Of a stretch of DNA of 64,000 nt, positions 1-64,000 are shown one piece after another; position 1 is the first letter of the stretch, and each line of letters starts with the position of its first letter. The position numbers and the translations under genes are program-made. The notes under the pieces are model-generated. The model was given only the letters and a program-made list of their open reading frames with translations. It was not told where the DNA came from and searched no databases. The stretch comes from Citrifermentans bremense. GTDB lineage: Bacteria; Desulfobacterota; Desulfuromonadia; Geobacterales; Geobacteraceae. The DNA is taken from NCBI RefSeq assembly GCF_014218275.1, contig NZ_AP023213.1, positions 558,001 to 622,000 of the forward strand, read 5' to 3'.

Positions 1-296
1 GTGGAAATGCGGCTGCCGTCCTTGCGCAGGGCGGGGGCCGCGAGCAGGTCGGTCTGGTAATGGGTGTAACCGGTTTCCATCACCCTGAAGTACCCCTCCC
101 AGTGGCGGGCGCGCTGGTTCTCCGGGATGAAGATGTCCAGCGACTTCCCTATCGCCTCTTCCGCGGAAAACCCCAGCATGCGCTCGGCTCCACTGTTCCA
201 GAGCCTGATCACCCCTTGCCGGTCGGAGAAGATGATGGCGTCGTTGCACTCTTGCACCAGTTGCCGGTGCAGTTCATGGTCCTCTAATTGGTTCAT
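1..296 (-). CDS. PAS-domain protein, N-terminal part (cut by window edge)
   Basis: The minus-strand frame opens at ATG 296-294, behind a GGAGGTGT ribosome site, and stays open to the left edge (about 98 residues visible). It begins MNQLEDHELH and continues with a typical PAS core: CNDAIIFSDRQG, LWNSGAERMLGFSAEEAIGK and a later LRKDGSRIS. PAS folds sense redox, oxygen or small ligands. The output domain lies outside the window, so it could be a kinase, GGDEF protein or regulator. It is divergent from the chemoreceptor gene, with an FNR-type box in the shared upstream region. Confidence 0.8.
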   Translation of the reverse strand, partial: MNQLEDHELHRQLVQECNDAIIFSDRQGVIRLWNSGAERMLGFSAEEAIGKSLDIFIPENQRARHWEGYFRVMETGYTHYQTDLLAAPALRKDGSRIS

Positions 297-350
297 GGAA
301 CACCTCCGGGTGTTTTTAGCAAAGCATATCATCAGTCGCAGCGACAGGCT

Positions 351-364
351 TTGATTCAGATCAA
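351..364. promoter_or_regulatory. FNR/CRP-family binding site
   Basis: TTGATTCAGATCAA is a perfect match to the TTGAT-N4-ATCAA palindrome recognised by FNR-type regulators. It lies 55 bp upstream of the PAS gene start and 225 bp upstream of the chemoreceptor. That position suits control of the leftward PAS gene best. The regulator is not in the window, so the link to oxygen or redox control is inferred from the motif alone. Confidence 0.6.
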
Positions 365-517
365 ATAGCGGCAGCTAAACGCATCTGGCAAAAAAAATTT
401 ACAGAGACAGTCGTCATGAGCCAACAGTGACGGCGGTGCCCGAAAAACCGTCCGCGTTAGTCTGTGGTTTTCAAGAACGTTGTTTGGTTAAGTAAAAATA
501 ATTGTAAACGTCACCGC

Positions 518-544
518 TAAAGTAGCGGGACAACCTGCCGATAC
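518..544 (+). promoter_or_regulatory. Sigma-28 (FliA) type promoter of the chemoreceptor
   Basis: TAAA at 518-521 is followed after exactly 15 nt by GCCGATAC at 537-544, matching the flagellar/chemotaxis sigma-28 pattern TAAA-N15-GCCGATAA except for the last base. The chemoreceptor start lies 45 nt downstream of the -10 element, behind a GAGGAGG ribosome site. Promoter class and gene type agree, which supports motility-linked expression. Confidence 0.72.
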
Positions 545-588
545 TCCTACCAAAGAGGCGTTGGAAAAGGATTATTCGAGGAGGCCAG

Positions 589-2673
589 ATGTTCAAGAAC
601 AAACTGATGCACAAAATCCTGTCTATAGTGGGGATAAACCTCTTCATCGGCATCACCATTGTAGGGTGCCTTGCCATCTGGCTGCAGTACCGGTCGAGCA
701 TGGAGTTGCAGGCAAAAAACAGCCGTACCATGGAAGCCGTCATTACCGAGGAGGTTGCGGCGTTCATGATGAAAGAGGATATCCAGTCGGTGGCGAACCT
801 GGCGAAGGTGGCCAAGGAGAAGAAGTTCGGCTTCGATGTCCAGATCTTCAACAAGGAAGGAAAGGATACCGTATCCGAGAAGCTGGACCGGCAGGTAGCA
901 GACAGTCTCGCGGCGGGCAAACGGATCGAGATCCGGCAGGTCCTGGACGGGATACACGTGCTTCGTACCGCGGTTCCGCTTGTTAACGAGGAGCGCTGCA
1001 AGCAGTGCCACGACGCCTCTGACAAGTATCTTGGGGGGCTGCTGCTCACCTCTTCCATGGAGGAGGGGTACAAGAACGCGATCAGGATGATAGCGATCCT
1101 CCTGGCGGCGGGGGTGGCCTTCTTCCTGGGCATGATGCTCTGCATGTACCTCTTCTTCAAGAAGACGGTGGTGCGCGACCTGCTCTTTTTCTCCGAGAAG
1201 CTCAAGGACATAGCCGAAGGGGAAGGGGATCTCACCAAGGAGATCCCGGTACGTTCCAACGACGAGATAGGGGACCTGGCGCGGCACATCAACCACCTGG
1301 TGCGAAAGCTGAGGGAGACGGTTACGGTCCTCTACGACCTGGCAGAGCACATCTCCATCTCTCTTTGCCACGTCTCGAGTCGGGCGCAAAAAACGGTGGT
1401 CTGCTCGGCGGACCAGAAGGACCGTTCCGAGACGGTGGCGGTGGCTACCGAGGAGATGGCCGCCACGCTCAACGTTGTCGCCGGCAACACCCACCAGGCT
1501 GCCGGGTTCTCGGCGGAGGTGGACGAGGCGGCCAGTCGCGGGATGTCGGTTGTGGACGATGCCTGCAACAGCATCGTGTCGGTGCGGGAGAACGTGGCGC
1601 AGACCCTGGAGACGGTGGGGAAACTCGAATCGTCGTCAGCGCAGATCGGTGACATCATCAACCTGATCGAGGACATAGCGGACCAAACCAAGCTGCTCGC
1701 TCTGAACGCGGCCATCGAGGCGGCTCGTGCGGGGGAGCACGGGCGCGGTTTCGCCGTTGTCGCTGACGAGGTGAAGATGCTCTCGGAGAAAACGGCCACC
1801 TCCACCAAGGAGATAGCCAAGATAATTACCAACATCCAGGTCGAAAGCCGCGAGGCGGCGCGATCCATCTCGCAGGAGCAGGAGCGGGTGGAAGACGGCG
1901 TCTCCAAGTCGCTGGCTGCCAAGGAGTGCCTGGAGAAAATCCTCGGGCTTGCCGGCGAGACGGCGCAGCTGATAAACCAGATAGCGTCGGCCACGGAAGA
2001 ACAAAGCGCCACCACCAACGAGATCGCCGACAAGATCCACAACGTTTCTGAATCGGCATCTATGGTGCACACAGACATGACTGAGAGCGAAAAGGCGTTC
2101 CAAGAACTGACCGGTGTGGCGGAGCAGATCTTCTCCACCGTCGGCAAGTTCAGCGTGGGCAACCGCCATGACGAGATGAAGCGCATGGCATGCGAGCTGC
2201 GGGACCGGTTTGTCGAGGCCATAGAAGCCGGGGTCGCTGCCGGGAAGATCACCATGGCGGATATGAGCGACAGGAACTACCGCCCCATCCCGAACACGTC
2301 GCCGCAAAAATACAACACCGCATTCGACAGTTTCTTCGACCAGTATGTCTCGCCGCTCCAGGAGGAGATCCTGGCCCGTAACGGCAACGTCTTCTTCGCG
2401 ATCTGCGTCGACGACCGCGGCTACGTCGCCAGCCACAACCTGCGCTACTCAAAGCCCCTGACCGGCGACCCGGACCTGGACCGGGTGAACAACCGTACCA
2501 AGAGGATCTTCAACGACAAGACCGGACTCAAGGCCGCGCAAAACAGCGAGGCGTTCCTGCTGCAGACCTACATGAGGGATACCGGCGAGATCATGAACGA
2601 CATCTCCACGCCGATAAGCTTCAACAACCGTCACTGGGGTGCCGTGCGCTTGGGCTACCGGGCCGAGGAGTGA
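589..2673 (+). CDS. Methyl-accepting chemotaxis protein with periplasmic c-type heme site
   Basis: This is a 694-residue transmembrane chemoreceptor. It has TM1 at about 14-33, a periplasmic sensor with a CKQCH heme-attachment motif at 137-141, and TM2 at about 165-190. HAMP follows (about 190-245), then the signalling domain with the conserved hairpin [20 protein letters not shown] near 371-390, which contacts CheA/CheW. After the signalling tip (from about 545) there is an additional C-terminal domain of about 150 residues, containing YRPIPNT and HWGAVRLGY, that resembles a cache-like sensor. Periplasmic c-heme PAS-type sensors are known in Geobacter chemoreceptors, so redox or gas sensing is likely. 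ATG follows GAGGAGG. A terminator follows the gene, so it is monocistronic. Confidence 0.93.
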
Positions 2674-2710
2674 CGCTCCGCTTTCAGCAGGAATATTTCG
2701 AAATAAAACA

Positions 2711-2743
2711 GGCCGTACCTCCTTGGGGTACGGCCGTTTTTTT
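2711..2743 (+). terminator. Rho-independent terminator after the chemoreceptor
   Basis: A 9-bp stem (GGCCGTACC at 2711-2719 pairing with GGTACGGCC at 2727-2735) is followed by a run of seven T. It lies 38 nt after the chemoreceptor stop. Confidence 0.88.
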
Positions 2744-3384
2744 AGCAATTGGCCCTTTTGCTGTGCACGATCCTGCCCTTCGGGGGCGCAGTTGTTCTAT
2801 TTTCGCCGGTTTCAGGCGCCTTTTTCTCCTGATACGGTGTTTGCTGTTTCCGGCATCTGCCGCCGCCGGCGTTCCTGAAAAGAGGCGGGTCCTGAAGCTG
2901 GTCTGGTACGGCTTTTACGGCCGCAGGATAGCGCACATTGCGGCCTTTATCGCGGGGCAAAAATGCCATCTCTCGGAGTGAGGCCGGGAAAGCGAACCCT
3001 TCGGTATCACGTGACAAACATGGCCGGCAGTTGAACCAACCCCTCTAAGCCACACCCGAAACATTTTTTTATTCTTGACTGAAACAGCGCGTTCAGATTA
3101 GATTGCATACTGTATACATCGGATCCCGTGCAATGCTAAGAAGGCGTTAATCAGCTCGACGCGGGTGAGACACTCGATGCAACAGGGCGCAGCTCCCTTG
3201 GTTTATTACGCTTGACTCTCATAGTTCTCTTCAGTAGAATCCGGTTCTAATTTTCGCCAGGCACATGCAACCGCGTTGCAGGATCATGAAGCAAAACGAT
3301 CCGGCGCCGCAGCCAAGCCCTTGTTATACATCAGCTTCGCGGCTGGTTTTTGTCGTAGACACCAAAACAGAACAGGAGGAAGTT
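2744..3384. other. Intergenic region without a supported gene
   Basis: About 640 bp separate the terminator from the CoA-transferase start. Short open frames here lack ribosome sites and recognisable protein features. The distal part (3075-3115) holds a weak promoter and a small palindrome. The transcribed part from about 3110 to 3372 would be an unusually long leader. No riboswitch class is recognised in it. Confidence 0.5.
3075..3115 (+). promoter_or_regulatory. Possible promoter and operator for the CoA-transferase
   Basis: TTGACT at 3075-3080 is a good -35 element. With a 17-bp spacer the -10 would be TTAGAT (3098-3103), which is poor. Just downstream, ATACTGTAT (3107-3115) is a perfect odd palindrome, as expected for a small dimeric regulator. 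Both assignments are tentative. Confidence 0.35.
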
Positions 3385-4980
3385 ATGTCCGAGTACGGCA
3401 CACTGCAAGACCGGGTACAATGCAAGCAACTTTTGAACAAGGTCATGGCTCCCGAGCAGACCATCGATTTCTTCAAGAACGGGATGAACCTTGGCTGGTC
3501 CGGCTTCACCCCGGCCGGTTACCCGAAAGTGGTGCCTATCGCCCTGGCTGACCATGTCGAGAAGAACAACCTGCAGGGCAAGCTGAAATTCAACCTCTTC
3601 ATCGGTGCTTCCGTCGGCGCCGAGACCGAAGACCGTTGGGCAACTCTGGACATGATCGACCGCCGCTGGCCGTACCAGACCGGCAAGAACATCGCCGCCG
3701 GCATCAACGCGGGCCGCATCCGCATGGGCGACAAGCACCTCTCCCTGTTCGCGCAGGACCTGGGCTACGGCTTCTACACCAAGGACTCCGAAAGCGGCAA
3801 GCTCGACCTCGCCATCATCGAAGTCTCCGCGATCAAGGAAGACGGCTCCCTGGTGCCGACCTCTTCCTGCGGCGTCATCCCCGAAATCCTGATGATCTGC
3901 GACAAGATCATCCTCGAGGTTAACACCGGACAGCCTTCCTTCGAAGGTATCCACGACCTCTTGACCCCGCTCACCCCGCCGAACCGTCAGATCCTGGGGA
4001 TCACCCACGCCGGCGAGAGGATCGGCTCCACCTCGATCCCGTGCGACCCGAGCAAGGTCGTCGCCGTGGTCGAGTCCAAGCTGCGCGACCAGGGTCGTGC
4101 CTTCGCTGAGCAGGACGACACCTCCGAGGCGATTGCAAACCACATCATCGACTTCTTCACCCACGAGGTGAAAGCCGGCCGTCTGCCGAAGAACCTCCTC
4201 CCGATCCAGTCGGGCGTAGGCTCCATCGCCAACGCCGTCATCGGCGGCCTCGCCAAGGGCCCCTTCTCCAACCTGACCGTGTACACCGAGGTGCTCCAGG
4301 ACACCATGCTCGACCTGTTCGATTCCGGCAAGCTCGACGCGGCCTCCTCCTGCTCCCTTTCCCTCTCGGCGACCCCGGGCTTCCCGCGCTTCTTCGAGAA
4401 CATGGACAAGTACTTCGACAAGATCACCCTGCGTCCGCTCTCCATCTCCAACGCCCCTGAGCCGATTCGTCGTCTGGGGTGCATCGCGATGAACACCCCG
4501 GTCGAGATCGACATCTACGCGCACGCAAACTCCACCCTGGTCGGTGGTACCCGCATGATCAACGGCCTGGGTGGCTCGGGCGACTTCTTGAGGAACGGCT
4601 TCCTGAAGATGATGCACACCCCGTCCTCCCGTCCGTCGAAGACCGACCCGAACGGTATCTCCTGCGTGGTGCCGCACTGCTCGCACATTGACCACACCGA
4701 GCACGACCTCGACTGCGTCATCACCGAGCAGGGCCTGGCCGACCTGCGCGGCATGGCTCCCAAGGAGCGTGCCCGCCGCATCATCGAGAAGTGCGCGCAC
4801 CCGGACTACAAGGCGCAGCTCACCGAGTACCTCGACATCGCCGAGAAAGAGTGCCTGGCGAAGAAGGTCGGCCACGAGCCGCAGCTTTGGGACCGCGCCT
4901 TCAAGATGCACCTCAACCTTGAGAAGAACGGCACCATGAAGCTCAAGAACTGGGACGTCAAGATCGACCTCTGCGAGTAA
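3385..4980 (+). CDS. Acetyl-CoA hydrolase / succinyl-CoA:acetate CoA-transferase family protein
   Basis: This is a 531-residue cytosolic enzyme. ATG 3385 is preferred over an in-frame upstream ATG at 3265 because AGGAGGA (3374-3380) precedes it and family similarity starts here (MSEYGTLQDRV). It belongs to the class I CoA-transferase/acetyl-CoA hydrolase family. QSGVGSIANAVIGGL is the conserved glycine loop, and the glutamate in YTEVLQD is the expected residue forming the CoA thioester. GGTRMINGLGGSGDF is the C-terminal CoA-binding loop. In Geobacter, such enzymes swap CoA between succinyl-CoA and acetate, activating acetate and completing the TCA cycle during acetate oxidation. It is monocistronic, with a long leader. 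Substrate specificity is inferred from family and genus. Confidence 0.88.
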   Translation: MSEYGTLQDRVQCKQLLNKVMAPEQTIDFFKNGMNLGWSGFTPAGYPKVVPIALADHVEKNNLQGKLKFNLFIGASVGAETEDRWATLDMIDRRWPYQTGKNIAAGINAGRIRMGDKHLSLFAQDLGYGFYTKDSESGKLDLAIIEVSAIKEDGSLVPTSSCGVIPEILMICDKIILEVNTGQPSFEGIHDLLTPLTPPNRQILGITHAGERIGSTSIPCDPSKVVAVVESKLRDQGRAFAEQDDTSEAIANHIIDFFTHEVKAGRLPKNLLPIQSGVGSIANAVIGGLAKGPFSNLTVYTEVLQDTMLDLFDSGKLDAASSCSLSLSATPGFPRFFENMDKYFDKITLRPLSISNAPEPIRRLGCIAMNTPVEIDIYAHANSTLVGGTRMINGLGGSGDFLRNGFLKMMHTPSSRPSKTDPNGISCVVPHCSHIDHTEHDLDCVITEQGLADLRGMAPKERARRIIEKCAHPDYKAQLTEYLDIAEKECLAKKVGHEPQLWDRAFKMHLNLEKNGTMKLKNWDVKIDLCE

Positions 4981-5004
4981 TCGCTCGCAGTTTGAAACAA
5001 CTGA

Positions 5005-5037
5005 AAAAGCCCCGCCGGAGTCCGGCGGGGCTTTTTT
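5005..5037. terminator. Bidirectional terminator between convergent genes
   Basis: AAAAGCCCCGCCGGA and TCCGGCGGGGCTTTT form a 15-bp near-perfect stem with an A run on one side and a T run on the other. It can therefore stop transcription of the CoA-transferase from the left and the hybrid kinase from the right. Confidence 0.92.
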
Positions 5038-5050
5038 GCGTCCTGGCGCC

Positions 5051-7567
5051 TCAGCCGCGTCTGGCCGAGTACTGCCTCATGCTCAGGCTGCTGCCGAGCA
5101 GGCGCCTGACGGCAAGAAGCAGGGGACGCGGCTGGCACGGCTTGGCAAGGAAGCTTCCTTCCGGCAGGACCGACCGGCCAGCGTCGACCTCTTCGGGAGG
5201 GTAGGCGCTCGTGAAAAGGACCTTGAGATCGGGGTTGCACTTGGCGATGGCGTCGAAGGCGTCGCGGCCGCCCATCCTGGGCATCACCAGGTCCATGATC
5301 ACCAGCTTGATCTGATCCTGGTGCTTGAGGAACTTTTCCAGCGCTTCGCATCCGTCAGCCGCCTCGATGACCCTGTAGCCGTGCTGCTGCAGCAACTCAG
5401 CCGTGACCCTCCTCACCTCCAGCGCATCTTCGGCCACCAGTACGGTTTCGCCGCCGGGGGAGGAGAGGGGATATACGGCCAGCGGAGCCTGAGCGGGTTC
5501 TTCGATCTCCTGCAGCAGGGGGAGATGGATCAGGAAGCAGGCCCCTTTCCCGGGAGAGCTTTCCACTTCGATAAAGCCACCGCTTTGCTGCACGATCCCC
5601 TGGACGATGGCGAGTCCCAGACCGGTTCCCTGCCCGGCTTCCTTGGTTGTGAAGAAAGGCTCGAAAAGCCTCCCCCGTGTCTCCTCGTCCATCCCCCTCC
5701 CCGTGTCCCGGACCGAGAGCCTCGCGTAACGCCCGGCGGACTTGGCGCCTGGCGACCTGGTGGAGTCGCAGGAGAGCTCCACTACAGCAGTCTCTATGGT
5801 AAGGATGCCGGCGTTGTTCATGGCGTCGCGGGCGTTGGTGGCCAGGTTCATCACAACCTGGTCCAGGTGCCCTGGGTCGGCGAGGACCGTGGGCGCCTCG
5901 TCGCAAAGCGAGACCCTGAGTTCGATCTGCCGGGAGATGAGCCGCCCCAAAAGCCTCTCCATCTGCCCGACGATCCGGTTCAGGTCCACCGCCTGGGGGT
6001 TGGCCGCCTGGTTCCTGCCGAAGGCGAGCAGATCCCGGGTGAGGTAGGTGGCGCGCTCTGAGGCGTTTAGCACCTCGTCGAGGTACTGGAAGGGGATGCT
6101 GTCGGCAACGAGGTTCGCTTGTGCCAGGCTTGCGAAGCCGATTATGGCGGTCAGCAGGTTGTTGAAGTCGTGTGCCACGCCGCTTGCGAATTCCCCCATC
6201 GCCTCCCTCTTCTGCGACTGCCGCAACTGCTCCGTTATCCGTCTCTCGTTGTCGACATGGATGGCGTTGCTGATGCTGATCCCTATTACCGGCGCCACCC
6301 CCATCAAAATGCTCAGGTCGCTGCCGACCAGGGGCCTCTTGCTGCGCACGTTGTCCATTGCCAGGACCCCTAGCGGTTCACCTTCGCAGACAATGGCGCA
6401 GCAGATAAAGGACCTGGTCCCCATCTGCTGCGCGAATTGGACGCTGTGGGCGGAATGCAGCGCGGCCACCTCGGCGAAGTCGTTGATGAGGAAAGGTTTC
6501 TGTTCCGTGAAGCAGGTGGCGAAGACCCCACGCGAGTTCGGTTTGTCCAGGTTGAAACAGGCGTCCTGCAGCACGCTCAGCTGGGACTCGTCGTAACCGA
6601 ATCCGACCCGGAACTTCAGTTTGCTCCGCTGGGCGTCGGAAAGAAGGATCATCCCCCTGTCGTAACCGAGCCTCATTTCCAGCACGGCTACGATGTCTTC
6701 GAGCAGCCGCTCCTGGCCGGCCCGTTTGCTGAGCGCCTGGCCGACTTCGTTGACCAGCAGGGCGTTCTGGTAGTTGGTGGTCGTCTGTTCCAGTAGTTCG
6801 TCCGTCGATTCTTTGAGGTTCACCAGCGCCGCACGCAGTTCACGTTTCTCCAGGTGCGAGGCCAGGTGGCTCAAGGCGAAGAAGAAGGCGAGAAACAGCG
6901 GGCCGAGCGACAGGGCCGACCAGGGGGAGGGGGAATGGAAACCGACGGCGGCTGCGACCATCGCAGCCGTGAGCCAGTTCCGAGTGGTGCGCAGCCGTCG
7001 CGGCAGCCTGTTGCGCCAGGAGATGACGTAGCGGCAGCAGGCGCCTCCCTTGAAGCTGCACTCGGGATGTTCGATCAGGGGAGATTCGCAGTTGAAGCTC
7101 GCCAGCATCGCCTCGAAGAAGCCGATGCGGTTTTCGCACTGGAAGGCGCTTTCCCTCACCCCGGGAAGAGCGGTGACAGTGATCTCCACCTTGTTCTTGG
7201 CGATCTTCCTGCATTCGAAACGTGAGGATTTGGTGAAGTTGGAGCTGGATTTATTAATGCTGAAAAAGGCGTCGCCGGGGCCGACGAGCCCAAGGACGTA
7301 CTTCCCTATGAAGCCGAGCGAGTCGCGGGAGGCGGCGTATCTTCCCCCCTCGCGCGCGATGCCGGGATTCCCAGTCAGCTGCACCAACCGCTCGTTGAAC
7401 CGGTCCACCTGGGACTGGGTGAACCAGTAGGCGGCATCGGTCACGTGGTACGGGCTTATATCTGCGTACTCCAGGATGTCGGCGGGGTCCACCTCTTGGT
7501 ACCTGTTCTTGAGCAGATTGAGGTAGGTGAGCAGTATCCTGCTGTTGTATAGCTGCTTTTTCGTCAT
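5051..7567 (-). CDS. Hybrid sensor histidine kinase with N-terminal Cys-containing sensory domain, GAF and receiver
   Basis: This is an 838-residue kinase. ATG 7567 (MTKKQLYNSR) is chosen because it aligns with the start of the paralogue at 40709 and has GGAG 8 nt upstream. Residues 1-190 form a V4R-like sensory domain containing REGGRYAASRDS, FQCENRIGFFEAM and ending GGACCRYVISW. A hydrophobic stretch (about 200-245) anchors it. A GAF domain follows, then HisKA with the phospho-acceptor in GVAHDFNNLL (His about 466), HATPase with DTGRGMDEE and GTGLGLAIV, and a C-terminal receiver with VIMDLVMPRMGG. It would autophosphorylate and pass phosphate to its own receiver. The ligand is unknown. It is convergent with the CoA-transferase and has no partner gene next to it. 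Confidence 0.88.
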   Translation of the reverse strand: MTKKQLYNSRILLTYLNLLKNRYQEVDPADILEYADISPYHVTDAAYWFTQSQVDRFNERLVQLTGNPGIAREGGRYAASRDSLGFIGKYVLGLVGPGDAFFSINKSSSNFTKSSRFECRKIAKNKVEITVTALPGVRESAFQCENRIGFFEAMLASFNCESPLIEHPECSFKGGACCRYVISWRNRLPRRLRTTRNWLTAAMVAAAVGFHSPSPWSALSLGPLFLAFFFALSHLASHLEKRELRAALVNLKESTDELLEQTTTNYQNALLVNEVGQALSKRAGQERLLEDIVAVLEMRLGYDRGMILLSDAQRSKLKFRVGFGYDESQLSVLQDACFNLDKPNSRGVFATCFTEQKPFLINDFAEVAALHSAHSVQFAQQMGTRSFICCAIVCEGEPLGVLAMDNVRSKRPLVGSDLSILMGVAPVIGISISNAIHVDNERRITEQLRQSQKREAMGEFASGVAHDFNNLLTAIIGFASLAQANLVADSIPFQYLDEVLNASERATYLTRDLLAFGRNQAANPQAVDLNRIVGQMERLLGRLISRQIELRVSLCDEAPTVLADPGHLDQVVMNLATNARDAMNNAGILTIETAVVELSCDSTRSPGAKSAGRYARLSVRDTGRGMDEETRGRLFEPFFTTKEAGQGTGLGLAIVQGIVQQSGGFIEVESSPGKGACFLIHLPLLQEIEEPAQAPLAVYPLSSPGGETVLVAEDALEVRRVTAELLQQHGYRVIEAADGCEALEKFLKHQDQIKLVIMDLVMPRMGGRDAFDAIAKCNPDLKVLFTSAYPPEEVDAGRSVLPEGSFLAKPCQPRPLLLAVRRLLGSSLSMRQYSARRG

Positions 7568-7732
7568 GGGGATGGGCTCCATCAGTGTGCTGCTGCTGGA
7601 TCCGGGGTCCGGATGTGGGGTGGGCTGTCTCATTAAGAAAATGGCGCTGTGCAAGTTACAACGTATTGCGCCGCCGCGCAAGCGTTCTGTGTACTTAAAT
7701 AGCGGGAATGAATGAAGATTAACCGCGACCGG

Positions 7733-8614
7733 TTAGTCGCGCGCCTTGGGGTGGGCCTTGTCGTAGACCTCCATCAGCTTGTCGATGCTGACGTGGGTGT
7801 ACTTCTGGGTGGTGGAGAGGGAGGCGTGTCCCAAGAGCTCCTGGATAGCGCGCAGATCGGCGCCTCCTTCCAAGAGGTGGGTCGCGAAGGTGTGGCGCAG
7901 GGTGTGCGGGGAGACCTTGCGCATGGTGGCGATGAGAAGCATGTGGGCGTCGACTATGCGTGCCACGCTGCGCCGGGTGAGCCGTCCCCCGCGGGCGTTC
8001 AGGATCAGCGGCTCGGATGAGCCAGGGTTGCCGCGCTCGGCAAGATAGGCGGCCAGGGCGCTTCTGGCGCAGGAGCCGACCGGGACCAGCCGCTCCTTCC
8101 CCCCTTTGCCCAGGACCCGGGCGAGACCGGCTGCAAGATCCATGTCCCCGACGTTCATGCCGGTCAACTCGCTCACCCTGATGCCGCAGGAGTAAAGCGT
8201 CTCCAAAACGGCGCGGTCGCGAAGCGGCAGGGGGGAATCCCCTTGCGGCGCCGTAACCAGTGCGCTTACCTGGTCGATGTTCAGATGGAAGGGGAGCTTT
8301 TTTTCCTTCTTCGGGGTACTCACGAGTTCAGCCGGGTTTTTCTCCAGCTTCCCTTCGCGTATTAGGAACCGGTACAGCGCCCTGATCGCGGCGAGCTTGC
8401 GGCCGATGGAGCTTTTGGCGCATACCTTGTGCAACTGCGCCAGGTAGCGCCTGATGGTGAGGTGGTCGACCTCCTCGGCACGAGGCTCCTCAAGGTCTTT
8501 GGCAAGGAAGGCGCGGAACTGCTCCAGGTCGCTTTTATAGGCGGCGACCGTGTGGGGGGAGACGTTGCGTTCGGTCTCCAGGTAGCTATAGAATTGCTCC
8601 AGTTCAGCTTTCAT
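7733..8614 (-). CDS. xerC: Tyrosine recombinase XerC/XerD type
   Basis: This 293-residue site-specific recombinase resolves chromosome dimers at dif together with a partner Xer protein and FtsK. The N-terminal SAM-like core-binding domain is about 1-85. The catalytic set is complete: Arg146 (CGIRVSEL), Lys173 (GKGGKER), His237 and Arg240 (HTLRH), His263 (LGHASLSTTQ) and the nucleophile Tyr272 (YTH). Length and motifs fit housekeeping Xer proteins rather than phage integrases, and there is no attachment site or tRNA beside it. XerC versus XerD cannot be decided with certainty from sequence alone. It is divergent from the DUF362 gene. Confidence 0.9.
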   Translation of the reverse strand: MKAELEQFYSYLETERNVSPHTVAAYKSDLEQFRAFLAKDLEEPRAEEVDHLTIRRYLAQLHKVCAKSSIGRKLAAIRALYRFLIREGKLEKNPAELVSTPKKEKKLPFHLNIDQVSALVTAPQGDSPLPLRDRAVLETLYSCGIRVSELTGMNVGDMDLAAGLARVLGKGGKERLVPVGSCARSALAAYLAERGNPGSSEPLILNARGGRLTRRSVARIVDAHMLLIATMRKVSPHTLRHTFATHLLEGGADLRAIQELLGHASLSTTQKYTHVSIDKLMEVYDKAHPKARD

Positions 8615-8669
8615 GGTATGGAATCTTACTCATGAAACCCCAGCTTGACAACGAATTTCCGGAGGAGCG

Positions 8670-9806
8670 ATGTACCAGGTTGCGGTAGAGAAGGTGGGTG
8701 ATTACCGGCGGGAGTTGGTCCAGGAAGGGGTGGCCCGGCTCCTGGCCCGCCTGGGCGGGATGGAGCGCTTCGTGAAGCCCGGCGAACGGGTTCTGATCAA
8801 GCCGAACCTCCTTGCCGCGAAGCCTCCCGAGGCCGCCGTCACCACGCACCCGGAACTGCTGCGGGCCGTGATCCGGCAGGTGCAGCTGGCGGGGGGAGTG
8901 GCGCTGGTCGGGGATTCGCCGGGAATAGGAAGCGCCGTCAAGGTCGCCAAGCGCTCGGGGCTGCTGCCGGTGATCGAGGAGACCGGGGCCGAGTTCGTCC
9001 CATTCGAGCAGACCCGCGAGGTTCCGGGCCTGGGACTCTACCGGCGCTTCGAGCTCGCCGCCCCCTACCTTGAGGCGGACCGCCTGATCAACCTCCCCAA
9101 GCTGAAAACGCACGAGATGATGACCATGACCTGCTGCGTCAAGAACCTCTTCGGCGCCATTGTGGGGACGCAGAAGGCCGCCTGGCACCTGAAGGCGGGT
9201 GCGGACAAGGATCTCTTCGCCAGGATGCTCTTGGAGGTGTACCGGCTGCGCGAACCGGACCTGAACATCGTGGACGCCATAGTCGGCATGGAGGGAAACG
9301 GCCCGGGAAGTGGCGACCCCTGCCAGGTCGGCCTCCTTCTGGCGGGGGAGAACGCCGTCGCCGTGGACCTCGTGGCAGCGGAGATAGCCGGCATCCCCAA
9401 AAAGCTCCTCTACGTGGAGAACGCGGCGCGCCGGATGAAGCTTCCCGGAGCCGAGCGCTCCGAGGTGGAATATCTTGGGCTTCAATCTAATGAAGTCCCC
9501 TACCGCAGCTTCAGACTACCCCACCTGTCAGACGTGCAGTTCGGCCTTCCCGGGTTCCTGAAGCACCGGCTCAGAAACCAGCTCACCTCTCGGCCCGAGG
9601 TGGTGGAGGGGGCGTGCCGGCTCTGCGAGATCTGCGTCAGGGCTTGTCCTCCTGGGGCGATCAGGGTCGAGGGGGGGAGGCTGCGCTTCGATTACCGTCG
9701 CTGCATACGCTGTTTTTGCTGCCGGGAACTCTGCCCGCATGCGGCGCTGAGGCTCAGGGACGGCTGGCTTCTTTCGCTAATAAAAAAGAGCGGCACCTCC
9801 CTTTAA
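8670..9806 (+). CDS. DUF362 domain protein with two 4Fe-4S clusters
   Basis: This 378-residue protein starts at ATG 8670 behind GGAGGAG. Residues 1-290 form a DUF362 domain with VLIKPNLL, LVGDSPG, RLINLPKLKTH and DAIVGMEGNGPGSGDP. The C-terminus is a bacterial ferredoxin with CRLCEICVRACPPGAI and CIRCFCCRELCPHAAL, so two [4Fe-4S] clusters are expected. DUF362-ferredoxin proteins are widespread in anaerobes. An iron-sulfur redox role is clear, but the substrate is not known. No signal peptide is seen, so it is probably cytosolic. Confidence 0.88.
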   Translation: MYQVAVEKVGDYRRELVQEGVARLLARLGGMERFVKPGERVLIKPNLLAAKPPEAAVTTHPELLRAVIRQVQLAGGVALVGDSPGIGSAVKVAKRSGLLPVIEETGAEFVPFEQTREVPGLGLYRRFELAAPYLEADRLINLPKLKTHEMMTMTCCVKNLFGAIVGTQKAAWHLKAGADKDLFARMLLEVYRLREPDLNIVDAIVGMEGNGPGSGDPCQVGLLLAGENAVAVDLVAAEIAGIPKKLLYVENAARRMKLPGAERSEVEYLGLQSNEVPYRSFRLPHLSDVQFGLPGFLKHRLRNQLTSRPEVVEGACRLCEICVRACPPGAIRVEGGRLRFDYRRCIRCFCCRELCPHAALRLRDGWLLSLIKKSGTSL

Positions 9807-9823
9807 TTCACCCTGGGGGCGGG

Positions 9824-9852
9824 TTGACATTGAAGAACGCGAGTATTATATT
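9824..9852 (+). promoter_or_regulatory. Strong sigma-70 promoter of a tiny transcription unit
   Basis: TTGACA (9824-9829) and TATATT (9847-9852) are separated by 17 bp, giving 11 of 12 consensus positions. Transcription would begin near 9859, just before a small hairpin, a ribosome site and the 24-codon frame, and would end at the terminator at 10012-10046. Confidence 0.72.
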
Positions 9853-9918
9853 TGCAGCATCCTCCGGGAACCACACAGCGAGGGATGAAAATCCACCAGG
9901 GAAAAGGAGACATCAGAT

Positions 9919-9993
9919 ATGTGGACCAATTTCTATATGATTCGCCCCGTAACCCACTGCAAAGAGGGTTGCCCTAGTCAGCCCGCCGGATAA
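9919..9993 (+). CDS. Predicted 24-residue Cys-containing peptide in its own transcription unit
   Basis: ATG 9919 lies 9 nt after AAGGAG and the frame closes at TAA 9991. The peptide begins MWTNFYMIRP and ends CKEGCPSQPAG, so it has two cysteines in a CxxxC arrangement and a PAG tail. A near-consensus promoter lies upstream and a strong terminator downstream, making a transcript of roughly 190 nt. The stop codon lies in the loop of a GC-rich hairpin (GCCCGCCGG 9981-9989 with CCGGCGGGC 9996-10004). No attached biosynthetic gene cluster is seen. It may be a small membrane-associated or metal-binding peptide, a leader peptide, or an RNA whose frame is incidental. I do not recognise a family. Confidence 0.5.
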   Translation: MWTNFYMIRPVTHCKEGCPSQPAG

Positions 9994-10011
9994 CACCGGC
10001 GGGCGTTCCCC

Positions 10012-10046
10012 AAAAAGCCCCCCGCCCTACCGGCAGGGGGCTTTTT
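10012..10046 (+). terminator. Rho-independent terminator of the small-peptide unit
   Basis: AAAAAGCCCCC pairs with GGGGGCTTTTT around a short loop, with A and T tracts on both sides. It is preceded at 9981-10004 by a separate GC-rich hairpin that includes the end of the small frame. It also insulates mltD from upstream transcription. Confidence 0.85.
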
Positions 10047-10229
10047 CATTTCCCCACCCAGCTTCCCGCTTCTGCCGGGCATTTAACCTGGCACCGACGA
10101 GCCCGCAGCCACCGCCCCTGCGCATTTGCCACAAGTCCATTCCCTCATATCCGGCAGGAAACGGTAACCTGCGCCGTGCCCCCCCCTCAAGCGCAACCCC
10201 CTCGCGACAGCGTCAAAAGCCCCTTTGAA

Positions 10230-10258
10230 TTGACAACTCCTCTGAATTCCGCTATTCT
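10230..10258 (+). promoter_or_regulatory. Sigma-70 promoter of mltD
   Basis: TTGACA (10230-10235) and TATTCT (10253-10258) are 17 bp apart. The predicted start lies about 40 nt before the mltD ATG. Confidence 0.65.
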
Positions 10259-10306
10259 GCGCACCTGTGCGTTCGGCCGCGGTACAACCCCGTAAATAGG
10301 TATTGA

Positions 10307-11743
10307 ATGATCAAAGCGACCCTCATCATACTGTCACTGCTGTTCTCTACCACCGCTTTCGCAGCGCCCGCCAGCTCGGCCGCCGACGAGCGCCACCTGG
10401 CCCGGGCCATGCAGGTCGCCTCCAACTCCTCCGACGTCGCGCTCTCCAAAGGACTCGGCCTCACCCCCTCGGATTTCTCCGACGATGAAGATTTCAGCGA
10501 TGATTCCCAGGATTACGACCTCAAACTGCCGGAGATGGAACTTCCCGACTCCGATATCCCGCTTACCTTCAACACCAAGGTGGACTACTTCGTCCGCTAC
10601 TTCCAGGGGCCGGCTCGTCCGGTCTTCGCCAAGTGGCTCTCCCGGAGCGAGCGCTACATCCCGATGATGAAGACGGTGCTGAAGAAGGAAGGGCTCCCCG
10701 AGGACCTGGTCTATCTGGCGATGATCGAGAGCGGTTTCATGACGCACGCGGTCTCGGTGGCGAGCGCGGTCGGTCCCTGGCAGTTCATGCCCCAGACGGG
10801 GAAACGTTACGCGCTCAGGATCGACCCCTGGATCGACGAGAGGCGCGATCCCTTGAAGGCGACGGTTGCCGCGGCGCTCTACCTTAAAGAGCTTTACGCG
10901 CTCTTCAACAACGACTGGTACCTGGCAGCCGCAGGGTACAACGCGGGAGAAAACAAGATCCTGCGCGCCATCAACATGTACAACACCCGCGACTTCTGGG
11001 AGATCTCCAAGGGGAGCTATCTGGCCCGGGAGACCAAGGACTACGTCCCGAAACTCTTGGCCGCCGCCATCATCGCCAAGGAACCAGCCAAGCACGGCTT
11101 TGCCGACGTTGCCTACCTTCCCCCAATCGAGTTCGACGTGGTGAAGATCCCGTCGCGCACCGACCTCGAGGTCGTGGCCAAGGCCTGCGGTGTCGAGGTG
11201 CAGGCCATACGCGACTTGAACCCCGCGCTGCGCCGCGGCTCGACCCCCCCGGACTACCCGGGATACCAGCTGAAGGTTCCCAAAGGGACGGCAGTCGTCT
11301 TCGAGGTCGAGTACGCCAAGATCCCCGAGTCCGAGCGCTACACCGAGAAGGTGAAGCACGTGCGCTACCGCGCCAAGAAAAAGGACACCCTGATCTCCAT
11401 TGCCAGACGCTTCAAGACCACCCCGCAGGCCATAGCCGAGTTGAACGACCTGGGGCGCAAGAAGGCCGCCAAGCTCCACGGACGGATGCTGACCGTCCCG
11501 GTCCAGGTCGCGGCGCGGGTAGAGGAGAAGCCGGCGCCGGCCGCGGCGGAGCCAAAGGAGCTGCACAAGTACTACACCGTGAAGAAGGGTGACACCCTGG
11601 CTTCCCTGGCAAAACGGTTCAACGTCACGGCTCGGGTGCTCTCGGCCTGGAACAACCTGAAGACCAGGGTGGCGCTGAAGCCCGGCAAGCGCATCATCGT
11701 TGCCAAGTACCAAAAGGGCGCCCCGGGCAGGGATTCGGGCTAG
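10307..11743 (+). CDS. mltD: Membrane-bound lytic murein transglycosylase D type, SLT plus LysM repeats
   Basis: This is a 478-residue secreted peptidoglycan lytic enzyme. The N-terminus MIKATLIILSLLFSTTAFAA is a cleavable signal peptide with no lipobox cysteine. The SLT catalytic domain (about 105-270) carries the general acid Glu in AMIESGF, then GPWQFMPQTGKRYAL and AAGYNAGENKI. LysM-type segments follow; the last two, YRAKKKDTLISIARRF and YTVKKGDTLASLAKRF, are clear, and an earlier one near 285-335 is weaker. It cleaves the MurNAc-GlcNAc bond to give 1,6-anhydro ends and binds glycan through LysM. The ribosome site is weak (a lone AGG). Confidence 0.9.
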   Translation: MIKATLIILSLLFSTTAFAAPASSAADERHLARAMQVASNSSDVALSKGLGLTPSDFSDDEDFSDDSQDYDLKLPEMELPDSDIPLTFNTKVDYFVRYFQGPARPVFAKWLSRSERYIPMMKTVLKKEGLPEDLVYLAMIESGFMTHAVSVASAVGPWQFMPQTGKRYALRIDPWIDERRDPLKATVAAALYLKELYALFNNDWYLAAAGYNAGENKILRAINMYNTRDFWEISKGSYLARETKDYVPKLLAAAIIAKEPAKHGFADVAYLPPIEFDVVKIPSRTDLEVVAKACGVEVQAIRDLNPALRRGSTPPDYPGYQLKVPKGTAVVFEVEYAKIPESERYTEKVKHVRYRAKKKDTLISIARRFKTTPQAIAELNDLGRKKAAKLHGRMLTVPVQVAARVEEKPAPAAAEPKELHKYYTVKKGDTLASLAKRFNVTARVLSAWNNLKTRVALKPGKRIIVAKYQKGAPGRDSG

Positions 11744-11808
11744 ACCCGCACGCCGACCTCCACATTCAACAATCACCCCTCAAGCAGCACGAAAGGACAA
11801 GCCATACC

Positions 11809-12537
11809 ATGTACAACCTTCTCATCTCCGCAGGCGCGGCCGTGGCCGTTTTTCTCATCGTCTCCCTCTCCGCAGGTTTCCAGTACTGGTGGGCCGCAGG
11901 TCTTGCCGCGCTGCTGGTCTTTCTGGGGAGCTTCCTCGTCATCTCCCGCATCGTCACCAAGAAGCTCGAGGCGATCATGGAACCTGCCATGAAGGACATC
12001 CAGGCCCAGCGCTTCGAGAAGGGGATCCGCGATCTGAAGAGCGCGCTGCGCTTCGGCAAGTGGCAGATCTACGTGGAGAGCCAGATCAACTCCGCCATCG
12101 GCATGGTCTACTTCGTGAGACGCGACTTCTCGACGGCGTTTCCCTACCTGGAGAAGGGCTTCTTCAAGAACTGGGTCACCATGGGGATGCTCGCCGTCAC
12201 CTACATGAAGCGCAACAAGCACGACAAGATGAAGGAGACCTTCGACAAGGCGCTTATGGGCTCGCCCAAGGAGTCGCTCCTCTACGCCCTCTACGCCTAC
12301 TGCCTCAACGAGATCGGGGAGACGGTGAAGGGGTGCGAGGTGCTGGCCAAGGGGGTATCCAAGCTCCCGGGGGACGAGAACCTGAAGCAGAACCTGGAGC
12401 TTCTGCGCGAAGGGAAGAAGATGAAGATGAAGGGGTACGGCGAGATGTGGCTGCAGTTCCACCTGGAAAGCCTCGGCACCATCCAGAAGCAGCAGATGGC
12501 CGCGATGGGCGGAAGGCGGCGTATCATAAGAAAATAA
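11809..12537 (+). CDS. Membrane-anchored TPR-like protein
   Basis: This 242-residue protein has two N-terminal transmembrane helices (about 4-22 and 27-46) followed by a soluble alpha-helical region with degenerate TPR features: GMVYFVRRDFSTAFPYLEKG, KHDKMKETFDKALMGSP and YALYAYCLNEIGE. The C-terminus is basic (GGRRRIIRK). TPR proteins scaffold complexes, and no enzymatic motif is seen. It lies 65 bp after mltD and may be co-transcribed with it. The function is unknown. Confidence 0.7.
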   Translation: MYNLLISAGAAVAVFLIVSLSAGFQYWWAAGLAALLVFLGSFLVISRIVTKKLEAIMEPAMKDIQAQRFEKGIRDLKSALRFGKWQIYVESQINSAIGMVYFVRRDFSTAFPYLEKGFFKNWVTMGMLAVTYMKRNKHDKMKETFDKALMGSPKESLLYALYAYCLNEIGETVKGCEVLAKGVSKLPGDENLKQNLELLREGKKMKMKGYGEMWLQFHLESLGTIQKQQMAAMGGRRRIIRK

Positions 12538-12578
12538 CTTGTCAACTGTGGCGAAACATGCCATATTGGGTCGTTTTT

Positions 12579-12609
12579 AAGACGGGCGTCATGCTCGTCT
12601 TTTTATTTT
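12579..12609 (+). terminator. Terminator-like hairpin before typA
   Basis: AAGACGGGC (12579-12587) pairs with GCTCGTCTT (12593-12601) through one G-T pair, followed by TTTATTTTA. A possible promoter (TTGTCA 12539-12544, 17 bp, CATATT 12562-12567) lies just upstream. The hairpin either ends the mltD/TPR transcript or sits in the typA leader. Confidence 0.65.
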
Positions 12610-12638
12610 AGGCGTCGAAGTAAGAGGAGCTGCAACCC

Positions 12639-14444
12639 ATGCAGGAGAAGATCAGAAACATAGCGATCATCGCACACGTCGACCACGGCAAGACCACCCT
12701 GGTGGACGCGATGCTTAAGCAGTCCGGCGTATTCAGAGAAAACGAGGCGATCACCGAGAGGGTGATGGATTCCAACGACCTGGAGAAGGAGCGCGGCATC
12801 ACCATCCTCGCCAAGAACCTCTCCATCCACCACGGCGACTACAAGATCAACATCGTGGACACCCCGGGGCACGCGGACTTCGGCGGCGAAGTCGAGCGCG
12901 TGTTGAAGATGGTCGACTCGGTGCTTTTGCTGGTGGACGCCCTCGACGGCCCGATGCCGCAGACCCGCTTCGTACTCAAGAAGTCGCTCGACCTGGGGCT
13001 TAAGCCGATCGTCGTGATCAACAAGGTCGACCGTCCCGGTGCCCGCCCCGCAGAGGTGGTGGACATGGTGTTCGACCTTTTCTGCGAACTGCAGGCCTCC
13101 GACGCCCAGCTCGACTTCGCCATCTGCTACACCAGCGCCAAGATGGGCTACGCCATGCGGGAGATGGAGCAGCCCTCCGAGAACATGGAGCCGCTCTTCG
13201 AGCTGATCAAGGAGAACGTCCATCCCCCCGAAGGGGACGCGACCGCTCCCTTCCAGCTCCTGGTCACCAACATCGACTATAACGATTACATCGGCCGCAT
13301 CGCCACCGGGAAGATCTTCAACGGCAAGGTGAGCTCCGGCGAGACCGTCGCCCTTATAAAGCGCGACGGCGCCATCTCCAAAGCGCGCGTCACCAAGCTC
13401 CTGGGATACGAGGGGCTGAAGCAGGTCGAGATTGCCGAGGCCTTTACCGGGGACATCGTCACCATCGCGGGCTTCACCGAGGTTGGTATCGGCGAGACCC
13501 TCGCCGCGGCCGACAACCCGATTCCGCTTCCCTACGTTGCCATCGACGAGCCAACCCTGTCCATGAACTTCATCGTCAACTCCTCCCCCTTCGCCGGGCG
13601 CGAGGGGAAGCTGGTGACCTCCAGGAACATCCGCGAGCGCCTGGACCGGGAGCTTAGGACCAACGTGTCGCTGCGGGTATCCGATACCTCCAACGCCGAC
13701 ACCTTCCAGGTCTCGGGCCGCGGTGAGCTGCACCTCTCCATCCTGATCGAGAACATGCGCCGCGAAGGGTTCGAAATGGCGGTTTCGAAGCCTGAGGTCA
13801 TCATGCGCATGGTGAACGGCGTGCGCCACGAGCCGATGGAATACCTGGTGGTGGACGTCCCCGCCGAGTACCAGGGCGCCATAATCGAGCGCATGGGCCC
13901 CCGCAAGGGTGAGATGGCAGCCATGACGCCTATGGGCGACACCATCCGTCTCGAGTTCATCGTCCCAGCCCGTGGCCTGATCGGCTTGAGGGGGGAGTTC
14001 CTCACCGAGACCCGCGGCACCGCGGTGATCACCCACACCTTCCACGAGTACGCCCCCTACAAAGGGGAGATCCCGGGGAGGAAGAACGGCGTCTTGATCG
14101 CCATGGAGCAGGGCGAGACCACCGCCTACTCGCTCGATGCGCTGCAGCCGCGCGGCATCCTGTTCCTCGGCGCAGGGGTGGAAGTATACGGCGGCATGAT
14201 CGTCGGGCAGCACGCCAAAGACAACGACCTTGAGGTGAACCCCTGCAAGGGGAAGAAGCTCACCAACGTGCGCGCCTCCGGCTCCGACGACGCCATCAAG
14301 CTCACCCCTCCCAGGGTCCTCACTCTGGAGCAGGCGCTCGAGTTCATCGACGAGGACGAGCTGGTCGAGGTCACCCCGGTGTCGATCCGCCTCAGGAAAA
14401 AGGTGCTCGACCCCACCATGCGCAAGCGCGCCAACCGCAGCTAA
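12639..14444 (+). CDS. typA: Ribosome-associated GTPase TypA/BipA
   Basis: This 601-residue translational GTPase starts at ATG 12639 behind AGAGGAG. The G domain shows G1 AHVDHGKTT, the switch region [10 protein letters not shown]3 [12 protein letters not shown] and G4 [13 protein letters not shown]-like domains II, III and V and the BipA-specific C-terminal domain follow (to [15 protein letters not shown]). The length is normal for the family. TypA binds ribosomes and assists assembly and stress adaptation, especially at low temperature. The gene sits alone, followed by a terminator. Confidence 0.97.
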
Positions 14445-14452
14445 AACAAGAG

Positions 14453-14485
14453 GTCCCCGGGACGTGAGCCGTCCCGGGGACTTTG
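14453..14485 (+). terminator. Terminator after typA
   Basis: An 11-bp stem (GTCCCCGGGAC 14453-14463 with GTCCCGGGGAC 14471-14481) is followed by TTTG. The stem is very stable but the T tract is short. Confidence 0.7.
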
Positions 14486-14521
14486 TCGCTGGGCCACAAC
14501 CACTTGGAAAGGAGTCACCTC

Positions 14522-15292
14522 ATGCAGCTTCGACCCCTGCGTCACCTTGCCCTTTGCTCCGCACTGTGCCTGATCAGCGCCTGCGCCTCGGCGCCTGCGC
14601 CGGTAAAAAGCGCCGACACCTATTTCAAGGAAGGCGAGGCCGCTTTCGCCAAGCGCAACTACAACGAGGCGATCGAGAGCTGGAAGAAAGTGAAGGAAAG
14701 CGACACCGCCCCGGCTCTGACCAGCCAGGCCGAGCTGAAGATCGCGGACGCCCATTTCGAGAACAAGGCCTACATCGAGGCTGCGGCAGCCTATGAAGAC
14801 TTCCGCAAGCTGCACCCGACCCACCCCCAGGCCCCTTACGCGCTTTACCGGCTGGCCTTGAGCCACTACCAGCAGATCGCCGGGACAGACACCGATCAGA
14901 CCCCGGTCAAGAACGCGGTGGCCACACTGGAGGCGTTCCTGGGGCAGTTCCCACGGTCGGAGTACGCCCCGGAGCTGTCCAAAAAGCTAGCCGACTGCCG
15001 CGACAAACAGCTGGCCTACGAGAACTACGTCGGCAACTTCTACCTGAGGACCGAGAAGTACCAGTCGGCGATTAAGAGGCTGAACGAGGCGCTGGTGCGC
15101 TTCCCTGGGCTGACCAGGCTGGACGACACGCTTTTCTACCTTGGGAAGGCATATCTGAAGGCGGGGGAGTTGCAGCAGGGTAAGGTCGCTTTGCAGAGGC
15201 TCGCCGCCGAGTATCCGGCAAGCCCCCGGAACAAGGAAGCCTCCCTGCTGTTGCAGAAAGGCTTCGCCGGCTACTCCTCGCAAGGGGCATAG
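14522..15292 (+). CDS. bamD: Outer-membrane assembly lipoprotein BamD (YfiO) family
   Basis: ATG 14522 (MQLRPLRHL) follows AAAGGAG. An in-frame start at 14483 has no ribosome site and would spoil the signal peptide. The 256-residue product has a lipoprotein signal ending LISAC, so Cys at about 21 is lipidated. TPR units follow: YFKEGEAAFAKRNYNEAIES, AAAAYEDFRKLHPTHPQAPY and FYLGKAYLKAGELQQG. BamD is the essential partner of BamA in inserting outer-membrane beta-barrels. It is convergent with the diguanylate cyclase gene. Confidence 0.88.
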   Translation: MQLRPLRHLALCSALCLISACASAPAPVKSADTYFKEGEAAFAKRNYNEAIESWKKVKESDTAPALTSQAELKIADAHFENKAYIEAAAAYEDFRKLHPTHPQAPYALYRLALSHYQQIAGTDTDQTPVKNAVATLEAFLGQFPRSEYAPELSKKLADCRDKQLAYENYVGNFYLRTEKYQSAIKRLNEALVRFPGLTRLDDTLFYLGKAYLKAGELQQGKVALQRLAAEYPASPRNKEASLLLQKGFAGYSSQGA

Positions 15293-15323
15293 CCTGGGAG
15301 GCGCCGCACCATAGCGGAGAATA

Positions 15324-16619
15324 TCAGGCGCTGATGTGGCGCTGTCTGAACTGCGGCGTGCAGGCACTGCGCCCTTTCTTCTCGCGGTACATCCTCTGGT
15401 CGGCGACGCGCCAGGCGGCGGTCAGGTCCTCGCCGTTCAATGCCGTCGCCGCGCCTATCGAAAGGCTTAAAGGTAGCGGGAAGCCGTGGTGCTCCTTGTT
15501 GCTTAGCTGCAGTTGCTGCTGTAGCCGCTCCATCGCCTCGACCAGGGCTACCTCGTCCGTATTGGGGAGCAGCGCCGCAAACTCGTCGCCGCCGATGCGC
15601 GCCGCTACGTCCTCCCTCCTGAAAGCGTTCTTCAACACCTCAGCGGCATGTTTAAGCAGTTCGTCCCCCGCCGCGTGACCGAACCGGTCGTTGGCCTCCT
15701 TGAGGCCATCCACGTCCGCCATGACGATGCTGACCGGAAACTTGCGCCCCTTCTTCAGGCGCTCCAGTTCCTCGTCGAAGTAGGCGCGGTTGTAGATGCC
15801 GGTAAGCATGTCGTGGGTGCTCAGGTAGCGGAGCTTGTTCTCCGCGCGCTTTCTCTCAGAGATGTCGAGCAGCGCGCCGACGACGCCGCCGCTTGTGGAG
15901 CCGGAGTTGCTGAAGGAGGCGCTGTAGAAGATGACGTCGCGGCTTTCACCGTCGGCGCAGGTGATGGTTCCCTCGAAGCTGCGCGGGCCGCCGCCGTTTC
16001 CAGCGACCTCTTCCCCGCGGGTGTACAGGGCCGCCAGGTCCGGGGGGAGTATGTCGTAGATGCTCTTGTTGATGTTCTCGCCCCGCTTCATCCCGATCTG
16101 CTCCTCGAACGCCTTGTTGCAGCCGAGGTAGAGGCCGTTGGGGTCGTTGTAGAAGATGGGGGTCGGGAGCGTGTCGATGAGAACCTGGATGAAGGTGAGC
16201 TTATCCTTCAATTCCTGCTCGTGGCGACGGTTCTGTTCGCGCAGCGCCACATCTGCGATAGATCTTTGCACCGCCGGGATCAGGCCGCCCAGGTTCCCTT
16301 TGAGCAGGAAAGCGTCCGCACCGCAGCGGATAGCCTCGGCCGCGGCCTCTTCCCCGACCTTGCCCGAGATCATCAGGAAGGGGATGTCCGTGCCCTTCTC
16401 CTTGAGGATTTTCAGGGCCTGCAGCCCGCTGAAGCCGGGCATCACGTAGTCGCAGATGATGACGTCCCACTGGGGTCCATCCAGTGCCTCGCACATGGCC
16501 TGGGCGCTGTCGACGCGCCGGAACTGTACGTCGAACCCTCCCTGTTCCAGTCGGATCACGATGAGCTGCGCATCGTCGGGGGCGTCTTCCACCATCAGTA
16601 CTCTGAGCAGTCTTCCCAT
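15324..16619 (-). CDS. Receiver-PAS-GGDEF diguanylate cyclase
   Basis: ATG 16619 (MGRLLRVLMVEDAPDDAQ) is chosen because GGAGAAG lies 8 nt upstream; a longer frame to 16661 lacks a site. The 431-residue protein has a receiver domain (about 1-120, phospho-acceptor in IICDYVMPGFSG), a PAS domain (about 145-260, FYNDPNGLYLGCNKAFEEQ) and a GGDEF domain (about 275-430). The active site GGDEF is intact. RRED five residues upstream matches the RxxD inhibitory site, so it should make cyclic di-GMP under product feedback. No kinase is adjacent. The upstream promoter is at 16673-16700. Confidence 0.92.
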   Translation of the reverse strand: MGRLLRVLMVEDAPDDAQLIVIRLEQGGFDVQFRRVDSAQAMCEALDGPQWDVIICDYVMPGFSGLQALKILKEKGTDIPFLMISGKVGEEAAAEAIRCGADAFLLKGNLGGLIPAVQRSIADVALREQNRRHEQELKDKLTFIQVLIDTLPTPIFYNDPNGLYLGCNKAFEEQIGMKRGENINKSIYDILPPDLAALYTRGEEVAGNGGGPRSFEGTITCADGESRDVIFYSASFSNSGSTSGGVVGALLDISERKRAENKLRYLSTHDMLTGIYNRAYFDEELERLKKGRKFPVSIVMADVDGLKEANDRFGHAAGDELLKHAAEVLKNAFRREDVAARIGGDEFAALLPNTDEVALVEAMERLQQQLQLSNKEHHGFPLPLSLSIGAATALNGEDLTAAWRVADQRMYREKKGRSACTPQFRQRHISA

Positions 16620-16938
16620 GGAGTGCTTCTCCCTGAAACGCGATATCCCTACGCGGAACAATCAAGTGAGGAATTGTACTGTACTAATGTGTAAAGGCAA
16701 GCGACTGGTTTCATGCTCATCAATTGGACGCCCCTCGCGAAGCGGCTAAAGGGTTGAAGGACCCTTGGTTGTGTCCCAGTGGCTCGGTTGGGCGTTAGCT
16801 TTGACTAAACAACAAAATTTCTTATTGACGAAAGCTGGCGACGGCTGTTAACAGCAAGAGGCGTACCGCCCTGCCGCAAAAGTGGAGTTTGGCGGGGCCC
16901 ATAGCTGGTGCAGAGCCCAAGGCCTGCGAGGAGTTCCG
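16620..16938. other. Divergent intergenic region, no gene
   Basis: About 320 bp separate the divergent cyclase and methyltransferase genes. Apart from the leftward promoter (16673-16700), no feature with good support is seen. A clear promoter for the methyltransferase is not visible. Confidence 0.5.
16673..16700 (-). promoter_or_regulatory. Sigma-70 promoter of the diguanylate cyclase
   Basis: Read on the minus strand, TTGCCT (16700-16695) and TACAAT (16678-16673) are 16 bp apart. The start would be about 50 nt upstream of the ATG. Confidence 0.55.
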
Positions 16939-18069
16939 ATGAGTGAGGAGCGTTTTTTCGCCACCACCGCAAAGGGGGTGGAAGAGGTGCTCGCCGCCGA
17001 GTTGACGCGGCTGGGCGCTAGCGAGGTCGCCGTGGACAGCGGCGGGGTCCGTTTCGGCGGGGGTATGGAAGCGGCGTATCGGGCCAACCTCTGGCTCAGG
17101 AGCGCGAGCCGGGTGCTGATGCCGCTGGGAGAGTTCCCCTGCGAGACCCCGGAGCAGCTCTACCGGGGTGTGAGTGGGCTCCCCTGGGTCAAGTATCTGA
17201 CGCCGGCGATGACGCTTGCGGTCGATTGCAGCCTGAGGGATTCGGCCCTCACCCACTCAGGCTTCGTCGCCTTGAAGGCGAAGGATGCCATAGTGGACGT
17301 GCTGCGGGACCATTTCGGCAGCCGGCCCAACGTCGACACCAAGGACCCCGACCTGCGGGTGAACCTGAGGCTGTTCCGCAACCGCTGTACCGTGAGCCTC
17401 GACTGCTCTGGGACGCCGCTGGACCGGCGCGGTTACCGCCTGGACCGGCACGAGGCGCCGCTCAAGGAGAACCTGGCGGCAGCGCTCGTCGAGCTGTCCG
17501 GCTGGGACGGCACCACCCCGCTTATCGACCCCATGTGCGGCACCGGCACCATCGTCATCGAGGCGGCCATGAAGGCACTGCGCATCCCCCCGGGGCTGTC
17601 GCGCCAGGGGTTCGGTTTCCAGCGCTGGAGAGGGTTCGACAAAGCACTCTGGGAGCGCGTCGTCGCCGAGGCGCGCAACGGCATCCTCACCGACCTTCCC
17701 GCACCGGTGCAGGGGACGGACATCTCGCACTCGGCCGTCGGGATGGCCGCCCAGAACGCCAAGCGCGCCGGCGTCCTGGAGCAGATCACCCTGGGGCGGC
17801 AGCAGCTCTCGGAGCTCGCCCCTCCGCCCGGCCCGGGGGTGGTCATCCTCAACCCCCCTTATGGCAAGAGGCTCGGGGAGGAGGAGGCTCTCAGGCCGCT
17901 CTACAAGGAGATCGGGGACGTGTTGAAGCAGCGCTGCAAGGGGTATACGGCCTTTCTCTTCACCGGCAATCTGGAGCTCGCCAAGTCCGTGGGGCTGAAG
18001 GCCGCCAGGCGCATCGTGCTCTACAACGGGCCGATCGAGTGCAGGCTGCTCAAGTACGAGATGTATTAG
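16939..18069 (+). CDS. THUMP-domain class I rRNA methyltransferase (RlmL N-terminal/YpsC type)
   Basis: ATG 16939 (MSEERFFATTAKGVEEVL) follows GAGGAG; the longer frame from 16882 has no ribosome site. The 376-residue enzyme has an N-terminal ferredoxin-like/THUMP region (about 1-160) and a Rossmann methyltransferase with the AdoMet loop LIDPMCGTGTIVIEAAM and catalytic NPPYG. It resembles RlmL without the C-terminal RlmK half, so N2-methylation of guanine in 23S rRNA (G2445 in E. coli numbering) is the likely reaction. The target position is inferred. It is followed by a tRNA gene with its own promoter. Confidence 0.87.
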   Translation: MSEERFFATTAKGVEEVLAAELTRLGASEVAVDSGGVRFGGGMEAAYRANLWLRSASRVLMPLGEFPCETPEQLYRGVSGLPWVKYLTPAMTLAVDCSLRDSALTHSGFVALKAKDAIVDVLRDHFGSRPNVDTKDPDLRVNLRLFRNRCTVSLDCSGTPLDRRGYRLDRHEAPLKENLAAALVELSGWDGTTPLIDPMCGTGTIVIEAAMKALRIPPGLSRQGFGFQRWRGFDKALWERVVAEARNGILTDLPAPVQGTDISHSAVGMAAQNAKRAGVLEQITLGRQQLSELAPPPGPGVVILNPPYGKRLGEEEALRPLYKEIGDVLKQRCKGYTAFLFTGNLELAKSVGLKAARRIVLYNGPIECRLLKYEMY

Positions 18070-18101
18070 GAAAAGCGGCGGGGATCATTATAAATTGAAG
18101 C

Positions 18102-18130
18102 TTGACACGTTAATCCTTTTACTATATGTT
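18102..18130 (+). promoter_or_regulatory. tRNA promoter
   Basis: TTGACA (18102-18107) and TATGTT (18125-18130) with a 17-bp spacer lie 15 bp before the mature tRNA start. Confidence 0.65.
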
Positions 18131-18145
18131 TTAATTTCGCTTTTC

Positions 18146-18222
18146 GGGCCTATAGCTCAGTTGGTTAGAGCTACCGGCTCATAACCGGTCGGTCCCAGGT
18201 TCGAGTCCTGGTGGGCCCACCA
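18146..18222 (+). tRNA. tRNA with CAU anticodon, probably tRNA-Ile2 (else elongator Met)
   Basis: This is a complete 77-nt cloverleaf with encoded CCA. The acceptor stem is GGGCCTA/TGGGCCC, the D arm GCTCAGTTGGTTAGAGC, the anticodon stem ACCGG/CCGGT with loop CTCATAA, and the T arm carries GGTTCGAGTCC. The CAU anticodon fits Met or lysidine-modified Ile2. C4-G69 and C5-G68 in the acceptor stem are recognition features of TilS substrates, and the overall sequence resembles tRNA-Ile2 of Bacillus, so Ile2 is favoured. It has its own promoter and terminator. Confidence 0.93.
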
Positions 18223-18296
18223 CCTTACAATTAGGATGATGTAGGGATGCCCTTAAAGCACCTGGTCAGACGAAACAATACACCTAAAGTGGGGAG

Positions 18297-18332
18297 AAAG
18301 AGTGCACACCAAGCGGTTGCACTCTTTTTCTT
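18297..18332 (+). terminator. Terminator of the tRNA unit
   Basis: AAAGAGTGCA (18297-18306) pairs perfectly with TGCACTCTTT (18318-18327), then TTCTTTT. The T tract ends only about 10 nt before the next start codon. Confidence 0.88.
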
Positions 18333-18341
18333 TTGTGCGCG

Positions 18342-19460
18342 ATGATTACTCCTAGAGTTTCAGATATATCCGGAATCACTGGCAAAATTGCCCCATCCCA
18401 CCTCGCCGAGTCCTGGGACAACGTGGGGCTGCAGCTAGGGGACCCCTCAAGCCAGGTCTCGAGGATCATGGTGGCGCTCGATCCGGGACGCCCAGCAGTC
18501 GAGGCCGCGATCGAGGCCGGCTGCCAGCTCCTGATAACGCACCACCCCTTCATCTTCACCCCGCTCAAGAAGATCTCCACCGCGGACGAAACCGGCCGCC
18601 TCGCCATACTCGCCCTTAAGAACGACCTCTCCATCATCTCGCTGCACACCAACTTCGACATCGCCCAGGGTGGCGTGAACGACCTTCTGGCCGGGCTCAT
18701 CGGTGTCCAGGAGGCGCAGCCGCTCAGGATCACCGGCGGCGAGGAGTACGTGAAGCTGGTCTTTTTCGCGCCGCACGGCTGCGAGGAGCAGCTTTTAGGA
18801 GCGCTTTCGCCGTTCATGCCCAATATCGGCAACTACCGCGACTGCTCCTACCAGGGGGAGGGGACCGGGAGGTTCACGGCACTTTCCGGGGCGCGACCCT
18901 TCGTGGGGGAGGTTGGGAAAAGCCATGCCGAGCCCGAGAGCCGGCTCGAGCTCCTGCTGGTCAAGGAGCGCGTAGCCCAGGCCGTCGCGGCGCTCAAGAG
19001 TGCGCATCCCTACGAGGAACCCGCCTACGATCTCTACCCGGTGCTGAACCGGGGCGAGAGCTACGGCCTGGGACGGATCGGGAGGCTGGCGGAGCCGATG
19101 CGCGCCGGCGACTATGCGCTCAGGGTTAAGGGATCCCTGGCTGCGACCGGGGTGCGCCTGGTGGGCGACCCGGCGCGGCAGGTGAAGAAGGTCGCCCTTT
19201 GCGGCGGCTCCGGCGTATCGCTCATGCACGAAGCGCAGCGCAAGGGGGCCGACATCCTGGTCACCGCAGATGTGAAGTATCACGAGGCACGCGAGGCGGA
19301 AGCGCTGGGGCTCGCGCTGCTAGACGCCGGTCATTTTTCCACAGAGTTTCCCATGGTTCACGGCCTGGCCGGGCAGCTCAAAGCCGCCTTGCAGGCAAAG
19401 CGGTTCGAAACAGAAGTTTTGGAGTACCAAGGAGAGCGCGAACCTTTCAGTTTCTGGTAG
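18342..19460 (+). CDS. Nif3-like dinuclear metal centre protein
   Basis: The product is 372 residues from ATG 18342 (MITPRVSDISG). The Nif3/GTP cyclohydrolase I type 2-like fold is shown by SWDNVGLQLGD, LLITHHPFIF (metal-binding His pair), SLHTNFDIAQGGVNDLLA and the C-terminal DAGHFSTEF. The long form contains a central insertion with HPYEEPAYDLYP, the PII-like domain seen in many bacteria. The family binds two metal ions and its cellular role is unclear. No Shine-Dalgarno stands next to the ATG; the nearest, GGGGAG at 18291-18296, lies on the far side of the tRNA terminator hairpin. The gene appears co-directional with the zinc-ribbon gene, as is common for this pair. Confidence 0.9.
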   Translation: MITPRVSDISGITGKIAPSHLAESWDNVGLQLGDPSSQVSRIMVALDPGRPAVEAAIEAGCQLLITHHPFIFTPLKKISTADETGRLAILALKNDLSIISLHTNFDIAQGGVNDLLAGLIGVQEAQPLRITGGEEYVKLVFFAPHGCEEQLLGALSPFMPNIGNYRDCSYQGEGTGRFTALSGARPFVGEVGKSHAEPESRLELLLVKERVAQAVAALKSAHPYEEPAYDLYPVLNRGESYGLGRIGRLAEPMRAGDYALRVKGSLAATGVRLVGDPARQVKKVALCGGSGVSLMHEAQRKGADILVTADVKYHEAREAEALGLALLDAGHFSTEFPMVHGLAGQLKAALQAKRFETEVLEYQGEREPFSFW

Positions 19461-19473
19461 GTTCGCGCTCTTT
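19433..19473 (+). terminator. Perfect 13-bp hairpin overlapping the nif3-like stop codon
   Basis: AGAGCGCGAACCT (19433-19445) pairs with AGGTTCGCGCTCT (19459-19471), then TTG. The stop codon TAG (19458-19460) lies at the base of the loop. It could attenuate read-through into the next gene, but the T tract is short. Confidence 0.6.
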
Positions 19474-19507
19474 GTGCACATAAAACAGGGAGTTGGGGAG
19501 GCAGATT

Positions 19508-20224
19508 TTGCGTAACAGTCTGAAGTCGTTATACGAATTGCAGGAAATCGACCTGAGGATCGACGGTCTGGACAGCGAGAAAGCACAGCTTCTGAGCGAG
19601 GCTCAGGCACTCGAGGCGAAGCTTGCCGACGCGCGCGAGAAGATCGCGGCGAGGCGCGAGGAGGCGCGTACCCTGGAAGAGGAGAAGGGCGCGCTGGAGG
19701 CGAACCTGAAGTCGGAAGGTGAGAACATCACCAGGTCCGAGGCGCACCTCAAGGAGATCAAGACCCAGAAGGAGTACCAGGCGGTCTCCAAGGAAATCTC
19801 CACCGCGAAGAAGCTGATCGCCGAGCTGGAGGACCAGATCCTGCAGAAGATAAATGCGATCGAAGAAATCAACGTCGACGTGGCCAAGAAGGAGGCCGAC
19901 CTGGCCGAACTCGAGGGGAACGTGGCCACCCAGAAAGGGGAAGTGGAAGCCAAGGTGCAGAGCCTCGACTCCGGCATCGCCGTCGATGTCGCCACCCGCG
20001 AGCAGACCGTGAAGGGGCTCCCCGCCTCGGTGATGAAGCGCTACAGCAGGCTGCGGGACCAGCGCCGCGGCGTGGCCGTGGTCGAGGCCAAGGAAGGTAA
20101 CTGCATGGGGTGCAACATGCACCTGCCGCCGCAGCTCTACAACACCCTGTTCCGCGCCGACGATGTGATCACCTGCCCGCACTGCCAGCGCATCCTGGTC
20201 ATGAAGCAGGAAGTGGAAGGATAG
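19508..20224 (+). CDS. Coiled-coil protein with C4 zinc ribbon (CT398/DUF164 type)
   Basis: The product is 238 residues. TTG 19508 is chosen because GGGGAGG ends 6 nt upstream; an earlier in-frame TTG at 19493 overlaps that site. Residues 10-170 are a long heptad-rich coiled coil (EAKLADAREKIAARREEA, DVAKKEADLAELEGN). The C-terminus carries a four-cysteine zinc ribbon, NCMGCNMHLPP and CPHCQRIL. Proteins of this family sit beside nif3-like genes and rnpB in many deltaproteobacteria. A nucleic-acid or secretion-chaperone role has been proposed for relatives, but nothing here settles it. Confidence 0.85.
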   Translation: MRNSLKSLYELQEIDLRIDGLDSEKAQLLSEAQALEAKLADAREKIAARREEARTLEEEKGALEANLKSEGENITRSEAHLKEIKTQKEYQAVSKEISTAKKLIAELEDQILQKINAIEEINVDVAKKEADLAELEGNVATQKGEVEAKVQSLDSGIAVDVATREQTVKGLPASVMKRYSRLRDQRRGVAVVEAKEGNCMGCNMHLPPQLYNTLFRADDVITCPHCQRILVMKQEVEG

Positions 20225-20230
20225 AAGAGG

Positions 20231-20302
20231 CAGATTAAGACTAAGATCAAGATTAAGTCTCCAGCTGCGCTTTGTCTTAATCTTGATCTTTATCTTAAGC
20301 TG
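20231..20302. repeat. Inverted repeat upstream of rnpB
   Basis: A segment around AAGATCAAGATTAAG (20241-20257 area) is repeated in inverted form around CTTAATCTTGATCTTTATC (20275-20296 area), with a GC-rich middle. The arms are built from short GAT/AAG units. It can form a long hairpin between the zinc-ribbon gene and rnpB. It resembles the low-complexity intergenic hairpins scattered through Geobacter genomes. Confidence 0.6.
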
Positions 20303-20312
20303 CCGTTAAGTT

Positions 20313-20743
20313 TTGGCCGAAGCAGACCAGATGGCCGCCGCCCGCCGTAGCCTTGTGCGAAGGTGGGGGGAGGAAAGTCCGGGCTCCACAGGGCATGGTG
20401 CTGGATAACGTCCAGCGAGGGTGACCTCAGGGAAAGTGCCACAGAGAGAAGTCCGCCGTCCAAAACTGAAGCCAAAGGGGCTAGCCCCCCGAAGCTTCAG
20501 CGAAGGGGGGTAAGGGTGAAAGGGTGAGGTAAGAGCTCACCGGGTTCGGCGGCGACGCCGGATGCCAGGTAAACCCCACCAGGAGCAAGACCAAATAGGG
20601 AAGCGTCAAGGACGGCCCGTCCGTGCTTCCGGGTTGGTTGCTTGAGGGCGTCGGTAACGGCGCTCCTAGATGAATGACCATCGCCCGCCTCCGGGTAACC
20701 GGCTGCGGGAACAGAACCCGGCTTACGGGCTGCTTCGGCCAAT
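20313..20743 (+). ncRNA. rnpB: RNase P RNA (bacterial class A)
   Basis: The RNase P RNA cores are all present in order: GAGGAAAGTCCGGGC near 20370, GGTAAGAGCTCACC, CCAGGTAAACCCCACC, GAGCAAGACCAAATAG, TAGATGAATGACC and ACAGAACCCGGCTTAC near 20711. The ends pair as helix P1: TTGGCCGAAGCAG at 20313 with CTGCTTCGGCCAA ending 20742. A seven-T run after P1 lets the same helix act as terminator. P12 (CTGAAGC/GCTTCAG, 20466-20502) is present and extended. The RNA processes the 5' ends of tRNAs with RnpA. Open frames across it are meaningless. Confidence 0.97.
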
Positions 20744-20756
20744 TTTTTTAAACCGT

Positions 20757-20893
20757 TCAGAGTTCAAAGTTCAACGTTCGCCCCCGCTCTCCTCTTCTGC
20801 CGTCTACTCGGAGACTGGGGGCGTACCTGTACCGACCAAGAGGGGGGCGAACCCTCCAACGCAGAATTTTGAACTTTGAAACCTTGAACTGAC
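20757..20893. repeat. Inverted repeat downstream of rnpB
   Basis: CAGAGTTCAAAGTTCAACG near 20758 is inverted as TTTTGAACTTTGAAACCTTG near 20866-20887, enclosing about 85 bp. Like the repeat before rnpB, the arms are tandem hexamer-like units (GTTCAA). Together they bracket the RNase P gene. Confidence 0.6.
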
Positions 20894-20968
20894 TTAACGA
20901 ACGGCCCTTCGGGCGAGAGCTCGAACGGCTTTTTTTCGTCCGCCAGGACGCACGAGGGCAGGGTACCG

Positions 20969-21481
20969 ATGGAGTGGGAGAGGGAGTGGGTGAAGGCGGT
21001 AGCCGCGGTGGACGCGGTTTTCCAGGCCCTCCCTCAGGAAAAAGCGCACCGGCTGCACGAACTCTCACGTGCTATGGTCGCGCTCAAGGAGAGGATGCAG
21101 CGCCTGGTGGAACAGGTCGAAGCAGCCGAGTCGTGCGCCGGTTGCGGCGGGGCCTGCTGCGTCTGCGGCAAGTACCATTTCAGCGCGGCCGACCTCCTGG
21201 CGTACCGGGCGACCGGGGAACCGCTTTTCTCCCCACGGTTCGACAACGGCCTCTGTCCTTACCTGGGGGAGCCTGGCTGCCTCATTCCGCCCGGTTACCG
21301 CCCTTTCAACTGCATCACCTTCAATTGCGAGCTGATCGAGGACCGGCTGGCGCACAGCGATGTCTCCCGCTTCTACCTCATGGAGCGCGAGCTCAAGGGG
21401 CTCTACGCCGAGATCCGGTCGCTTTTCCCCGGCGGCGCGATGGACGGGCCTTTGCTGAGGCACGCCGTCCCGGCCCCTTAA
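20969..21481 (+). CDS. Cys-rich putative metal- or cluster-binding protein (YkgJ-like)
   Basis: The 170-residue product has a helical N-terminus (about 1-52) and a cysteine cluster: CAGCGGACCVCG at 56-67, then single Cys at 96, 104, 115 and 120. The pattern CxxCxxxCC with later cysteines is that of the YkgJ/Fe-S or zinc-binding small proteins. The ribosome site is weak (GGGCAGGG, 5 nt before ATG 20969), but cysteine conservation and codon use support a real gene. No signal peptide. It is followed by a second small gene and may form a two-gene unit with it. Confidence 0.72.
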   Translation: MEWEREWVKAVAAVDAVFQALPQEKAHRLHELSRAMVALKERMQRLVEQVEAAESCAGCGGACCVCGKYHFSAADLLAYRATGEPLFSPRFDNGLCPYLGEPGCLIPPGYRPFNCITFNCELIEDRLAHSDVSRFYLMERELKGLYAEIRSLFPGGAMDGPLLRHAVPAP

Positions 21482-21521
21482 CTCCGTAGCACTACCGTTG
21501 TCTGATCGGAGGATACTACTG

Positions 21522-21863
21522 ATGGCTACCGTAAATGACCTGGTGCTGGTCCATATCGACAACAAACCTGCTTTTTACGCGAGAATCGAGGACATCTCCC
21601 CGGACGTGAAGCCGGGTTGGTGGAAGGTGCAGCTGCTGGTGCTCACCGTGCCGCTGCAGGTGTACACCTGGATACTGGACGAAAGCCAGGTGAACGGTGC
21701 CCCCTTCACCATGGCCGGCACCCCGATCCTACTGGAAAAGGTGGTATCCCCGGAACCGCCTCCGAAGCCTCTTGCCTCCGTCGGCAAGGAGGGTAACGGC
21801 GCAAGCAAGGAAGCTCCGCGCAAGGGGGGTAACGTGGTCTCCCTGTTCGACAGGAAAAAGTAA
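21522..21863 (+). CDS. Conserved hypothetical protein, 113 residues
   Basis: ATG 21522 follows GGAGGA at a good distance. The product begins MATVNDLVLVHIDNKPAFYA and has a beta-rich SH3-like first half (VKPGWWKVQLLVLTVPLQVYTWIL) and a Pro/Lys-rich flexible tail ending NVVSLFDRKK. No catalytic motif or membrane segment is seen. It lies 40 bp after the Cys-rich gene and ends before a terminator. I do not recognise a function. Confidence 0.7.
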   Translation: MATVNDLVLVHIDNKPAFYARIEDISPDVKPGWWKVQLLVLTVPLQVYTWILDESQVNGAPFTMAGTPILLEKVVSPEPPPKPLASVGKEGNGASKEAPRKGGNVVSLFDRKK

Positions 21864-21885
21864 GCAAAATATCTCCCCATACCAG

Positions 21886-21914
21886 GGCGGAGGGGCCCCT
21901 CCCTCCGCCTTTTT
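21886..21914 (+). terminator. Terminator separating the small genes from the mra cluster
   Basis: GGCGGAGGG (21886-21894) pairs with CCCTCCGCC (21901-21909), followed by TTTTT. Confidence 0.88.
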
Positions 21915-22053
21915 CGCGCTCTAACCCCGGCCCGCAGGTTCCAGTTCGCCGGCGCCGCACCCCGTTCTGCCACTTCTTGCCACTTCCCCGCCCCGACGCC
22001 GATAAATCCCCGTAAAACCTCCAAAAAATTCCCTATTTGGCGCTAATTTTGCC

Positions 22054-22082
22054 TTGACAACATGACTCCCCTACCGTATAGT
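22054..22082 (+). promoter_or_regulatory. Main promoter of the mra/dcw cluster
   Basis: TTGACA (22054-22059) and TATAGT (22077-22082) are 17 bp apart, nearly consensus. Transcription would start around 22089, directly in front of the MraZ boxes. Confidence 0.8.
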
Positions 22083-22091
22083 TCGTGCACG

Positions 22092-22121
22092 AAAGTGGTA
22101 TATTGTGGTATAAAGTGGCAA
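22092..22121 (+). promoter_or_regulatory. Three tandem MraZ boxes
   Basis: AAAGTGGTAT, ATTGTGGTAT and AAAGTGGCAA follow each other without gaps, so GTGG recurs every 10 bp. MraZ proteins are known to bind direct repeats of this type (TGGG- or AAAGTG-containing, 10-bp period) ahead of their own gene. Placement just after the transcription start predicts autorepression of the whole cluster. Confidence 0.85.
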
Positions 22122-22138
22122 CCGATGCCGGGGAAATC

Positions 22139-22621
22139 ATGTTCAGAGGGAAATTCGATACGACGATCGACGCCAAAGGGCGCACCAGCATCCCTGCGAA
22201 ATTCCGCGAGGTTTTGCTGGACACCTTTGGAGACGAGCGTTTTTTCCTCACCAAGTCGAGCCCGGTGCGGCTGGACGGGGAACAGGTCTGCTACGGCCTG
22301 GTGATCTACCCTTATCACGAGTTCCTGGCGCTCGAGGAGAAGCTCAAAGACGGCACGGCTTTGGGGCTCACGGTGAACCAGTTGGCCGCGGTACGGCGCA
22401 CCATCCTTGTCCCCGCCGTCGAGTGCGTTGCGGACAAGCTGGGGCGCGTGCTGGTTCCCAACGACCTCAGAAAGACGGCGCAGCTCGAGCGCGAGATCCA
22501 CTTCGTTGGGATGCAGAACAAGGTCGACATCTACAGCCAGGCGGTCTGGGCCCGGGTCTGCGAGCAGGACGAGCAGAATTTCCCCGTGGATTCCGCAGCC
22601 CTCGCCGGGCTCGGTCTCTAG
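22139..22621 (+). CDS. mraZ: Transcriptional regulator MraZ
   Basis: ATG 22139 (MFRGKFDTTIDAKGRTSIP) gives 160 residues, typical for MraZ; the frame extending upstream runs through the operator and is discarded. Two SpoVT/AbrB-like repeats are visible: IDAKGRTSIPAKFRE near 10-24 and DKLGRVLVPNDLRK near 100. It forms a ring-shaped oligomer that binds the tandem boxes upstream and represses the cluster. Its stop codon is immediately followed by the rsmH ATG. Confidence 0.96.
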   Translation: MFRGKFDTTIDAKGRTSIPAKFREVLLDTFGDERFFLTKSSPVRLDGEQVCYGLVIYPYHEFLALEEKLKDGTALGLTVNQLAAVRRTILVPAVECVADKLGRVLVPNDLRKTAQLEREIHFVGMQNKVDIYSQAVWARVCEQDEQNFPVDSAALAGLGL

Positions 22622-23560
22622 ATGGAAGACTTTCATCACATATCGGTTTTGCCGGACGAGGTCCTGCAGGCGCTCTCGCCGAGGTCGGGCGGGGTGTACG
22701 TGGACGGCACCCTGGGAGGGGCGGGGCACGCGGGGCTCATCCTCACGGCTAGCTCCCCGGACGGCCTCTTGATCGGCTTCGACCGGGACGAGGAAGCCAT
22801 CGCGGTGGCGAGAAAGCGGCTCTCCGTTTTCGGTGACCGGGTCCGGATCTTCCACCGGAACTTCGCCGGGATCGCCGCTGCGCTGGCGGAAATAGGGGTG
22901 GAAGGGATCGACGGGTTCGTGCTGGACCTGGGTGTGTCGAGCCACCAGCTGGACCGCGAGGAGCGGGGCTTCAGCTTCATGCACGACGCGCCGCTCGACA
23001 TGCGCATGGACCGCAGTTCCGGCCAGAGCGCGGCCGACCTGGTGAACACCCTCCCCGAATCGGAGCTTTACCGGATCATCTCCGAGTACGGCGAGGAGCG
23101 CTGGGCCAAACGGGTGGCTTCCTTCATCGTCAAGGCCAGGGACGAGCGTCCCATCGAGACCACGCTGGAGCTGGTGGACGTGATCAAGGGGTCGATCCCC
23201 AAGGCGAAGTGGGAGGAGCGGCTCCACCCCGCCACCCGGACCTTCCAGGCGCTGAGGATCGCGGTAAACGAGGAATTGAAGAGCCTGGAAGAAGGGCTTA
23301 AGGGCCTGCTCTCACTGCTGAAGCCGGGGGGACGCGGCGCGGTGATCTCCTTCCACTCGCTGGAAGACCGCATCGTGAAGGAGAGCTTTCGAACCGCGGC
23401 GACCGGCTGCACCTGCCCGAAGGAGCTTCCCGTCTGCATCTGCGGGCGCGTTCCGAGGTTCAAGCTGGTGACCAGGAAGCCGATTACGGCCGGCGAGGCC
23501 GAAGTGGCAGCGAATCCGCGCTCCAGGAGCGCGAAGCTGCGGGTAGTGGAAAAGATTTAG
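22622..23560 (+). CDS. rsmH: 16S rRNA (cytosine-1402-N4)-methyltransferase RsmH
   Basis: The 312-residue product starts on the base after the mraZ stop. AdoMet-binding and RsmH signatures are [61 protein letters not shown] and [13 protein letters not shown] CxC/CxCG group ([13 protein letters not shown]) near 270 may bind metal. It methylates N4 of C1402 in the ribosomal P site. The position between mraZ and ftsL is the canonical one. Confidence 0.97.
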
Positions 23561-23572
23561 AGAGGTAGCATC

Positions 23573-23908
23573 ATGTCGCAAAGCAAAGTCGCCTACGGCA
23601 AGGTCGCCGCACCGGCAAGACCGGGCGCGGTCGCGAGGGAGAGCTGGGTCAGCTTTCCCTATCTCACGGGAGTGATGGTGCTCCTGACGCTGGTCTCGAT
23701 CTTTCACGTCTGGTCCCGGGTCGAGGTGATCGACATGAACCTGAAGATCGGGGAGGCATCGAAGCAGCTGAAGGAACAGCAGCAGGAAAACAAGCGCCTC
23801 CGGGTCGAAGTCGCCTCGCTTAAGGCGCCGGCCAGGATCGAGGCGCTGGCCAAGGGCGAGCTCGGCATGGCGCTTCCCTCCGATCAGCAGGTGGTCCTGG
23901 TCAAGTGA
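23573..23908 (+). CDS. ftsL: Cell division protein FtsL
   Basis: This is a 111-residue single-pass protein: short cytoplasmic tail, TM helix about 27-46 (FPYLTGVMVLLTLVSIFHVW), and a periplasmic leucine-zipper-like coiled coil about 52-85. FtsL forms the FtsQLB complex that activates septal synthesis. It is recognised mostly from size, topology and position. The stop overlaps the ftsI start by 4 nt (GTGA). Confidence 0.88.
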   Translation: MSQSKVAYGKVAAPARPGAVARESWVSFPYLTGVMVLLTLVSIFHVWSRVEVIDMNLKIGEASKQLKEQQQENKRLRVEVASLKAPARIEALAKGELGMALPSDQQVVLVK

Positions 23909-25899
23909 TCGAGAAACGGGAGAAATGGGCCAGAGTCCGGATGCGTTTTGTGGCCCTCTTGTTCGCGATCGTCTTCGTGGCCACCACCGGCCGCGCCTTT
24001 TACCTGCAGGTGCTCAACAACGACCGGCTGGTGAAACTCGCGGAGAAACAGCATCAAAGGATCGTGGCGCTGACCCCGGCCCGCGGCACCATCTACGACA
24101 GGACCAACGCACCGTTCGCCGTCTCCATCGAGATGGATTCCTGCTACGCCGAGACGCGCAACATGGACAACATCCCGCAGGAGGCGGCGCAGCTTGCGCC
24201 TCTTTTGGGTTACAGCGTGCAGGAACTGGAGGCGAAGCTCAAAGGGGCCAAAAACTTCGTCTGGCTCGCGCGCCGCATCCCGCCTGAGCAGGCCCAGAAG
24301 GTGAAAGCGCTGGGGCTCGAGGGGGTCGGCTTCGTAAAAGAAAGCAAACGCTTCTACCCCAATTCTCAGGTGGCAGCTCACGTGGTAGGCTTCACCGGTG
24401 TCGATCCGGGCGGCCTGGAGGGGGTGGAGAAGAAGTACGACGCCACCATCCTCGGCAACACGGGCTTCCTGGTGACCGAGCGCGACGCGCTCGGGCGCGA
24501 CATCGCCCTGAAAGAGGGGAGCGAGGGGAAAAGCGGTTCTAAGGGAAACAACGTCGTTCTCACCCTGGACAAGAACGTTCAGTACATTGCGGAGAAGGAG
24601 CTGACCAACGCGGTGGTGAAAAACGGCGCCAAGGCCGGCATCGCCATCGTGATGGAGCCCGACACCGGGCGGGTCCTGGCCCTGGCCAACTACCCCTCCT
24701 TCAACCCGAACAGCTTTGCCGACTACGGGCAGGCGGCGCTTAGAAACCGCGCCATCGCCGACAGCTTCGAGCCCGGCTCCACCTTCAAGATCTTCCTGGT
24801 AGCCTCGGCGCTTGAGGCGGGGGTGATCAGATCCGGCGACATGTTCAACTGCGAAAACGGCAGTTACCGCATGTACGGCAGGACCATTCACGACACGCAC
24901 AAGTACGGGGCGCTCAGCGTACCGCAGATACTCAAGTACTCCAGCAACATCGGTGCCGCCAAGATCGGCAGCAGGCTGGGACCAGAAAGGCTCTACGCCG
25001 CTCTCACCGGATTTGGCTTCGGCGAGAAAAGCAGCATAGATCTCCCGGGAGAGGCGTCCGGGATGTTGCGGCCGCAGTCCAAGTGGTACGGCATCGACCT
25101 CGCCACCATCTCTTTCGGCCAGGGTGTGACCGCCACGGCACTGCAGATCACCAACGCGGTGTCGGTTGTAGCCAACGGCGGCAACCTGATGAAGCCGTAC
25201 CTGGTGGACCGGATCGTGGACGACAACGGCGTGGTGCTGCAGCAGTTCGCTCCCCAGGTGAAAAGGCGCATCATCTCGCCGGAGACGGCGAAGTCCGTGG
25301 CCCGCATGCTGGAGGGGGTCGTTGTGGAAGGGGGGACCGGCACCGGCGCCGCGGTCGAAGGGTACCGGGTCGCGGGGAAGACCGGCACCGCCCAGAAAGT
25401 CGAGGGTCGCGGATACTCGGCCAGCAAGCGCACCGCCTCCTTCGTCGGTTTCGTCCCGTTGGAAAAGCCCAGGCTCGCCATCATGGTAGTTGTCGACGAG
25501 CCGACCACCAGTTCCTACGGCGGCGTGGTCGCAGCCCCGGCCTTCAGTGCCATAGCGCAGCAGACTCTCTGTTACCTGAACGTCCCGCCGGACAAGAGCC
25601 TACTTGCCAGGAAGAAGGGGGCGGCACCCGAGAAAGTCGCGCCCAAGCCGGAGCCGGCCGCCGAGGGGGGGAGCGTCGAAGGTGGGAGCGTCGAAGGTGG
25701 GAGCGTGCAAGGTCTGGAAGCCGGCGCCATGCCGAACTTCCGGGGGATGAGCATGCGGCAAGTGCTCAAGGTGATGGAAAAGCGCGGTCTCAACGTCAAG
25801 CTGCAGGGAAGCGGCAGGGCCGTCGAACAGAACCCGGCGCCGGGAAGCCGCATCACCACGCAGGACCAGGTCTGGGTCAGGTTCGTCCCTTCGGCCTGA
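23905..25899 (+). CDS. ftsI: Septal peptidoglycan transpeptidase FtsI (PBP3) with C-terminal PASTA domain
   Basis: The 664-residue product starts at GTG 23905 inside the ftsL stop region. It has an N-terminal TM (about 14-31), a dimerisation domain with RGTIYDRTNAPFA, and a transpeptidase domain with the catalytic SxxK serine in PGSTFKIF (about residue 292), SSN in YSSNIG and KTGTAQ. A Gly/Ser/Val/Glu linker (GSVEG repeated, about 588-602) leads to a PASTA domain (PNFRGMSMRQVLKVMEKRG). FtsI crosslinks septal peptidoglycan with FtsW. PASTA tails are more familiar in Gram-positive PBPs but occur in deltaproteobacteria. Confidence 0.96.
   Translation: MIEKREKWARVRMRFVALLFAIVFVATTGRAFYLQVLNNDRLVKLAEKQHQRIVALTPARGTIYDRTNAPFAVSIEMDSCYAETRNMDNIPQEAAQLAPLLGYSVQELEAKLKGAKNFVWLARRIPPEQAQKVKALGLEGVGFVKESKRFYPNSQVAAHVVGFTGVDPGGLEGVEKKYDATILGNTGFLVTERDALGRDIALKEGSEGKSGSKGNNVVLTLDKNVQYIAEKELTNAVVKNGAKAGIAIVMEPDTGRVLALANYPSFNPNSFADYGQAALRNRAIADSFEPGSTFKIFLVASALEAGVIRSGDMFNCENGSYRMYGRTIHDTHKYGALSVPQILKYSSNIGAAKIGSRLGPERLYAALTGFGFGEKSSIDLPGEASGMLRPQSKWYGIDLATISFGQGVTATALQITNAVSVVANGGNLMKPYLVDRIVDDNGVVLQQFAPQVKRRIISPETAKSVARMLEGVVVEGGTGTGAAVEGYRVAGKTGTAQKVEGRGYSASKRTASFVGFVPLEKPRLAIMVVVDEPTTSSYGGVVAAPAFSAIAQQTLCYLNVPPDKSLLARKKGAAPEKVAPKPEPAAEGGSVEGGSVEGGSVQGLEAGAMPNFRGMSMRQVLKVMEKRGLNVKLQGSGRAVEQNPAPGSRITTQDQVWVRFVPSA
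25669..25713 (+). repeat. Three 15-bp tandem repeats within ftsI linker
   Basis: GGGAGCGTCGAAGGT occurs twice, then GGGAGCGTGCAAGGT, coding for repeated GSVEG. A unit length divisible by three allows copy-number change without frameshift between the transpeptidase and PASTA domains. Confidence 0.85.
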
Positions 25900-25912
25900 A
25901 AATGGGGGTAGC

Positions 25913-27433
25913 ATGAAACTCGCACAACTTCTGGAATGTCTCGCCGCCTCCGAGGTCTCGGGAGACGCAGGGGTAGAGATAAAGTCGCTTTGCTACGACT
26001 CGCGAAAGGTCGCGCCCGGAGCACTCTTCTTCGCCTTGCGCGGAGTGAAGAGCGACGGGACCGAATTCGTGGAAGCCGCTGTAAAGGGGGGGGCGGTCGC
26101 AATCGTTGCGGACCGCCCCTGCGCTTGTGCCGGGGTAACGGTCGTGACCGTACCGGACGCAAGGCTTGCCATGAGCCTCATGGCCGCGGCATTCTACGGC
26201 ACCCCCACCCGCGGCATCCCGGTGGTGGGGATCACCGGGACCAATGGCAAGACCACCACCACCTACCTGGTGGAGGGGATCATGGAAAAGGCCGGGGTGC
26301 CTGCCGCGGTGCTCGGGACCATCAGCTACCGCTTCGCGGCTACCGACATCCCCGCACCCAACACCACCCCCGAGTCGGTCGACCTGCAGCGCATCCTGAG
26401 GGAACTGGTCGACCTCGGCGCCCGCGGCGCGGTGATGGAGGTTTCCTCCCACTCCCTGGAGCAGCGCCGCGCAGACGGCTGCCTCTTCGACGTCGCCCTC
26501 TTCACCAACCTGACCCGCGATCACCTCGATTACCACCTCGACATGGAGTCCTACTTCAATAGCAAACTGAGGCTCTTCACCGACCTCCTGACCCCGAGCG
26601 CAGAGAAGCCGCTTCGGCGCGCCGTGGTGAACCTGGACGACCCCTTCGGCCCGCGCATCGCGGAACAGGCGAGCGCGCCGGTCCTGACCTACTCCCTGAC
26701 GGGGAAAGCCGACATCCGCGTGGCCGAGACCGAGTTCTCCGTGGACGGCATCCGCTGCCGCATCGAAACGCCGGTAGGAGAGATCTCCCTTGCCTCCGAG
26801 CTTTTGGGGCGCTTCAACCTGTACAACATCCTGGCAGCCGTTGGTGCGGGCCTTGCCCTTGGCTACTCGAAGGAGGCGATCCGCGCCGGCATCGAGGGGC
26901 ACAAGCGGGTTCCGGGCCGCCTGGAGCGGGTGGAAAGCGAAGAGGGGATCACGGTCCTCGTCGACTATGCCCACACCGGCGACGCTCTGGAGAACGTCCT
27001 CGCCACCATCTCCGAGCTGAAGACGGACCGCATCATAACCATCTTCGGCTGCGGCGGCGACCGCGACAAAGGGAAGCGCCCGGTGATGGGGGAGATCGCC
27101 GCCCGCTACAGCGACCTTGCCGTCATCACCTCGGACAACCCCCGTACCGAGGACCCGCAGGCGATCCTGGAGGACGTCCGGGCGGGCATTCTGCCGCTGG
27201 GGCTGCGCGAGTACAGCCTGGAGGAGCTCGCGGCGGGACTGCACGAAAAAGGTTTCGCCACCATCGAGTCGCGCCGCGCCGCAATCCGGGCCGCGCTTTT
27301 GGCCGCGCGCCCGGGCGACATCGTGCTTCTGGCCGGCAAGGGGCACGAGGACTACCAGATCGTCGGGACCGAGAAATTCCACTTCGACGACCGGGAAGAG
27401 GCTGCGGCTGCGCTGAAGCTGAGAGGACAGTAA
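25913..27433 (+). CDS. murE: UDP-MurNAc-tripeptide synthetase MurE (meso-diaminopimelate adding)
   Basis: The 506-residue Mur ligase starts at ATG 25913 with GGGGGT upstream. The ATP loop is GTNGKTTT (109-116). The substrate motif DNPRTEDP (about 408) is the signature for meso-DAP rather than lysine. It adds DAP to UDP-MurNAc-L-Ala-D-Glu in the cytosol. Three-domain Mur architecture and length are normal. A 122-bp gap before murF is the largest in the first half of the cluster. Confidence 0.97.
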   Translation: MKLAQLLECLAASEVSGDAGVEIKSLCYDSRKVAPGALFFALRGVKSDGTEFVEAAVKGGAVAIVADRPCACAGVTVVTVPDARLAMSLMAAAFYGTPTRGIPVVGITGTNGKTTTTYLVEGIMEKAGVPAAVLGTISYRFAATDIPAPNTTPESVDLQRILRELVDLGARGAVMEVSSHSLEQRRADGCLFDVALFTNLTRDHLDYHLDMESYFNSKLRLFTDLLTPSAEKPLRRAVVNLDDPFGPRIAEQASAPVLTYSLTGKADIRVAETEFSVDGIRCRIETPVGEISLASELLGRFNLYNILAAVGAGLALGYSKEAIRAGIEGHKRVPGRLERVESEEGITVLVDYAHTGDALENVLATISELKTDRIITIFGCGGDRDKGKRPVMGEIAARYSDLAVITSDNPRTEDPQAILEDVRAGILPLGLREYSLEELAAGLHEKGFATIESRRAAIRAALLAARPGDIVLLAGKGHEDYQIVGTEKFHFDDREEAAAALKLRGQ

Positions 27434-27555
27434 TTGGGGAAAATTAGGTTCCCTTTTCCGCATTTTTGCGGCAAATTACAATGTTTCGGTCCTGGACCGG
27501 GGCAGGTAAATCGGGCGCTTCGCGCGCCGGAAAACAAAAGGAAACCTGACGTAAT

Positions 27556-28965
27556 ATGGCGATGTTCACGCTTAAGGAAATAGCCGAGGCGACCGGCGGC
27601 AGGATGATCGGGGAGACAGGGGGCGAGGCCTCTGCTGTCAGCACCGATTCGCGCCAGGTGGCCCCGGGAGAGCTGTTCGTGGCACTTAGGGGCGAGCGGT
27701 TCGACGGTCACGACTTCATACTGAAGGCGGTCTCTAAAGGGATCACCATCTTCCTCGCCGAGGAGAGCTGGGCGGAAAAAAACGAGCTCCCGACAGGGGC
27801 CGGCGCCGTTCTGGTGCCTGACACGCTGCGCGCCCTGGGGGACCTGGCCGCCTACCACCGCCGCCGCTTCGACCTGAAGACCGTCTGCGTCACCGGCAGC
27901 AACGGCAAGACCACGACGAAAGAAATGCTGGCGACGATCCTGGCCCAGACGGGACCGGGGTTGAAGACCGAGGGGAACCTCAACAACCTGATCGGGCTGC
28001 CGCTCACCATCTTCAGGCTCACCGGCCGCGAGCGCTGGGCCGTCTTAGAGATCGGTATGAGCGAGTTCGGCGAGATCGACCGGCTGGCTGAGATTGCGGA
28101 GCCGCAGGTGGGGATCATCACCAACGCCTTTCCGGCGCACCTGGAGACCCTGGGGAGCGTGGAGGGTGTGGCGCGGGCCAAGGGGGAACTTTTCCTGCGC
28201 CTAAAGTCGGGCTCGGTCGCGGTCTACAACGTGGACGACCCCCTGGTCTCCGCCTGCCCGACCCATCTGAACGTGACCCGTCTCACCTTCGGCCTGCGGG
28301 GGGCCGAGGTCTCCTCCGCCTCCATCCAGAGCCTCGGCAAGAGGGGGGAGAGCTTCACCCTGAGGCTTCCTGACGGAGAGCAGCAGGTGACGCTGTCGGC
28401 CTACGGAAGGCACAACATCTACAATGCCCTGGCCGCAGCAGCCGCGGCGCACGCGCTCGGCGTCCCGGGCGAGCTGATCCGCCAGGGGCTGGAGGAGTTC
28501 TCTCCCTACGACAAGCGCTTCCAGCTGGAGGAGGTCGCTGGGGTGACCCTGATCGACGACAGCTACAACGCGAACCCGGCCTCCATGGCGGCTGCGCTCA
28601 CCACCCTGAAGGAAATCGGTGGGGAGGGGCGCCTGGTCGCGGTTCTGGGCGACATGCTGGAGCTTGGACTCGGCACCGAGGAGGCGCACCGCGAACTGGG
28701 AAAACTGGCGGCAGCCCACGTCGACCGGCTCTACCTTTTGGGCAGCCTGGTACAGGAGACCGCCAAGGGCGCGCTCGAAGCGGGGCTTTCCCCCGCGGAC
28801 GTCGTGCTGGGGGAAGACCACGACCAGCTGGCCGGGGAGCTTCTCTCCTTCATAAAGCCGGAAGACTGCATTCTCTTCAAGGGATCACGAGGCATGAAAA
28901 TGGACAAGGTGGCTAAAGCGGTGCGGCAGGAACTGGCAGCCGCAGGAAAAGGGGGGCTTGACTGA
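27556..28965 (+). CDS. murF: UDP-MurNAc-tripeptide:D-Ala-D-Ala ligase MurF
   Basis: This is a 469-residue Mur ligase. ATG 27556 ([11 protein letters not shown]) has AAAGGAA upstream at a rather long spacing. Motifs are [12 protein letters not shown], the P-loop [27 protein letters not shown] and [11 protein letters not shown], all typical for MurF. It completes the UDP-MurNAc-pentapeptide. Its TGA shares the A with the mraY ATG, so translation is probably coupled. Confidence 0.96.
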
Positions 28966-30041
28966 TGCTTTACCATCTCCTTTACCCGCTCGCCTCCGAC
29001 TACAAGCTCTTCAACGTATTCAAGTACCTGACCTTCCGCACCATTTACGCCATGATCACGGCCCTGCTTCTGGCCTTCATCGTGGGGCCCTGGGTGGTGA
29101 GGAAGCTGGAGGCGCTGCAGGCGCGCCAGGTGATACGGACCGACGGTCCCGAATCGCACCTGAAAAAACAGGGGACCCCGACCATGGGAGGGGTGCTGAT
29201 CCTTGTATGCATCGTGCTACCCACCCTTTTGTGGGCCGATTTGAAGAACGTCTTCATCTGGATCACCCTGCTCATCCTGGTCGGGTATGGTGTGCTCGGC
29301 TTCGTGGACGACTACAAGAAGGTGGTGGAGAAAAACCCCAAGGGGCTTTCGCCGCGCCAGAAGATGTTCTGGCAGGTGCTCCTCGCCGCCGGGGTCGGGA
29401 TCTTCCTTTTCTACCTCCCGGGCTTTTCCACAGAACTTTACCTGCCGTTCTTCAAGAGGGTGCACCCCGAGCTGGGCATCCTCTTCATTCCGTTTGTGAC
29501 CCTGGTGATCGTGGGTGCCAGCAACGCGGTGAACCTAACCGACGGCCTCGACGGCCTCGCCATAGGCCCCGTGGCCATCAACGCCGCCACCTACCTGCTC
29601 TTCTGCTACATAGCGGGTAACGCGAGGCTCTCCGGTTACCTGCAGATCCCCTACGTCCCCGGCGCGGGGGAGCTCGCCGTTCTCTGCGGCGCGATGGTGG
29701 GGGCGGGGCTTGGCTTCCTCTGGTACAACTCCTATCCCGCCGAGGTCTTCATGGGCGACGTCGGCTCCCTGTCCCTCGGGGGCGCGCTCGGGACCCTGGC
29801 GGTATTGACCAAGCAGGAAATTCTCCTGGTGATAGTGGGCGGCGTCTTCGTGGTGGAGGCGCTTTCGGTCATTTTCCAGGTCGGCTCCTACAAGTACCGC
29901 GGCAAGAGGATCTTCCGCATGGCCCCGATCCACCATCATTTCGAGCTGAAAGGGGTGGCGGAGCCGAAGATCATTGTGCGCTTCTGGATCATCACCATCA
30001 TCCTGGCGTTGGTGGCGATCTCCACCCTGAAGATGCGCTAG
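28965..30041 (+). CDS. mraY: Phospho-MurNAc-pentapeptide transferase MraY
   Basis: This is a 358-residue polytopic inner-membrane enzyme (about 10 TM helices) that makes lipid I on undecaprenyl phosphate. Signatures are [19 protein letters not shown] (Mg-binding Asp pair), [20 protein letters not shown] and the HHHFELKG loop. Length is standard. It starts at the overlap with murF. Confidence 0.97.
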
Positions 30042-30055
30042 AGAGAAAGGTCGTC

Positions 30056-31414
30056 ATGGAATTAAAGGACAAGAAAATACTGGTGGTGGGACTGGCGAAG
30101 ACCGGCGTGGCGGTGGCCCGCTTCCTGGCCCAGGCCGGAGCCCTGGTCACCGTTACCGACATGCGCGAGGAGGAGGCGCTCTCCGACGTCCTGGCCGAGC
30201 TCTCCGGCCTGGACATAACTTACGAGCTCGGGCGGCACGTCCCCTACAGCTTCCTAATGGCGGACCTGATCGTGGTCTCCCCCGGTGTCCCCATGGACAT
30301 AAAGCCCCTGGAGATGGCGCGCTCCCAGAAGCGGCGCGTGGTCAGCGAGGTGGAGCTTGCCTCCTGGTTCATCAAGGCCCCCATGGTCGCGATCACCGGG
30401 ACCAACGGCAAGACCACGACGACGACCTTGACCGGCGAGGTCTTCAAAGCCTGCGGCTTCGAGACCTTCGTTGGCGGCAACATCGGCAACCCGCTGATCG
30501 AGCTGGCCGAAAGCGGTCAGCAGGTGGAGCGGGTAGTGGTGGAGCTCTCTTCCTTCCAGCTGGAAGGGGTGGAAAGCTTCCGGCCGGAGGTAGCGGTACT
30601 CTTGAACATCACCGAGGACCACCTGGACCGCTACCACAGCTTCCAGGAGTACATCGACGCGAAGCTCCGCATCTTCGAAAATCAGACCTCCGACGACTTC
30701 GCCGTGTTGAACATCGACGACCCGCTGGTAGCCGCCTGTGCCTCGAAGCTCAAGGCGCAGTTCTTCCCCATGAGCCGTGAGCACGAGCTGGAGGAGGGGA
30801 TCAGCTACCGCGACGGTTTCATCACCTTCTCCCACAAGGGGAAAGTGCTCCGCTTCGGCACCGAGGGTTTCAAGCTGAAAGGCGTGCACAACCTGGATAA
30901 CATCATGGCGAGCCTCGCGGCGACGCTTCTCATGCGCTGCGACGGCGACTGCGCCTACCAGGCGGTGAAGAACTTCAAGGGGCTCCCGCACCGGATGGAA
31001 CTGGTGGAGGAGATCGACGGCGTCGCCTACTACGAGGACAGCAAGGGGACCAACGTCGGGAGCGTGGTGAAGTCCCTGGAGAGCTTCGAGTCTGGCATCA
31101 CCCTGATCGCCGGCGGCAAGGACAAGGGAGGCTCCTATGAGCCGCTCGCCCCCCTGGTCGAGAGCCGGGTGAGCCACCTGGTGCTGATCGGCGAGGCGAA
31201 GGCCCGCATGAACGAGGCGCTCGGCGCGCTTACCGATACCCATCTCGCCCAGACCCTTGAGGAGGCGGTGGAGATAGCCAGAAGGCTCACCAAGCCGGGC
31301 GGCGTTGTCCTCTTCTCGCCGGCCTGTTCCAGCTTCGACATGTTCAAGAACTACGAGGAGCGCGCCGAGCGCTTCAAGGCCGCGGTGCGCGCCGGCAAGA
31401 AGGGGGAGGCGTGA
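30056..31414 (+). CDS. murD: UDP-MurNAc-L-alanine:D-glutamate ligase MurD
   Basis: This is a 452-residue Mur ligase with an N-terminal Rossmann UDP-binding domain ([19 protein letters not shown]), ATP loop [13 protein letters not shown] (about 111-123), [10 protein letters not shown], and the C-terminal DSKGTN and GGKDKGGSY motifs. It adds D-Glu to UDP-MurNAc-L-Ala. The stop overlaps the GTG of ftsW by 4 nt. Confidence 0.96.
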
Positions 31415-32517
31415 GGAAACTGGAGGGGTACGACATGATCGTGCTGCTGATGGCCGTGATCCTCACCTGTTTCGGTGTGGTCATGGTCTATTCGGCGTCC
31501 TCCGTGATGGCGGCAAAGAAGTTCCACGACGGTTTCTTCTTCCTGAAGCGCCAGTCCCTCTACGCGCTGATGGGGTTTGCCGGGATGGCGGTGGCGATGC
31601 ACGTCGACTACCACCTCTGGAAGAAATGGGCCGTTCCGCTTTTTTTAGGCTGTTTCTTCCTGCTGCTTTTAGTGTTCGTTCCCGGCATCGGCGGGACAGC
31701 TAAGGGCGCTTCGCGTTGGATCAGGCTCCCCTTCTTCAACTTCCAGCCCTCCGAACTCGCCAAGGTGGCGCTCATCATCTACATGGCCTACTCGCTGGAG
31801 AAGCGGCAGGACAAGCTGAAGCAGTTTCTGTCCGGCTTTCTCCCCTACATGCTGATACTAGGTGTCTTCATCGCGGTCCTTTTGGCGCAGCACGACATGG
31901 GGGCGGCACTCACCATGTTCGCCGTCGCCATCGTGATGCTCTTCGCCGCCGGCACCCGGGTGCAGTACATCCTGGGGATGGGGCTCATAGCGCTTCCCGG
32001 CATCGTCTACCTGGTGGTGACGAAGGCCTACCGCATGCGCCGCATCACCGCCTTCCTCGACCCCTGGCAGGACCCGACCGACACCGGCTTCCAGATCATC
32101 CAATCCTGGCTGGCGCTTGGGACTGGCGGCTTCTTCGGCCAGGGGCTGGGCGAAGGGAAGCAGAAGCTCTTCTACCTTCCCGAGGCGCACACCGACTTCA
32201 TCCTCTCGGTGCTGGGGGAGGAGATGGGGTTCATCGGCGTGGTCGTCATCGCCTGCATGTTCCTGGTGCTGGTGCAACGGAGCATCCGGGTGGCCATCGC
32301 GGCCGAGGACAGCTTCGGGCGCTTCCTCGCCTTCGGCATAGCGGTGCTGCTGGGGCTTGAGGCGTTCATCAACATGGCTGTCGTGACCGGGATGCTCCCC
32401 ACCAAGGGGATAGCGCTTCCCTTCTTGAGCTACGGCGGCTCGTCGCTCATCATCTCGCTGACCGCAGTGGGGGTCCTTCTGAACGTATCGACCAGAATGA
32501 GGGGGAACCCGGCATGA
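31411..32517 (+). CDS. ftsW: Septal peptidoglycan polymerase FtsW (SEDS family)
   Basis: This 368-residue integral membrane protein (about 10 TM helices) starts at GTG 31411. SEDS motifs are visible: [10 protein letters not shown] near the start, [52 protein letters not shown] and [11 protein letters not shown]. It polymerises glycan strands at the septum with FtsI. It overlaps both murD and murG by 4 nt. Confidence 0.96.
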
Positions 32518-33596
32518 GGCTCATTATCGCAGGTGGAGGGACCGGGGGGCATCTCTTCCCGGGGATAGCGGTCGCCGACGAATTCCTGGCGCGCAGCCCC
32601 GAGAACGAGGTCCTCTTCGTCGGCACCGAGCGCGGCATCGAGGCGCGCCTGCTCCCGAAGCTCGGCTACAAGCTCGCCCTCATCTCGGCAAGCGGCATGA
32701 AGGGTATGGGGACGGTGAAGAAGATCATGAGCGCGGGGCGCCTGCTTTACGGCTACTCCCAGTCGCGAAAGATCCTGAAGGAGTTTCGCCCCGACTTCGT
32801 GCTGGGGGTCGGCGGCTACGCCTCGGCGCCCATAGTCCTCGCCGCGCGAGGCATGGGGATCAGGCGTTTCATTCATGAACAAAACGCGCTCCCCGGCCTC
32901 ACCAACAAGGTGCTGGGGCGCTTCGTGGACGGCGTCTTCATCTCCATGCCCGAATCCGAGAGCTTCTTTCCCAAGGAGAGCACCCAGATGACGGGGAACC
33001 CCATCCGGAAGGAGATCCTGTGGGGATTTCAGGAGCGGGTGAGAAGCGTCGGCGACACCTTCAGCATCCTCGTCTTCGGGGGGAGCGCCGGCGCCCAGCG
33101 GGTCAACAGCGCGCTTCTGGAGGCGCTGCCGCACCTGGCGGGGGTGAAGGGGAAACTCCGGATCACCCATCAGACCGGCGAGAAGGACGCGGCCCGGGTG
33201 CGGGCGGGGTACCAGGCCCAGGGGGTCCAGGCCCAGGTGCTCAGCTTCATCGACGACATGTCCGCGGCCTACGGCGCTGCCGACCTGGTGATCTGCAGGG
33301 CCGGCGCCACGACCATCGCCGAGATCACCGCCTGCGGTAAGGGGTGCATCTTCATACCGTTCCCTTACGCGGCCGACGACCACCAGAGGAGGAACGCGGA
33401 GTCGCTGGTGCACAAAAACGCCGGGGTGATGATCCTGGAAGAGGATCTCACCGGGGAGCGGCTGGCCGAGAAGATCCTCGAACTCATGGAGCATCCGGCC
33501 CTGCTTGCCGATATGGAGAAAAACGCCAGGGCTTTGGCCCAGCTAGACGCAGCGCAAGCCATAGTCGCGGCAATGGTGACGGGAAGCAGAGACTAA
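32514..33596 (+). CDS. murG: Lipid II-forming GlcNAc transferase MurG
   Basis: The 360-residue GT-B glycosyltransferase starts in an ATGA overlap with ftsW. Glycine loops GGGTGGHLFPG (near 6) and GGSAGAQRVN (near 190) bind lipid I and UDP-GlcNAc. HEQNALPGLTNK and CRAGATTIAEITACGKG are signatures. It works on the cytoplasmic face of the inner membrane. A 45-bp spacer with short GAGACTGAGACT direct repeats follows. Confidence 0.96.
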   Translation: MRLIIAGGGTGGHLFPGIAVADEFLARSPENEVLFVGTERGIEARLLPKLGYKLALISASGMKGMGTVKKIMSAGRLLYGYSQSRKILKEFRPDFVLGVGGYASAPIVLAARGMGIRRFIHEQNALPGLTNKVLGRFVDGVFISMPESESFFPKESTQMTGNPIRKEILWGFQERVRSVGDTFSILVFGGSAGAQRVNSALLEALPHLAGVKGKLRITHQTGEKDAARVRAGYQAQGVQAQVLSFIDDMSAAYGAADLVICRAGATTIAEITACGKGCIFIPFPYAADDHQRRNAESLVHKNAGVMILEEDLTGERLAEKILELMEHPALLADMEKNARALAQLDAAQAIVAAMVTGSRD

Positions 33597-33641
33597 GGCT
33601 GAGACTGAGACTAATAAGTTAGCGACCGAAGGGAGCGTACC

Positions 33642-35027
33642 GTGTACGGAAAAATAGAGAGAATACATTTCGTCGGCATCGGCGGCATCGGGATGAGCGG
33701 GATCGCCGAGGTGCTCCTGAATCTGGGGTACAAGGTTTCCGGCTCCGACCTGCGCGGCTCGGAGATCACCCAAAGGCTCGAAAGCCTCGGAGGGGAGATC
33801 TTCTTCGGGCACGCAGCCGAGAACGTGGCCAACGCCGACGTGGTGGTCATCTCCAGCGCCGTCCACGACGACAACCCCGAGGTGGTCGAGGCGCAACTGA
33901 GGCTGATCCCGGTGATCCCCAGGGCCGAGATGCTGGCCGAGCTGATGCGCATGAAGTACGGCATCGCGGTGGCGGGGACCCACGGCAAGACCACCACCAC
34001 GTCCATGGTGGCGACCATCCTCTCCAAGGGGGGGATCGACCCCACCATCGTCATCGGCGGAAGGCTCAACTCGCTTGGGACCAACGCGAGGCTGGGACAG
34101 GGGCAGTTCCTGGTGGCAGAGGCGGACGAGTCGGACGGCTCCTTCCTGCTCCTCTCCCCCACCATCGCCGTGGTCACCAACATCGACGCCGACCACCTCG
34201 ATTTCTACAGCGGCATCGAGGAGATCAAGGACACTTTCGTCGAGTTCATCAACAAGATCCCCTTCTACGGGCTGGCCGTGCTCTGCCTGGACAACGGCAA
34301 CGTGGCCGACGTCCTGCCGCGGGTGAAGAAGCGCTTCACGAGCTACGGGCTGTCGGCCCAGGCGGACTTCCGGGCCACCGACGTGCGCCTCTCCGGCTTC
34401 TCCACGAGCTTCGTGGCGCATCACAAGGGGGTGCGTCTGGGAGAGATCACCTTCTCCATGCCCGGGGCGCACAACGTGCTGAACGCGCTGGCCGCGATCG
34501 CCGTGGCGATGGAACTCGACATCCCGTTCGAGACCATCCAGGAAGGGTTCGCCGGGTTCGGCGGGGTGGGGCGCCGCTTCCACCTGAAAGGTGAGGCGAA
34601 CGGCATAATGGTGGTGGACGACTACGGGCACCACCCGACCGAGATCAAGGCGACCCTGGCCGCGGCCAAGTCCGGCTTTGCTGAAAACCGCCTGGTCGTC
34701 GTGTTCCAGCCGCACCGCTATTCGAGGACCAAGGAGCTCTTCGAGGATTTCGTCAAGGCATTCCACGACGCAGACGTCCTGATCCTCACCGACATCTACC
34801 CGGCGGGGGAGGCCCCGATCGAGGGAGTGACCGCCGAGGCGCTCGCCAACCGGGTCAGGAGGCACGGCCAGAGGGACGTCACCTGGATCTCCGACCGCGA
34901 CAAGCTCTGCGAGCACCTGGAGCGCGTGCTTGCTCCCGGCGACATCCTGCTCACCCTCGGGGCCGGCAACGTCTGGCAGGTGGGAGAGACCATGCTGCAG
35001 CGGCTCAAAGCCGCGTCGGAGAGCTGA
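33642..35027 (+). CDS. murC: UDP-MurNAc:L-alanine ligase MurC
   Basis: The 461-residue Mur ligase starts at GTG 33642 behind AAGGGAG. Signatures are [29 protein letters not shown] (ATP loop near 108), [18 protein letters not shown] and [14 protein letters not shown]. It adds the first peptide residue. The murB start lies 1 nt beyond its stop. Confidence 0.97.
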
Positions 35028-35028
35028 G

Positions 35029-35931
35029 TTGATCCGGGGCCAGCTGGAACAGGCTGCTAATGGTGTGCGCGGCACGGTTAAGTGGGACGAGCCGATGTGG
35101 CAGCACACCTCGCTCAAGGTCGGGGGTCCCGCGGACCTCTACCTCGAGCCCGCCGATCTGGCCGACCTCCAGGAGAGCGTGGAGAGGCTCATCGCAGCCA
35201 AGATCCCTTACCTGGTGCTGGGCGGGGGGTACAACCTGCTGGTGCGCGACGGCGGCATCAGGGGATGCGTCATCTCCCTGAAGAAGCTCGACACCCTGGA
35301 GACGCAGCCGGGCGCGAGACTGGAGGCGGGCGCCGGGGTGACAAATTCCACCCTCTGCCGCTTCGCCGCGGAGCACTGCCTGGGTGGGATGGAGTTTCTC
35401 TGCGGCATTCCAGGCAGCTTCGGCGGCGCGCTCACCATGAACGCCGGCGCCCAGGGCGGCGAAACGCTGCAGCGGGTCGAGACGCTGACCACACTGCGTG
35501 AGGGAAAACTCCTGGTACGTAAGGCCTCGGAGCTGGAATTCGGCTACCGCTACTTAAGGCTCTTGCCAGGGGAGATCGTCCTGGGGGCGAAGCTCAGGCT
35601 CGAGCCTGCCGAGCGCCGGGTCATCGAGGAGCGCATGGCCGCCAACATCGCCAAGAGAAGCGGGACGCAGCGGGTCACCTATCCCAACGCCGGTTCCTTC
35701 TTCAAGAATCCTGCGGGGCGGCATGCCTGGGAGTTGATCGACCAGGCGGGGATGCGCGGCGTGACCGTCGGCGGCGCCCAGGTCTCGGAGGCACACACGA
35801 ACTTCCTGGTCAATCGCGGCGGGGCGCGTGCCGCGGACTTCACTTCCCTGGCGGCGCTGGTGAAGCTGAGGGTGAAGGAGACCAGCGGCATAGAGCTCGA
35901 GGAAGAGGTCCGACTGGTGGGCGAAGAGTAG
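35029..35931 (+). CDS. murB: UDP-N-acetylenolpyruvoylglucosamine reductase MurB
   Basis: The only sensible start is TTG 35029, one base after the murC stop, with GGAGAG about 8 nt upstream. It gives 300 residues, normal for type II MurB; the open frame upstream runs through murC in another frame. FAD-binding motifs are LGGGYNLLVRDGG and GIPGSFGGALTMNAGAQGGE. TYPNAGSFFKNP carries the catalytic serine and SEAHTNFLVN is the C-terminal motif. It reduces the enolpyruvyl group with NADPH to form UDP-MurNAc. Confidence 0.95.
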   Translation: MIRGQLEQAANGVRGTVKWDEPMWQHTSLKVGGPADLYLEPADLADLQESVERLIAAKIPYLVLGGGYNLLVRDGGIRGCVISLKKLDTLETQPGARLEAGAGVTNSTLCRFAAEHCLGGMEFLCGIPGSFGGALTMNAGAQGGETLQRVETLTTLREGKLLVRKASELEFGYRYLRLLPGEIVLGAKLRLEPAERRVIEERMAANIAKRSGTQRVTYPNAGSFFKNPAGRHAWELIDQAGMRGVTVGGAQVSEAHTNFLVNRGGARAADFTSLAALVKLRVKETSGIELEEEVRLVGEE

Positions 35932-36018
35932 GGCTCGCCGTGCTAGCAGGTTGCAGACGGTGAATAAAGTCCCCTCCCCCCGCTGTGGGAGGAGACAAAT
36001 ACGAGAGGATGGTTGGCG

Positions 36019-36936
36019 ATGACGGTAGAGGAGCTGAAAAAAAAGAAGATCGCGGTGCTGATGGGTGGACTTTCCGCCGAGCGCGAGGTGTCCCTTAACA
36101 GCGGCAAGGCGGTCCTTGCTTCCCTGGTCAGGCAGGGGTTCCAGGCGGTCGGTATCGACGTCGGTCGTGACCTTCCTAAGCGGCTGGCCGAGGAGCAGGT
36201 GGAGGTTGCCTTCATCGCGCTGCACGGACGCTTCGGCGAGGACGGCTCCGTACAGGGGCTCCTGGAGCTGATGGGGATCCCCTACACCGGTTCCGGGGTG
36301 CTCGCCAGCGCGCTTGCCATCGACAAGATCGCCTCCAAGGTGATCTTTGCCTCCGCCGGGCTGAAGCTCGCCCCCTACCAGGTGCTGCGCCGGGGCGAGG
36401 AGCTTCAGCTCGCCAACCCGCTCCCGGTGGTGGTGAAGCCCTCCCGTGAAGGCTCTTCGGTCGGAGTCGGCATCGTGCGCGACCCCTCCCGGATGCAGGC
36501 TGCGCTCGACGAGGCGTTCCGCTACGATTCGGAGATCCTCATCGAGGGGTTCATCGACGGCCGCGAGGTGCAGGTCGGCATACTGGACGGCAAGGCGCTC
36601 GGCGCCATCGAGATCATCCCCAAGGGGGAGTTCTACGACTACGAGGCCAAGTACACCGACGGCGGCGCGCAGCACATACTCCCGGCGCGCCTCCCCGAGG
36701 CGGTGTACGCGGAGGTGCTTCGGCAGGGGGAGAAGGCGCACGCGGCGCTTGGGTGCGACTGCTACAGCAGGGTCGACTTCCTGGTCACCGAGACGGGCGA
36801 CTGCTTCCTCCTCGAGGTGAACACCCTCCCGGGGATGACGGACTTAAGCCTGCTTCCCGAGATAGCGGGGGGAGCCGGAATTTCCTTCGGCGAGTTGGTG
36901 CTGCGCATACTGCAGGCTGCTTCGCTGAAGATCTAG
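36019..36936 (+). CDS. ddl: D-alanine:D-alanine ligase
   Basis: ATG 36019 has GAGAGGA about 9 nt upstream; TTG 36013 is an alternative. The 305-residue ATP-grasp enzyme shows [48 protein letters not shown] and [14 protein letters not shown]. It joins two D-Ala residues for MurF. The preceding 87-bp spacer contains a CCCTCC/GGGAGG hairpin. Confidence 0.95.
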
Positions 36937-37000
36937 CGGCACGAATAAGCTGCGATGTTATTCAATGCTTCCATGAAATAACTTTTTCGACGGTAACCGA

Positions 37001-37825
37001 ATGCGCGATCTCCATGCCAAAAAACAGCGGGTGCCCCACAACAGGGTCAAGAAACCGCCCAAGGAACGCAAGCCCATCAACTGGGCGCCGATCCTGAAGT
37101 TCGCCTCCAGGGGTGTCGGCGGCGCCGCTCTCTGCGCCGGCCTCGGCTTCGGGGGGTGGCAGCTCTACGACCTCGTGTCGCGGATGACGCTGCTGCGCCT
37201 GGAGGCCATAGAGGTCTCCCCCCTGAAACGCGTATCGCGCGAGGAGGTCGTCACCCTGGCAGGGGTCAGGCCCGGCGACTCGATGCTGAAGGTCGACCTG
37301 AAGACCGTGGTGGCGAGGCTCTCCAAGAACCCCTGGCTCGAGCAGGTCCAGGTGCGGCGCTTCTTCCCGCACACCCTGTCCATCACTGTTTCGGAAAGGA
37401 CGCCCAAGGCCGTCGCCAACGTGGGGTGCCTCTACTACCTGGACGAGAAGGGGGTGCTCTTCAAGTCGCTGGTCGAGGGGGACCGTCTGGACTACCCCCT
37501 CATCACCGGCTTCACCGAGGAGGATCTGGCGCAGGACCCTAAGGGGTCCCAGGACGCGCTCAAAAACGCCCTGGCCCTGATCGACACCCTCAAAAAGGGT
37601 GGCGTCTTCAGCCTGGACGACATCTCGGAGATCCATTACAGCAAGGGGTACGGATTCACCCTGTTCACAATGCAGGGGGGGGTGCCGGTGAAGGTAGGCA
37701 ACGGCGGGTTCAGCGAGAAGCTGACGCGACTGGCCGGCATCTACAAGGAACTTCAGCCGCAGATGCAGGCGCTCGACTACATAGATCTTGATTACGCTGA
37801 CAAAATCATAGTTAAAAAAGTGTAG
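37001..37825 (+). CDS. ftsQ: Cell division protein FtsQ (POTRA domain)
   Basis: This is a 274-residue bitopic protein. A basic cytoplasmic tail (1-30), one TM helix (about 37-58) and a POTRA domain beginning LLRLEAIEVSPLKRVSREEV are visible; the beta domain has NPWLEQVQVRRFFPHTLSI and the VSERTPKAVA strand. FtsQ recruits FtsL and FtsB and regulates septal synthesis. The position between ddl and ftsA confirms the call. The ribosome site is weak. Confidence 0.93.
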   Translation: MRDLHAKKQRVPHNRVKKPPKERKPINWAPILKFASRGVGGAALCAGLGFGGWQLYDLVSRMTLLRLEAIEVSPLKRVSREEVVTLAGVRPGDSMLKVDLKTVVARLSKNPWLEQVQVRRFFPHTLSITVSERTPKAVANVGCLYYLDEKGVLFKSLVEGDRLDYPLITGFTEEDLAQDPKGSQDALKNALALIDTLKKGGVFSLDDISEIHYSKGYGFTLFTMQGGVPVKVGNGGFSEKLTRLAGIYKELQPQMQALDYIDLDYADKIIVKKV

Positions 37826-37841
37826 GGAAAAGGGGGGGAGC

Positions 37842-39077
37842 ATGTCCACAAGAAGGGATAATCTGATCGTAGGCCTCGACATCGGCACTACCAAGATCTG
37901 CGCCATAGTGGGGAATCTGACCGAGGACGGCATCGACATCGTCGGCATCGGCACCAGTCCTTCCAAGGGGCTCAGAAAAGGGGTGGTGATCAACATCGAG
38001 AGCACCGTCGCCGCCATCAAGAAGGCCATCGAGGAGGCCGAGCTCATGGCCGGCTGCGAGATCAAGTCGGTCTACGCGGGGATCGCCGGCGGCCACATCA
38101 AGGGGTTCAACTCCCAGGGCGTCATCGCCATCAAAAACCGCGAGGTCTCTACTGAGGACGTAAAGCGCGTCATCGAGGCCGCGAAGGCGATCGCCATCCC
38201 GATGGACCGCGAGGTGATCCACATCCTCCCCCAGGAATTCATCATCGACGACCAGGACGGCATCCGCGAACCGCTGGGGATGAGCGGCGTGCGCCTGGAG
38301 GCGAAGGTGCACATCGTCACCGGCGCCGTGGCGAGTGCCCAGAACATCGTCAAGTCCTGCAACAGGGCGGGCCTCGAGGTCGCCGATATCGTCCTTGAGC
38401 AGCTCTCCTCCTCCGAGGCGGTGCTCTCCGCGGACGAGAAGGAACTCGGCGTGGCCCTCGTCGACATCGGCGGCGGCACCACGGACATCGCCATCTTCGT
38501 CGACGGCGCCATCAAGCACACCTCGGTCCTCTCCCTTGGCGGGAACCACCTGACCAACGACATCGCGGTAGGCCTCAGGACCCCGATGGCCGAGGCCGAG
38601 CGGATCAAGCAGAAGTACGGCTGCTGCCTCTCCTCGCTCGTGGGAAAAGACGAGACCATAGAGGTTCCGAGCGTCGGGGGGAGAAAGCCCCGCATCCTGT
38701 CCCGGCAGCTCCTCTGCGAGATCCTGGAGCCGCGCGTCGAGGAGATCTTCACCCTGGTGAACCGCGAGATCGTGAAGAGCGGCCTCGAGGACTCCATCGC
38801 CTCGGGCGTCGTCGTCACAGGCGGCTCCACTATCCTCGAAGGGATGCCGGAGTTGGCCGAGCAGATCTTCAACCTCCCGGTGCGCCGCGGGCTGCCGCAG
38901 CGGATCGGCGGGCTCACCGACGTCGTCAATTCGCCTGTCTACGCGACCGGCGTAGGCCTCGTCGTCTACGGCAGCAAAAACGTCGGCGTGCACGAGTTCC
39001 CGACCCAGCAAAGCGACGAGACGGTGTTCCGCAGGGTGAGCCGCAGGATGAAGGATTGGTTTGGAGAATTTTTTTAA
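37842..39077 (+). CDS. ftsA: Cell division protein FtsA
   Basis: The 411-residue actin-like ATPase starts at ATG 37842 behind GGGGGAG. Phosphate loops LDIGTTKICAIVG and VDIGGGTTDIAIF, plus VTGGSTILEGMPELAEQ, define the family. The end RRMKDWFGEFF is the amphipathic membrane-targeting helix. FtsA tethers FtsZ to the inner membrane and signals to FtsQLBWI. Confidence 0.97.
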   Translation: MSTRRDNLIVGLDIGTTKICAIVGNLTEDGIDIVGIGTSPSKGLRKGVVINIESTVAAIKKAIEEAELMAGCEIKSVYAGIAGGHIKGFNSQGVIAIKNREVSTEDVKRVIEAAKAIAIPMDREVIHILPQEFIIDDQDGIREPLGMSGVRLEAKVHIVTGAVASAQNIVKSCNRAGLEVADIVLEQLSSSEAVLSADEKELGVALVDIGGGTTDIAIFVDGAIKHTSVLSLGGNHLTNDIAVGLRTPMAEAERIKQKYGCCLSSLVGKDETIEVPSVGGRKPRILSRQLLCEILEPRVEEIFTLVNREIVKSGLEDSIASGVVVTGGSTILEGMPELAEQIFNLPVRRGLPQRIGGLTDVVNSPVYATGVGLVVYGSKNVGVHEFPTQQSDETVFRRVSRRMKDWFGEFF

Positions 39078-39107
39078 GAGAAACACAATATGTAGTGATT
39101 TAGGACT

Positions 39108-39136
39108 TCCATTACACAACTAAACGTAGTATAAAT
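39108..39136 (+). promoter_or_regulatory. Possible internal promoter for ftsZ
   Basis: The AT-rich 110-bp gap between ftsA and ftsZ contains TATAAA (39131-39136) with a weak -35 TTCCAT 17 bp upstream. A small hairpin GGCTAA/TTAGCC (39140-39156) follows. Extra ftsZ promoters are usual in dcw clusters, but this one rests mainly on the -10. Confidence 0.4.
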
Positions 39137-39187
39137 CCGGCTAATATTTTTTAGCCACCGCCGGGGGGCGCGACCAGGGAGGAGTTC

Positions 39188-40339
39188 ATGTTTCACTTCG
39201 ATGAGAGCATCGATCAAAGTGCGAAGATAAAGGTAATTGGCGTAGGCGGCTCCGGCGGGAACGCAGTCAACACCATGATGAGCGTAGGTATCGCGGGGGT
39301 CGATTTCATCGTCGCCAACACCGATGCCCAGGCGCTCAGGCTGTCCAAGGCCCAGGTGAAGATCCAGATCGGCACCGAGCTTACCAAGGGACTTGGGGCG
39401 GGCGCCAACCCGAACGTCGGGCGCGATGCCGCTCTCGAGGACAGGGACAAGGTCCACGAGGCGCTCAAAGGCGCAGACATGATCTTCATCGCGGCCGGCA
39501 TGGGGGGCGGCACCGGGACCGGTGCGGCACCGATCATCGCCGAGGTTGCCCGCGAGCACGGGGCGCTCACCGTGGGCGTGGTCACCAAACCGTTTTCCCG
39601 TGAAGGGCGCCAGCGTCTGGCCAAGGGCGAGGACGGTATCAAGGAGCTGAAGAAGCACGTCGACTCCCTGATCGTCATCCCCAACGACCGTCTGCTCGGC
39701 CTGGCCGGCAAGTCCATGTCCATCCTCGACGCATTCAAGCCTTCCGACGACGTGCTGCGCCAGGCGGTGCAGGGTATCTCCGACCTGATCACCCAGTCGG
39801 GCCTGATCAACGTCGACTTCGCCGATGTGAAGTCCATCATGAGCGAGCGTGGCATGGCGATGATGGGGATCGGCATCGGCTCCGGCGAGAACCGCGCCAT
39901 CGACGCCGCCGTCAAGGCCATCTCCAGCCCGCTGCTCGAGGACATCGACATCTCCGGCGCCAAGGGCGTTCTGGTCAACATCTCCGGGTCCGCCTCCATG
40001 ACCATGGACGAGTTCGATGCGGCCAGCAAGGTGATCCACGAGAAGGTGCACGAAGACGCCAACATCATCGTCGGTCTGGTCATCGACGAGACCCTGGGCG
40101 AGACCATCAAGGTCACCGCCATCGCCACCGGCTTCGGCGACCGTTTCGACCTGGAGAAGGGGCGCCACGAGATGAAGAACGTGGCCACCATGGTGAAGCC
40201 GGTCGAGAGCAGGCTGGAGGTCCCGACCTTCATCCGCGAGAAGCAGCAGCGCGAGACCCAGGTGCGCCAGCGCAGCTTCCTCTCCGACGACGAGGATCAG
40301 TACGACATCCCGACCTTCCTCAGGAAGTCCGTCGACTAA
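39188..40339 (+). CDS. ftsZ: Cell division GTPase FtsZ
   Basis: The 383-residue tubulin homologue starts at ATG 39188 behind GGGAGGAG. GTP-binding signature [22 protein letters not shown] at the N-terminus and [11 protein letters not shown] (T7 loop) are intact. The tail ends [14 protein letters not shown], the conserved peptide that binds FtsA. FtsZ polymers form the division ring. It is the last gene of the cluster before a strong terminator. Confidence 0.98.
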
Positions 40340-40358
40340 TCCCCCACAGACAAGCAAT

Positions 40359-40399
40359 GAAAGCCCGGCCTCCTCAAGGAAGCCGGGCTTTTTTTATTT
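40359..40399 (+). terminator. Terminator ending the dcw cluster
   Basis: AAAGCCCGGC (40359-40368) pairs with GCCGGGCTTT (40381-40390), followed by TTTTATTTT. Confidence 0.93.
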
Positions 40400-40708
40400 T
40401 GCGCGGAGCGCTCCGGGGCGCGAGTGGGTCTGCCCTGGAATGAAAGGTGAGGCTGCTGCGTCCGTTCTCTGAGAGCCTGCAGCATGGAACATTCAAAAAA
40501 CTGGTTTATGTCTCCACCAAAGGTGGACGTGAACTAGCGTTCCCCCCTTTGCAAGGGTGGACAGGGGGATTTGCAGTACGGAAAGGTCGGATTCCTTTGT
40601 TGCCATTAAGCCCCTAAAGCAAAAGGCGAAGATACCGATAGGTAACAATGGTCTTCATTAAATCCAATGGACCACTGCCGGAAACCTCCGGTTCGGGGAC
40701 CCGACGAG
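40400..40708. other. Intergenic region before the second Cys-domain kinase
   Basis: No gene or good promoter is seen in this 309-bp stretch. It contains one copy of the CCCCCCTTTGC-type palindromic element (40531-40575) described separately. Confidence 0.5.
40531..40575. repeat. Interspersed palindromic element, intergenic copy
   Basis: The segment reads GAACTAGCGTTCCCCCCTTT then GCAAGGGTGG, a short insertion and AGGGGGATTTGCAG. It is the same family as the copy inside lexA (GCGTTCCCCCCTTTGCGAAG and GGGGGGATTTGCCAG at 47884-47915). Both can fold through the C-rich and G-rich arms. Confidence 0.7.
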
Positions 40709-42769
40709 ATGTCCGATCAACCGCTTTACAACAGCAAGATAATCAACAACTTCGTCTCATTGCTGAAGAAAAAGCATCCGGACGTGGACGTGCGCGAACT
40801 GCTGGGCTACGCGGAGATAACTCCTTACGAGCTGAGCGACGAGGGGCACTGGTTCACCCAGAAGCAGGTCGACTGTTTCCACGACAAGCTGTCCCAACTC
40901 CTGGGGGGGGATGACCTCGCCAGAGAAGGTGGTCGCTACGCCGCCTCGGAAGAAGCCATGGGTGTCATGGCCAAATACACCTTCGGCCTGATCGGGCCGG
41001 CCAACACCCTGGTCGCCATAGGCAAATGCGCCTCCAACTTCACCCGCTCCGCAGTGTATCAGTCACGCAGGATAGCCGAAAACAAGGTCGAGATCACCGT
41101 CACCCCTCACCCCGATGTCGAAGAAAAGCCTTTCCAGTGTGAAAACCGCATCGGCTTTTTCGAGGCCATCGTCGAGATGTTCAATTACGCCATCCCCGCC
41201 ATAGAACACCCCGAGTGCATCTTCACGGGGGGCTCGTGCTGCCGGTACGTAGTTTCCTGGAAAAAGACCTGGTACGGCAGGGTCAGGCTGATCAGGAACC
41301 TCCAGGTGCCGGTCGTGATCATCCTCTACGTGGTGCTCAACCACTTCTACCAGGTCGGGCACCTTGCGGAGACGCTCATAGCGCTGGCCTTCATGCAACT
41401 GGGGGCTTCCTACCTTGCCGAGCGGCTGGAGAAGAAAGAGATACTGACCACCCTCGTCAGCTTGCAGGAGTCAACGGAGCAGATGGTCGGGCAGATCGGC
41501 GTCAACTACAACAACGCGCGGATGGTGAACGAGGTGGGGCAGGCCCTCAGCAAGCAAAGCGGCATCGACGAGGTCCTGGGGAACGTCATCGGCGCCATAG
41601 AGAAGCGGCTCGGGTATGACCGCTGCCTCATCATGCTGGCCGACAAGAGGAAATCGTGCCTCAGGTTCCGCACCGGATTCGGCATCAACGACAAGCAGTT
41701 GAACGCGCTGGAAAGAGCCTCCTTCGATCTCACCGACCCCGGCGCCAAAGGGGCTTTCGTAACCAGCTTCCGGGAACAAAGGACCATGTTCGTCGATTTC
41801 TCACAGGTGAAGCAGCTTCACTCCGAGCAGAGCGTCAACCTCTCCGAGGTGCTGGAAGCGCAATCCTTCATCTGCTGCGCCATCGTCTACGAGGGAGAGT
41901 CGCTGGGGGTTCTGGCGGTGGACAACATGAAGACCCAGAGGCCGCTGACTCAAAGTGACATGAGTCTTTTGACCGGTCTCGCCCCCGTCATCGGCATGAG
42001 CCTCCGCAACGCCATGCACCTAGAACGTGAAAGGAGGATGGCGGAGCAGATCCAGCAGTCGCAGAAGATGGAGGCCGTGGGATTGCTGGCGGGAGGGATT
42101 GCACACGATTTCAACAACCTGCTTACCGGGATGATCGGTTACGTCAGCCTGGCGCAGTTGACCCTTAAGGAGGGAGAGCCCGCGGCAAAGTACCTGGAGC
42201 AGGTCGTCTCTGCCGCCGACCGTGCCGCCGACCTCACCCAGAGGCTGCTGGCCTTCAGCAGGAAGCAGATCAACCACCCGGAACCGGTCGACCTGAACCA
42301 CATCGTGAACAATCTGAAAAAGCTGCTGAGCAGGCTGGTCACCGCGCAGATTGAGCTTAAGGTCGAGCCGTGCGAAGGCGTGTTGCCCGTCGTAGCCGAC
42401 GCAGGCCAGATCGACCAGGTGGTCATGAATCTCGTCACCAACGCGCGGGACGCCATGCCCGCCGGAGGGACGCTCACCATCACCACCGAGGCGATGGAGC
42501 TGACCGAGGATTGGGTCGAGTCGCACGGCTACGGCAGTATCGGGTCCTACGCCGTATTGTCCGTTATCGACACCGGGACCGGCATGGACGAGGTGACCAG
42601 GGCGCACGTTCTCGAACCGTTTTTTACCACGAAGGAGGTGGGGAAGGGGATCGGGTTGGGTCTCGCCATCGTGTACGGGATCGTGAAGCAGCATGAAGGG
42701 TACCTGGAAATCAGCAGCGAGCCCGGCGCAGGGACCACCTTCAACGTCTGCCTCCCGCTCATTAGCTGA
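40709..42769 (+). CDS. Sensor histidine kinase with N-terminal Cys-containing sensory domain and GAF
   Basis: ATG 40709 (MSDQPLYNSKI) is chosen by alignment with the paralogue starting at 7567; the ribosome site is weak, and an in-frame ATG at 40667 is possible. The 686-residue kinase has the same layout without a receiver: V4R-like domain (about 1-190, REGGRYAASEEA, FQCENRIGFFEAI, GGSCCRYVVSW), hydrophobic anchor (about 200-240), GAF (about 265-440), HisKA with GGIAHDFNNLLTGM, and HATPase with DTGTGMDEV and GLGLAIVYG. The cognate regulator is not adjacent. The shared CCRY motif suggests cysteine- or metal-based sensing. Confidence 0.88.
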   Translation: MSDQPLYNSKIINNFVSLLKKKHPDVDVRELLGYAEITPYELSDEGHWFTQKQVDCFHDKLSQLLGGDDLAREGGRYAASEEAMGVMAKYTFGLIGPANTLVAIGKCASNFTRSAVYQSRRIAENKVEITVTPHPDVEEKPFQCENRIGFFEAIVEMFNYAIPAIEHPECIFTGGSCCRYVVSWKKTWYGRVRLIRNLQVPVVIILYVVLNHFYQVGHLAETLIALAFMQLGASYLAERLEKKEILTTLVSLQESTEQMVGQIGVNYNNARMVNEVGQALSKQSGIDEVLGNVIGAIEKRLGYDRCLIMLADKRKSCLRFRTGFGINDKQLNALERASFDLTDPGAKGAFVTSFREQRTMFVDFSQVKQLHSEQSVNLSEVLEAQSFICCAIVYEGESLGVLAVDNMKTQRPLTQSDMSLLTGLAPVIGMSLRNAMHLERERRMAEQIQQSQKMEAVGLLAGGIAHDFNNLLTGMIGYVSLAQLTLKEGEPAAKYLEQVVSAADRAADLTQRLLAFSRKQINHPEPVDLNHIVNNLKKLLSRLVTAQIELKVEPCEGVLPVVADAGQIDQVVMNLVTNARDAMPAGGTLTITTEAMELTEDWVESHGYGSIGSYAVLSVIDTGTGMDEVTRAHVLEPFFTTKEVGKGIGLGLAIVYGIVKQHEGYLEISSEPGAGTTFNVCLPLIS

Positions 42770-42826
42770 TCCACCTTCGCTCTACGAGCTACGGCGGACA
42801 CGTCGACGGTCCTGGCGTCCATTTAC

Positions 42827-45800
42827 TCACCCGTCCAGAAAACCAACCCACTTCACCCTGAGCGTCGCCACCCCGAACTCCTCTTCCACAATCCCCTTGA
42901 GCAGGTAGGGGCGCCGTTGCGAGAGCTTCCGGCAGAACCTCGCGTAGACGTCAGGAAAGAAGGTGGCGTCGAATATGGAGGTCACGTCCTCGAAGGAGAT
43001 GAACTCCATCGGCCTGCCGTGCTTGTCCTCCACCGTCTTCGTGGTGATCCACCACCCCACCATGGTCACCCATTTCCCCGAGTGTCTGATCAGTTCCGAC
43101 GCCTTGATGGGGCGGTGCCTCTGCCACTGCTCCTTGTAGAGCGCCAGCGGGTGGCGCGACACCAGAAAACCGAGCGCCTCGACCTCCTGCCTGAGCACCA
43201 GCTGCGCATCGTAGGGAGGGGGATGCGGCAGCTCCGTCTTTTGCTCGAAGAGAAGTGCCGTCGCCTGTTGCTGGAAGTGAAGCAGCTCCCAAAGAAGGGC
43301 CGGGCGCTTTTCCTCACCTTCCAGCGCGTCGAAGCACCCCGCCTTGACCAGCCGCTCGGCATCGGCGCGCTGCAGTCTCGCCCGGTGCAGGAATTCCTTG
43401 AATGAGGCGAAGGGGCCCTGTTCCCGGCGCTCCTTGAGGAGACGGTCCGCGCCGTCCCGGGTAAGGCCGTCGATCTGCATCAGGCCGACCCTGAGCGTCT
43501 TCTCTTTACCGGTGTAGTGGTACTCGCTCTCGTTGATGTCCGGCGGGAGGATGGCAAGCCCCAGTCTCCGCCCCTCAGAGATGTAGGCGAAGGGCGAGTA
43601 GTACCCCCCCTGGTTCGAGATCACCGCCGCGATGAACTGCGCCGGGTGGTTCGCCTTCATGTACGCGGCCTTCCCGCTCAAAAGCGCGTAGCTCGCGGAG
43701 TGCGGCTTGCAGAAGGAATAGCCGGCGAAGGAGAGGATCTGGTCCCAAATTCCGAGCAGCACCTTTTCCGAGACCCCGCGCTCCGCCCCCCCCGCCATGA
43801 ACTTGGCGCGGAAATCCGCCAGCCGCTTCTCTCGGTGCTTCTTGGTGATCACCTTCCGAAGCTGATCACCTTCGCTGGCGGAGAAGCCGGCTAGCTCCAT
43901 GGCGATCTGGGTGATCTGCTCCTGGTAGATCGCTATTCCAAGCGTCTCCCCCAGCACGCTCTCCAAAAGCGGGTGCAGGTGCGACCAGGGCTTTCCCTGG
44001 AGCCGCGCCACGTACTCCTGGATGAAGCTGTTGGCCGCGGGCCGGATGATAGACGAGGCCTGCACCAGCACCTCGAAAAGGTCGTGCCGGAAGGTCTCCG
44101 GCGGCGCCGTCGTGCTCCAGATCTTTCGCAGCAGCAGTCGCACCGAAGGCGATTCAAGGTAGAAACAGCCGATGGTGAGGCCGCGGCGTAACAGGCTTTG
44201 CGTTCTCTCATCCTCCAGCGGGCGCCAGGTTGCGTAATCGATGTCGATTCCTTTTTGTTCCTTCACCGCAGCCATTGCGTCGCGGATTACCGCGAGCGAC
44301 CGGTTGCCCAGGATGTCGATCTTAACGAGCCCCGCGTCCTCGGTCTGGTCCTTTTCCCACTGGATCAGCGGCAGACCCTTGTGCGAGATCTCCACCGGGA
44401 CGTACTTGCGGATCTCGTCCGGCACGATGACGAGCCCGCCGCAATGCAGCGACAGGTGGCGCAATTGCCCGTTCAGACGCCGGGCCGTGGAGATGATCTC
44501 CTGCCAGTCCGACGAAAGCGTTTCCCCCTTGAATAGCGGGTGCCCGTTCACCGCAGCGGCGCTTTGTTCCGCGCGCCAAAAGCCCGAGATACGCTCAGTC
44601 ATCTCCTTGATCTCGTAGTCCGGCAGGCCGTAGACCTTCGCCACCTCGCGCAGCGCCGATCTCCCCTTGAAGCCCACCTGGTTCGCCACCATGGCCGCCC
44701 GTCTCGCGCCGTAGCGCGCGAAGGCGAAGTCCAGGATGGCGTCGCGCTCGTCCCAGGGAAAGTCGACGTCTATGTCCGGCGGGTCGCTTCTCCCCTCGTT
44801 CAGGAAGCGCTCGAAGAATAGGTTGTGCCGGATGGGGTCGACATGCGTTATTCCCAGGCAATAGGCGACGAGAGAGGCCGCAGCGCTCCCCCTGCCGCAG
44901 GTTCTTTCCGACTGTTTAGTTAGTTCCTCTACCACCAGAAAATAATGAGAGAACCCCTTGTCGCGGATAATGGAGAGTTCCTTGTCGAGGCGGGCCTGCA
45001 CTTGGTCGGTGATGCAGCCGTAGCGCCAGATTGCCCCCTGGCGTGCGCGCTCCAGGAGCGTTTCGAAGGCCGCCTCCGTACCGAGTTCTCGGAAAGCGGG
45101 GAAGATGATGCTGGAGAAATCCCAATCCGTCTTGCAAAGCGAAGCGATGCGAAGGGTGTTTTGCAAAGCCTCCGGGCAATGGGGGAAGAACTCCGCCATC
45201 TTCTGGGGCGGGTATAGCACGTCCGACTCCGTCGCCGTCATCTCCGGCTTGAGGCGTGAGAGCTTCGTGTTCAAATGAATCGCCCGCAGCACCCGATGCA
45301 GGTGGAAGTCGTCGAGGGGTGGGGTGAGGGTGTCCGACCCGACAGTGACGGAGCTAAATGCATCCGAAGGAGGAGCTTGCCGTCCGTAGCGCGTAGCGCG
45401 AAGGAGGGCTCTTGAAGTCGCCACAGGCGGCAGCCTGAGGTCCCGTGCCAGCGTCAGGGCGGTGTGCATGGCGTGACCCGGAGACAGTTCGACGAACAGC
45501 CCCTCGTCGGACTGCTGTTTGAGAACCGACAGGAGCTTCCGGTCGTCGCTCAAAACGATGATGCCGCGCCGGTACTCGGAAATAGCCTGGACGAGGTCGA
45601 AGTTCTTCTGGCAGTGCAGGTCAGAGATGAGGCGGGAGATGTTGGCGTACCCCTCCTCGTTGCTGGCAAGGAGGACCGCCCGGTTATTTTGTGTAACCGC
45701 CTCCGTCCCGATGATAGGGGCGATGCCGGCCTCCCGTGCTACATCCAGAAAGCGCGGCACCCCGTAGAGCCCGTTGCGGTCCGTGATGGCCAGCGTCTTG

Positions 45801-45895
45801 AAGCCCAGGAGAGCCGCGTGAGAGCAGAGCGCCTCAGGTGAGTGCACCCCCCAGTTGGGCGAGAGCGAAGAATGTGCATGGAGATGGATGAACAT
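42827..45895 (-). CDS. dnaE2: Error-prone DNA polymerase DnaE2 (DNA polymerase III alpha family)
   Basis: The 1022-residue product starts at ATG 45895. A PHP domain opens the protein (FIHLHAHSSLSPNWGVHSPEA). The polymerase core shows CGRGSAAASLVAYCLGIT and the catalytic aspartates in DPPDIDVDFPWDERD, then GYSFCKPHSASYALLSGKAAY. An OB-fold region near the end contains GKWVTMVGWW. Length and its place downstream of lexA and imuB identify the SOS translesion polymerase rather than the replicative DnaE. With ImuB it extends across lesions and causes damage-induced mutations. It is separated from imuB by 208 bp of repeats, so it may be transcribed with lexA-imuB or from an unseen promoter. Confidence 0.92.
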   Translation of the reverse strand: MFIHLHAHSSLSPNWGVHSPEALCSHAALLGFKTLAITDRNGLYGVPRFLDVAREAGIAPIIGTEAVTQNNRAVLLASNEEGYANISRLISDLHCQKNFDLVQAISEYRRGIIVLSDDRKLLSVLKQQSDEGLFVELSPGHAMHTALTLARDLRLPPVATSRALLRATRYGRQAPPSDAFSSVTVGSDTLTPPLDDFHLHRVLRAIHLNTKLSRLKPEMTATESDVLYPPQKMAEFFPHCPEALQNTLRIASLCKTDWDFSSIIFPAFRELGTEAAFETLLERARQGAIWRYGCITDQVQARLDKELSIIRDKGFSHYFLVVEELTKQSERTCGRGSAAASLVAYCLGITHVDPIRHNLFFERFLNEGRSDPPDIDVDFPWDERDAILDFAFARYGARRAAMVANQVGFKGRSALREVAKVYGLPDYEIKEMTERISGFWRAEQSAAAVNGHPLFKGETLSSDWQEIISTARRLNGQLRHLSLHCGGLVIVPDEIRKYVPVEISHKGLPLIQWEKDQTEDAGLVKIDILGNRSLAVIRDAMAAVKEQKGIDIDYATWRPLEDERTQSLLRRGLTIGCFYLESPSVRLLLRKIWSTTAPPETFRHDLFEVLVQASSIIRPAANSFIQEYVARLQGKPWSHLHPLLESVLGETLGIAIYQEQITQIAMELAGFSASEGDQLRKVITKKHREKRLADFRAKFMAGGAERGVSEKVLLGIWDQILSFAGYSFCKPHSASYALLSGKAAYMKANHPAQFIAAVISNQGGYYSPFAYISEGRRLGLAILPPDINESEYHYTGKEKTLRVGLMQIDGLTRDGADRLLKERREQGPFASFKEFLHRARLQRADAERLVKAGCFDALEGEEKRPALLWELLHFQQQATALLFEQKTELPHPPPYDAQLVLRQEVEALGFLVSRHPLALYKEQWQRHRPIKASELIRHSGKWVTMVGWWITTKTVEDKHGRPMEFISFEDVTSIFDATFFPDVYARFCRKLSQRRPYLLKGIVEEEFGVATLRVKWVGFLDG

Positions 45896-46103
45896 AAGTA
45901 CTTAAAACCTTAAAGGCTCTCACCACAGAGGACACAAAGGTACACAGAGGGAAATCTGAGGACGGCAAAAAACCTCTCACCACAGAGGGCGCAGAGGCAC
46001 ATGGGGGAAAATCTGAGGAAAAGCTTTTTCTGGTAACCCCAAAGTCTCTCTGAGACCTCCGTGATCCTCAGTGACCTCTGTGTTCCGCCTTTCGGTTGTG
46101 CTT
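45896..46103. repeat. CACAGAGG-type interspersed repeat between imuB and dnaE2
   Basis: Two direct copies of a unit starting CTCTCACCACAGAGG (from about 45916 and 45975), each ending AAATCTGAGGA, are followed by an inverted relative reading CTCTCTGAGACCTCCGTG and CAGTGACCTCTGTGTTCCGC (46047-46090). The element can form a large hairpin. Similar accACAGAGGcacAGAGG repeats are scattered in many bacterial genomes. No gene is present. Confidence 0.75.
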
Positions 46104-47357
46104 TTAGCTTCTACTGGTCAACGTCATGTATTTGTTCTGCTCCGGATCCCACTCAGGGGGCGGCTCGCTGGATAGGGTCGCCTCACGGCGTGGCGCCAGC
46201 CCCTTGCCCCAGCGCACCGCGTCCCGCCCATGCTTTTCCCGCAATAGATCCAGTGTTTCCTGCAAATCGGCCTGCTTCTGCGACACCTGGGCCGTAACCG
46301 GCGCGAACAGGTCCATCTGTCCCGCTTCCCCCGCCACCTGGTCGCAGCTAAGCCGCAACCCCTTCACCCTCTGCCGTCTCTTGCAGGTAGTGAAGAAGAG
46401 ATCCTCCACCGCCGCCAGCAACTGCAGGTCGAGAGAGGTCGGCGCCGGCAGCACCTTCTTTCCCTGCTGGCTCACACCGTCCGCGTACATCACCGAAAGC
46501 GTCAGCTTGCGTGCCCCCTTGCGCAGCCGCCGCAATCTGAGCCCGCACGCTTCGACCAGACGCAGCAACTCCGACAGCAGAACCGCATCATCGTTCTCCT
46601 CCTGGTCCAGCAACCCCTCCTCCACGATCTCTGTACAAAGCCTGGGAGGCTGTACCGGAGACCTGTCGATGCCGCAGGAGCGGTCATGCAGAAGAGGCGC
46701 AAAAGGTCCTACCGCCAGGCGCAGTTGCGGCACCGACAGCGAGGCCACCTGCTCCACCCGCTGCAGGTTCAGATCACGGAAAAGCAGGGTCTGCCGCGAT
46801 TCACCCACCCCGGGAAGCACCGAAACCGGAAAGGGGGCCAGAAAGCTCCGCTCCGCCCCATGAAAAACGTCGTAGACCCCAGGCTCCTGCATGACATCCG
46901 CAGCCACTCGCGAGACCAGCTTGTTCACCCCGGCCCCCGCCATCGCCTCAAGCCCCATCCGGTTGGCTATGGCCTTTTCCAACCGCGCCGCCACGTCCCG
47001 CGCCGGCCCGAAGAGTCTGCGCGAGGCCGTGAGATCAAGGAACGCCCGGCCCGCCCCTGGTTCGACGATGGGCGTGAATTCGGCAGAGAGATCAAGGAGC
47101 GCCTGGCTTCCCTTCGCCATCAGGTGAGGGTCGGGAGCTATCACTATGAGCGCAGGGCAGGACTTGCGTGCGTGATAGATAGGAGTCCCCGGGTGCACCC
47201 CCTCCGCAGCAGCCTCGGCAGAGATGCACTGGAGCAGTGCCCGTTCCGAGTTGAGCGGAGCCACCGCCACCGGCCGGCCGCGCAGGCTCGAGTCGACTAC
47301 CCGGGCCAGCGCGATGGGAAAAGCGGGAACCGTTATGTGGAGGATTTCCCGGTCCAC
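46104..47357 (-). CDS. imuB: ImuB-like catalytically degenerate Y-family polymerase
   Basis: The 417-residue product starts at GTG 47357, overlapping the lexA end by 25 nt. The Y-family fold is recognisable (HITVPAFPIALARVVDSSLRG, MAGAGVNKLVSRVAADVM, LPGVGESRQTLLFRDLN). The catalytic acidic residues are missing: the N-terminal Asp site reads HITVPAF and the usual DEAxLD segment reads GAGRAFLDLT. That loss defines ImuB, which recruits DnaE2 to the beta clamp instead of polymerising. No ImuA gene accompanies it. Confidence 0.88.
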   Translation of the reverse strand: MDREILHITVPAFPIALARVVDSSLRGRPVAVAPLNSERALLQCISAEAAAEGVHPGTPIYHARKSCPALIVIAPDPHLMAKGSQALLDLSAEFTPIVEPGAGRAFLDLTASRRLFGPARDVAARLEKAIANRMGLEAMAGAGVNKLVSRVAADVMQEPGVYDVFHGAERSFLAPFPVSVLPGVGESRQTLLFRDLNLQRVEQVASLSVPQLRLAVGPFAPLLHDRSCGIDRSPVQPPRLCTEIVEEGLLDQEENDDAVLLSELLRLVEACGLRLRRLRKGARKLTLSVMYADGVSQQGKKVLPAPTSLDLQLLAAVEDLFFTTCKRRQRVKGLRLSCDQVAGEAGQMDLFAPVTAQVSQKQADLQETLDLLREKHGRDAVRWGKGLAPRREATLSSEPPPEWDPEQNKYMTLTSRS

Positions 47358-48109
47358 TTCTTATAAAACCTCATGGAGCCCACCAGCACGCCCCTGATAT
47401 GAAACTCGTCGTCTTCAGTCACAGTTATGGGGCTCATCGCCGAGTTAGCAGGCAGCAACTGGATCGAGTTCCCCTTACGTACGTACTTCTTGATCGTGAT
47501 CGAACCGTTTACCTCGGCGATCACCGTCTGGCCCGTTTCCGCCACGGCCTGAGGGTGCACCGCAACGTAATCGCCGTCCATGATGCCCATCTCCACCATC
47601 GAATCGCCGCGCACCTCGTACACCACGTTTCCCGGTCCCGCCATCGCCGAAGGAACCTCGATGGCGTCCGCCAGTTGGAAGGCCTGCACCGGCCTCCCCG
47701 CCGCCACGATCCCCACCAGCGGCAGTTCCATTCCTATGACCGGTGCTGCAGCCGGCGTTTGCAGAGTATCGCCATTGCTCTCAGTAAAAGGCTGCAGCTC
47801 GACTCCCAGATTTGTAAAAGATTCTGCTCGTAATTCCGGGGAACTTGAGGGGGATTTGCCCAGGAAGCTCTGTCCGAGAACTCGCGTTCCCCCCTTTGCG
47901 AAGGGGGGATTTGCCAGTTGCAGTCCCCGTTTCGCATTCCACTGGCGAGTCAGGTGCCCGTCTTTCTCCAGAGCGCGCAAGTAATGCTGCACCGTCCCCA
48001 GCGACCCGAAGCCGCATCCCGAAGCGATCTCCTGCTGCGAAGGCTGGAACCCGTGCCGCTCCACGAATGAAAGAATGAAATCAAGGACCCTCTTCTGTTT
48101 AGGCGTCAT
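47333..48109 (-). CDS. lexA: SOS repressor LexA with extended linker
   Basis: The 258-residue product starts at ATG 48109 behind GGGGGAGAG. The winged-helix DNA-binding domain is 1-65 (GFQPSQQEIASGCGFGSLG). The autocleavage site is Ala137-Gly138 in VAAGRPVQ, with Ser170 in RGDSMVEMGI and Lys207 in SITIKKYV as the catalytic dyad. LexA proteins are usually about 200 residues. The extra length lies in the linker (about 66-118), which begins NPPFAKGG and comes from a palindromic repeat read in frame. Its promoter overlaps a palindrome that is probably its own operator. It leads the lexA-imuB-dnaE2 cassette. Confidence 0.95.
   Translation of the reverse strand: MTPKQKRVLDFILSFVERHGFQPSQQEIASGCGFGSLGTVQHYLRALEKDGHLTRQWNAKRGLQLANPPFAKGGTRVLGQSFLGKSPSSSPELRAESFTNLGVELQPFTESNGDTLQTPAAAPVIGMELPLVGIVAAGRPVQAFQLADAIEVPSAMAGPGNVVYEVRGDSMVEMGIMDGDYVAVHPQAVAETGQTVIAEVNGSITIKKYVRKGNSIQLLPANSAMSPITVTEDDEFHIRGVLVGSMRFYKKWTGKSST
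47877..47926. repeat. Palindromic element inserted in the lexA linker
   Basis: GCGTTCCCCCCTTTGCGAAG with GGGGGGATTTGCCAG (47884-47915) is a compact palindrome related to the intergenic copy at 40531-40575. Read on the minus strand it encodes LANPPFAKGGTRV of LexA. A second half-related piece, GAGGGGGATTTGCCCAGG (47847-47864), lies next to it. Confidence 0.75.
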
Positions 48110-48130
48110 CTCTCTCCCCCCTGATCAGGC

Positions 48131-48164
48131 TTGCGAGAATACTCGTAAGTTTATCGCAAGTCAA
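48131..48164 (-). promoter_or_regulatory. lexA promoter with overlapping candidate LexA operator
   Basis: On the minus strand TTGACT (48164-48159) and TATTCT (48141-48136) are 17 bp apart. The -10 lies within TTGCGAGAATACTCGTAA (48131-48148, plus strand), a 7-4-7 palindrome with one mismatch. A further TCGCAA (48153-48158) mirrors the left arm again. The palindrome is well placed to block RNA polymerase. It does not match the GGTT-type box reported for G. sulfurreducens LexA. Confidence 0.65.
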
Positions 48165-48206
48165 GAGGGGGAGAAATGGTCAGCAGCATTTGTTGTTGGT
48201 AGATGG

Positions 48207-48266
48207 TAGAAGTGGATGCGACTCGGAACAAGAGGATGCGACTCGGTAGAAGTGGATGCGACTGAA
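48207..48266. repeat. Three 20-bp tandem repeats
   Basis: TAGAAGTGGATGCGACTCGG, AACAAGAGGATGCGACTCGG and TAGAAGTGGATGCGACTGAA follow each other with an exact 20-bp period. Twenty bp is close to two helical turns, which would put repeats on one face. No gene starts immediately beside them. Confidence 0.85.
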
Positions 48267-48269
48267 AAG

Positions 48270-48730
48270 AGGGGGAAGAGAGGCCTTGGAAAAATTGCGG
48301 CGCGGATTTTTCCTCGTGTGGACCAGCGTCGAAATCTAACCCGGGTCGGCGTCCAACCGTGACCCACCTGGTTATCGAGGTCCAGTGAGTTACAACCTTT
48401 TGGGGGTGGGTCACCACAGTGCCGATCGGGTCGGATATGAATTCCGGTTCACACCCATGTTAGCGACAACGGACTCAAGAGGGCAACAGCAGGCGTCGTG
48501 ACGATGCTGGACAACGTTGCGTGAGATGCTTATCCCCCTGCCCTCGTAAGGGCAGGGGGGAATTGCAGCTGGTCAGTCTAGCCTGGCAAAGCCAACCGTA
48601 CAGCTACCGCGCTTGATCCACTGGGTGACAGGGGACGTGATGGCTCCGAGGTGGAACCAAGCCAGGATGGAAGAGGAACAGGTTTTTCTGCCGGGTACCA
48701 AGATGGACGGTGCTGAACCATGCAGAACAA
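48270..48730. other. Gene-free accessory stretch, possible IS21-type remnant
   Basis: No supported frame is found. Segments such as GTCGAAATCTAACCCGGG, GTCCAACCGTGACCCACC and GGGGGTGGGTCACCAC (48329-48416) recall the ends of IS21-family elements, but no transposase gene remains. The assignment is weak. From 48530 to 48570 there is a short CCCTGCCCT/AGGGCAGGG hairpin. Confidence 0.3.
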
Positions 48731-49168
48731 TCAACAGCCTAATAGCGTTTGAACCTTCTGCTTTGCATATCCCGTAGCCAAATCTACAGCAACATTTTTG
48801 ATAACACTCAGGCCAGCCCCTTTGAAATTTGTTTTGATCTGATCCATTACACCCGGCTGTTGAAGTGCCTCGATGAATTCGTGACCCGTAGCCGTCAACC
48901 GCAACGGCACAACGGACCAGGTGCGACAACCATTTCCACCGAGGATATAACCAATGCCACCTTTTGAGCTTTTACTTTCGATAAAACCTTTGTCTAAAAG
49001 TATCTCCATGTGAAAGGTGAACTCATCGGTTTCATATGGAAAGCCTCTGGTGGCTAGCTCTTCGATATCAGTAAGCGGACCTGACGAATCCTGAAAAGCC
49101 TCAAGAAGAGCTTTCAAATAATCCTGATCGATTTTCACAAGCACATCCTTTTCATTCTCCGTAATCAA
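48731..49168 (-). CDS. Small predicted DNA-binding-like protein (DUF2513-like)
   Basis: The 145-residue product begins at TTG 49168, which overlaps the stop of the upstream gene in a TTGA arrangement, so translation is likely coupled. GTG codons at residues 9 and 11 are alternatives. The pattern FTFHMEILLDKGFIES followed by RLTATGHEFIEAL resembles the winged-helix DUF2513 family found in phage and accessory regions. The C-terminal third (KGAGLSVIKNVAVDLATGYA) is more hydrophobic. No function is assigned. Confidence 0.6.
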   Translation of the reverse strand: MITENEKDVLVKIDQDYLKALLEAFQDSSGPLTDIEELATRGFPYETDEFTFHMEILLDKGFIESKSSKGGIGYILGGNGCRTWSVVPLRLTATGHEFIEALQQPGVMDQIKTNFKGAGLSVIKNVAVDLATGYAKQKVQTLLGC

Positions 49169-50130
49169 TTTGTAGCGGTAAGGTGCTTTTGCACTAGCTG
49201 CTTTTCGATGGCATTCAGTCTACTTTGGCACACATCGGCATCAAATTTCTGGCAAGCGCTCATCGGAAAATTCTTCCTGAATTTGCTCTTGTACTGTCCT
49301 TTTCCGTCAGCGATTTGAGAGTCGTACTCGATATCCATGTTAACGGCATCAAGCCGAGCGATCGGATTTACAACTGCAAATTTCCTCTCATATGACTGAT
49401 ACCTTTTCAAGCCCTCTCTTAACTGCCTCTTACCTTCGATGCTTCCGCACACCTGACATATCAGGGACTGCTTGATGTAGTCCGGCTCTGCACAGGCCCA
49501 CTCTTGCGCCGTTGCCACCTTCTCGTGGTACAGGCGTTGTTGCTCTTGCTCAGCAGCCAGCGCCTCTTGTTCCTCCTGAGCTTTCTTTCTGGCTTCGTCA
49601 TCCTTACGGCGCTGCTCTTCTCTGTATTTCCGAATTGCCTCAAATCTTGCAACCTGAGCCCGCTCCCGCTCCTCCTGTTCAAGCTTCCTCTGCTCCGCTG
49701 CTAGTCGAGCTTCCTCTTTCCGCTTTTGAATCCGTACGTTAACTTTATCCCTAACCCCATTGATGGCGTCGACCAACTTGTTGCTGAAGGGAATCTGAAG
49801 AGGTAATAATCGTGAGTATTCGTGAAATTCATCTATGAGGCGTTGTTCGTTGAATCCGGTAGCGTTCTGAAGCTTATCGTAGGTCTCAAACATGCCCAAG
49901 ATGGGATCATACATGTCCAGTATCTTGTAAAAGGTGTCGGAGTCTTGCCGCAGCATCTGTTGGAGTACGTCATGAGCGCCCTGTCGGTCGCGCAAAAGGA
50001 GCTTTTCCTCCAGGACGGTGAGGTCCGTTCGATCATTTTGAAATATTTTTTCCACAAAGGTAGTGAGGTCCGCGAAGCAAACAGAAGGCAGTGCTGTTAG
50101 CATAGCAAGAATGATGATTATGGTCCTCAT
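49165..50130 (-). CDS. Secreted coiled-coil hypothetical protein
   Basis: ATG 50130 (MRTIIIILAMLTALPSVCFA) follows AGAGGG and gives 321 residues with a clear signal peptide; the longer frame is rejected. The middle (about 130-215) is a charged coiled coil rich in Glu, Arg, Gln and Ala. The C-terminal part has four cysteines (WACAEPDY, CQVCGSIEG, then single Cys) and NFPMSACQKFDADVCQ. It is probably periplasmic. The CQVCG pair is not followed by His, so it is not a heme site. Codon use is less GC-rich than in the dcw genes, consistent with acquisition. Function unknown. Confidence 0.65.
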   Translation of the reverse strand: MRTIIIILAMLTALPSVCFADLTTFVEKIFQNDRTDLTVLEEKLLLRDRQGAHDVLQQMLRQDSDTFYKILDMYDPILGMFETYDKLQNATGFNEQRLIDEFHEYSRLLPLQIPFSNKLVDAINGVRDKVNVRIQKRKEEARLAAEQRKLEQEERERAQVARFEAIRKYREEQRRKDDEARKKAQEEQEALAAEQEQQRLYHEKVATAQEWACAEPDYIKQSLICQVCGSIEGKRQLREGLKRYQSYERKFAVVNPIARLDAVNMDIEYDSQIADGKGQYKSKFRKNFPMSACQKFDADVCQSRLNAIEKQLVQKHLTATN

Positions 50131-50219
50131 GGTGTTCGCCCTCTGATGGTTACGGAAGAGATAGAGTGATCCTATAACACATAAATGATGGCTCATAAAG
50201 ATCTATTTGAGGCAGTGGT

Positions 50220-50655
50220 AGTGGGAGCTAAACCAGCCGGTTACGATTCCTCGACCGTGCCCAACTGCGACTGTATCAGGCAAGACAGAACGTGGGGCGG
50301 CGGGCGCGGAGGACGATGGCTGCGCGCGGGGGAAGTAAAAAGGAGAGCCCTTCGGGCCTTCCCCATTCACAACGGTCAGGCGGAGTGCAAGCCCTGGGAG
50401 GCGGCGCACGGAGGGGATAGTTTGGTGCAGGAGGCACAAGGACACCTTGGGGGGAAAGGGGGAAGGGTACCGGAAAAGGACCGGATGACCCGGAGGGGAA
50501 AAAGGAGCCTTGTGGGCGAAAGTGGTTACGGGACTGAAGTTTGAACAGCCGAGGCGGTAGTCGGGGGCTAATTCGAGAGAGGCTAGGTGAGGAAAGGTTT
50601 CTTTTATGTGGACCGGAATCGGATCGGTGACAAAAGAAAAGGGGTCACCGTTTTT
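50220..50655 (+). ncRNA. Candidate large structured RNA ending in a terminator
   Basis: The plus strand is rich in G and A, contains many complementary segments and codes for nothing recognisable. Visible helices are GGGGAAG/CTTCCCC around GCCCTTCGGGC (50331-50366), GTGC/GCAC (50385-50412), GTGCAGGAGGCAC, AAGGACACCTT, CCGGAAAAGGACCGG, and TTTCTTTT (50599-50606) with AAAAGAAA (50632-50639) enclosing ACCG/CGGT. It ends with CGGTGAC/GTCACCG plus five T. The look is that of intron-, HEARO/omega-RNA- or other large ncRNA classes. No nuclease or reverse-transcriptase gene is adjacent. The boundaries are approximate and the class is unassigned. Confidence 0.4.
50625..50655 (+). terminator. Terminator at the end of the candidate RNA
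   Basis: CGGTGAC (50625-50631) pairs with GTCACCG (50644-50650), followed by TTTTT. The loop is A-rich. Confidence 0.7.
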
Positions 50656-50887
50656 ACCGTAACCCTTCTTTATTATGATCGGAATGAGAGAATTCAAACC
50701 TCCGCCGCCTGTTCCCGAAGCAAATGCGCTAACCTAGCGCGTTTCCCTTCATTGAGTTCCGGCAGGTAAGATCAAAACCCGCCAAGGCATACAGTCGCGC
50801 TTAGTTATGCCAGAAAGAAAGATGGTCTCGCCTTCTTATTCCGTTGGCAGCAAATAGCCTCAATCCTAATTCACTGATATCACATGG

Positions 50888-50983
50888 TGCCGGTCTCATT
50901 ATCTCCTACCATCTACCAGTTGTGTGGGTAAAATCTCCAAGTAGATCCCACGGGATACAAGTGGATCAGAATGGGGACCGGCA
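50888..50983. repeat. Short element bounded by imperfect inverted repeats
   Basis: TGCCGGTCTCATT (50888-50900) and AATGGGGACCGGCA (50970-50983) are inverted copies with one extra base, enclosing about 70 bp. The size suggests a mini-element or remnant, but no target duplication was recognised. Confidence 0.35.
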
Positions 50984-51109
50984 GATGTCGGAAGTTCACA
51001 TTAGGTGAGGATGAGAGTGGGATGTTCCTGGAGAGAATCCTCTGGTTAGTGATTTGGCGTCTTTTGCAGGTTTTTTGGCGTTATGTGCATATTATCGCCA
51101 GAGGCAAGT

Positions 51110-51118
51110 TGCTATACT
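51110..51118 (+). promoter_or_regulatory. Extended -10 promoter of the SDR-AraC unit
   Basis: TGCTATACT contains a TGN extension before TATACT. No good -35 is seen 17 bp upstream, as is typical of extended -10 promoters. The SDR start lies about 57 nt downstream of it. Confidence 0.5.
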
Positions 51119-51174
51119 GGTTTTACCTCGGGGTAAGCATTTTAGGTTTCCACTAAGCGACAAAGGAGTACGTT

Positions 51175-51924
51175 ATGACAAATTCAGTTGCTCTCATTAC
51201 CGGTGGTGCTACTGGCATCGGCAAAGCCACCGCCAAAAAACTCGCCAGCAAAGGTGTATCAGTTGTGATCAGCGGCCGTCGCCAGGAGTTGGGGAGGGAC
51301 GCCGTCAAGGAAATCGAGGCGGTCGCCACAAACGGAGCTCAAGTGCGCTTCATCCAGAATGACATCACCGATGAAGGAGCCGTAAAGGAGCTAATTGCCC
51401 AGATCGTCGCTGAGTTCGGTCGTCTCGATATGGCAGTGAACAATGCGGGCCTGTACAACGAAGCGGCTACTATTGACAAGTCAAACACAAAGAACTTCCA
51501 GGACATGCTTGAAGTGAATGTCCTTGGGGTTTACTACAGTATGAAGTACGAAATCGAGCAGATGAGGAAGCAAGGCTCGGGCGCCATCGTAAATCTGGCT
51601 TCAATCGCTGGCTTAAACGGCATCCCACAAACGGGAACCTACGTGAGCACGAAGCACGCTGTGGTAGGCCTGACCAAAGCCTCGGCCATTGATCATGCCG
51701 CTGAGGGGATCCGCATCAATGCAGTGGCGCCTGGCGCCATCAGGACCGACATAATAGCGGCGCAAATCGACGCGGATGAGCAAGGGCTTGCAATGATGCA
51801 CCCAATCAAGCGCATCGGCAAGCCGGAAGAAATCGCCAATGGTATCGCGTGGCTGCTGTCGGATGAGGCAAGTTTTGTGATTGGCCACATCCTGAATATC
51901 GATGGCGGGTATCAGGCGCAATGA
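51175..51924 (+). CDS. Short-chain dehydrogenase/reductase (classical SDR)
   Basis: The 249-residue product starts at ATG 51175 behind AAAGGAG. Cofactor motif TGGATGIG near 10-17, NNAG in AVNNAGLYNE, catalytic Ser in LASIAG and YVSTK with catalytic Tyr and Lys, and the tail HILNIDGGYQAQ define a classical oxidoreductase acting with NAD(P). SGRR after beta-2 suggests NADPH. The substrate is unknown. The stop overlaps the AraC gene start by 4 nt. Confidence 0.88.
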   Translation: MTNSVALITGGATGIGKATAKKLASKGVSVVISGRRQELGRDAVKEIEAVATNGAQVRFIQNDITDEGAVKELIAQIVAEFGRLDMAVNNAGLYNEAATIDKSNTKNFQDMLEVNVLGVYYSMKYEIEQMRKQGSGAIVNLASIAGLNGIPQTGTYVSTKHAVVGLTKASAIDHAAEGIRINAVAPGAIRTDIIAAQIDADEQGLAMMHPIKRIGKPEEIANGIAWLLSDEASFVIGHILNIDGGYQAQ

Positions 51925-52964
51925 TGCCCGCTAACCGCTCCCTGGACAAAATAAAGATTCCTACAGCATTCTGGGAAGGATTGCGACGTGTGGGAATTGC
52001 GCCTGCGAACCTGATAGGCTCTGCACAGATTCCTGTGAGTGCCATTCAAGACGGTGCATCAGTCTCGACAGCGCAGTTCTTTGCCATGTGGCGAACTCTG
52101 GTGGACATCAGCAACGACCCCGCAATCGGTCTTCGCTTAGCAATCGGGTTGGAATGTGCCGTTATGCCCCCATCCTTCCTCGCGGCTTATTACGCGCGGA
52201 ACTTCCGTGACGCCTTGCAGCGCGTGGCACGATTCAAACGCCTATGTGCCCCGGAAGAGATAGTCATCAATGAGCGCGAGGAGCGCTGTGATATAGCGGT
52301 GAAATGGGCGCACGCCGAGGGCTTGGCCGCACCTCCTGCACTGATAGACGCGACCTTCGCCTCCATACTTGAGCTGGGGCGAAAGGGAACGGCTGCGCCG
52401 CTCGTCCCCTTTTCGGTGGAGTTGGCACGTCCCGAAAGCGCAAGAGACTTCTACGAACAATATTACGGCTGTCGCGTCCGTTTCGGTGCGGAGGCCAACC
52501 TTCTGAGCTTCCACCCCGCCGACCTCGAAAAACCCTTTGCGAGCTACAACGCTGAACTACTCGACATCCTGATCCCCGAATTGGATCGAAGGCTAGAGCA
52601 GCAGTCGCACCGGGCCACGCTAGCCGAGCAGATCAAATGGGTTCTGCGTCGGAGACTGACCGCGGGCCGTCCCGATATCCGCTCTGTTGCGACCGAACTG
52701 GCCATGAGCGAGCGTTCATTACAGCGCAAGCTGACCGAGGAGGGGTTGACCTTTCAAGGGCTCCTCGGCGAAACCCGCCATCAGCTTGCTCTTGAATATC
52801 TGGCAGACGAAACGCTCACCATCATAGAAGTGGCTTACATGCTGGGCTACGACGATCAGAACTCCTTTTTCCGCTCATTCCGCCTCTGGGAAAACCAGAC
52901 TCCTTCGGCCTGGCGTGCCCAACAACGCCACCAGGCCCGGCTTCAGCCTGACACACAGAGTTGA
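51921..52964 (+). CDS. AraC-family transcriptional regulator
   Basis: The 347-residue product starts at ATG 51921, overlapping the SDR stop. Residues 20-210 match the arabinose-binding-like N-terminal domain of the OruR/ArgR-type AraC proteins (LECAVMPPSFLAAYYARNFRDA). The HTH_18 domain is about 235-330, with RSVATELAMSERSLQRKL and the second helix region EVAYMLGYDDQNSFFRSFR. It probably regulates the flanking dehydrogenases in response to a small ligand. Confidence 0.88.
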   Translation: MMPANRSLDKIKIPTAFWEGLRRVGIAPANLIGSAQIPVSAIQDGASVSTAQFFAMWRTLVDISNDPAIGLRLAIGLECAVMPPSFLAAYYARNFRDALQRVARFKRLCAPEEIVINEREERCDIAVKWAHAEGLAAPPALIDATFASILELGRKGTAAPLVPFSVELARPESARDFYEQYYGCRVRFGAEANLLSFHPADLEKPFASYNAELLDILIPELDRRLEQQSHRATLAEQIKWVLRRRLTAGRPDIRSVATELAMSERSLQRKLTEEGLTFQGLLGETRHQLALEYLADETLTIIEVAYMLGYDDQNSFFRSFRLWENQTPSAWRAQQRHQARLQPDTQS

Positions 52965-53038
52965 CGCTGATTTCTGTCCTTGACGCCAACTGCCTTTGCA
53001 GGTGGCCACCACCCTTTACCTATTTAAAGGAGCATCAA

Positions 53039-53866
53039 ATGGCAAAAGTTTGGTTCGTTACCGGTAGTTCCCGCGGCCTCGGCCGCAAGATCGCTGAAAC
53101 CGCTTTAGACGCAGGAGACTCGGTAGTTGCCACCGCACGCAAGGTGGAAGACCTTTCCGCATTGGTCGACAAGCATGCAGATCGAGTGCTGCCGCTCGCT
53201 CTTGACGTCACCGACATCGACGCGGTACACCGTGCCGTAAAGATCGGACACGAGCGCTTCGGTCAGTATGATGTCGTCGTAAATAACGCGGGCTACGGGA
53301 ACACTGCTGCCGTTGAAGACATGACTATCGAAGATTTTCGTGCCCAGGTGGATACCAACTTTTTCGGTGTCGTCTATGTAACGAAGGCGATGATACCGAT
53401 CCTGCGCGAACAGGGCAGCGGCCATATTTTCCAGGTCTCCTCCATTGGTGGGCGTATCGGTTCGGTCGGGTTAAGTGCTTACCAAAGCGCCAAGTGGGCC
53501 GTTGGTGGTTTTTCGACCAGCGTTGCGCAGGAGGTCGCGCCCTTTGGTGTAAAAGTCACCATTCTTGAGCCGGGGGGCATGCGGACGGATTGGGCCGGAG
53601 CTTCGATGTCCATCCCTCCCATCAGCGCACCGTACCAGCAGACCGTTGGCCTCTTTGCCCAAATGCTGCGGGATTTGACCGGGAACGAAGTCTCTGATCC
53701 GGTCAAAGTCGCCCAGGTCATCCTGAACATTGCTAACCGTCCGGATGCACCTCTTCATCTGTTGCTAGGAACAGATGCGGTGCAATACGCAGGGGCTGCG
53801 GCTAAAGCGCTGGCCGAGTCGGATGCCCTGTGGCGTGACCTCAGCGTTTCGGTGGCTGTTGACTAA
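53039..53866 (+). CDS. Short-chain dehydrogenase/reductase
   Basis: ATG 53039 (MAKVWFVTGSSRGLGRK) follows AAAGGAG, giving 275 residues; the longer frame is rejected. Motifs are TGSSRGLG, VVNNAGYGN, VSSIGG and YQSAKWAV. ATARKVEDL after beta-2 favours NADPH. The sequence resembles the SDR subgroup annotated as oxidoreductases of unknown substrate near AraC regulators. It lies 74 bp after the AraC gene in the same direction. Confidence 0.87.
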   Translation: MAKVWFVTGSSRGLGRKIAETALDAGDSVVATARKVEDLSALVDKHADRVLPLALDVTDIDAVHRAVKIGHERFGQYDVVVNNAGYGNTAAVEDMTIEDFRAQVDTNFFGVVYVTKAMIPILREQGSGHIFQVSSIGGRIGSVGLSAYQSAKWAVGGFSTSVAQEVAPFGVKVTILEPGGMRTDWAGASMSIPPISAPYQQTVGLFAQMLRDLTGNEVSDPVKVAQVILNIANRPDAPLHLLLGTDAVQYAGAAAKALAESDALWRDLSVSVAVD

Positions 53867-53892
53867 CAGGGCTGAGGAGTAGGGATAGGTTT

Positions 53893-53938
53893 ACCCGTGA
53901 ATGATGGCTCGCGAAATCACAGGCCATCATTCATGGGT
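53893..53938 (+). repeat. 16-bp near-perfect hairpin after the second SDR
   Basis: ACCCGTGAATGATGGC (53893-53908) and GCCATCATTCATGGGT (53923-53938) pair with one mismatch around a 14-nt loop. No T tract follows, and the next ATG lies 15 nt downstream, so it may be an operator or processing hairpin rather than a terminator. Confidence 0.6.
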
Positions 53939-53952
53939 GGAGAGGAGAGGCC

Positions 53953-54627
53953 ATGAGGGTACTGGTATTCGGTGCGACAGGAATGGTTGGACAAGGGGTG
54001 CTTCGGGAGTGCCTTGCTGCTCCGGATGTCAGCCAGGTCATGGTGGTCGAGCGCACGTCCGTGGAGCAGGTGCATCCCAAGCTGCAGGAGTTACTGCTGG
54101 CCGATTTGATGACCTTACACCAGCACGAAAAAGAACTCCAGGGATTCGACGCGTGCTTCTTCTGCTTAGGGGGCAGCTCCTCCGGGATGAGCGAAGAGGC
54201 ATACCGACGCCTGACCTACGATCTTACTTTGGACGTGGCTTCCCTGCTGGCGCGCCTTACCCCCTCGATGACCTTTGTCTATGTCTCAGGTGCAGGCGCT
54301 GACAGTTCCGAACGCGGCCCTAGCATGTGGGCGAGAGTTCGCGGACAAACGGAGAATGCCCTTTTTCGTCTTCCCTTCGCTCAGGTTTACTCAATTCGCC
54401 CTGCCATAATTCAGCCGCTTCACGGCATCCGCTCGAAGACGTTGTCATACCGAATGCTGTATCAGGTGCTTAGTCCATTGTTTCCATTGGTGCGCTGGCT
54501 CGCTCCGAGGATGGTACTAAGCACCGAACTAATGGGGCAAGCTATGCTTGAGTTGGCGCGCAAGGGAGCCGACATTCACGTGCTGGAAGCGCGGGACATT
54601 CATAGGATGGGAAAGCGTCAAGGCTGA
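53953..54627 (+). CDS. NAD(P)-binding atypical SDR / epimerase-like protein
   Basis: The 224-residue product starts at ATG 53953 behind GAGAGGAG. The glycine motif VFGATGMVGQG is that of extended or atypical SDRs (NmrA/HTATIP2-like). The Ser-Tyr-Lys triad is not clear (VYVSGAGADSSERG). YSIRPAIIQPL is typical of the HTATIP2-like subgroup. It probably binds NAD(P). It completes the SDR-AraC-SDR group. Confidence 0.75.
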   Translation: MRVLVFGATGMVGQGVLRECLAAPDVSQVMVVERTSVEQVHPKLQELLLADLMTLHQHEKELQGFDACFFCLGGSSSGMSEEAYRRLTYDLTLDVASLLARLTPSMTFVYVSGAGADSSERGPSMWARVRGQTENALFRLPFAQVYSIRPAIIQPLHGIRSKTLSYRMLYQVLSPLFPLVRWLAPRMVLSTELMGQAMLELARKGADIHVLEARDIHRMGKRQG

Positions 54628-55075
54628 TGCAGGCAGCAAGTTTACACAGGTCGACACCACGCCTCAGTGTTCATTAGGTTGAGGTACTGCTATTTCCTCT
54701 TTCACTAACAATCCACCTGTGAGAGTACCTTCTGGTAATCTCATCTTCTCGTTTAAAATTTCGGCTCCTCTTGTTGTCTATTCCAATTTTTTAGCGTCTT
54801 CTATGTCGTCAGGCAGAGGGGAGCATACGATGCTAACGAGCTGTTTTCTCTAAATGTGCTCTTGTATCCTGTTATGGCATTTACCATTTGTGTGTTGTTT
54901 GTTTGTTGTTGGTGGTGTGTGATGAGGTGGGTGGCACATGGCAGGAGAGGATGGGTTTAGGTACGAGTCGATGCGCCTCGGAAGCAGCTAACGCGATTGG
55001 TTTTTCTCAAAGGACAGACACCTCAGCGTTTCCGCTAAGGTGTCTGAATAGAGCATTTGGTACAACCACTGTTGT
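54628..55075. other. AT-rich gene-free region between convergent units
   Basis: About 450 bp with no supported gene. The composition is notably T-rich (GTGTGTTGTTTGTTTG around 54890). The distal end carries the hairpin at 55015-55046. Confidence 0.55.
55015..55046 (-). terminator. Hairpin downstream of the cytochrome operon
   Basis: CAGACACCTCAGCG (55015-55028) pairs with CGCTAAGGTGTCTG (55033-55046), 13 of 14 positions, around TTTC. It lies 29 nt beyond the last cytochrome stop on the minus strand. The following T tract is poor (TCCTTTG). Confidence 0.6.
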
Positions 55076-55486
55076 TTATTGGTGACAGATCGAACATGCC
55101 ATGCCGCTCGATGGAACACCTTCACCATTGATTCCGTGACACACCGCAGTGTTGCATGATTCGAGACCATTGGCAGGCAAGTTTGATCCATGATCTTTCA
55201 GGTTTGTCCATTCGCTTGGATGAACAGACAATGGACCGCCAATGTGGCATTGAGTGCAGGAAATTCCTGAAATTCCACCCGCAAGGTCTGCTCCGTGGCA
55301 TTCTTTGCAGGGCTCATGGTTAGCCTTGGCCACTGCTGCATGGTCAAAGGGCCATGATTTCGGATGCTTGCCCGTGTAAGGATCCAAACTAGCCTGGGAG
55401 TTTGGATCGCCACACCCCGGAAGCGATAGAAGCGATGCAGCCAGCAGTAGGGTTAATGCTATGGATTTGGCTGTTATCTGTGACAT
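55076..55486 (-). CDS. Tetraheme c-type cytochrome lipoprotein
   Basis: ATG 55486 (MSQITAKSIALTLLLAASLL) with GAGGGG upstream gives 136 residues. The signal ends LLSLPGC, a lipobox, so the mature protein is lipid-anchored. Heme sites are CKECH, CTQCH, CNTAVCH (a CX4CH spacing) and CSICH at the very C-terminus. It overlaps the preceding cytochrome gene by 13 nt and is the last gene of the conduit operon. It may transfer electrons on the periplasmic or outer face of the outer membrane. Confidence 0.88.
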   Translation of the reverse strand: MSQITAKSIALTLLLAASLLSLPGCGDPNSQASLDPYTGKHPKSWPFDHAAVAKANHEPCKECHGADLAGGISGISCTQCHIGGPLSVHPSEWTNLKDHGSNLPANGLESCNTAVCHGINGEGVPSSGMACSICHQ

Positions 55487-55911
55487 GACTTGCACCCCTC
55501 GTTGTTTTGTCTTCCGTGGCACTTGACGCACGATGCGGGGTTGATCTTGCCGTCGATCTTATGCTGGCGGAGATAATCGCCGCGGTGTGGCAGGTTACGC
55601 TCAACGGCATTGGAAAACTTGCTGCTTGGTTTGATCTCCTCCCGGTGCGCGTGGCAGTCCGAGCAGAACGCCTCCTGGTGACAGGTATCGCAGGCGAATT
55701 TGGTGTTCGAGTAATTTTTATGTTTGATCATGAAATCAGGTGCTTTGTGATTCAGAGCACCCCAGGAATCAGTATGGCACTCTGCGCAGTTTGGGAGTCC
55801 TGTCACCGTTTCCGGGTGAACCCTGGCAATGCTCGCGCTGTTTGCGCAGGCATAGAGCATCGTAACGGTGACCGAAACCGATATTAGTTGTAAAAATCTG
55901 CTCAATCTCAC
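55474..55911 (-). CDS. Pentaheme c-type cytochrome, secreted
   Basis: This 145-residue protein starts at GTG 55911, which overlaps the porin stop (GTGA) behind GGGAGGG. The signal region MRLSRFLQLISVSVTVTMLY ends in ACANS, a possible lipobox. Five heme motifs are seen: CAECH, CDTCH, CSDCH, CVKCH and CKSCH. The spacing resembles small multiheme cytochromes of the NapC/c3-like kind. Within a porin-cytochrome operon it is the natural candidate for the periplasm-side or barrel-embedded electron carrier. Confidence 0.9.
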   Translation of the reverse strand: MRLSRFLQLISVSVTVTMLYACANSASIARVHPETVTGLPNCAECHTDSWGALNHKAPDFMIKHKNYSNTKFACDTCHQEAFCSDCHAHREEIKPSSKFSNAVERNLPHRGDYLRQHKIDGKINPASCVKCHGRQNNEGCKSCHR

Positions 55912-57239
55912 TTTTCCCTCCCTTCAGCAGCGCCTTTCGAATCGAATATGTAGGTGAGTTTGACAAGCCCCTGCACCTCATCGTCATAATAAGGGTTTTT
56001 GGAGTAGTCGAGATTGGCGCCGACTTTCAGGCATTCAGAAATCTCGCAAGAGGCACCCCCGGAAACAGAAAGTGAATTCTTCACGTCGTTTATTCTGTTG
56101 TCGTACCGCAAGTTGATTAAATCAGCATACACGTCAGTCTGCCCCAGTTTCTTGGAAGCGTATATGCGTGTTTTGTAATACTGCAGCTTGCTTGCATTGC
56201 CATCCATACGATGTAAAGAGATGCCAGCCGCGAATGATTGTGGGGCTGAGTAGGCGATCTTGCCGCCAAAGTACTGAGCCGATTCCTCTATTTCATAATC
56301 GTAGTTGCGATAATCGGCGGTAACCGTGACTTGTTTTGACGGCGAATAAACTGCGCTGGCACCTAGCGCCAACGATTTTTCCTTCGGATCCAGGGTTCCC
56401 AAAACCCCGTGTCTCAGGCTCAAGGCGCTTGTAGTGACACGGTAGAAATAGTCCTCATAGTTGATTTTAGCGATATCGACGCTCAGGGAGAGGTCGTCGC
56501 GCGGAATATATGATGCTGCATAGTTATGTTCCATCCACCCCGATGTCAGCGAGTTGTAGTTTGACCGGCCGGTGATGTCGAGTTTGTTCGTTGGGTGCAG
56601 CCAAATGTCTACGCCTTCCTCTTCGCGATAGCGGTCGCCATCTGCAAATGACTTCAAAGCGCTGACACCCAGAGAGTAATGCTTGTTGTCGCCTTGGCTT
56701 ATGCGCCCGCCGTAGATAAAGTCGTCGCCTTCCAACTCACTTTGATCTGTGTTGACTGGCGACCCGACAAATGCGGCTGCAGCGAAGCCGTTTGCGAAGT
56801 CGTTGCGGACGTAGAGGCCGTCAAGTCGCTGGGCGGCAACACCCTCAACCACAAATTGCCGGCCGGCATTTATTGCCATGTTGTTTTTGGCCCCTTGATA
56901 GCTGATGTAACCGTACTGCAGGTCGCCTTCCGCATCCTCGTCCCGGTATGTCTGCTGCTCGCCAACACGCCCCCATCCGCCGATATGCAGCGAAGTCGCG
57001 CTGCCATCTTTGTTCCCTGTAACGGTAGACAGCTGTAAATATTCGTACAGCCGCAAGTCGGTCTTGTTGCCCAAAGACTCCCTGATACGCAGAAGCGTGT
57101 CCGATCTGCCGGAAAATGATGTTTCGGCGTGGGTCGGAACGGCGCCAAGCAGCGTGCATGCAGTTGCGGCGATTCCGCCCACAATTCTCAGGTCGCCTGA
57201 AAGTTGGTGCCACGACCTAATTAACCTCGGACCTTTCAA
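55908..57239 (-). CDS. Outer-membrane beta-barrel porin of a cytochrome conduit
   Basis: TTG 57239 is chosen because AAAAGGAGG lies 7 nt upstream and the resulting N-terminus (MKGPRLIRSWHQL, then GGIAATACTLLGAVPTHA) is a signal peptide; a frame back to 57284 has no site. The 443-residue mature part is made of alternating amphipathic beta strands (SLHIGGWGRVGEQ, YGYISYQGAKNNMAINAGRQ, ADYRNYDYEIEES) and ends in an aromatic-hydrophobic strand LVKLTYIF with a short tail. There is no heme motif. By analogy with MtrB/OmbB it would sheath cytochromes across the outer membrane. Sequence similarity to those families is not evident by eye, so the role is taken from context. Confidence 0.82.
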   Translation of the reverse strand: MKGPRLIRSWHQLSGDLRIVGGIAATACTLLGAVPTHAETSFSGRSDTLLRIRESLGNKTDLRLYEYLQLSTVTGNKDGSATSLHIGGWGRVGEQQTYRDEDAEGDLQYGYISYQGAKNNMAINAGRQFVVEGVAAQRLDGLYVRNDFANGFAAAAFVGSPVNTDQSELEGDDFIYGGRISQGDNKHYSLGVSALKSFADGDRYREEEGVDIWLHPTNKLDITGRSNYNSLTSGWMEHNYAASYIPRDDLSLSVDIAKINYEDYFYRVTTSALSLRHGVLGTLDPKEKSLALGASAVYSPSKQVTVTADYRNYDYEIEESAQYFGGKIAYSAPQSFAAGISLHRMDGNASKLQYYKTRIYASKKLGQTDVYADLINLRYDNRINDVKNSLSVSGGASCEISECLKVGANLDYSKNPYYDDEVQGLVKLTYIFDSKGAAEGREK

Positions 57240-57256
57240 GGTATTCCTCCTTTTAT

Positions 57257-57288
57257 GGAAATGGGGGCCGGCAGTGGCCCCCATTTCC
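57257..57288 (-). terminator. Long hairpin in the cytochrome-porin gap
   Basis: GGAAATGGGGGCC (57257-57269) and GGCCCCCATTTCC (57276-57288) form a perfect 13-bp stem with a 6-nt loop, 18 nt upstream of the porin TTG and about 95 nt downstream of the cytochrome stop. On the minus strand it is followed by ATAAAAGGAGG, so it has no real T tract. It may stabilise the upstream mRNA or reduce read-through. Confidence 0.55.
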
Positions 57289-57382
57289 TGGTAAACGTAC
57301 TCGTGTTCCGGCGGTACCCTGTCTTTGCCAGGGGGGCGCCTAAAGCTATGACGTCTGTACCCCTTCGAACGTCTTCGGAATT

Positions 57383-58693
57383 TTAAAGGTCACTGTGCAA
57401 TGAGGGGGGCGTGGCGTACCCCGGAGTTGCGTGGCACGATGCACACAATTTGTCGCTAGTCTGTTGGCCGCCATCGCCGAGAGCACCTTGGTGAGTTATT
57501 GTGCCTGCGGTGGCAAAATCGACGCCGTCATGACAGGAACCGCAGGCCGCTCTGTTGGGAACTTTTTTCCAGTTGTCACCCTGTGGGGTAGCTGCGGTTG
57601 CCGCTGTGTGGCAGTTGGCACATCTTGGGTTCGAGGCATTGTCGCCAAAGGACATTGAGGGAACAAGTGCTCCCATATCGTTGTAGTCGTATCCTTTCAG
57701 CGTCAATCTCTTACCCATGTGAATTCTGTGCATGAAAGCTGTGAAGCTTGCGACCGCGGAGCCGTTGACGACATGTGTCCCCAAAACTGCTGGTCCGCCA
57801 GCTTCGTTAGTTTCTTGAACACCGTTAGCATCAAGAATAGGTTCAGGCGCTAAGATAGTATTGTCATTGATGGCGCGAGGGGCTTCGTGGTGGCCTACTT
57901 TGATCTGCTCGGTGTGGCATATGACGCAAAACTGTGGATTCTGGCGTGTGCCGTGGTGGGCGGTGAATCTGGCTGAGCCGCTGTGGCACTTCAAGCACAA
58001 GTCACGAGATACTATTTCACGCTTGCTTTCGTCAGCGGCAACCTTGCCAGTTGCCGGTACGAAATCTATCACCCGCTCGTAAGTCTCTAATAACGGATAG
58101 GCCCAGGTATCGACACTTTTTTTGCTGGTTATGGCAACAACCACGCGGTGGGTCCGGTCCGGATTATAGGTCAGGTCTCCCAGATCCTTCATGTTGTAAT
58201 CGCCGGCTGCCGGCGGGACTGCTGCGTCAACTAACCCCTTAACAGCAGAAACATCAAGTGCGAATGTGTATGAATATGTACCGTCATTGTTGTCCTTAAA
58301 TACTCCAGCCCTTTCTACGGATGGGTATTTGCCTTTGTTTGAAGCGGCATCATAGACATTGTAGTTGACCCACTGGCTGCCCCCTCCGTTTGTGCCAGGC
58401 TCCAGTTTGGCTATCCCGAAACTCAGGTTGCCGATCGGTACACCTACAACTGGTCTGCCGTTGGACGTCACTTTGAAATTTACTGTCGCCTTGCCGTTGC
58501 TGATGGTGGGGACGCCAATTATGCCGGAATCTGCATCAAAAGTGAGATCTCTCCATTGCTCTTTAAACAACTCAGCGGCATTGATGGGGGTAGTGTTATT
58601 GTTGGTGCTTTCATTGCTGTCGCTACCACACCCACCAAGAGTTACCGCTAGAACGGACATCAAACACAAACGTCTCAAAAACTTCATTTTCAT
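57383..58693 (-). CDS. OmcA/MtrC-like pentaheme outer-surface cytochrome lipoprotein
   Basis: ATG 58693 (MKMKFLRRLCLMSVLAVTL) follows AAAGGAGAGG; the upstream extension is not coding-like. The 436-residue protein has the lipobox LAVTLGGC. An N-terminal Ig-like beta domain follows (about 30-215, GKATVNFKVTSNGRPVVGVP, DGTYSYTFALDVS), then a heme domain with CLKCH, CVICH, CANCH, CGSCH and CASCH plus extra His (FTAHHGTRQ, KVGHHEAPR, FMHRIHMGKR) as distal ligands. Domain order is that of one half of decaheme OmcA/MtrC proteins. As first gene of the operon under a sigma-54 promoter it is the probable outer-surface electron outlet. Confidence 0.88.
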   Translation of the reverse strand: MKMKFLRRLCLMSVLAVTLGGCGSDSNESTNNNTTPINAAELFKEQWRDLTFDADSGIIGVPTISNGKATVNFKVTSNGRPVVGVPIGNLSFGIAKLEPGTNGGGSQWVNYNVYDAASNKGKYPSVERAGVFKDNNDGTYSYTFALDVSAVKGLVDAAVPPAAGDYNMKDLGDLTYNPDRTHRVVVAITSKKSVDTWAYPLLETYERVIDFVPATGKVAADESKREIVSRDLCLKCHSGSARFTAHHGTRQNPQFCVICHTEQIKVGHHEAPRAINDNTILAPEPILDANGVQETNEAGGPAVLGTHVVNGSAVASFTAFMHRIHMGKRLTLKGYDYNDMGALVPSMSFGDNASNPRCANCHTAATAATPQGDNWKKVPNRAACGSCHDGVDFATAGTITHQGALGDGGQQTSDKLCASCHATPGYATPPSLHSDL

Positions 58694-58755
58694 ACACCTC
58701 TCCTTTAATCCTGTGGTTGGTTTTCTACTGCCATTGCATTTGAAATCATTGGCAT

Positions 58756-58771
58756 AGCAACCACTGTGCCC
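58756..58771 (-). promoter_or_regulatory. Sigma-54 (-24/-12) promoter of the cytochrome-porin operon
   Basis: On the minus strand GGGCACAGTGGTTGCT has GG and GC exactly 10 nt apart and matches TGGCAC-N5-TTGCW at all but one position. Transcription would start near 58745, about 50 nt before the ATG. An NtrC-type activator is encoded immediately upstream. Confidence 0.8.
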
Positions 58772-58833
58772 TGCGAAAGATGTTAATGATTTTAGAGGCT
58801 TAAGTCTGTGATGTGGAATTTGCAAAGAGGGGA

Positions 58834-58940
58834 TGTTCAATATCCGACGACGCGTGGAGTTCGTTTGGGGGGTGCTGGAAGTAACGTCCCGAATTTGTGT
58901 GGTAAATCCAGTGAAGGGGTTTGTTCAAAATACGACGGGG
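58834..58940. promoter_or_regulatory. Candidate activator sites (direct repeats) upstream of the sigma-54 promoter
   Basis: TGTTCAATATCCGACGACG (58834-58852) and TGTTCAAAATACGACGGGG (58922-58940) agree at 15 of 19 positions and are 88 bp apart. They lie about 65 and 150 bp upstream of the -24 element, the usual range for enhancer sites of NtrC-type proteins. Binding is inferred. Confidence 0.55.
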
Positions 58941-58993
58941 TGGGATAGGTGCGGGTCGGGTTGCAGGCGGTCTCAGTGGTGACTAAGTCAGTT

Positions 58994-60361
58994 TCAGTCG
59001 GGCTTGTGAATCTGGTAACGCTCCATCTTACTGTAGAGGGTGCCGCGGGCGATACCGAGGGCTTCGGCAGCTTGGCTGAGATGCCAGTCCTTCGCTTCAA
59101 GAACTCTACGTATAAGAGTTTTTTCAGCAGATGCGAGAGAGCTGTCATACAGAGTCAATGTAAAATCATCGCTCGTCTCTGCCTGCAACTCTTCAGAAAG
59201 ATGTTCCGGCAGGATCTGATGCCCTGAACAGAACACTACGGCGTGCTCAATGCAGTTTGCCAACTGCCTTACATTGCCAGGCCATTGATAATTACTCAGG
59301 ATGGCGGTTGTTTGTTTGCTGAACCCAGTAACCTGCTTACAAGTCTTCTTATTATATAATTCGAGAAAGAAACGAGCGAGCAAAGGGATGTCGGTTCTCC
59401 GCTCGCGAAGTGGTGGCGCCGTAAGTGACACGACGTTGATGCGGTAATAAAGATCCTCGCGGAACAGTTTGTCCTTGACGCTGCACGCCAGATTTTTATT
59501 GGTGGCGCAGATAACCCTGACGTCAACATGAATCGTTTCGTTGCCGCCGACCCGCTGAAAGCTCCCCACCTCCAGAACCCGTAGTAGCGCCACTTGGGTC
59601 TGAATCGGGATATCGCCGATCTCGTCAAGAAAAATCGTCCCCCCTGAGGCAAATTCAAAAAAGCCGGGCTTTCTTGCAGTCGCCCCTGTAAAGGCACCTT
59701 TTTCATGCCCGAACAGCGCACTGTTGATGAGGGTTTCGGTCAACGCCGCGCAGTTTACTCGTACAAATGGTTTAGCGCACCGGGCGCTTCTGGCGTGAAT
59801 AGCCTCAGCAATAAGTTCCTTGCCGGTACCGCTTTCTCCGTTTATAAGCACCGTGGCGTCGCTCTGGGCCACTTGCTGGATTTTTTCGAAAAGCTTGAAC
59901 ATGATCTGATCTTTGCCGATCATGTTTTCAAAACGGAATTCATCATCTGTCGGGGGTGGTTCTTTCAACAACCGGCGGTGTTCGAGAATCTTTCCCAATT
60001 GTCTCCGGATCATCTCGATGTCAAGTGGTTTCAAGATATAGTCATAGGCCCCCGCTTTCATCGCTTTCACCGCATTATTCGATGAATCCACGCCGGTCAG
60101 AATCAGTACGAATATCTCCGGGTAATTGCGTTTGATCTCTTCCAAGAGATCCAAACCGCCCATGTGTGGCATCAAAATATCGGTAAGAACGACCTCGGCA
60201 GGATATTCTCGCAGTATATGCAAAGCTTCCTTGCCATTGCCTGCCGTCCTGATCAAGAAACGGTCATCGTCTTCCATGGCGCGGCTGAAAAGGCGCCCGT
60301 ACGCCGGTTCGTCATCAACGTACAATATCCGGCACTTGTCCTGGTTCATGTTGTTTTTCAC
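58994..60361 (-). CDS. Sigma-54-dependent NtrC-family response regulator
   Basis: The 455-residue product starts at GTG 60361, overlapping the receiver gene stop (GTGA); ATG 60349 is an alternative. Receiver domain about 10-125 with VVLTDILMPHMGG. AAA+ domain about 147-380 with Walker A GESGTGKELIAEAIH, the sigma-54 contact loop GAFTGA, Walker B GGTIFLDEIGD and the arginine region VRVICATNK. A Fis-type HTH ends the protein (AAEALGIARGTLYSKMERY). It should activate the sigma-54 promoter 220 bp downstream of its stop. Confidence 0.95.
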   Translation of the reverse strand: MKNNMNQDKCRILYVDDEPAYGRLFSRAMEDDDRFLIRTAGNGKEALHILREYPAEVVLTDILMPHMGGLDLLEEIKRNYPEIFVLILTGVDSSNNAVKAMKAGAYDYILKPLDIEMIRRQLGKILEHRRLLKEPPPTDDEFRFENMIGKDQIMFKLFEKIQQVAQSDATVLINGESGTGKELIAEAIHARSARCAKPFVRVNCAALTETLINSALFGHEKGAFTGATARKPGFFEFASGGTIFLDEIGDIPIQTQVALLRVLEVGSFQRVGGNETIHVDVRVICATNKNLACSVKDKLFREDLYYRINVVSLTAPPLRERRTDIPLLARFFLELYNKKTCKQVTGFSKQTTAILSNYQWPGNVRQLANCIEHAVVFCSGHQILPEHLSEELQAETSDDFTLTLYDSSLASAEKTLIRRVLEAKDWHLSQAAEALGIARGTLYSKMERYQIHKPD

Positions 60362-60759
60362 CTTTTCTCAAGGGGGCATTTGCCGTAGAAGGAAACTGCC
60401 TCCGCGACAATTCCTATCAGCTCGTCTGCTTTCCATGGTTTATGCAAAAAGGTAAACAGCTTGTTTTCTGCCAAGGCTTCCTGAACGGCAACTGCATCGG
60501 CATAGCCAGACAAAAGAACTCGACGGGCCTCCGGTCGCTCGCGAAGAACGATTTTGAGAAAGTCGATTCCTGACATGCCCGGCATCCGGAAATCAGACAC
60601 GACCACATGGATACGCTGCGTTTGGCGCAGAAAGCGCAGCCCCTCTTCCGCAGAAAGCACTCCGTGCACTTCAACGTCCAAGTCGCACAATTGTCTGCGA
60701 ACGGTATTGAGGATATTTATTTCATCGTCCACACAAAGGACCTTGATGGCCTCAAACAT
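60358..60759 (-). CDS. Single-domain response regulator (receiver)
   Basis: ATG 60759 (MFEAIKVLCVDDEINILNT) follows GGAG at 8 nt, giving 133 residues. A complete receiver is seen: acidic pair VDDE, phospho-acceptor Asp in VVVSDFRMPGMSG, Thr/Ser in VLLSGYAD and Lys in FLHKPW. There is no output domain. It lies between the kinase and the NtrC-type regulator, so it may be a phosphate shuttle or sink in the same pathway. Confidence 0.9.
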   Translation of the reverse strand: MFEAIKVLCVDDEINILNTVRRQLCDLDVEVHGVLSAEEGLRFLRQTQRIHVVVSDFRMPGMSGIDFLKIVLRERPEARRVLLSGYADAVAVQEALAENKLFTFLHKPWKADELIGIVAEAVSFYGKCPLEKR

Positions 60760-60775
60760 CCTTGTTCTCCGAGCA

Positions 60776-62788
60776 TCACACTCCCAACGGAAGTCGCACA
60801 GTGAAAACGGAGCCTTTGCCCAGTTCACTTTCCACGGTTATGTCACCCTGATGTTTTTTAACGATCTCTTTGACGATTGACAGCCCCAATCCGGTGCCGT
60901 CCCCCACCTCTTTGGTGCTGAAAAACGGTTCGAACAGCTTGCCGACGTTTTCCTCGGCAATGCCGGCACCGGTATCACCAATAGCCACATAGATGCTCTG
61001 GCGCTCCGCCCAGGTCCGGATCGTGATTTCGCCCCACCCTTCGATCGCCTGAGAGGCATTGATGAGCAAATTCATGAACACCTGGTTTAGCTGCTGCGGA
61101 TAACAGAGAAGCTGTGGTATTTTCCCGTAATCCTTCTCAATATCAGCTTTGTAACGTAGCTCATTCATCACGATGTTGAGTGTGCTTTCCAGGCATTCGT
61201 TGACGTCTGCCATGCATGCTTCCTTTTCGTCGTGACGGGAGAATCCCTTCAGGTTCATCACAGTCCGGCTTACCCGCTCCGTTCCTTCAAACGATTCGTC
61301 GAGGACATCATTGAATTCATCCAGCACATGATCCACCTTCAGTTTGCTGCGTTGCTCTGCAAGGCTGTTTAGCAACTCTGGGGGGGCCGAGGAGTGCAAA
61401 GCTTCGTCCTGAACTGCAATAAATGCGGTAAGCTTGCCCCAATAATTTTTAAGAACCTCCAAATTGCCTGCCACAAAACCGATTGGATTGTTGATGTCAT
61501 GGGCGACGCTTGCCGCAAGTTGGCCGATACATGCCATCCGGTCCTGCTGCAATATGGTCCCTTGTTGAACCTGTAGGTTATTGTAGGCCTCTTCCAGTTT
61601 CTGGTTGCTCGCGGCAAGTTTCAGGTTCAACTCGCTCAACTCTGTGGTACGTACTGCAACCCGCTGTTCGAGGTGTTCATTCAGAACGACAAGTTTTTCC
61701 TCTGCCCGCCATCTTTCCGCAACTTCACGTTCCAGCTGCTTGTTCGTGCTGGCCTGTTTCTCAAATTCCCTCTCCAATTGCTCCCGCTGGTTCAGGAGAC
61801 GGCGTTCAACCCGGCCTAGCACTCGGTAGGAATAGATGAAAAAACTGCCACACAGCAGCAGGCTGAAAGAAGCTACCTGAGCTGCAAATGCCCGTATATT
61901 AGCGAGTTTAGATGTAGAATCCATCACCGTGACAAATTCCCCGACGGTCATTCGTGCAGCATCTTGCAGGGGGAAGGATTCGACCCGGTAGGTACGATCA
62001 TTGATATTGATTCTTTTGCCATATTTTTTTGAGTCGGAGTCAGACTTAAAAAGATTTGCAACATCAGGGAACGGTATAGGGGTCGTGATATCGGCCAGAA
62101 CCATGTCTTGGAGAAGATGCCAGTCGGCGGTGCGCCCCATCGCCTTCATTTCCGCTTCCCATGCGCCACGATCAAGATATTTTTTTTCTAGTAATACGGC
62201 ATAATCGGCCTTCGTGATGGATTTAAGCTCCTGGAGGATGTGGTTGCACTCTTGTCCCAGCTCGATGTAGCCGATCAGCTTGCCGTTGACCTTCCATGGA
62301 GAGACAACTCGAAGCGTGAAGCTTCCGCTGTGTCCCAGTTCCAGGCCCGAAACGGTTCTGCCCAGTACCATCGCTTGTTCTTTGGTGAAACGTGGCTTTA
62401 CCGGGGTTGTATCTTCGGGATTGTACACCCGCAGAACCATGGCACCGTTTCTGTCGTAAAAGTAGAAATGGGTGATCTGCTCATAATCGAACAACCGCTT
62501 GAATATGGGGGTCGCATGCAGCAGGAGTGCTGCTTGATTGTGTGTCTGCATGGCATGCTGAAACTGTTTCTCATCTGCAATAAATTCAATGGTCGAGGAC
62601 ATAAATCTTGTGCGGTCGGCAACAAGGTTCTTTAATATTTGCTGAACCTGCACATGACGTTTTTGCATGCCTTCCTCATAGTGAGCCATGCGCAACCAGT
62701 AGCTACTGTATATAAATGTCCCTGCCAGGATGAGGAAGGTTAACGTTAAGGGGATAAATACTTGGCGTCTGATTTTATTTTCCTGCAT
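60776..62788 (-). CDS. Membrane sensor histidine kinase with periplasmic Cache-like domain
   Basis: ATG 62788 (MQENKIRRQVFIPLTLTFLI) is chosen at the start of TM1; upstream codons are not protein-like. The 670-residue kinase has TM1 about 10-30 and a large periplasmic sensor about 31-295 (FYFYDRNGAMVLRVYNPE, LGHSGSFTLRVVSPWKVNGK), a double-Cache or DctB-like pattern. TM2 is about 305-325, followed by a long coiled coil to about 430, HisKA with ASVAHDINNPIGF, and HATPase with NLLINASQA, GDTGAGIAEEN and GTGLGLSIVKEI. It is the likely input for the adjacent receiver and NtrC-type regulator. Confidence 0.92.
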   Translation of the reverse strand: MQENKIRRQVFIPLTLTFLILAGTFIYSSYWLRMAHYEEGMQKRHVQVQQILKNLVADRTRFMSSTIEFIADEKQFQHAMQTHNQAALLLHATPIFKRLFDYEQITHFYFYDRNGAMVLRVYNPEDTTPVKPRFTKEQAMVLGRTVSGLELGHSGSFTLRVVSPWKVNGKLIGYIELGQECNHILQELKSITKADYAVLLEKKYLDRGAWEAEMKAMGRTADWHLLQDMVLADITTPIPFPDVANLFKSDSDSKKYGKRININDRTYRVESFPLQDAARMTVGEFVTVMDSTSKLANIRAFAAQVASFSLLLCGSFFIYSYRVLGRVERRLLNQREQLEREFEKQASTNKQLEREVAERWRAEEKLVVLNEHLEQRVAVRTTELSELNLKLAASNQKLEEAYNNLQVQQGTILQQDRMACIGQLAASVAHDINNPIGFVAGNLEVLKNYWGKLTAFIAVQDEALHSSAPPELLNSLAEQRSKLKVDHVLDEFNDVLDESFEGTERVSRTVMNLKGFSRHDEKEACMADVNECLESTLNIVMNELRYKADIEKDYGKIPQLLCYPQQLNQVFMNLLINASQAIEGWGEITIRTWAERQSIYVAIGDTGAGIAEENVGKLFEPFFSTKEVGDGTGLGLSIVKEIVKKHQGDITVESELGKGSVFTVRLPLGV

Positions 62789-62999
62789 ACCTACTACCTT
62801 GTCTTGAGCGTATCGAAATTTATCATGGCGGCCAAAACTGATCTGCACGATATGTGCCTGCGCTGTCGTTGGGGGGGTGCCCATATATGATGATTTAGAT
62901 TTTAAAATTTCCTTTCCCAAAATTACGATGGAGCCATCAGTGATGTCAAGTTCTCAGAATAACCTGCTCCCCAACCTGCCATCGTCAAATCTCCAAATT
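62789..62999. other. Region upstream of the kinase, no gene seen
   Basis: About 210 AT-rich bases between the kinase start and the transposase remnant. No convincing promoter for the kinase was identified. Confidence 0.45.
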
Positions 63000-63204
63000 T
63001 TCGACTCGTTTTGTATCGCAAACCCAATATTTTGCAGCTGAAGATGTTGCCTTTGAAGCGCCCCTTGCCGTCCATGCTGATCTTGACGTTCCAGGCCTTG
63101 AGGATGGCGGTGAACGCTTCGCTGGTGAACTGGCAGCCCTGGTCGGTGTTGAAGATTTCCGGCGTGCCGAACTTAAAAAGAGCCTCCTGCTGGTCCCGAT
63201 GCTC
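63000..63204 (-). pseudogene. IS3-family transposase (OrfB, DDE core) fragment
   Basis: One minus-strand frame, with no start codon, reads FKFGTPEIFNTDQGCQFTSE, then AFTAILKAWNVKISMDGKGR, the well-known middle of the IS3-group integrase core with the second catalytic Asp (NTDQG). It then decays: GRFKGNIFSC replaces the usual GRWMDNVF. Both ends of the gene and the inverted repeats are missing. The left end of the fragment is uncertain. Confidence 0.8.
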
Positions 63205-63233
63205 TTGACAAACATAGCCTGCTATGTATTAAT
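63205..63233 (+). promoter_or_regulatory. Promoter of the MarR gene
   Basis: TTGACA (63205-63210) is followed at 16-17 bp by TATTAA/ATTAAT. The -35 sits exactly at the end of the transposase remnant. Both operators overlap or follow the -10. Confidence 0.6.
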
Positions 63234-63247
63234 ATAGCCAGCTATGT
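63212..63247 (+). promoter_or_regulatory. Two tandem MarR operators
   Basis: ACATAGCCTGCTATGT (63212-63227) is a perfect palindrome apart from its two-base centre. ATAGCCAGCTAT (63234-63245) repeats its core. Centres are 20 bp apart, two helical turns, so two dimers could bind the same face and block the promoter. Confidence 0.78.
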
Positions 63248-63266
63248 AACTTTGGGGGAGGTCGAA

Positions 63267-63713
63267 ATGCACGAAAATCTTTGTTCCAAGCTGAACTACC
63301 TGGCCCGTTTGCTGCTCTCCAAAGTGAACGAGGAAACAAGTAGTTACGGCGTCACTCAGGGGCAGCTGCCTGTGCTTTGCTGCTTAAACGACAAGGAAGG
63401 GCAGACCCAGTCAGAACTTTGCAAAAACATCCAGGTTGAACAGCCGACTATGGCCAACACGTTGCGGAGAATGGAGCGAGACGGCCTGATATGCAAAACT
63501 CCCAGCGAGCACGACGGCCGCCAGTCGCAGATTTTCATATCGAGCGAAGTCCGGCCCCTTCTTGAGTCTCTGCAGGCAAAAAGGGATGAAGTCATCTCCT
63601 GGATGTTGCGGGACATGTCGGTTGAAGAGCGGGACACCTTCAAACGGTTGATCGATAAGGCCGTGAAGTCCTTGGATGAGAGGCCCAGGCAGGCTGAACG
63701 AAAAAAGGAGTAG
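63267..63713 (+). CDS. MarR-family transcriptional regulator
   Basis: ATG 63267 follows GGGGGAGG and gives 148 residues. The winged helix is recognised from GVTQGQLPVLCCLNDKEGQT, the recognition region VEQPTMANTLRRMERDGLI and the wing HDGRQSQIFIS. Terminal helices mediate dimerisation. Two cysteines in LCCLN could allow redox sensing, as in OhrR/MosR-type relatives, but this is speculative. It probably represses its own promoter through the tandem operators. Confidence 0.9.
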   Translation: MHENLCSKLNYLARLLLSKVNEETSSYGVTQGQLPVLCCLNDKEGQTQSELCKNIQVEQPTMANTLRRMERDGLICKTPSEHDGRQSQIFISSEVRPLLESLQAKRDEVISWMLRDMSVEERDTFKRLIDKAVKSLDERPRQAERKKE

Positions 63714-64000
63714 GCGTCGACGCCATCGACAAGGTGCTGGTCGGCATCGGACGCAGCCCCAATACCGAGGGGCTCAACCTCGAGGCGGCCGGCGTGCGGA
63801 CCGAACGTGGCGCCATCAAGGTCAATGCACTGATGCAGACCAATGTCCCGCACATCTACGCCATCGGTGATGTGACCGGGGGGCTCACGTTGGCGCATGC
63901 GGCGGAAAGGGAGGCGCAACTGCTTGTCCAAAACCTGCTAAAGGGCAATAGCCGCGTTCTCAAGGAATTGGCTGTGCCTCGGATAGCTTTCAGTTATCCC
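63713..64000 (+). pseudogene. N-terminally truncated dihydrolipoamide dehydrogenase-type gene (runs off the window)
   Basis: Directly at the MarR stop a different frame begins with GVDAIDKVLVGIGRSPNTEG and continues TNVPHIYAIGDVTGGLTLAH, the C-terminal FAD-contact segment of pyridine nucleotide-disulfide oxidoreductases, closest to lipoamide dehydrogenase. The N-terminal FAD motif, redox-active cysteine pair and NAD domain, some 250-270 residues, are missing. No start codon with a ribosome site precedes it. The 3' end lies beyond the window. Rearrangement with the adjacent IS fragment is the likely cause. Confidence 0.75.

Follow-up and report, generated by a model that had tools for sequence, protein, structure and literature searches.

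A likely imported porin-cytochrome conduit of Citrifermentans bremense with a candidate plug-in sigma-54 switch of its own

Results

A two-component cassette and four conduit genes in one block

The locus described here is likely to be an imported, self-regulated porin-cytochrome conduit whose regulatory cassette is a general plug-in switch of electron-transfer operons in the Desulfuromonadia. It occupies positions 55076-62788 on the minus strand of the window, by which we mean the whole stretch of 64,000 nt that was analysed, and all features below lie on that strand. Seven genes are present in the order kinase, lone receiver, activator and then four conduit genes. Conduits of this kind are known; the architecture of the switch and the half-size surface cytochrome that caps the conduit are the new part.

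The sensor histidine kinase (60779-62788, 670 aa) contains an N-terminal dCache_3 domain (2.9e-16), a HisKA domain with His430 that scored under its curated cut-off, and a HATPase_c domain. Next comes a stand-alone receiver (REC, PF00072; 60358-60759), and then an NtrC-type sigma-54 activator (58994-60361, 455 aa) with the arrangement REC-AAA+-Fis HTH, made up of Response_reg, Sigma54_activat (3.1e-70) and a Fis-type HTH, and with a GAFTGA loop. The sigma-54 promoter sits in a 300-nt gap between the activator gene and the conduit genes. Its -24/-12 site, GGGCACAGTGGTTGCT, runs from 58771 to 58756 and outscored all 100 dinucleotide shuffles of its region. The locus thus holds the parts of an NtrC-type two-component sigma-54 system, namely a kinase with H-box and ATPase, a REC/AAA+ GAFTGA/HTH activator, and a -24/-12 promoter with upstream sites. 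A first-pass annotation, made from the letters of the DNA, had named the seven genes in this order, the Cache-type kinase, single receiver and NtrC-type activator among them, as well as the promoter, and all of these were found.

Base composition and kinase phylogeny point to horizontal transfer

The seven genes have a GC content of 0.50-0.52, compared with 0.62 over positions 1-48000, and the low GC starts at about 48 kb and continues for some 7 kb beyond the end of the window. Their GC3 values are 0.46-0.64, compared with 0.89-0.90 for ftsZ, ftsA and typA of the window and 0.80-0.81 for a second conduit cluster of the same genome. In a kinase tree of 32 rows, built by a quick method with SH-aLRT only and containing two long branches, the window kinase was sister (99) to a kinase of Geobacteraceae bacterium GWC2_53_11, in which the cassette likewise lies ahead of a fragment of a barrel gene. 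The two belonged to a group of five rows that also contained kinases of other families. Among the matches listed (best four candidates or fewer per genome), genus mates yielded no full-length ortholog of this kinase. Upstream of the kinase gene lies a remnant of an IS3-family transposase (63034-63183), which matched NF033516 (3.5e-08) and rve (2.6e-07), both under the curated cut-offs, as expected since it is a fragment. Given the GC3 difference and the kinase tree, we conclude that the gene set was probably acquired by horizontal transfer.

The surface cytochrome corresponds to MtrC domains I-II

The first conduit gene (57383-58693) encodes a 436-aa surface lipoprotein with a lipobox and five CXXCH motifs. 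The lipoboxes of the conduit lipoproteins were read from the sequence, and it is from these alone that an outer-membrane location is predicted. The protein scored 219.9 bits against TIGR03507 (cut-off 209.3), which makes it a member of the OmcA/MtrC family. The match covers model positions 3-311 of 672 only, and instead of the ten hemes and four domains of OmcA/MtrC decahemes the protein has five CXXCH and the first half of the model. Its structure model, of low confidence in the heme part, matched MtrC and OmcA, including PDB 9eov, which is MtrC domains I-II. The histidines of the five CXXCH motifs, together with His 322, 325 and 433, are common to all 18 of the 18 aligned homologs. Because the conserved His433, probably a heme ligand, lies three residues before the C-terminus, the protein ends where domain II ends. 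The half-size protein corresponds to MtrC domains I-II, in line with the first-pass description of a surface pentaheme lipoprotein and half-size relative of OmcA/MtrC.

We looked for a remnant of domains III-IV after the half-size gene and found none. A survey of 277 genomes of the class, in which at most the best six candidates per genome were scored, gave an OmcA/MtrC match at E≤0.001 in 53. The frames shorter than 600 aa were, besides the window's own, two partial matches, half of a split gene and a match at a contig end; the matches listed for the 277 Desulfuromonadia genomes thus included no second half-size copy. The closest homolog among the matches listed was a 765-aa decaheme from another family (54% over the match). 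The open-access literature matches listed held no report, in the text available, of a natural half-size MtrC.

Given its foreign base composition, the neighboring IS3 remnant and the lack of a second half-size copy among the matches listed in the 53 genomes, the surface cytochrome could be a decaheme OmcA/MtrC that decayed after horizontal transfer, leaving the conduit impaired or dead. However, decay of this kind is hard to reconcile with five intact CXXCH motifs, a C-terminal half that leaves no remnant, an end that falls three residues past a conserved histidine, and an intact promoter and operators. Moreover, engineered MtrC(DI,II) still assembles with MtrAB, although it is poor at reducing FMN and Fe(III) citrate (PMC12304082). 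We therefore regard decay as unlikely, but give it a real chance; conservation of the half-size cytochrome does not establish that the protein works. Of the MtrC hemes, it is C5, located in the first half of the protein, that faces MtrA in MtrCAB (PMC7198977), so the half retained here would be the docking half. Lacking domains III-IV, the half-size protein probably serves only a narrow range of soluble acceptors.

The barrel and its two small cytochromes

The second conduit gene (55908-57239; TTG start after AGGAGG) encodes an outer-membrane beta-barrel of 443 aa. It is followed by genes for a 145-aa pentaheme cytochrome (55474-55911), a candidate heme wire within the barrel, and for a tetraheme lipoprotein (55076-55486). 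A Pcc conduit is marked by a porin-like outer-membrane barrel gene beside genes for a multiheme cytochrome and an outer-membrane multiheme lipoprotein, and here the penta- and tetraheme genes come directly after the barrel gene. The first-pass annotation had the pentaheme gene right but left out its lipobox-like N-terminus (LYAC), and the four heme motifs that it gave the last lipoprotein proved to be three CXXCH and one CX4CH. Neither small cytochrome matched the MtrA-type decaheme model TIGR03508 at E≤0.1. The window genome has a second cluster of the same kind, with an 885-aa decaheme OmcA and without the cassette.

If the conduit is built like Pcc and Mtr complexes, the barrel would hold the pentaheme cytochrome as a heme wire across the outer membrane, and the tetraheme and half-size MtrC-like lipoproteins would pass electrons on at its faces. 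The relatives of this organism are mostly metal reducers, which argues for an outward current. There is nevertheless a small chance that electrons enter the cell through the conduit, from Fe(II), minerals or partner cells, as no sequence feature fixes the direction and electron transfer through the Mtr complex in liposomes runs both ways (PMC7198977).

The nature of the barrel itself was examined by family models, structure prediction and gene order. The first-pass annotation had considered that the porin might belong to an unrelated nutrient-uptake family; the window barrel matched no family of Pfam or NCBIfam at E≤0.1, including MtrB/PioB (PF11854, TIGR03509). Structure prediction of this protein with AlphaFold2 and a 28-sequence alignment gave a barrel of 22 strands with a mean pLDDT of 83. 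The model resembles barrels generally, general porins included, and its best matches are TonB-dependent receptors. Some of the 28 aligned sequences also match generic Pfam porin or barrel models (OMP_b-brl 8, Porin_4 2, OprF 1, Porin_2 1; none for the window's own). These likenesses are what one would expect of an ordinary nutrient porin that the cytochromes do not traverse, but we find that reading quite improbable in view of the gene order. Of 48 genomes in the family, 34 have a barrel match at E≤0.001, and in 40 of 41 places, the window included, the gene next after the barrel encodes a pentaheme protein (non-duplicate places with at least 300 aa of the barrel aligned and more than 700 nt downstream). 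The outer cytochromes beside these barrels vary and include decaheme OmcA/MtrC, 8- to 9-heme proteins and others. In addition, barrel profile A4 matched, in other genera, frames 403-460 aa long at 7e-13 to 2e-18 along some 230-255 positions; in two genomes (G003 in L051; G009 in L052) these frames adjoin genes for 8-heme and large multiheme, OmcB-like proteins. Because the barrels found with A4 adjoin such genes, the window barrel is a distant relative of Omb-type barrels, a type named here by gene order. The earlier statement that the barrel is not obviously MtrB or OmbB consequently holds for MtrB/PioB, and has to be qualified by this remote kinship for the Omb type.

The cassette precedes diverse electron-transfer operons

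A profile built from eight kinases was used to search 277 Desulfuromonadia genomes, keeping at most the best four candidates per genome. The matches listed include at least 30 orthologs of at least 626 bits each; 28 of these 30 cover nearly the whole model, one covers positions 107-672 and one 1-559 of 678. The next-best kinases among the matches listed reach at most 462 bits and match in the kinase core only, so that the orthologs stand apart. One further cassette, L171, came from a named genome collection outside the set of 30. The activator gene, or part of it at a contig end, follows the kinase in all 30 places and in L171, and the lone receiver is present in 22 of the 31 cassettes, including that of the window.

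Genes in the compared loci were called with our own ORF picker. Enough downstream DNA was available in 26 of the 30 places; L144 (222 nt), L148 (48 nt), L155 (none) and L153 were not counted. In 25 of these 26 the next downstream cluster contains conduit or cytochrome genes, a count that includes fragments of barrel or cytochrome genes at contig ends (L136, L150, L152). The downstream clusters are of several types, including an OmcA/MtrC decaheme alone and OmcA with an Omb-type set. L115 has OmcA, its gene split over two frames, with a barrel/pentaheme/tetraheme set of the window type. The same three genes follow in L140, a barrel fragment at the contig end in L136 and L150, and an OmcA-like fragment at the contig end in L152. 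An MtrA-like decaheme with an MtrB/PioB barrel was found in L145-L147 (models run for L145 and L146), an Omb-type set in L157, and tetraheme/NHL clusters in L149, L151 and L154. The exception is L141, which has the operator and promoter but a DUF3422 gene downstream, without a cytochrome. We found no report of the cassette or of its 16-bp operator in the available text of the open-access literature matches listed.

A 16-bp operator paired with a sigma-54 promoter

The published RpoN consensus of Geobacter is TTGGCACGGTTTTTGCT (PMC2725144). Within the window the bare sigma-54 pattern with up to two mismatches is not enriched (47 found versus 68 expected), and it is therefore conservation that bears the weight. 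Upstream of the promoter lie copies of a 16-bp operator, YGNCGNATNTTGAACA. In the window, counted from the start of the sigma-54 site, operator 1 (CGTCGTATTTTGAACA, 58922-58937) begins 166 bp upstream and operator 2 (CGTCGGATATTGAACA, 58834-58849) 78 bp upstream, with a spacing of 88 bp between them. The letters common to these two sites, CGNCGNATNTTGAACA, served as the search pattern, which was fixed after the other loci had been viewed, and 226 regions downstream of other genes within the same loci served as controls. With up to one mismatch the pattern gave 21 sites in 15 of 26 other cassettes versus none in the 226 controls. Allowing two mismatches gave 41 sites in 21 of the 26 versus five sites in five controls, and allowing three gave 58 sites in 24 of the 26 versus 40 sites in 38 controls. 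With Y as the first letter and up to two mismatches, 54 sites were found in 27 regions and none on the opposite strand. The spacing of neighboring operators was 77-98 bp in 25 of 30 pairs, and the start of the last operator precedes the sigma-54 site by 77-79 bp in seven cassettes (window, L116, L118, L120, L125, L136 and L139). Since the cassettes share descent, they are not independent trials in any of these counts.

We also scored the operator and promoter as a pair, using a score threshold and a distance range chosen after the loci had been viewed. An operator with a sigma-54 site 60-230 bp downstream was present in 26 of 28 cassettes and in none of 223 controls, of which 13 had an operator-like site and 14 a promoter-like site. 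L171 was counted among the 28; L142 (identical to L117), the first cassette of L143 (identical to L121), L144, L148 and L155 were left out of the operator tests. L137 had neither operator nor promoter at these thresholds, and L156 had operators and only a weak -24/-12 site. In L138, L140 and L151 other open frames separate the activator gene from the conduit, at a distance of 1.7-2.6 kb, and the operators and promoter stand shortly before the cytochrome or barrel gene. For these three loci the region tested reached as far as the conduit gene (1.7, 2.6 and 2.6 kb, versus 0.8 kb for controls); when all regions were limited to 800 nt, 24 of the 28 had the pair (L138 and L140 did not). L151 carries another operator/promoter set next to the activator. 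Neither operator nor promoter was found in the 403-1130 nt examined for each of five cassette-free conduits or stand-alone cytochromes, namely the window genome's own second cluster (L034), L126, L119, L114 and L042.

The window genome contains two perfect operators only, both at the locus; with four one-mismatch matches the total is six, the same as for the reversed-pattern control. Four other cassette-bearing genomes had 16, 6, 19 and 18 one-mismatch operators versus 6, 4, 6 and 1 for the reversed pattern, and further targets are therefore possible there. As judged from comparison, the repeated 16-bp operators are supported as the activator's sites and the one sigma-54 promoter as serving the four conduit genes. 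Separate regulation of the conduit, as proposed in the first-pass annotation, is strongly supported by the conservation of cassette, operator and promoter. That the cassette merely neighbors cytochrome operons and regulates something else is highly improbable: L141 lacks a cytochrome and operator-like sites exceed the control in four other genomes, but the operators and promoter precede the conduit even where it is farther off (L138, L140, L151), and the window genome has no third perfect operator.

Discussion

As judged from its domains, the Cache kinase would sense a signal outside the cytoplasm and phosphorylate the sigma-54 activator, with the lone receiver buffering or timing the signal. 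The comparison of loci suggests that the activator, at its repeated 16-bp operators, would then turn on the four conduit genes through the sigma-54 promoter. Beyond this locus, we lean toward the view that a mobile plug-in cassette with its own 16-bp operator turns on structurally unrelated conduits (OmcA/MtrC, MtrAB-like, Omb-type and Pcc) in many Desulfuromonadia in response to one class of extracytoplasmic signal, the conduit here being one capped by MtrC domains I-II.

Metal-respiring bacteria have many outer-membrane conduits, and these findings bear on how they select among them. If the architecture of sensor, operator and promoter is indeed shared, members of the regulon could be predicted from the operator, the ligand of the sensor could be looked for, and the switch would be at hand as a genetic part. 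The half-size cytochrome, in which MtrC domains III-IV are naturally absent, offers a test of their role.

The 5-heme/atypical-heme Pcc type was described in Geobacter sp. M18 by Shi et al., 2014 (PMC4245776). Because this type has been described and a second such cluster lies in the same genome, the first-pass view that the set differs from known conduits applies to the half-size cap and the cassette, and not to the barrel, pentaheme cytochrome and CX4CH lipoprotein. By the papers' descriptions, motif counts and gene order, the window set is like GM18_3461-3469 and GSU2726-2724 (extEFG), in which a barrel, a 5-heme and an atypical CXnCH cytochrome stand in one cluster (PMC4245776, PMC6148476). 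Unlike these, it starts with an additional half-size OmcA/MtrC gene, comes with a dedicated kinase/receiver/sigma-54 cassette and ends in a cytochrome with fewer hemes. The surface protein is like the engineered Shewanella MtrC(DI,II), which consists of domain I and pentaheme domain II only (PDB 9eov) and has also been made in a lipid-anchored form (PMC12304082). In contrast to that construct it is a natural protein, known from its sequence, in a Geobacteraceae conduit without MtrAB. With Shewanella MtrCAB (PMC7198977) the set shares a barrel, an inner heme wire and a surface cytochrome, which would work in the same way, but it lacks both an MtrB/PioB barrel and a decaheme MtrA, and its surface cytochrome carries five hemes rather than ten. 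Finally, ombB-omaB-omcB of G. sulfurreducens is likewise a conduit with an adjacent regulator, OrfR (PMC4245776, PMC6148476), and the window barrel is remotely homologous to Omb-type barrels, as named by gene order. According to these descriptions OrfR is a single transcription factor, whereas the conduit described here would be under two-component sigma-54 control.

Genomic surroundings of the conduit and of related cassettes

The GC content is low (0.47-0.60, versus 0.62) over positions 48000-64000 of the window, and this stretch, which continues to about G000:C1:629000 on the same contig, possibly forms a larger genomic island. It holds frames assigned by eye as short-chain dehydrogenase-like, AraC-like and MarR-like, as well as the IS3 remnant that precedes the kinase gene (63034..63183, minus strand). 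Also upstream of that gene is a weaker -24/-12-like site, AGGCACATATCGTGCA (62844-62859, minus strand, score 12.0), which perhaps serves autoregulation.

The same genome carries further outer-membrane cytochrome genes at G000:C1:984000-1003999 (L034): the decaheme OmcA-barrel-pentaheme-triheme set and, apart from it, a 720-aa decaheme frame as well as a 449-aa barrel with a pentaheme match next to it downstream. The cassette was not seen beside any outer-membrane cytochrome genes of this region.

Among cassettes of other genomes, those of one kinase sub-clade (L148, L149, L151-L156 and L171) have no lone receiver, and tetraheme/NHL clusters lie downstream in several of these loci. At L141 (G149:C31), the first large co-oriented gene past the cassette is a DUF3422 gene; a frame judged by eye to resemble it follows the OmcA gene at L156. 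Three further cassettes, L145 (G270), L146 (G274) and L147 (G273), are followed by an MtrA-like decaheme, which TIGR03508 matches on L145, together with an MtrB/PioB barrel (model match on L146); here an MtrAB-like pair in Desulfuromonadia lies downstream of a sigma-54 site.
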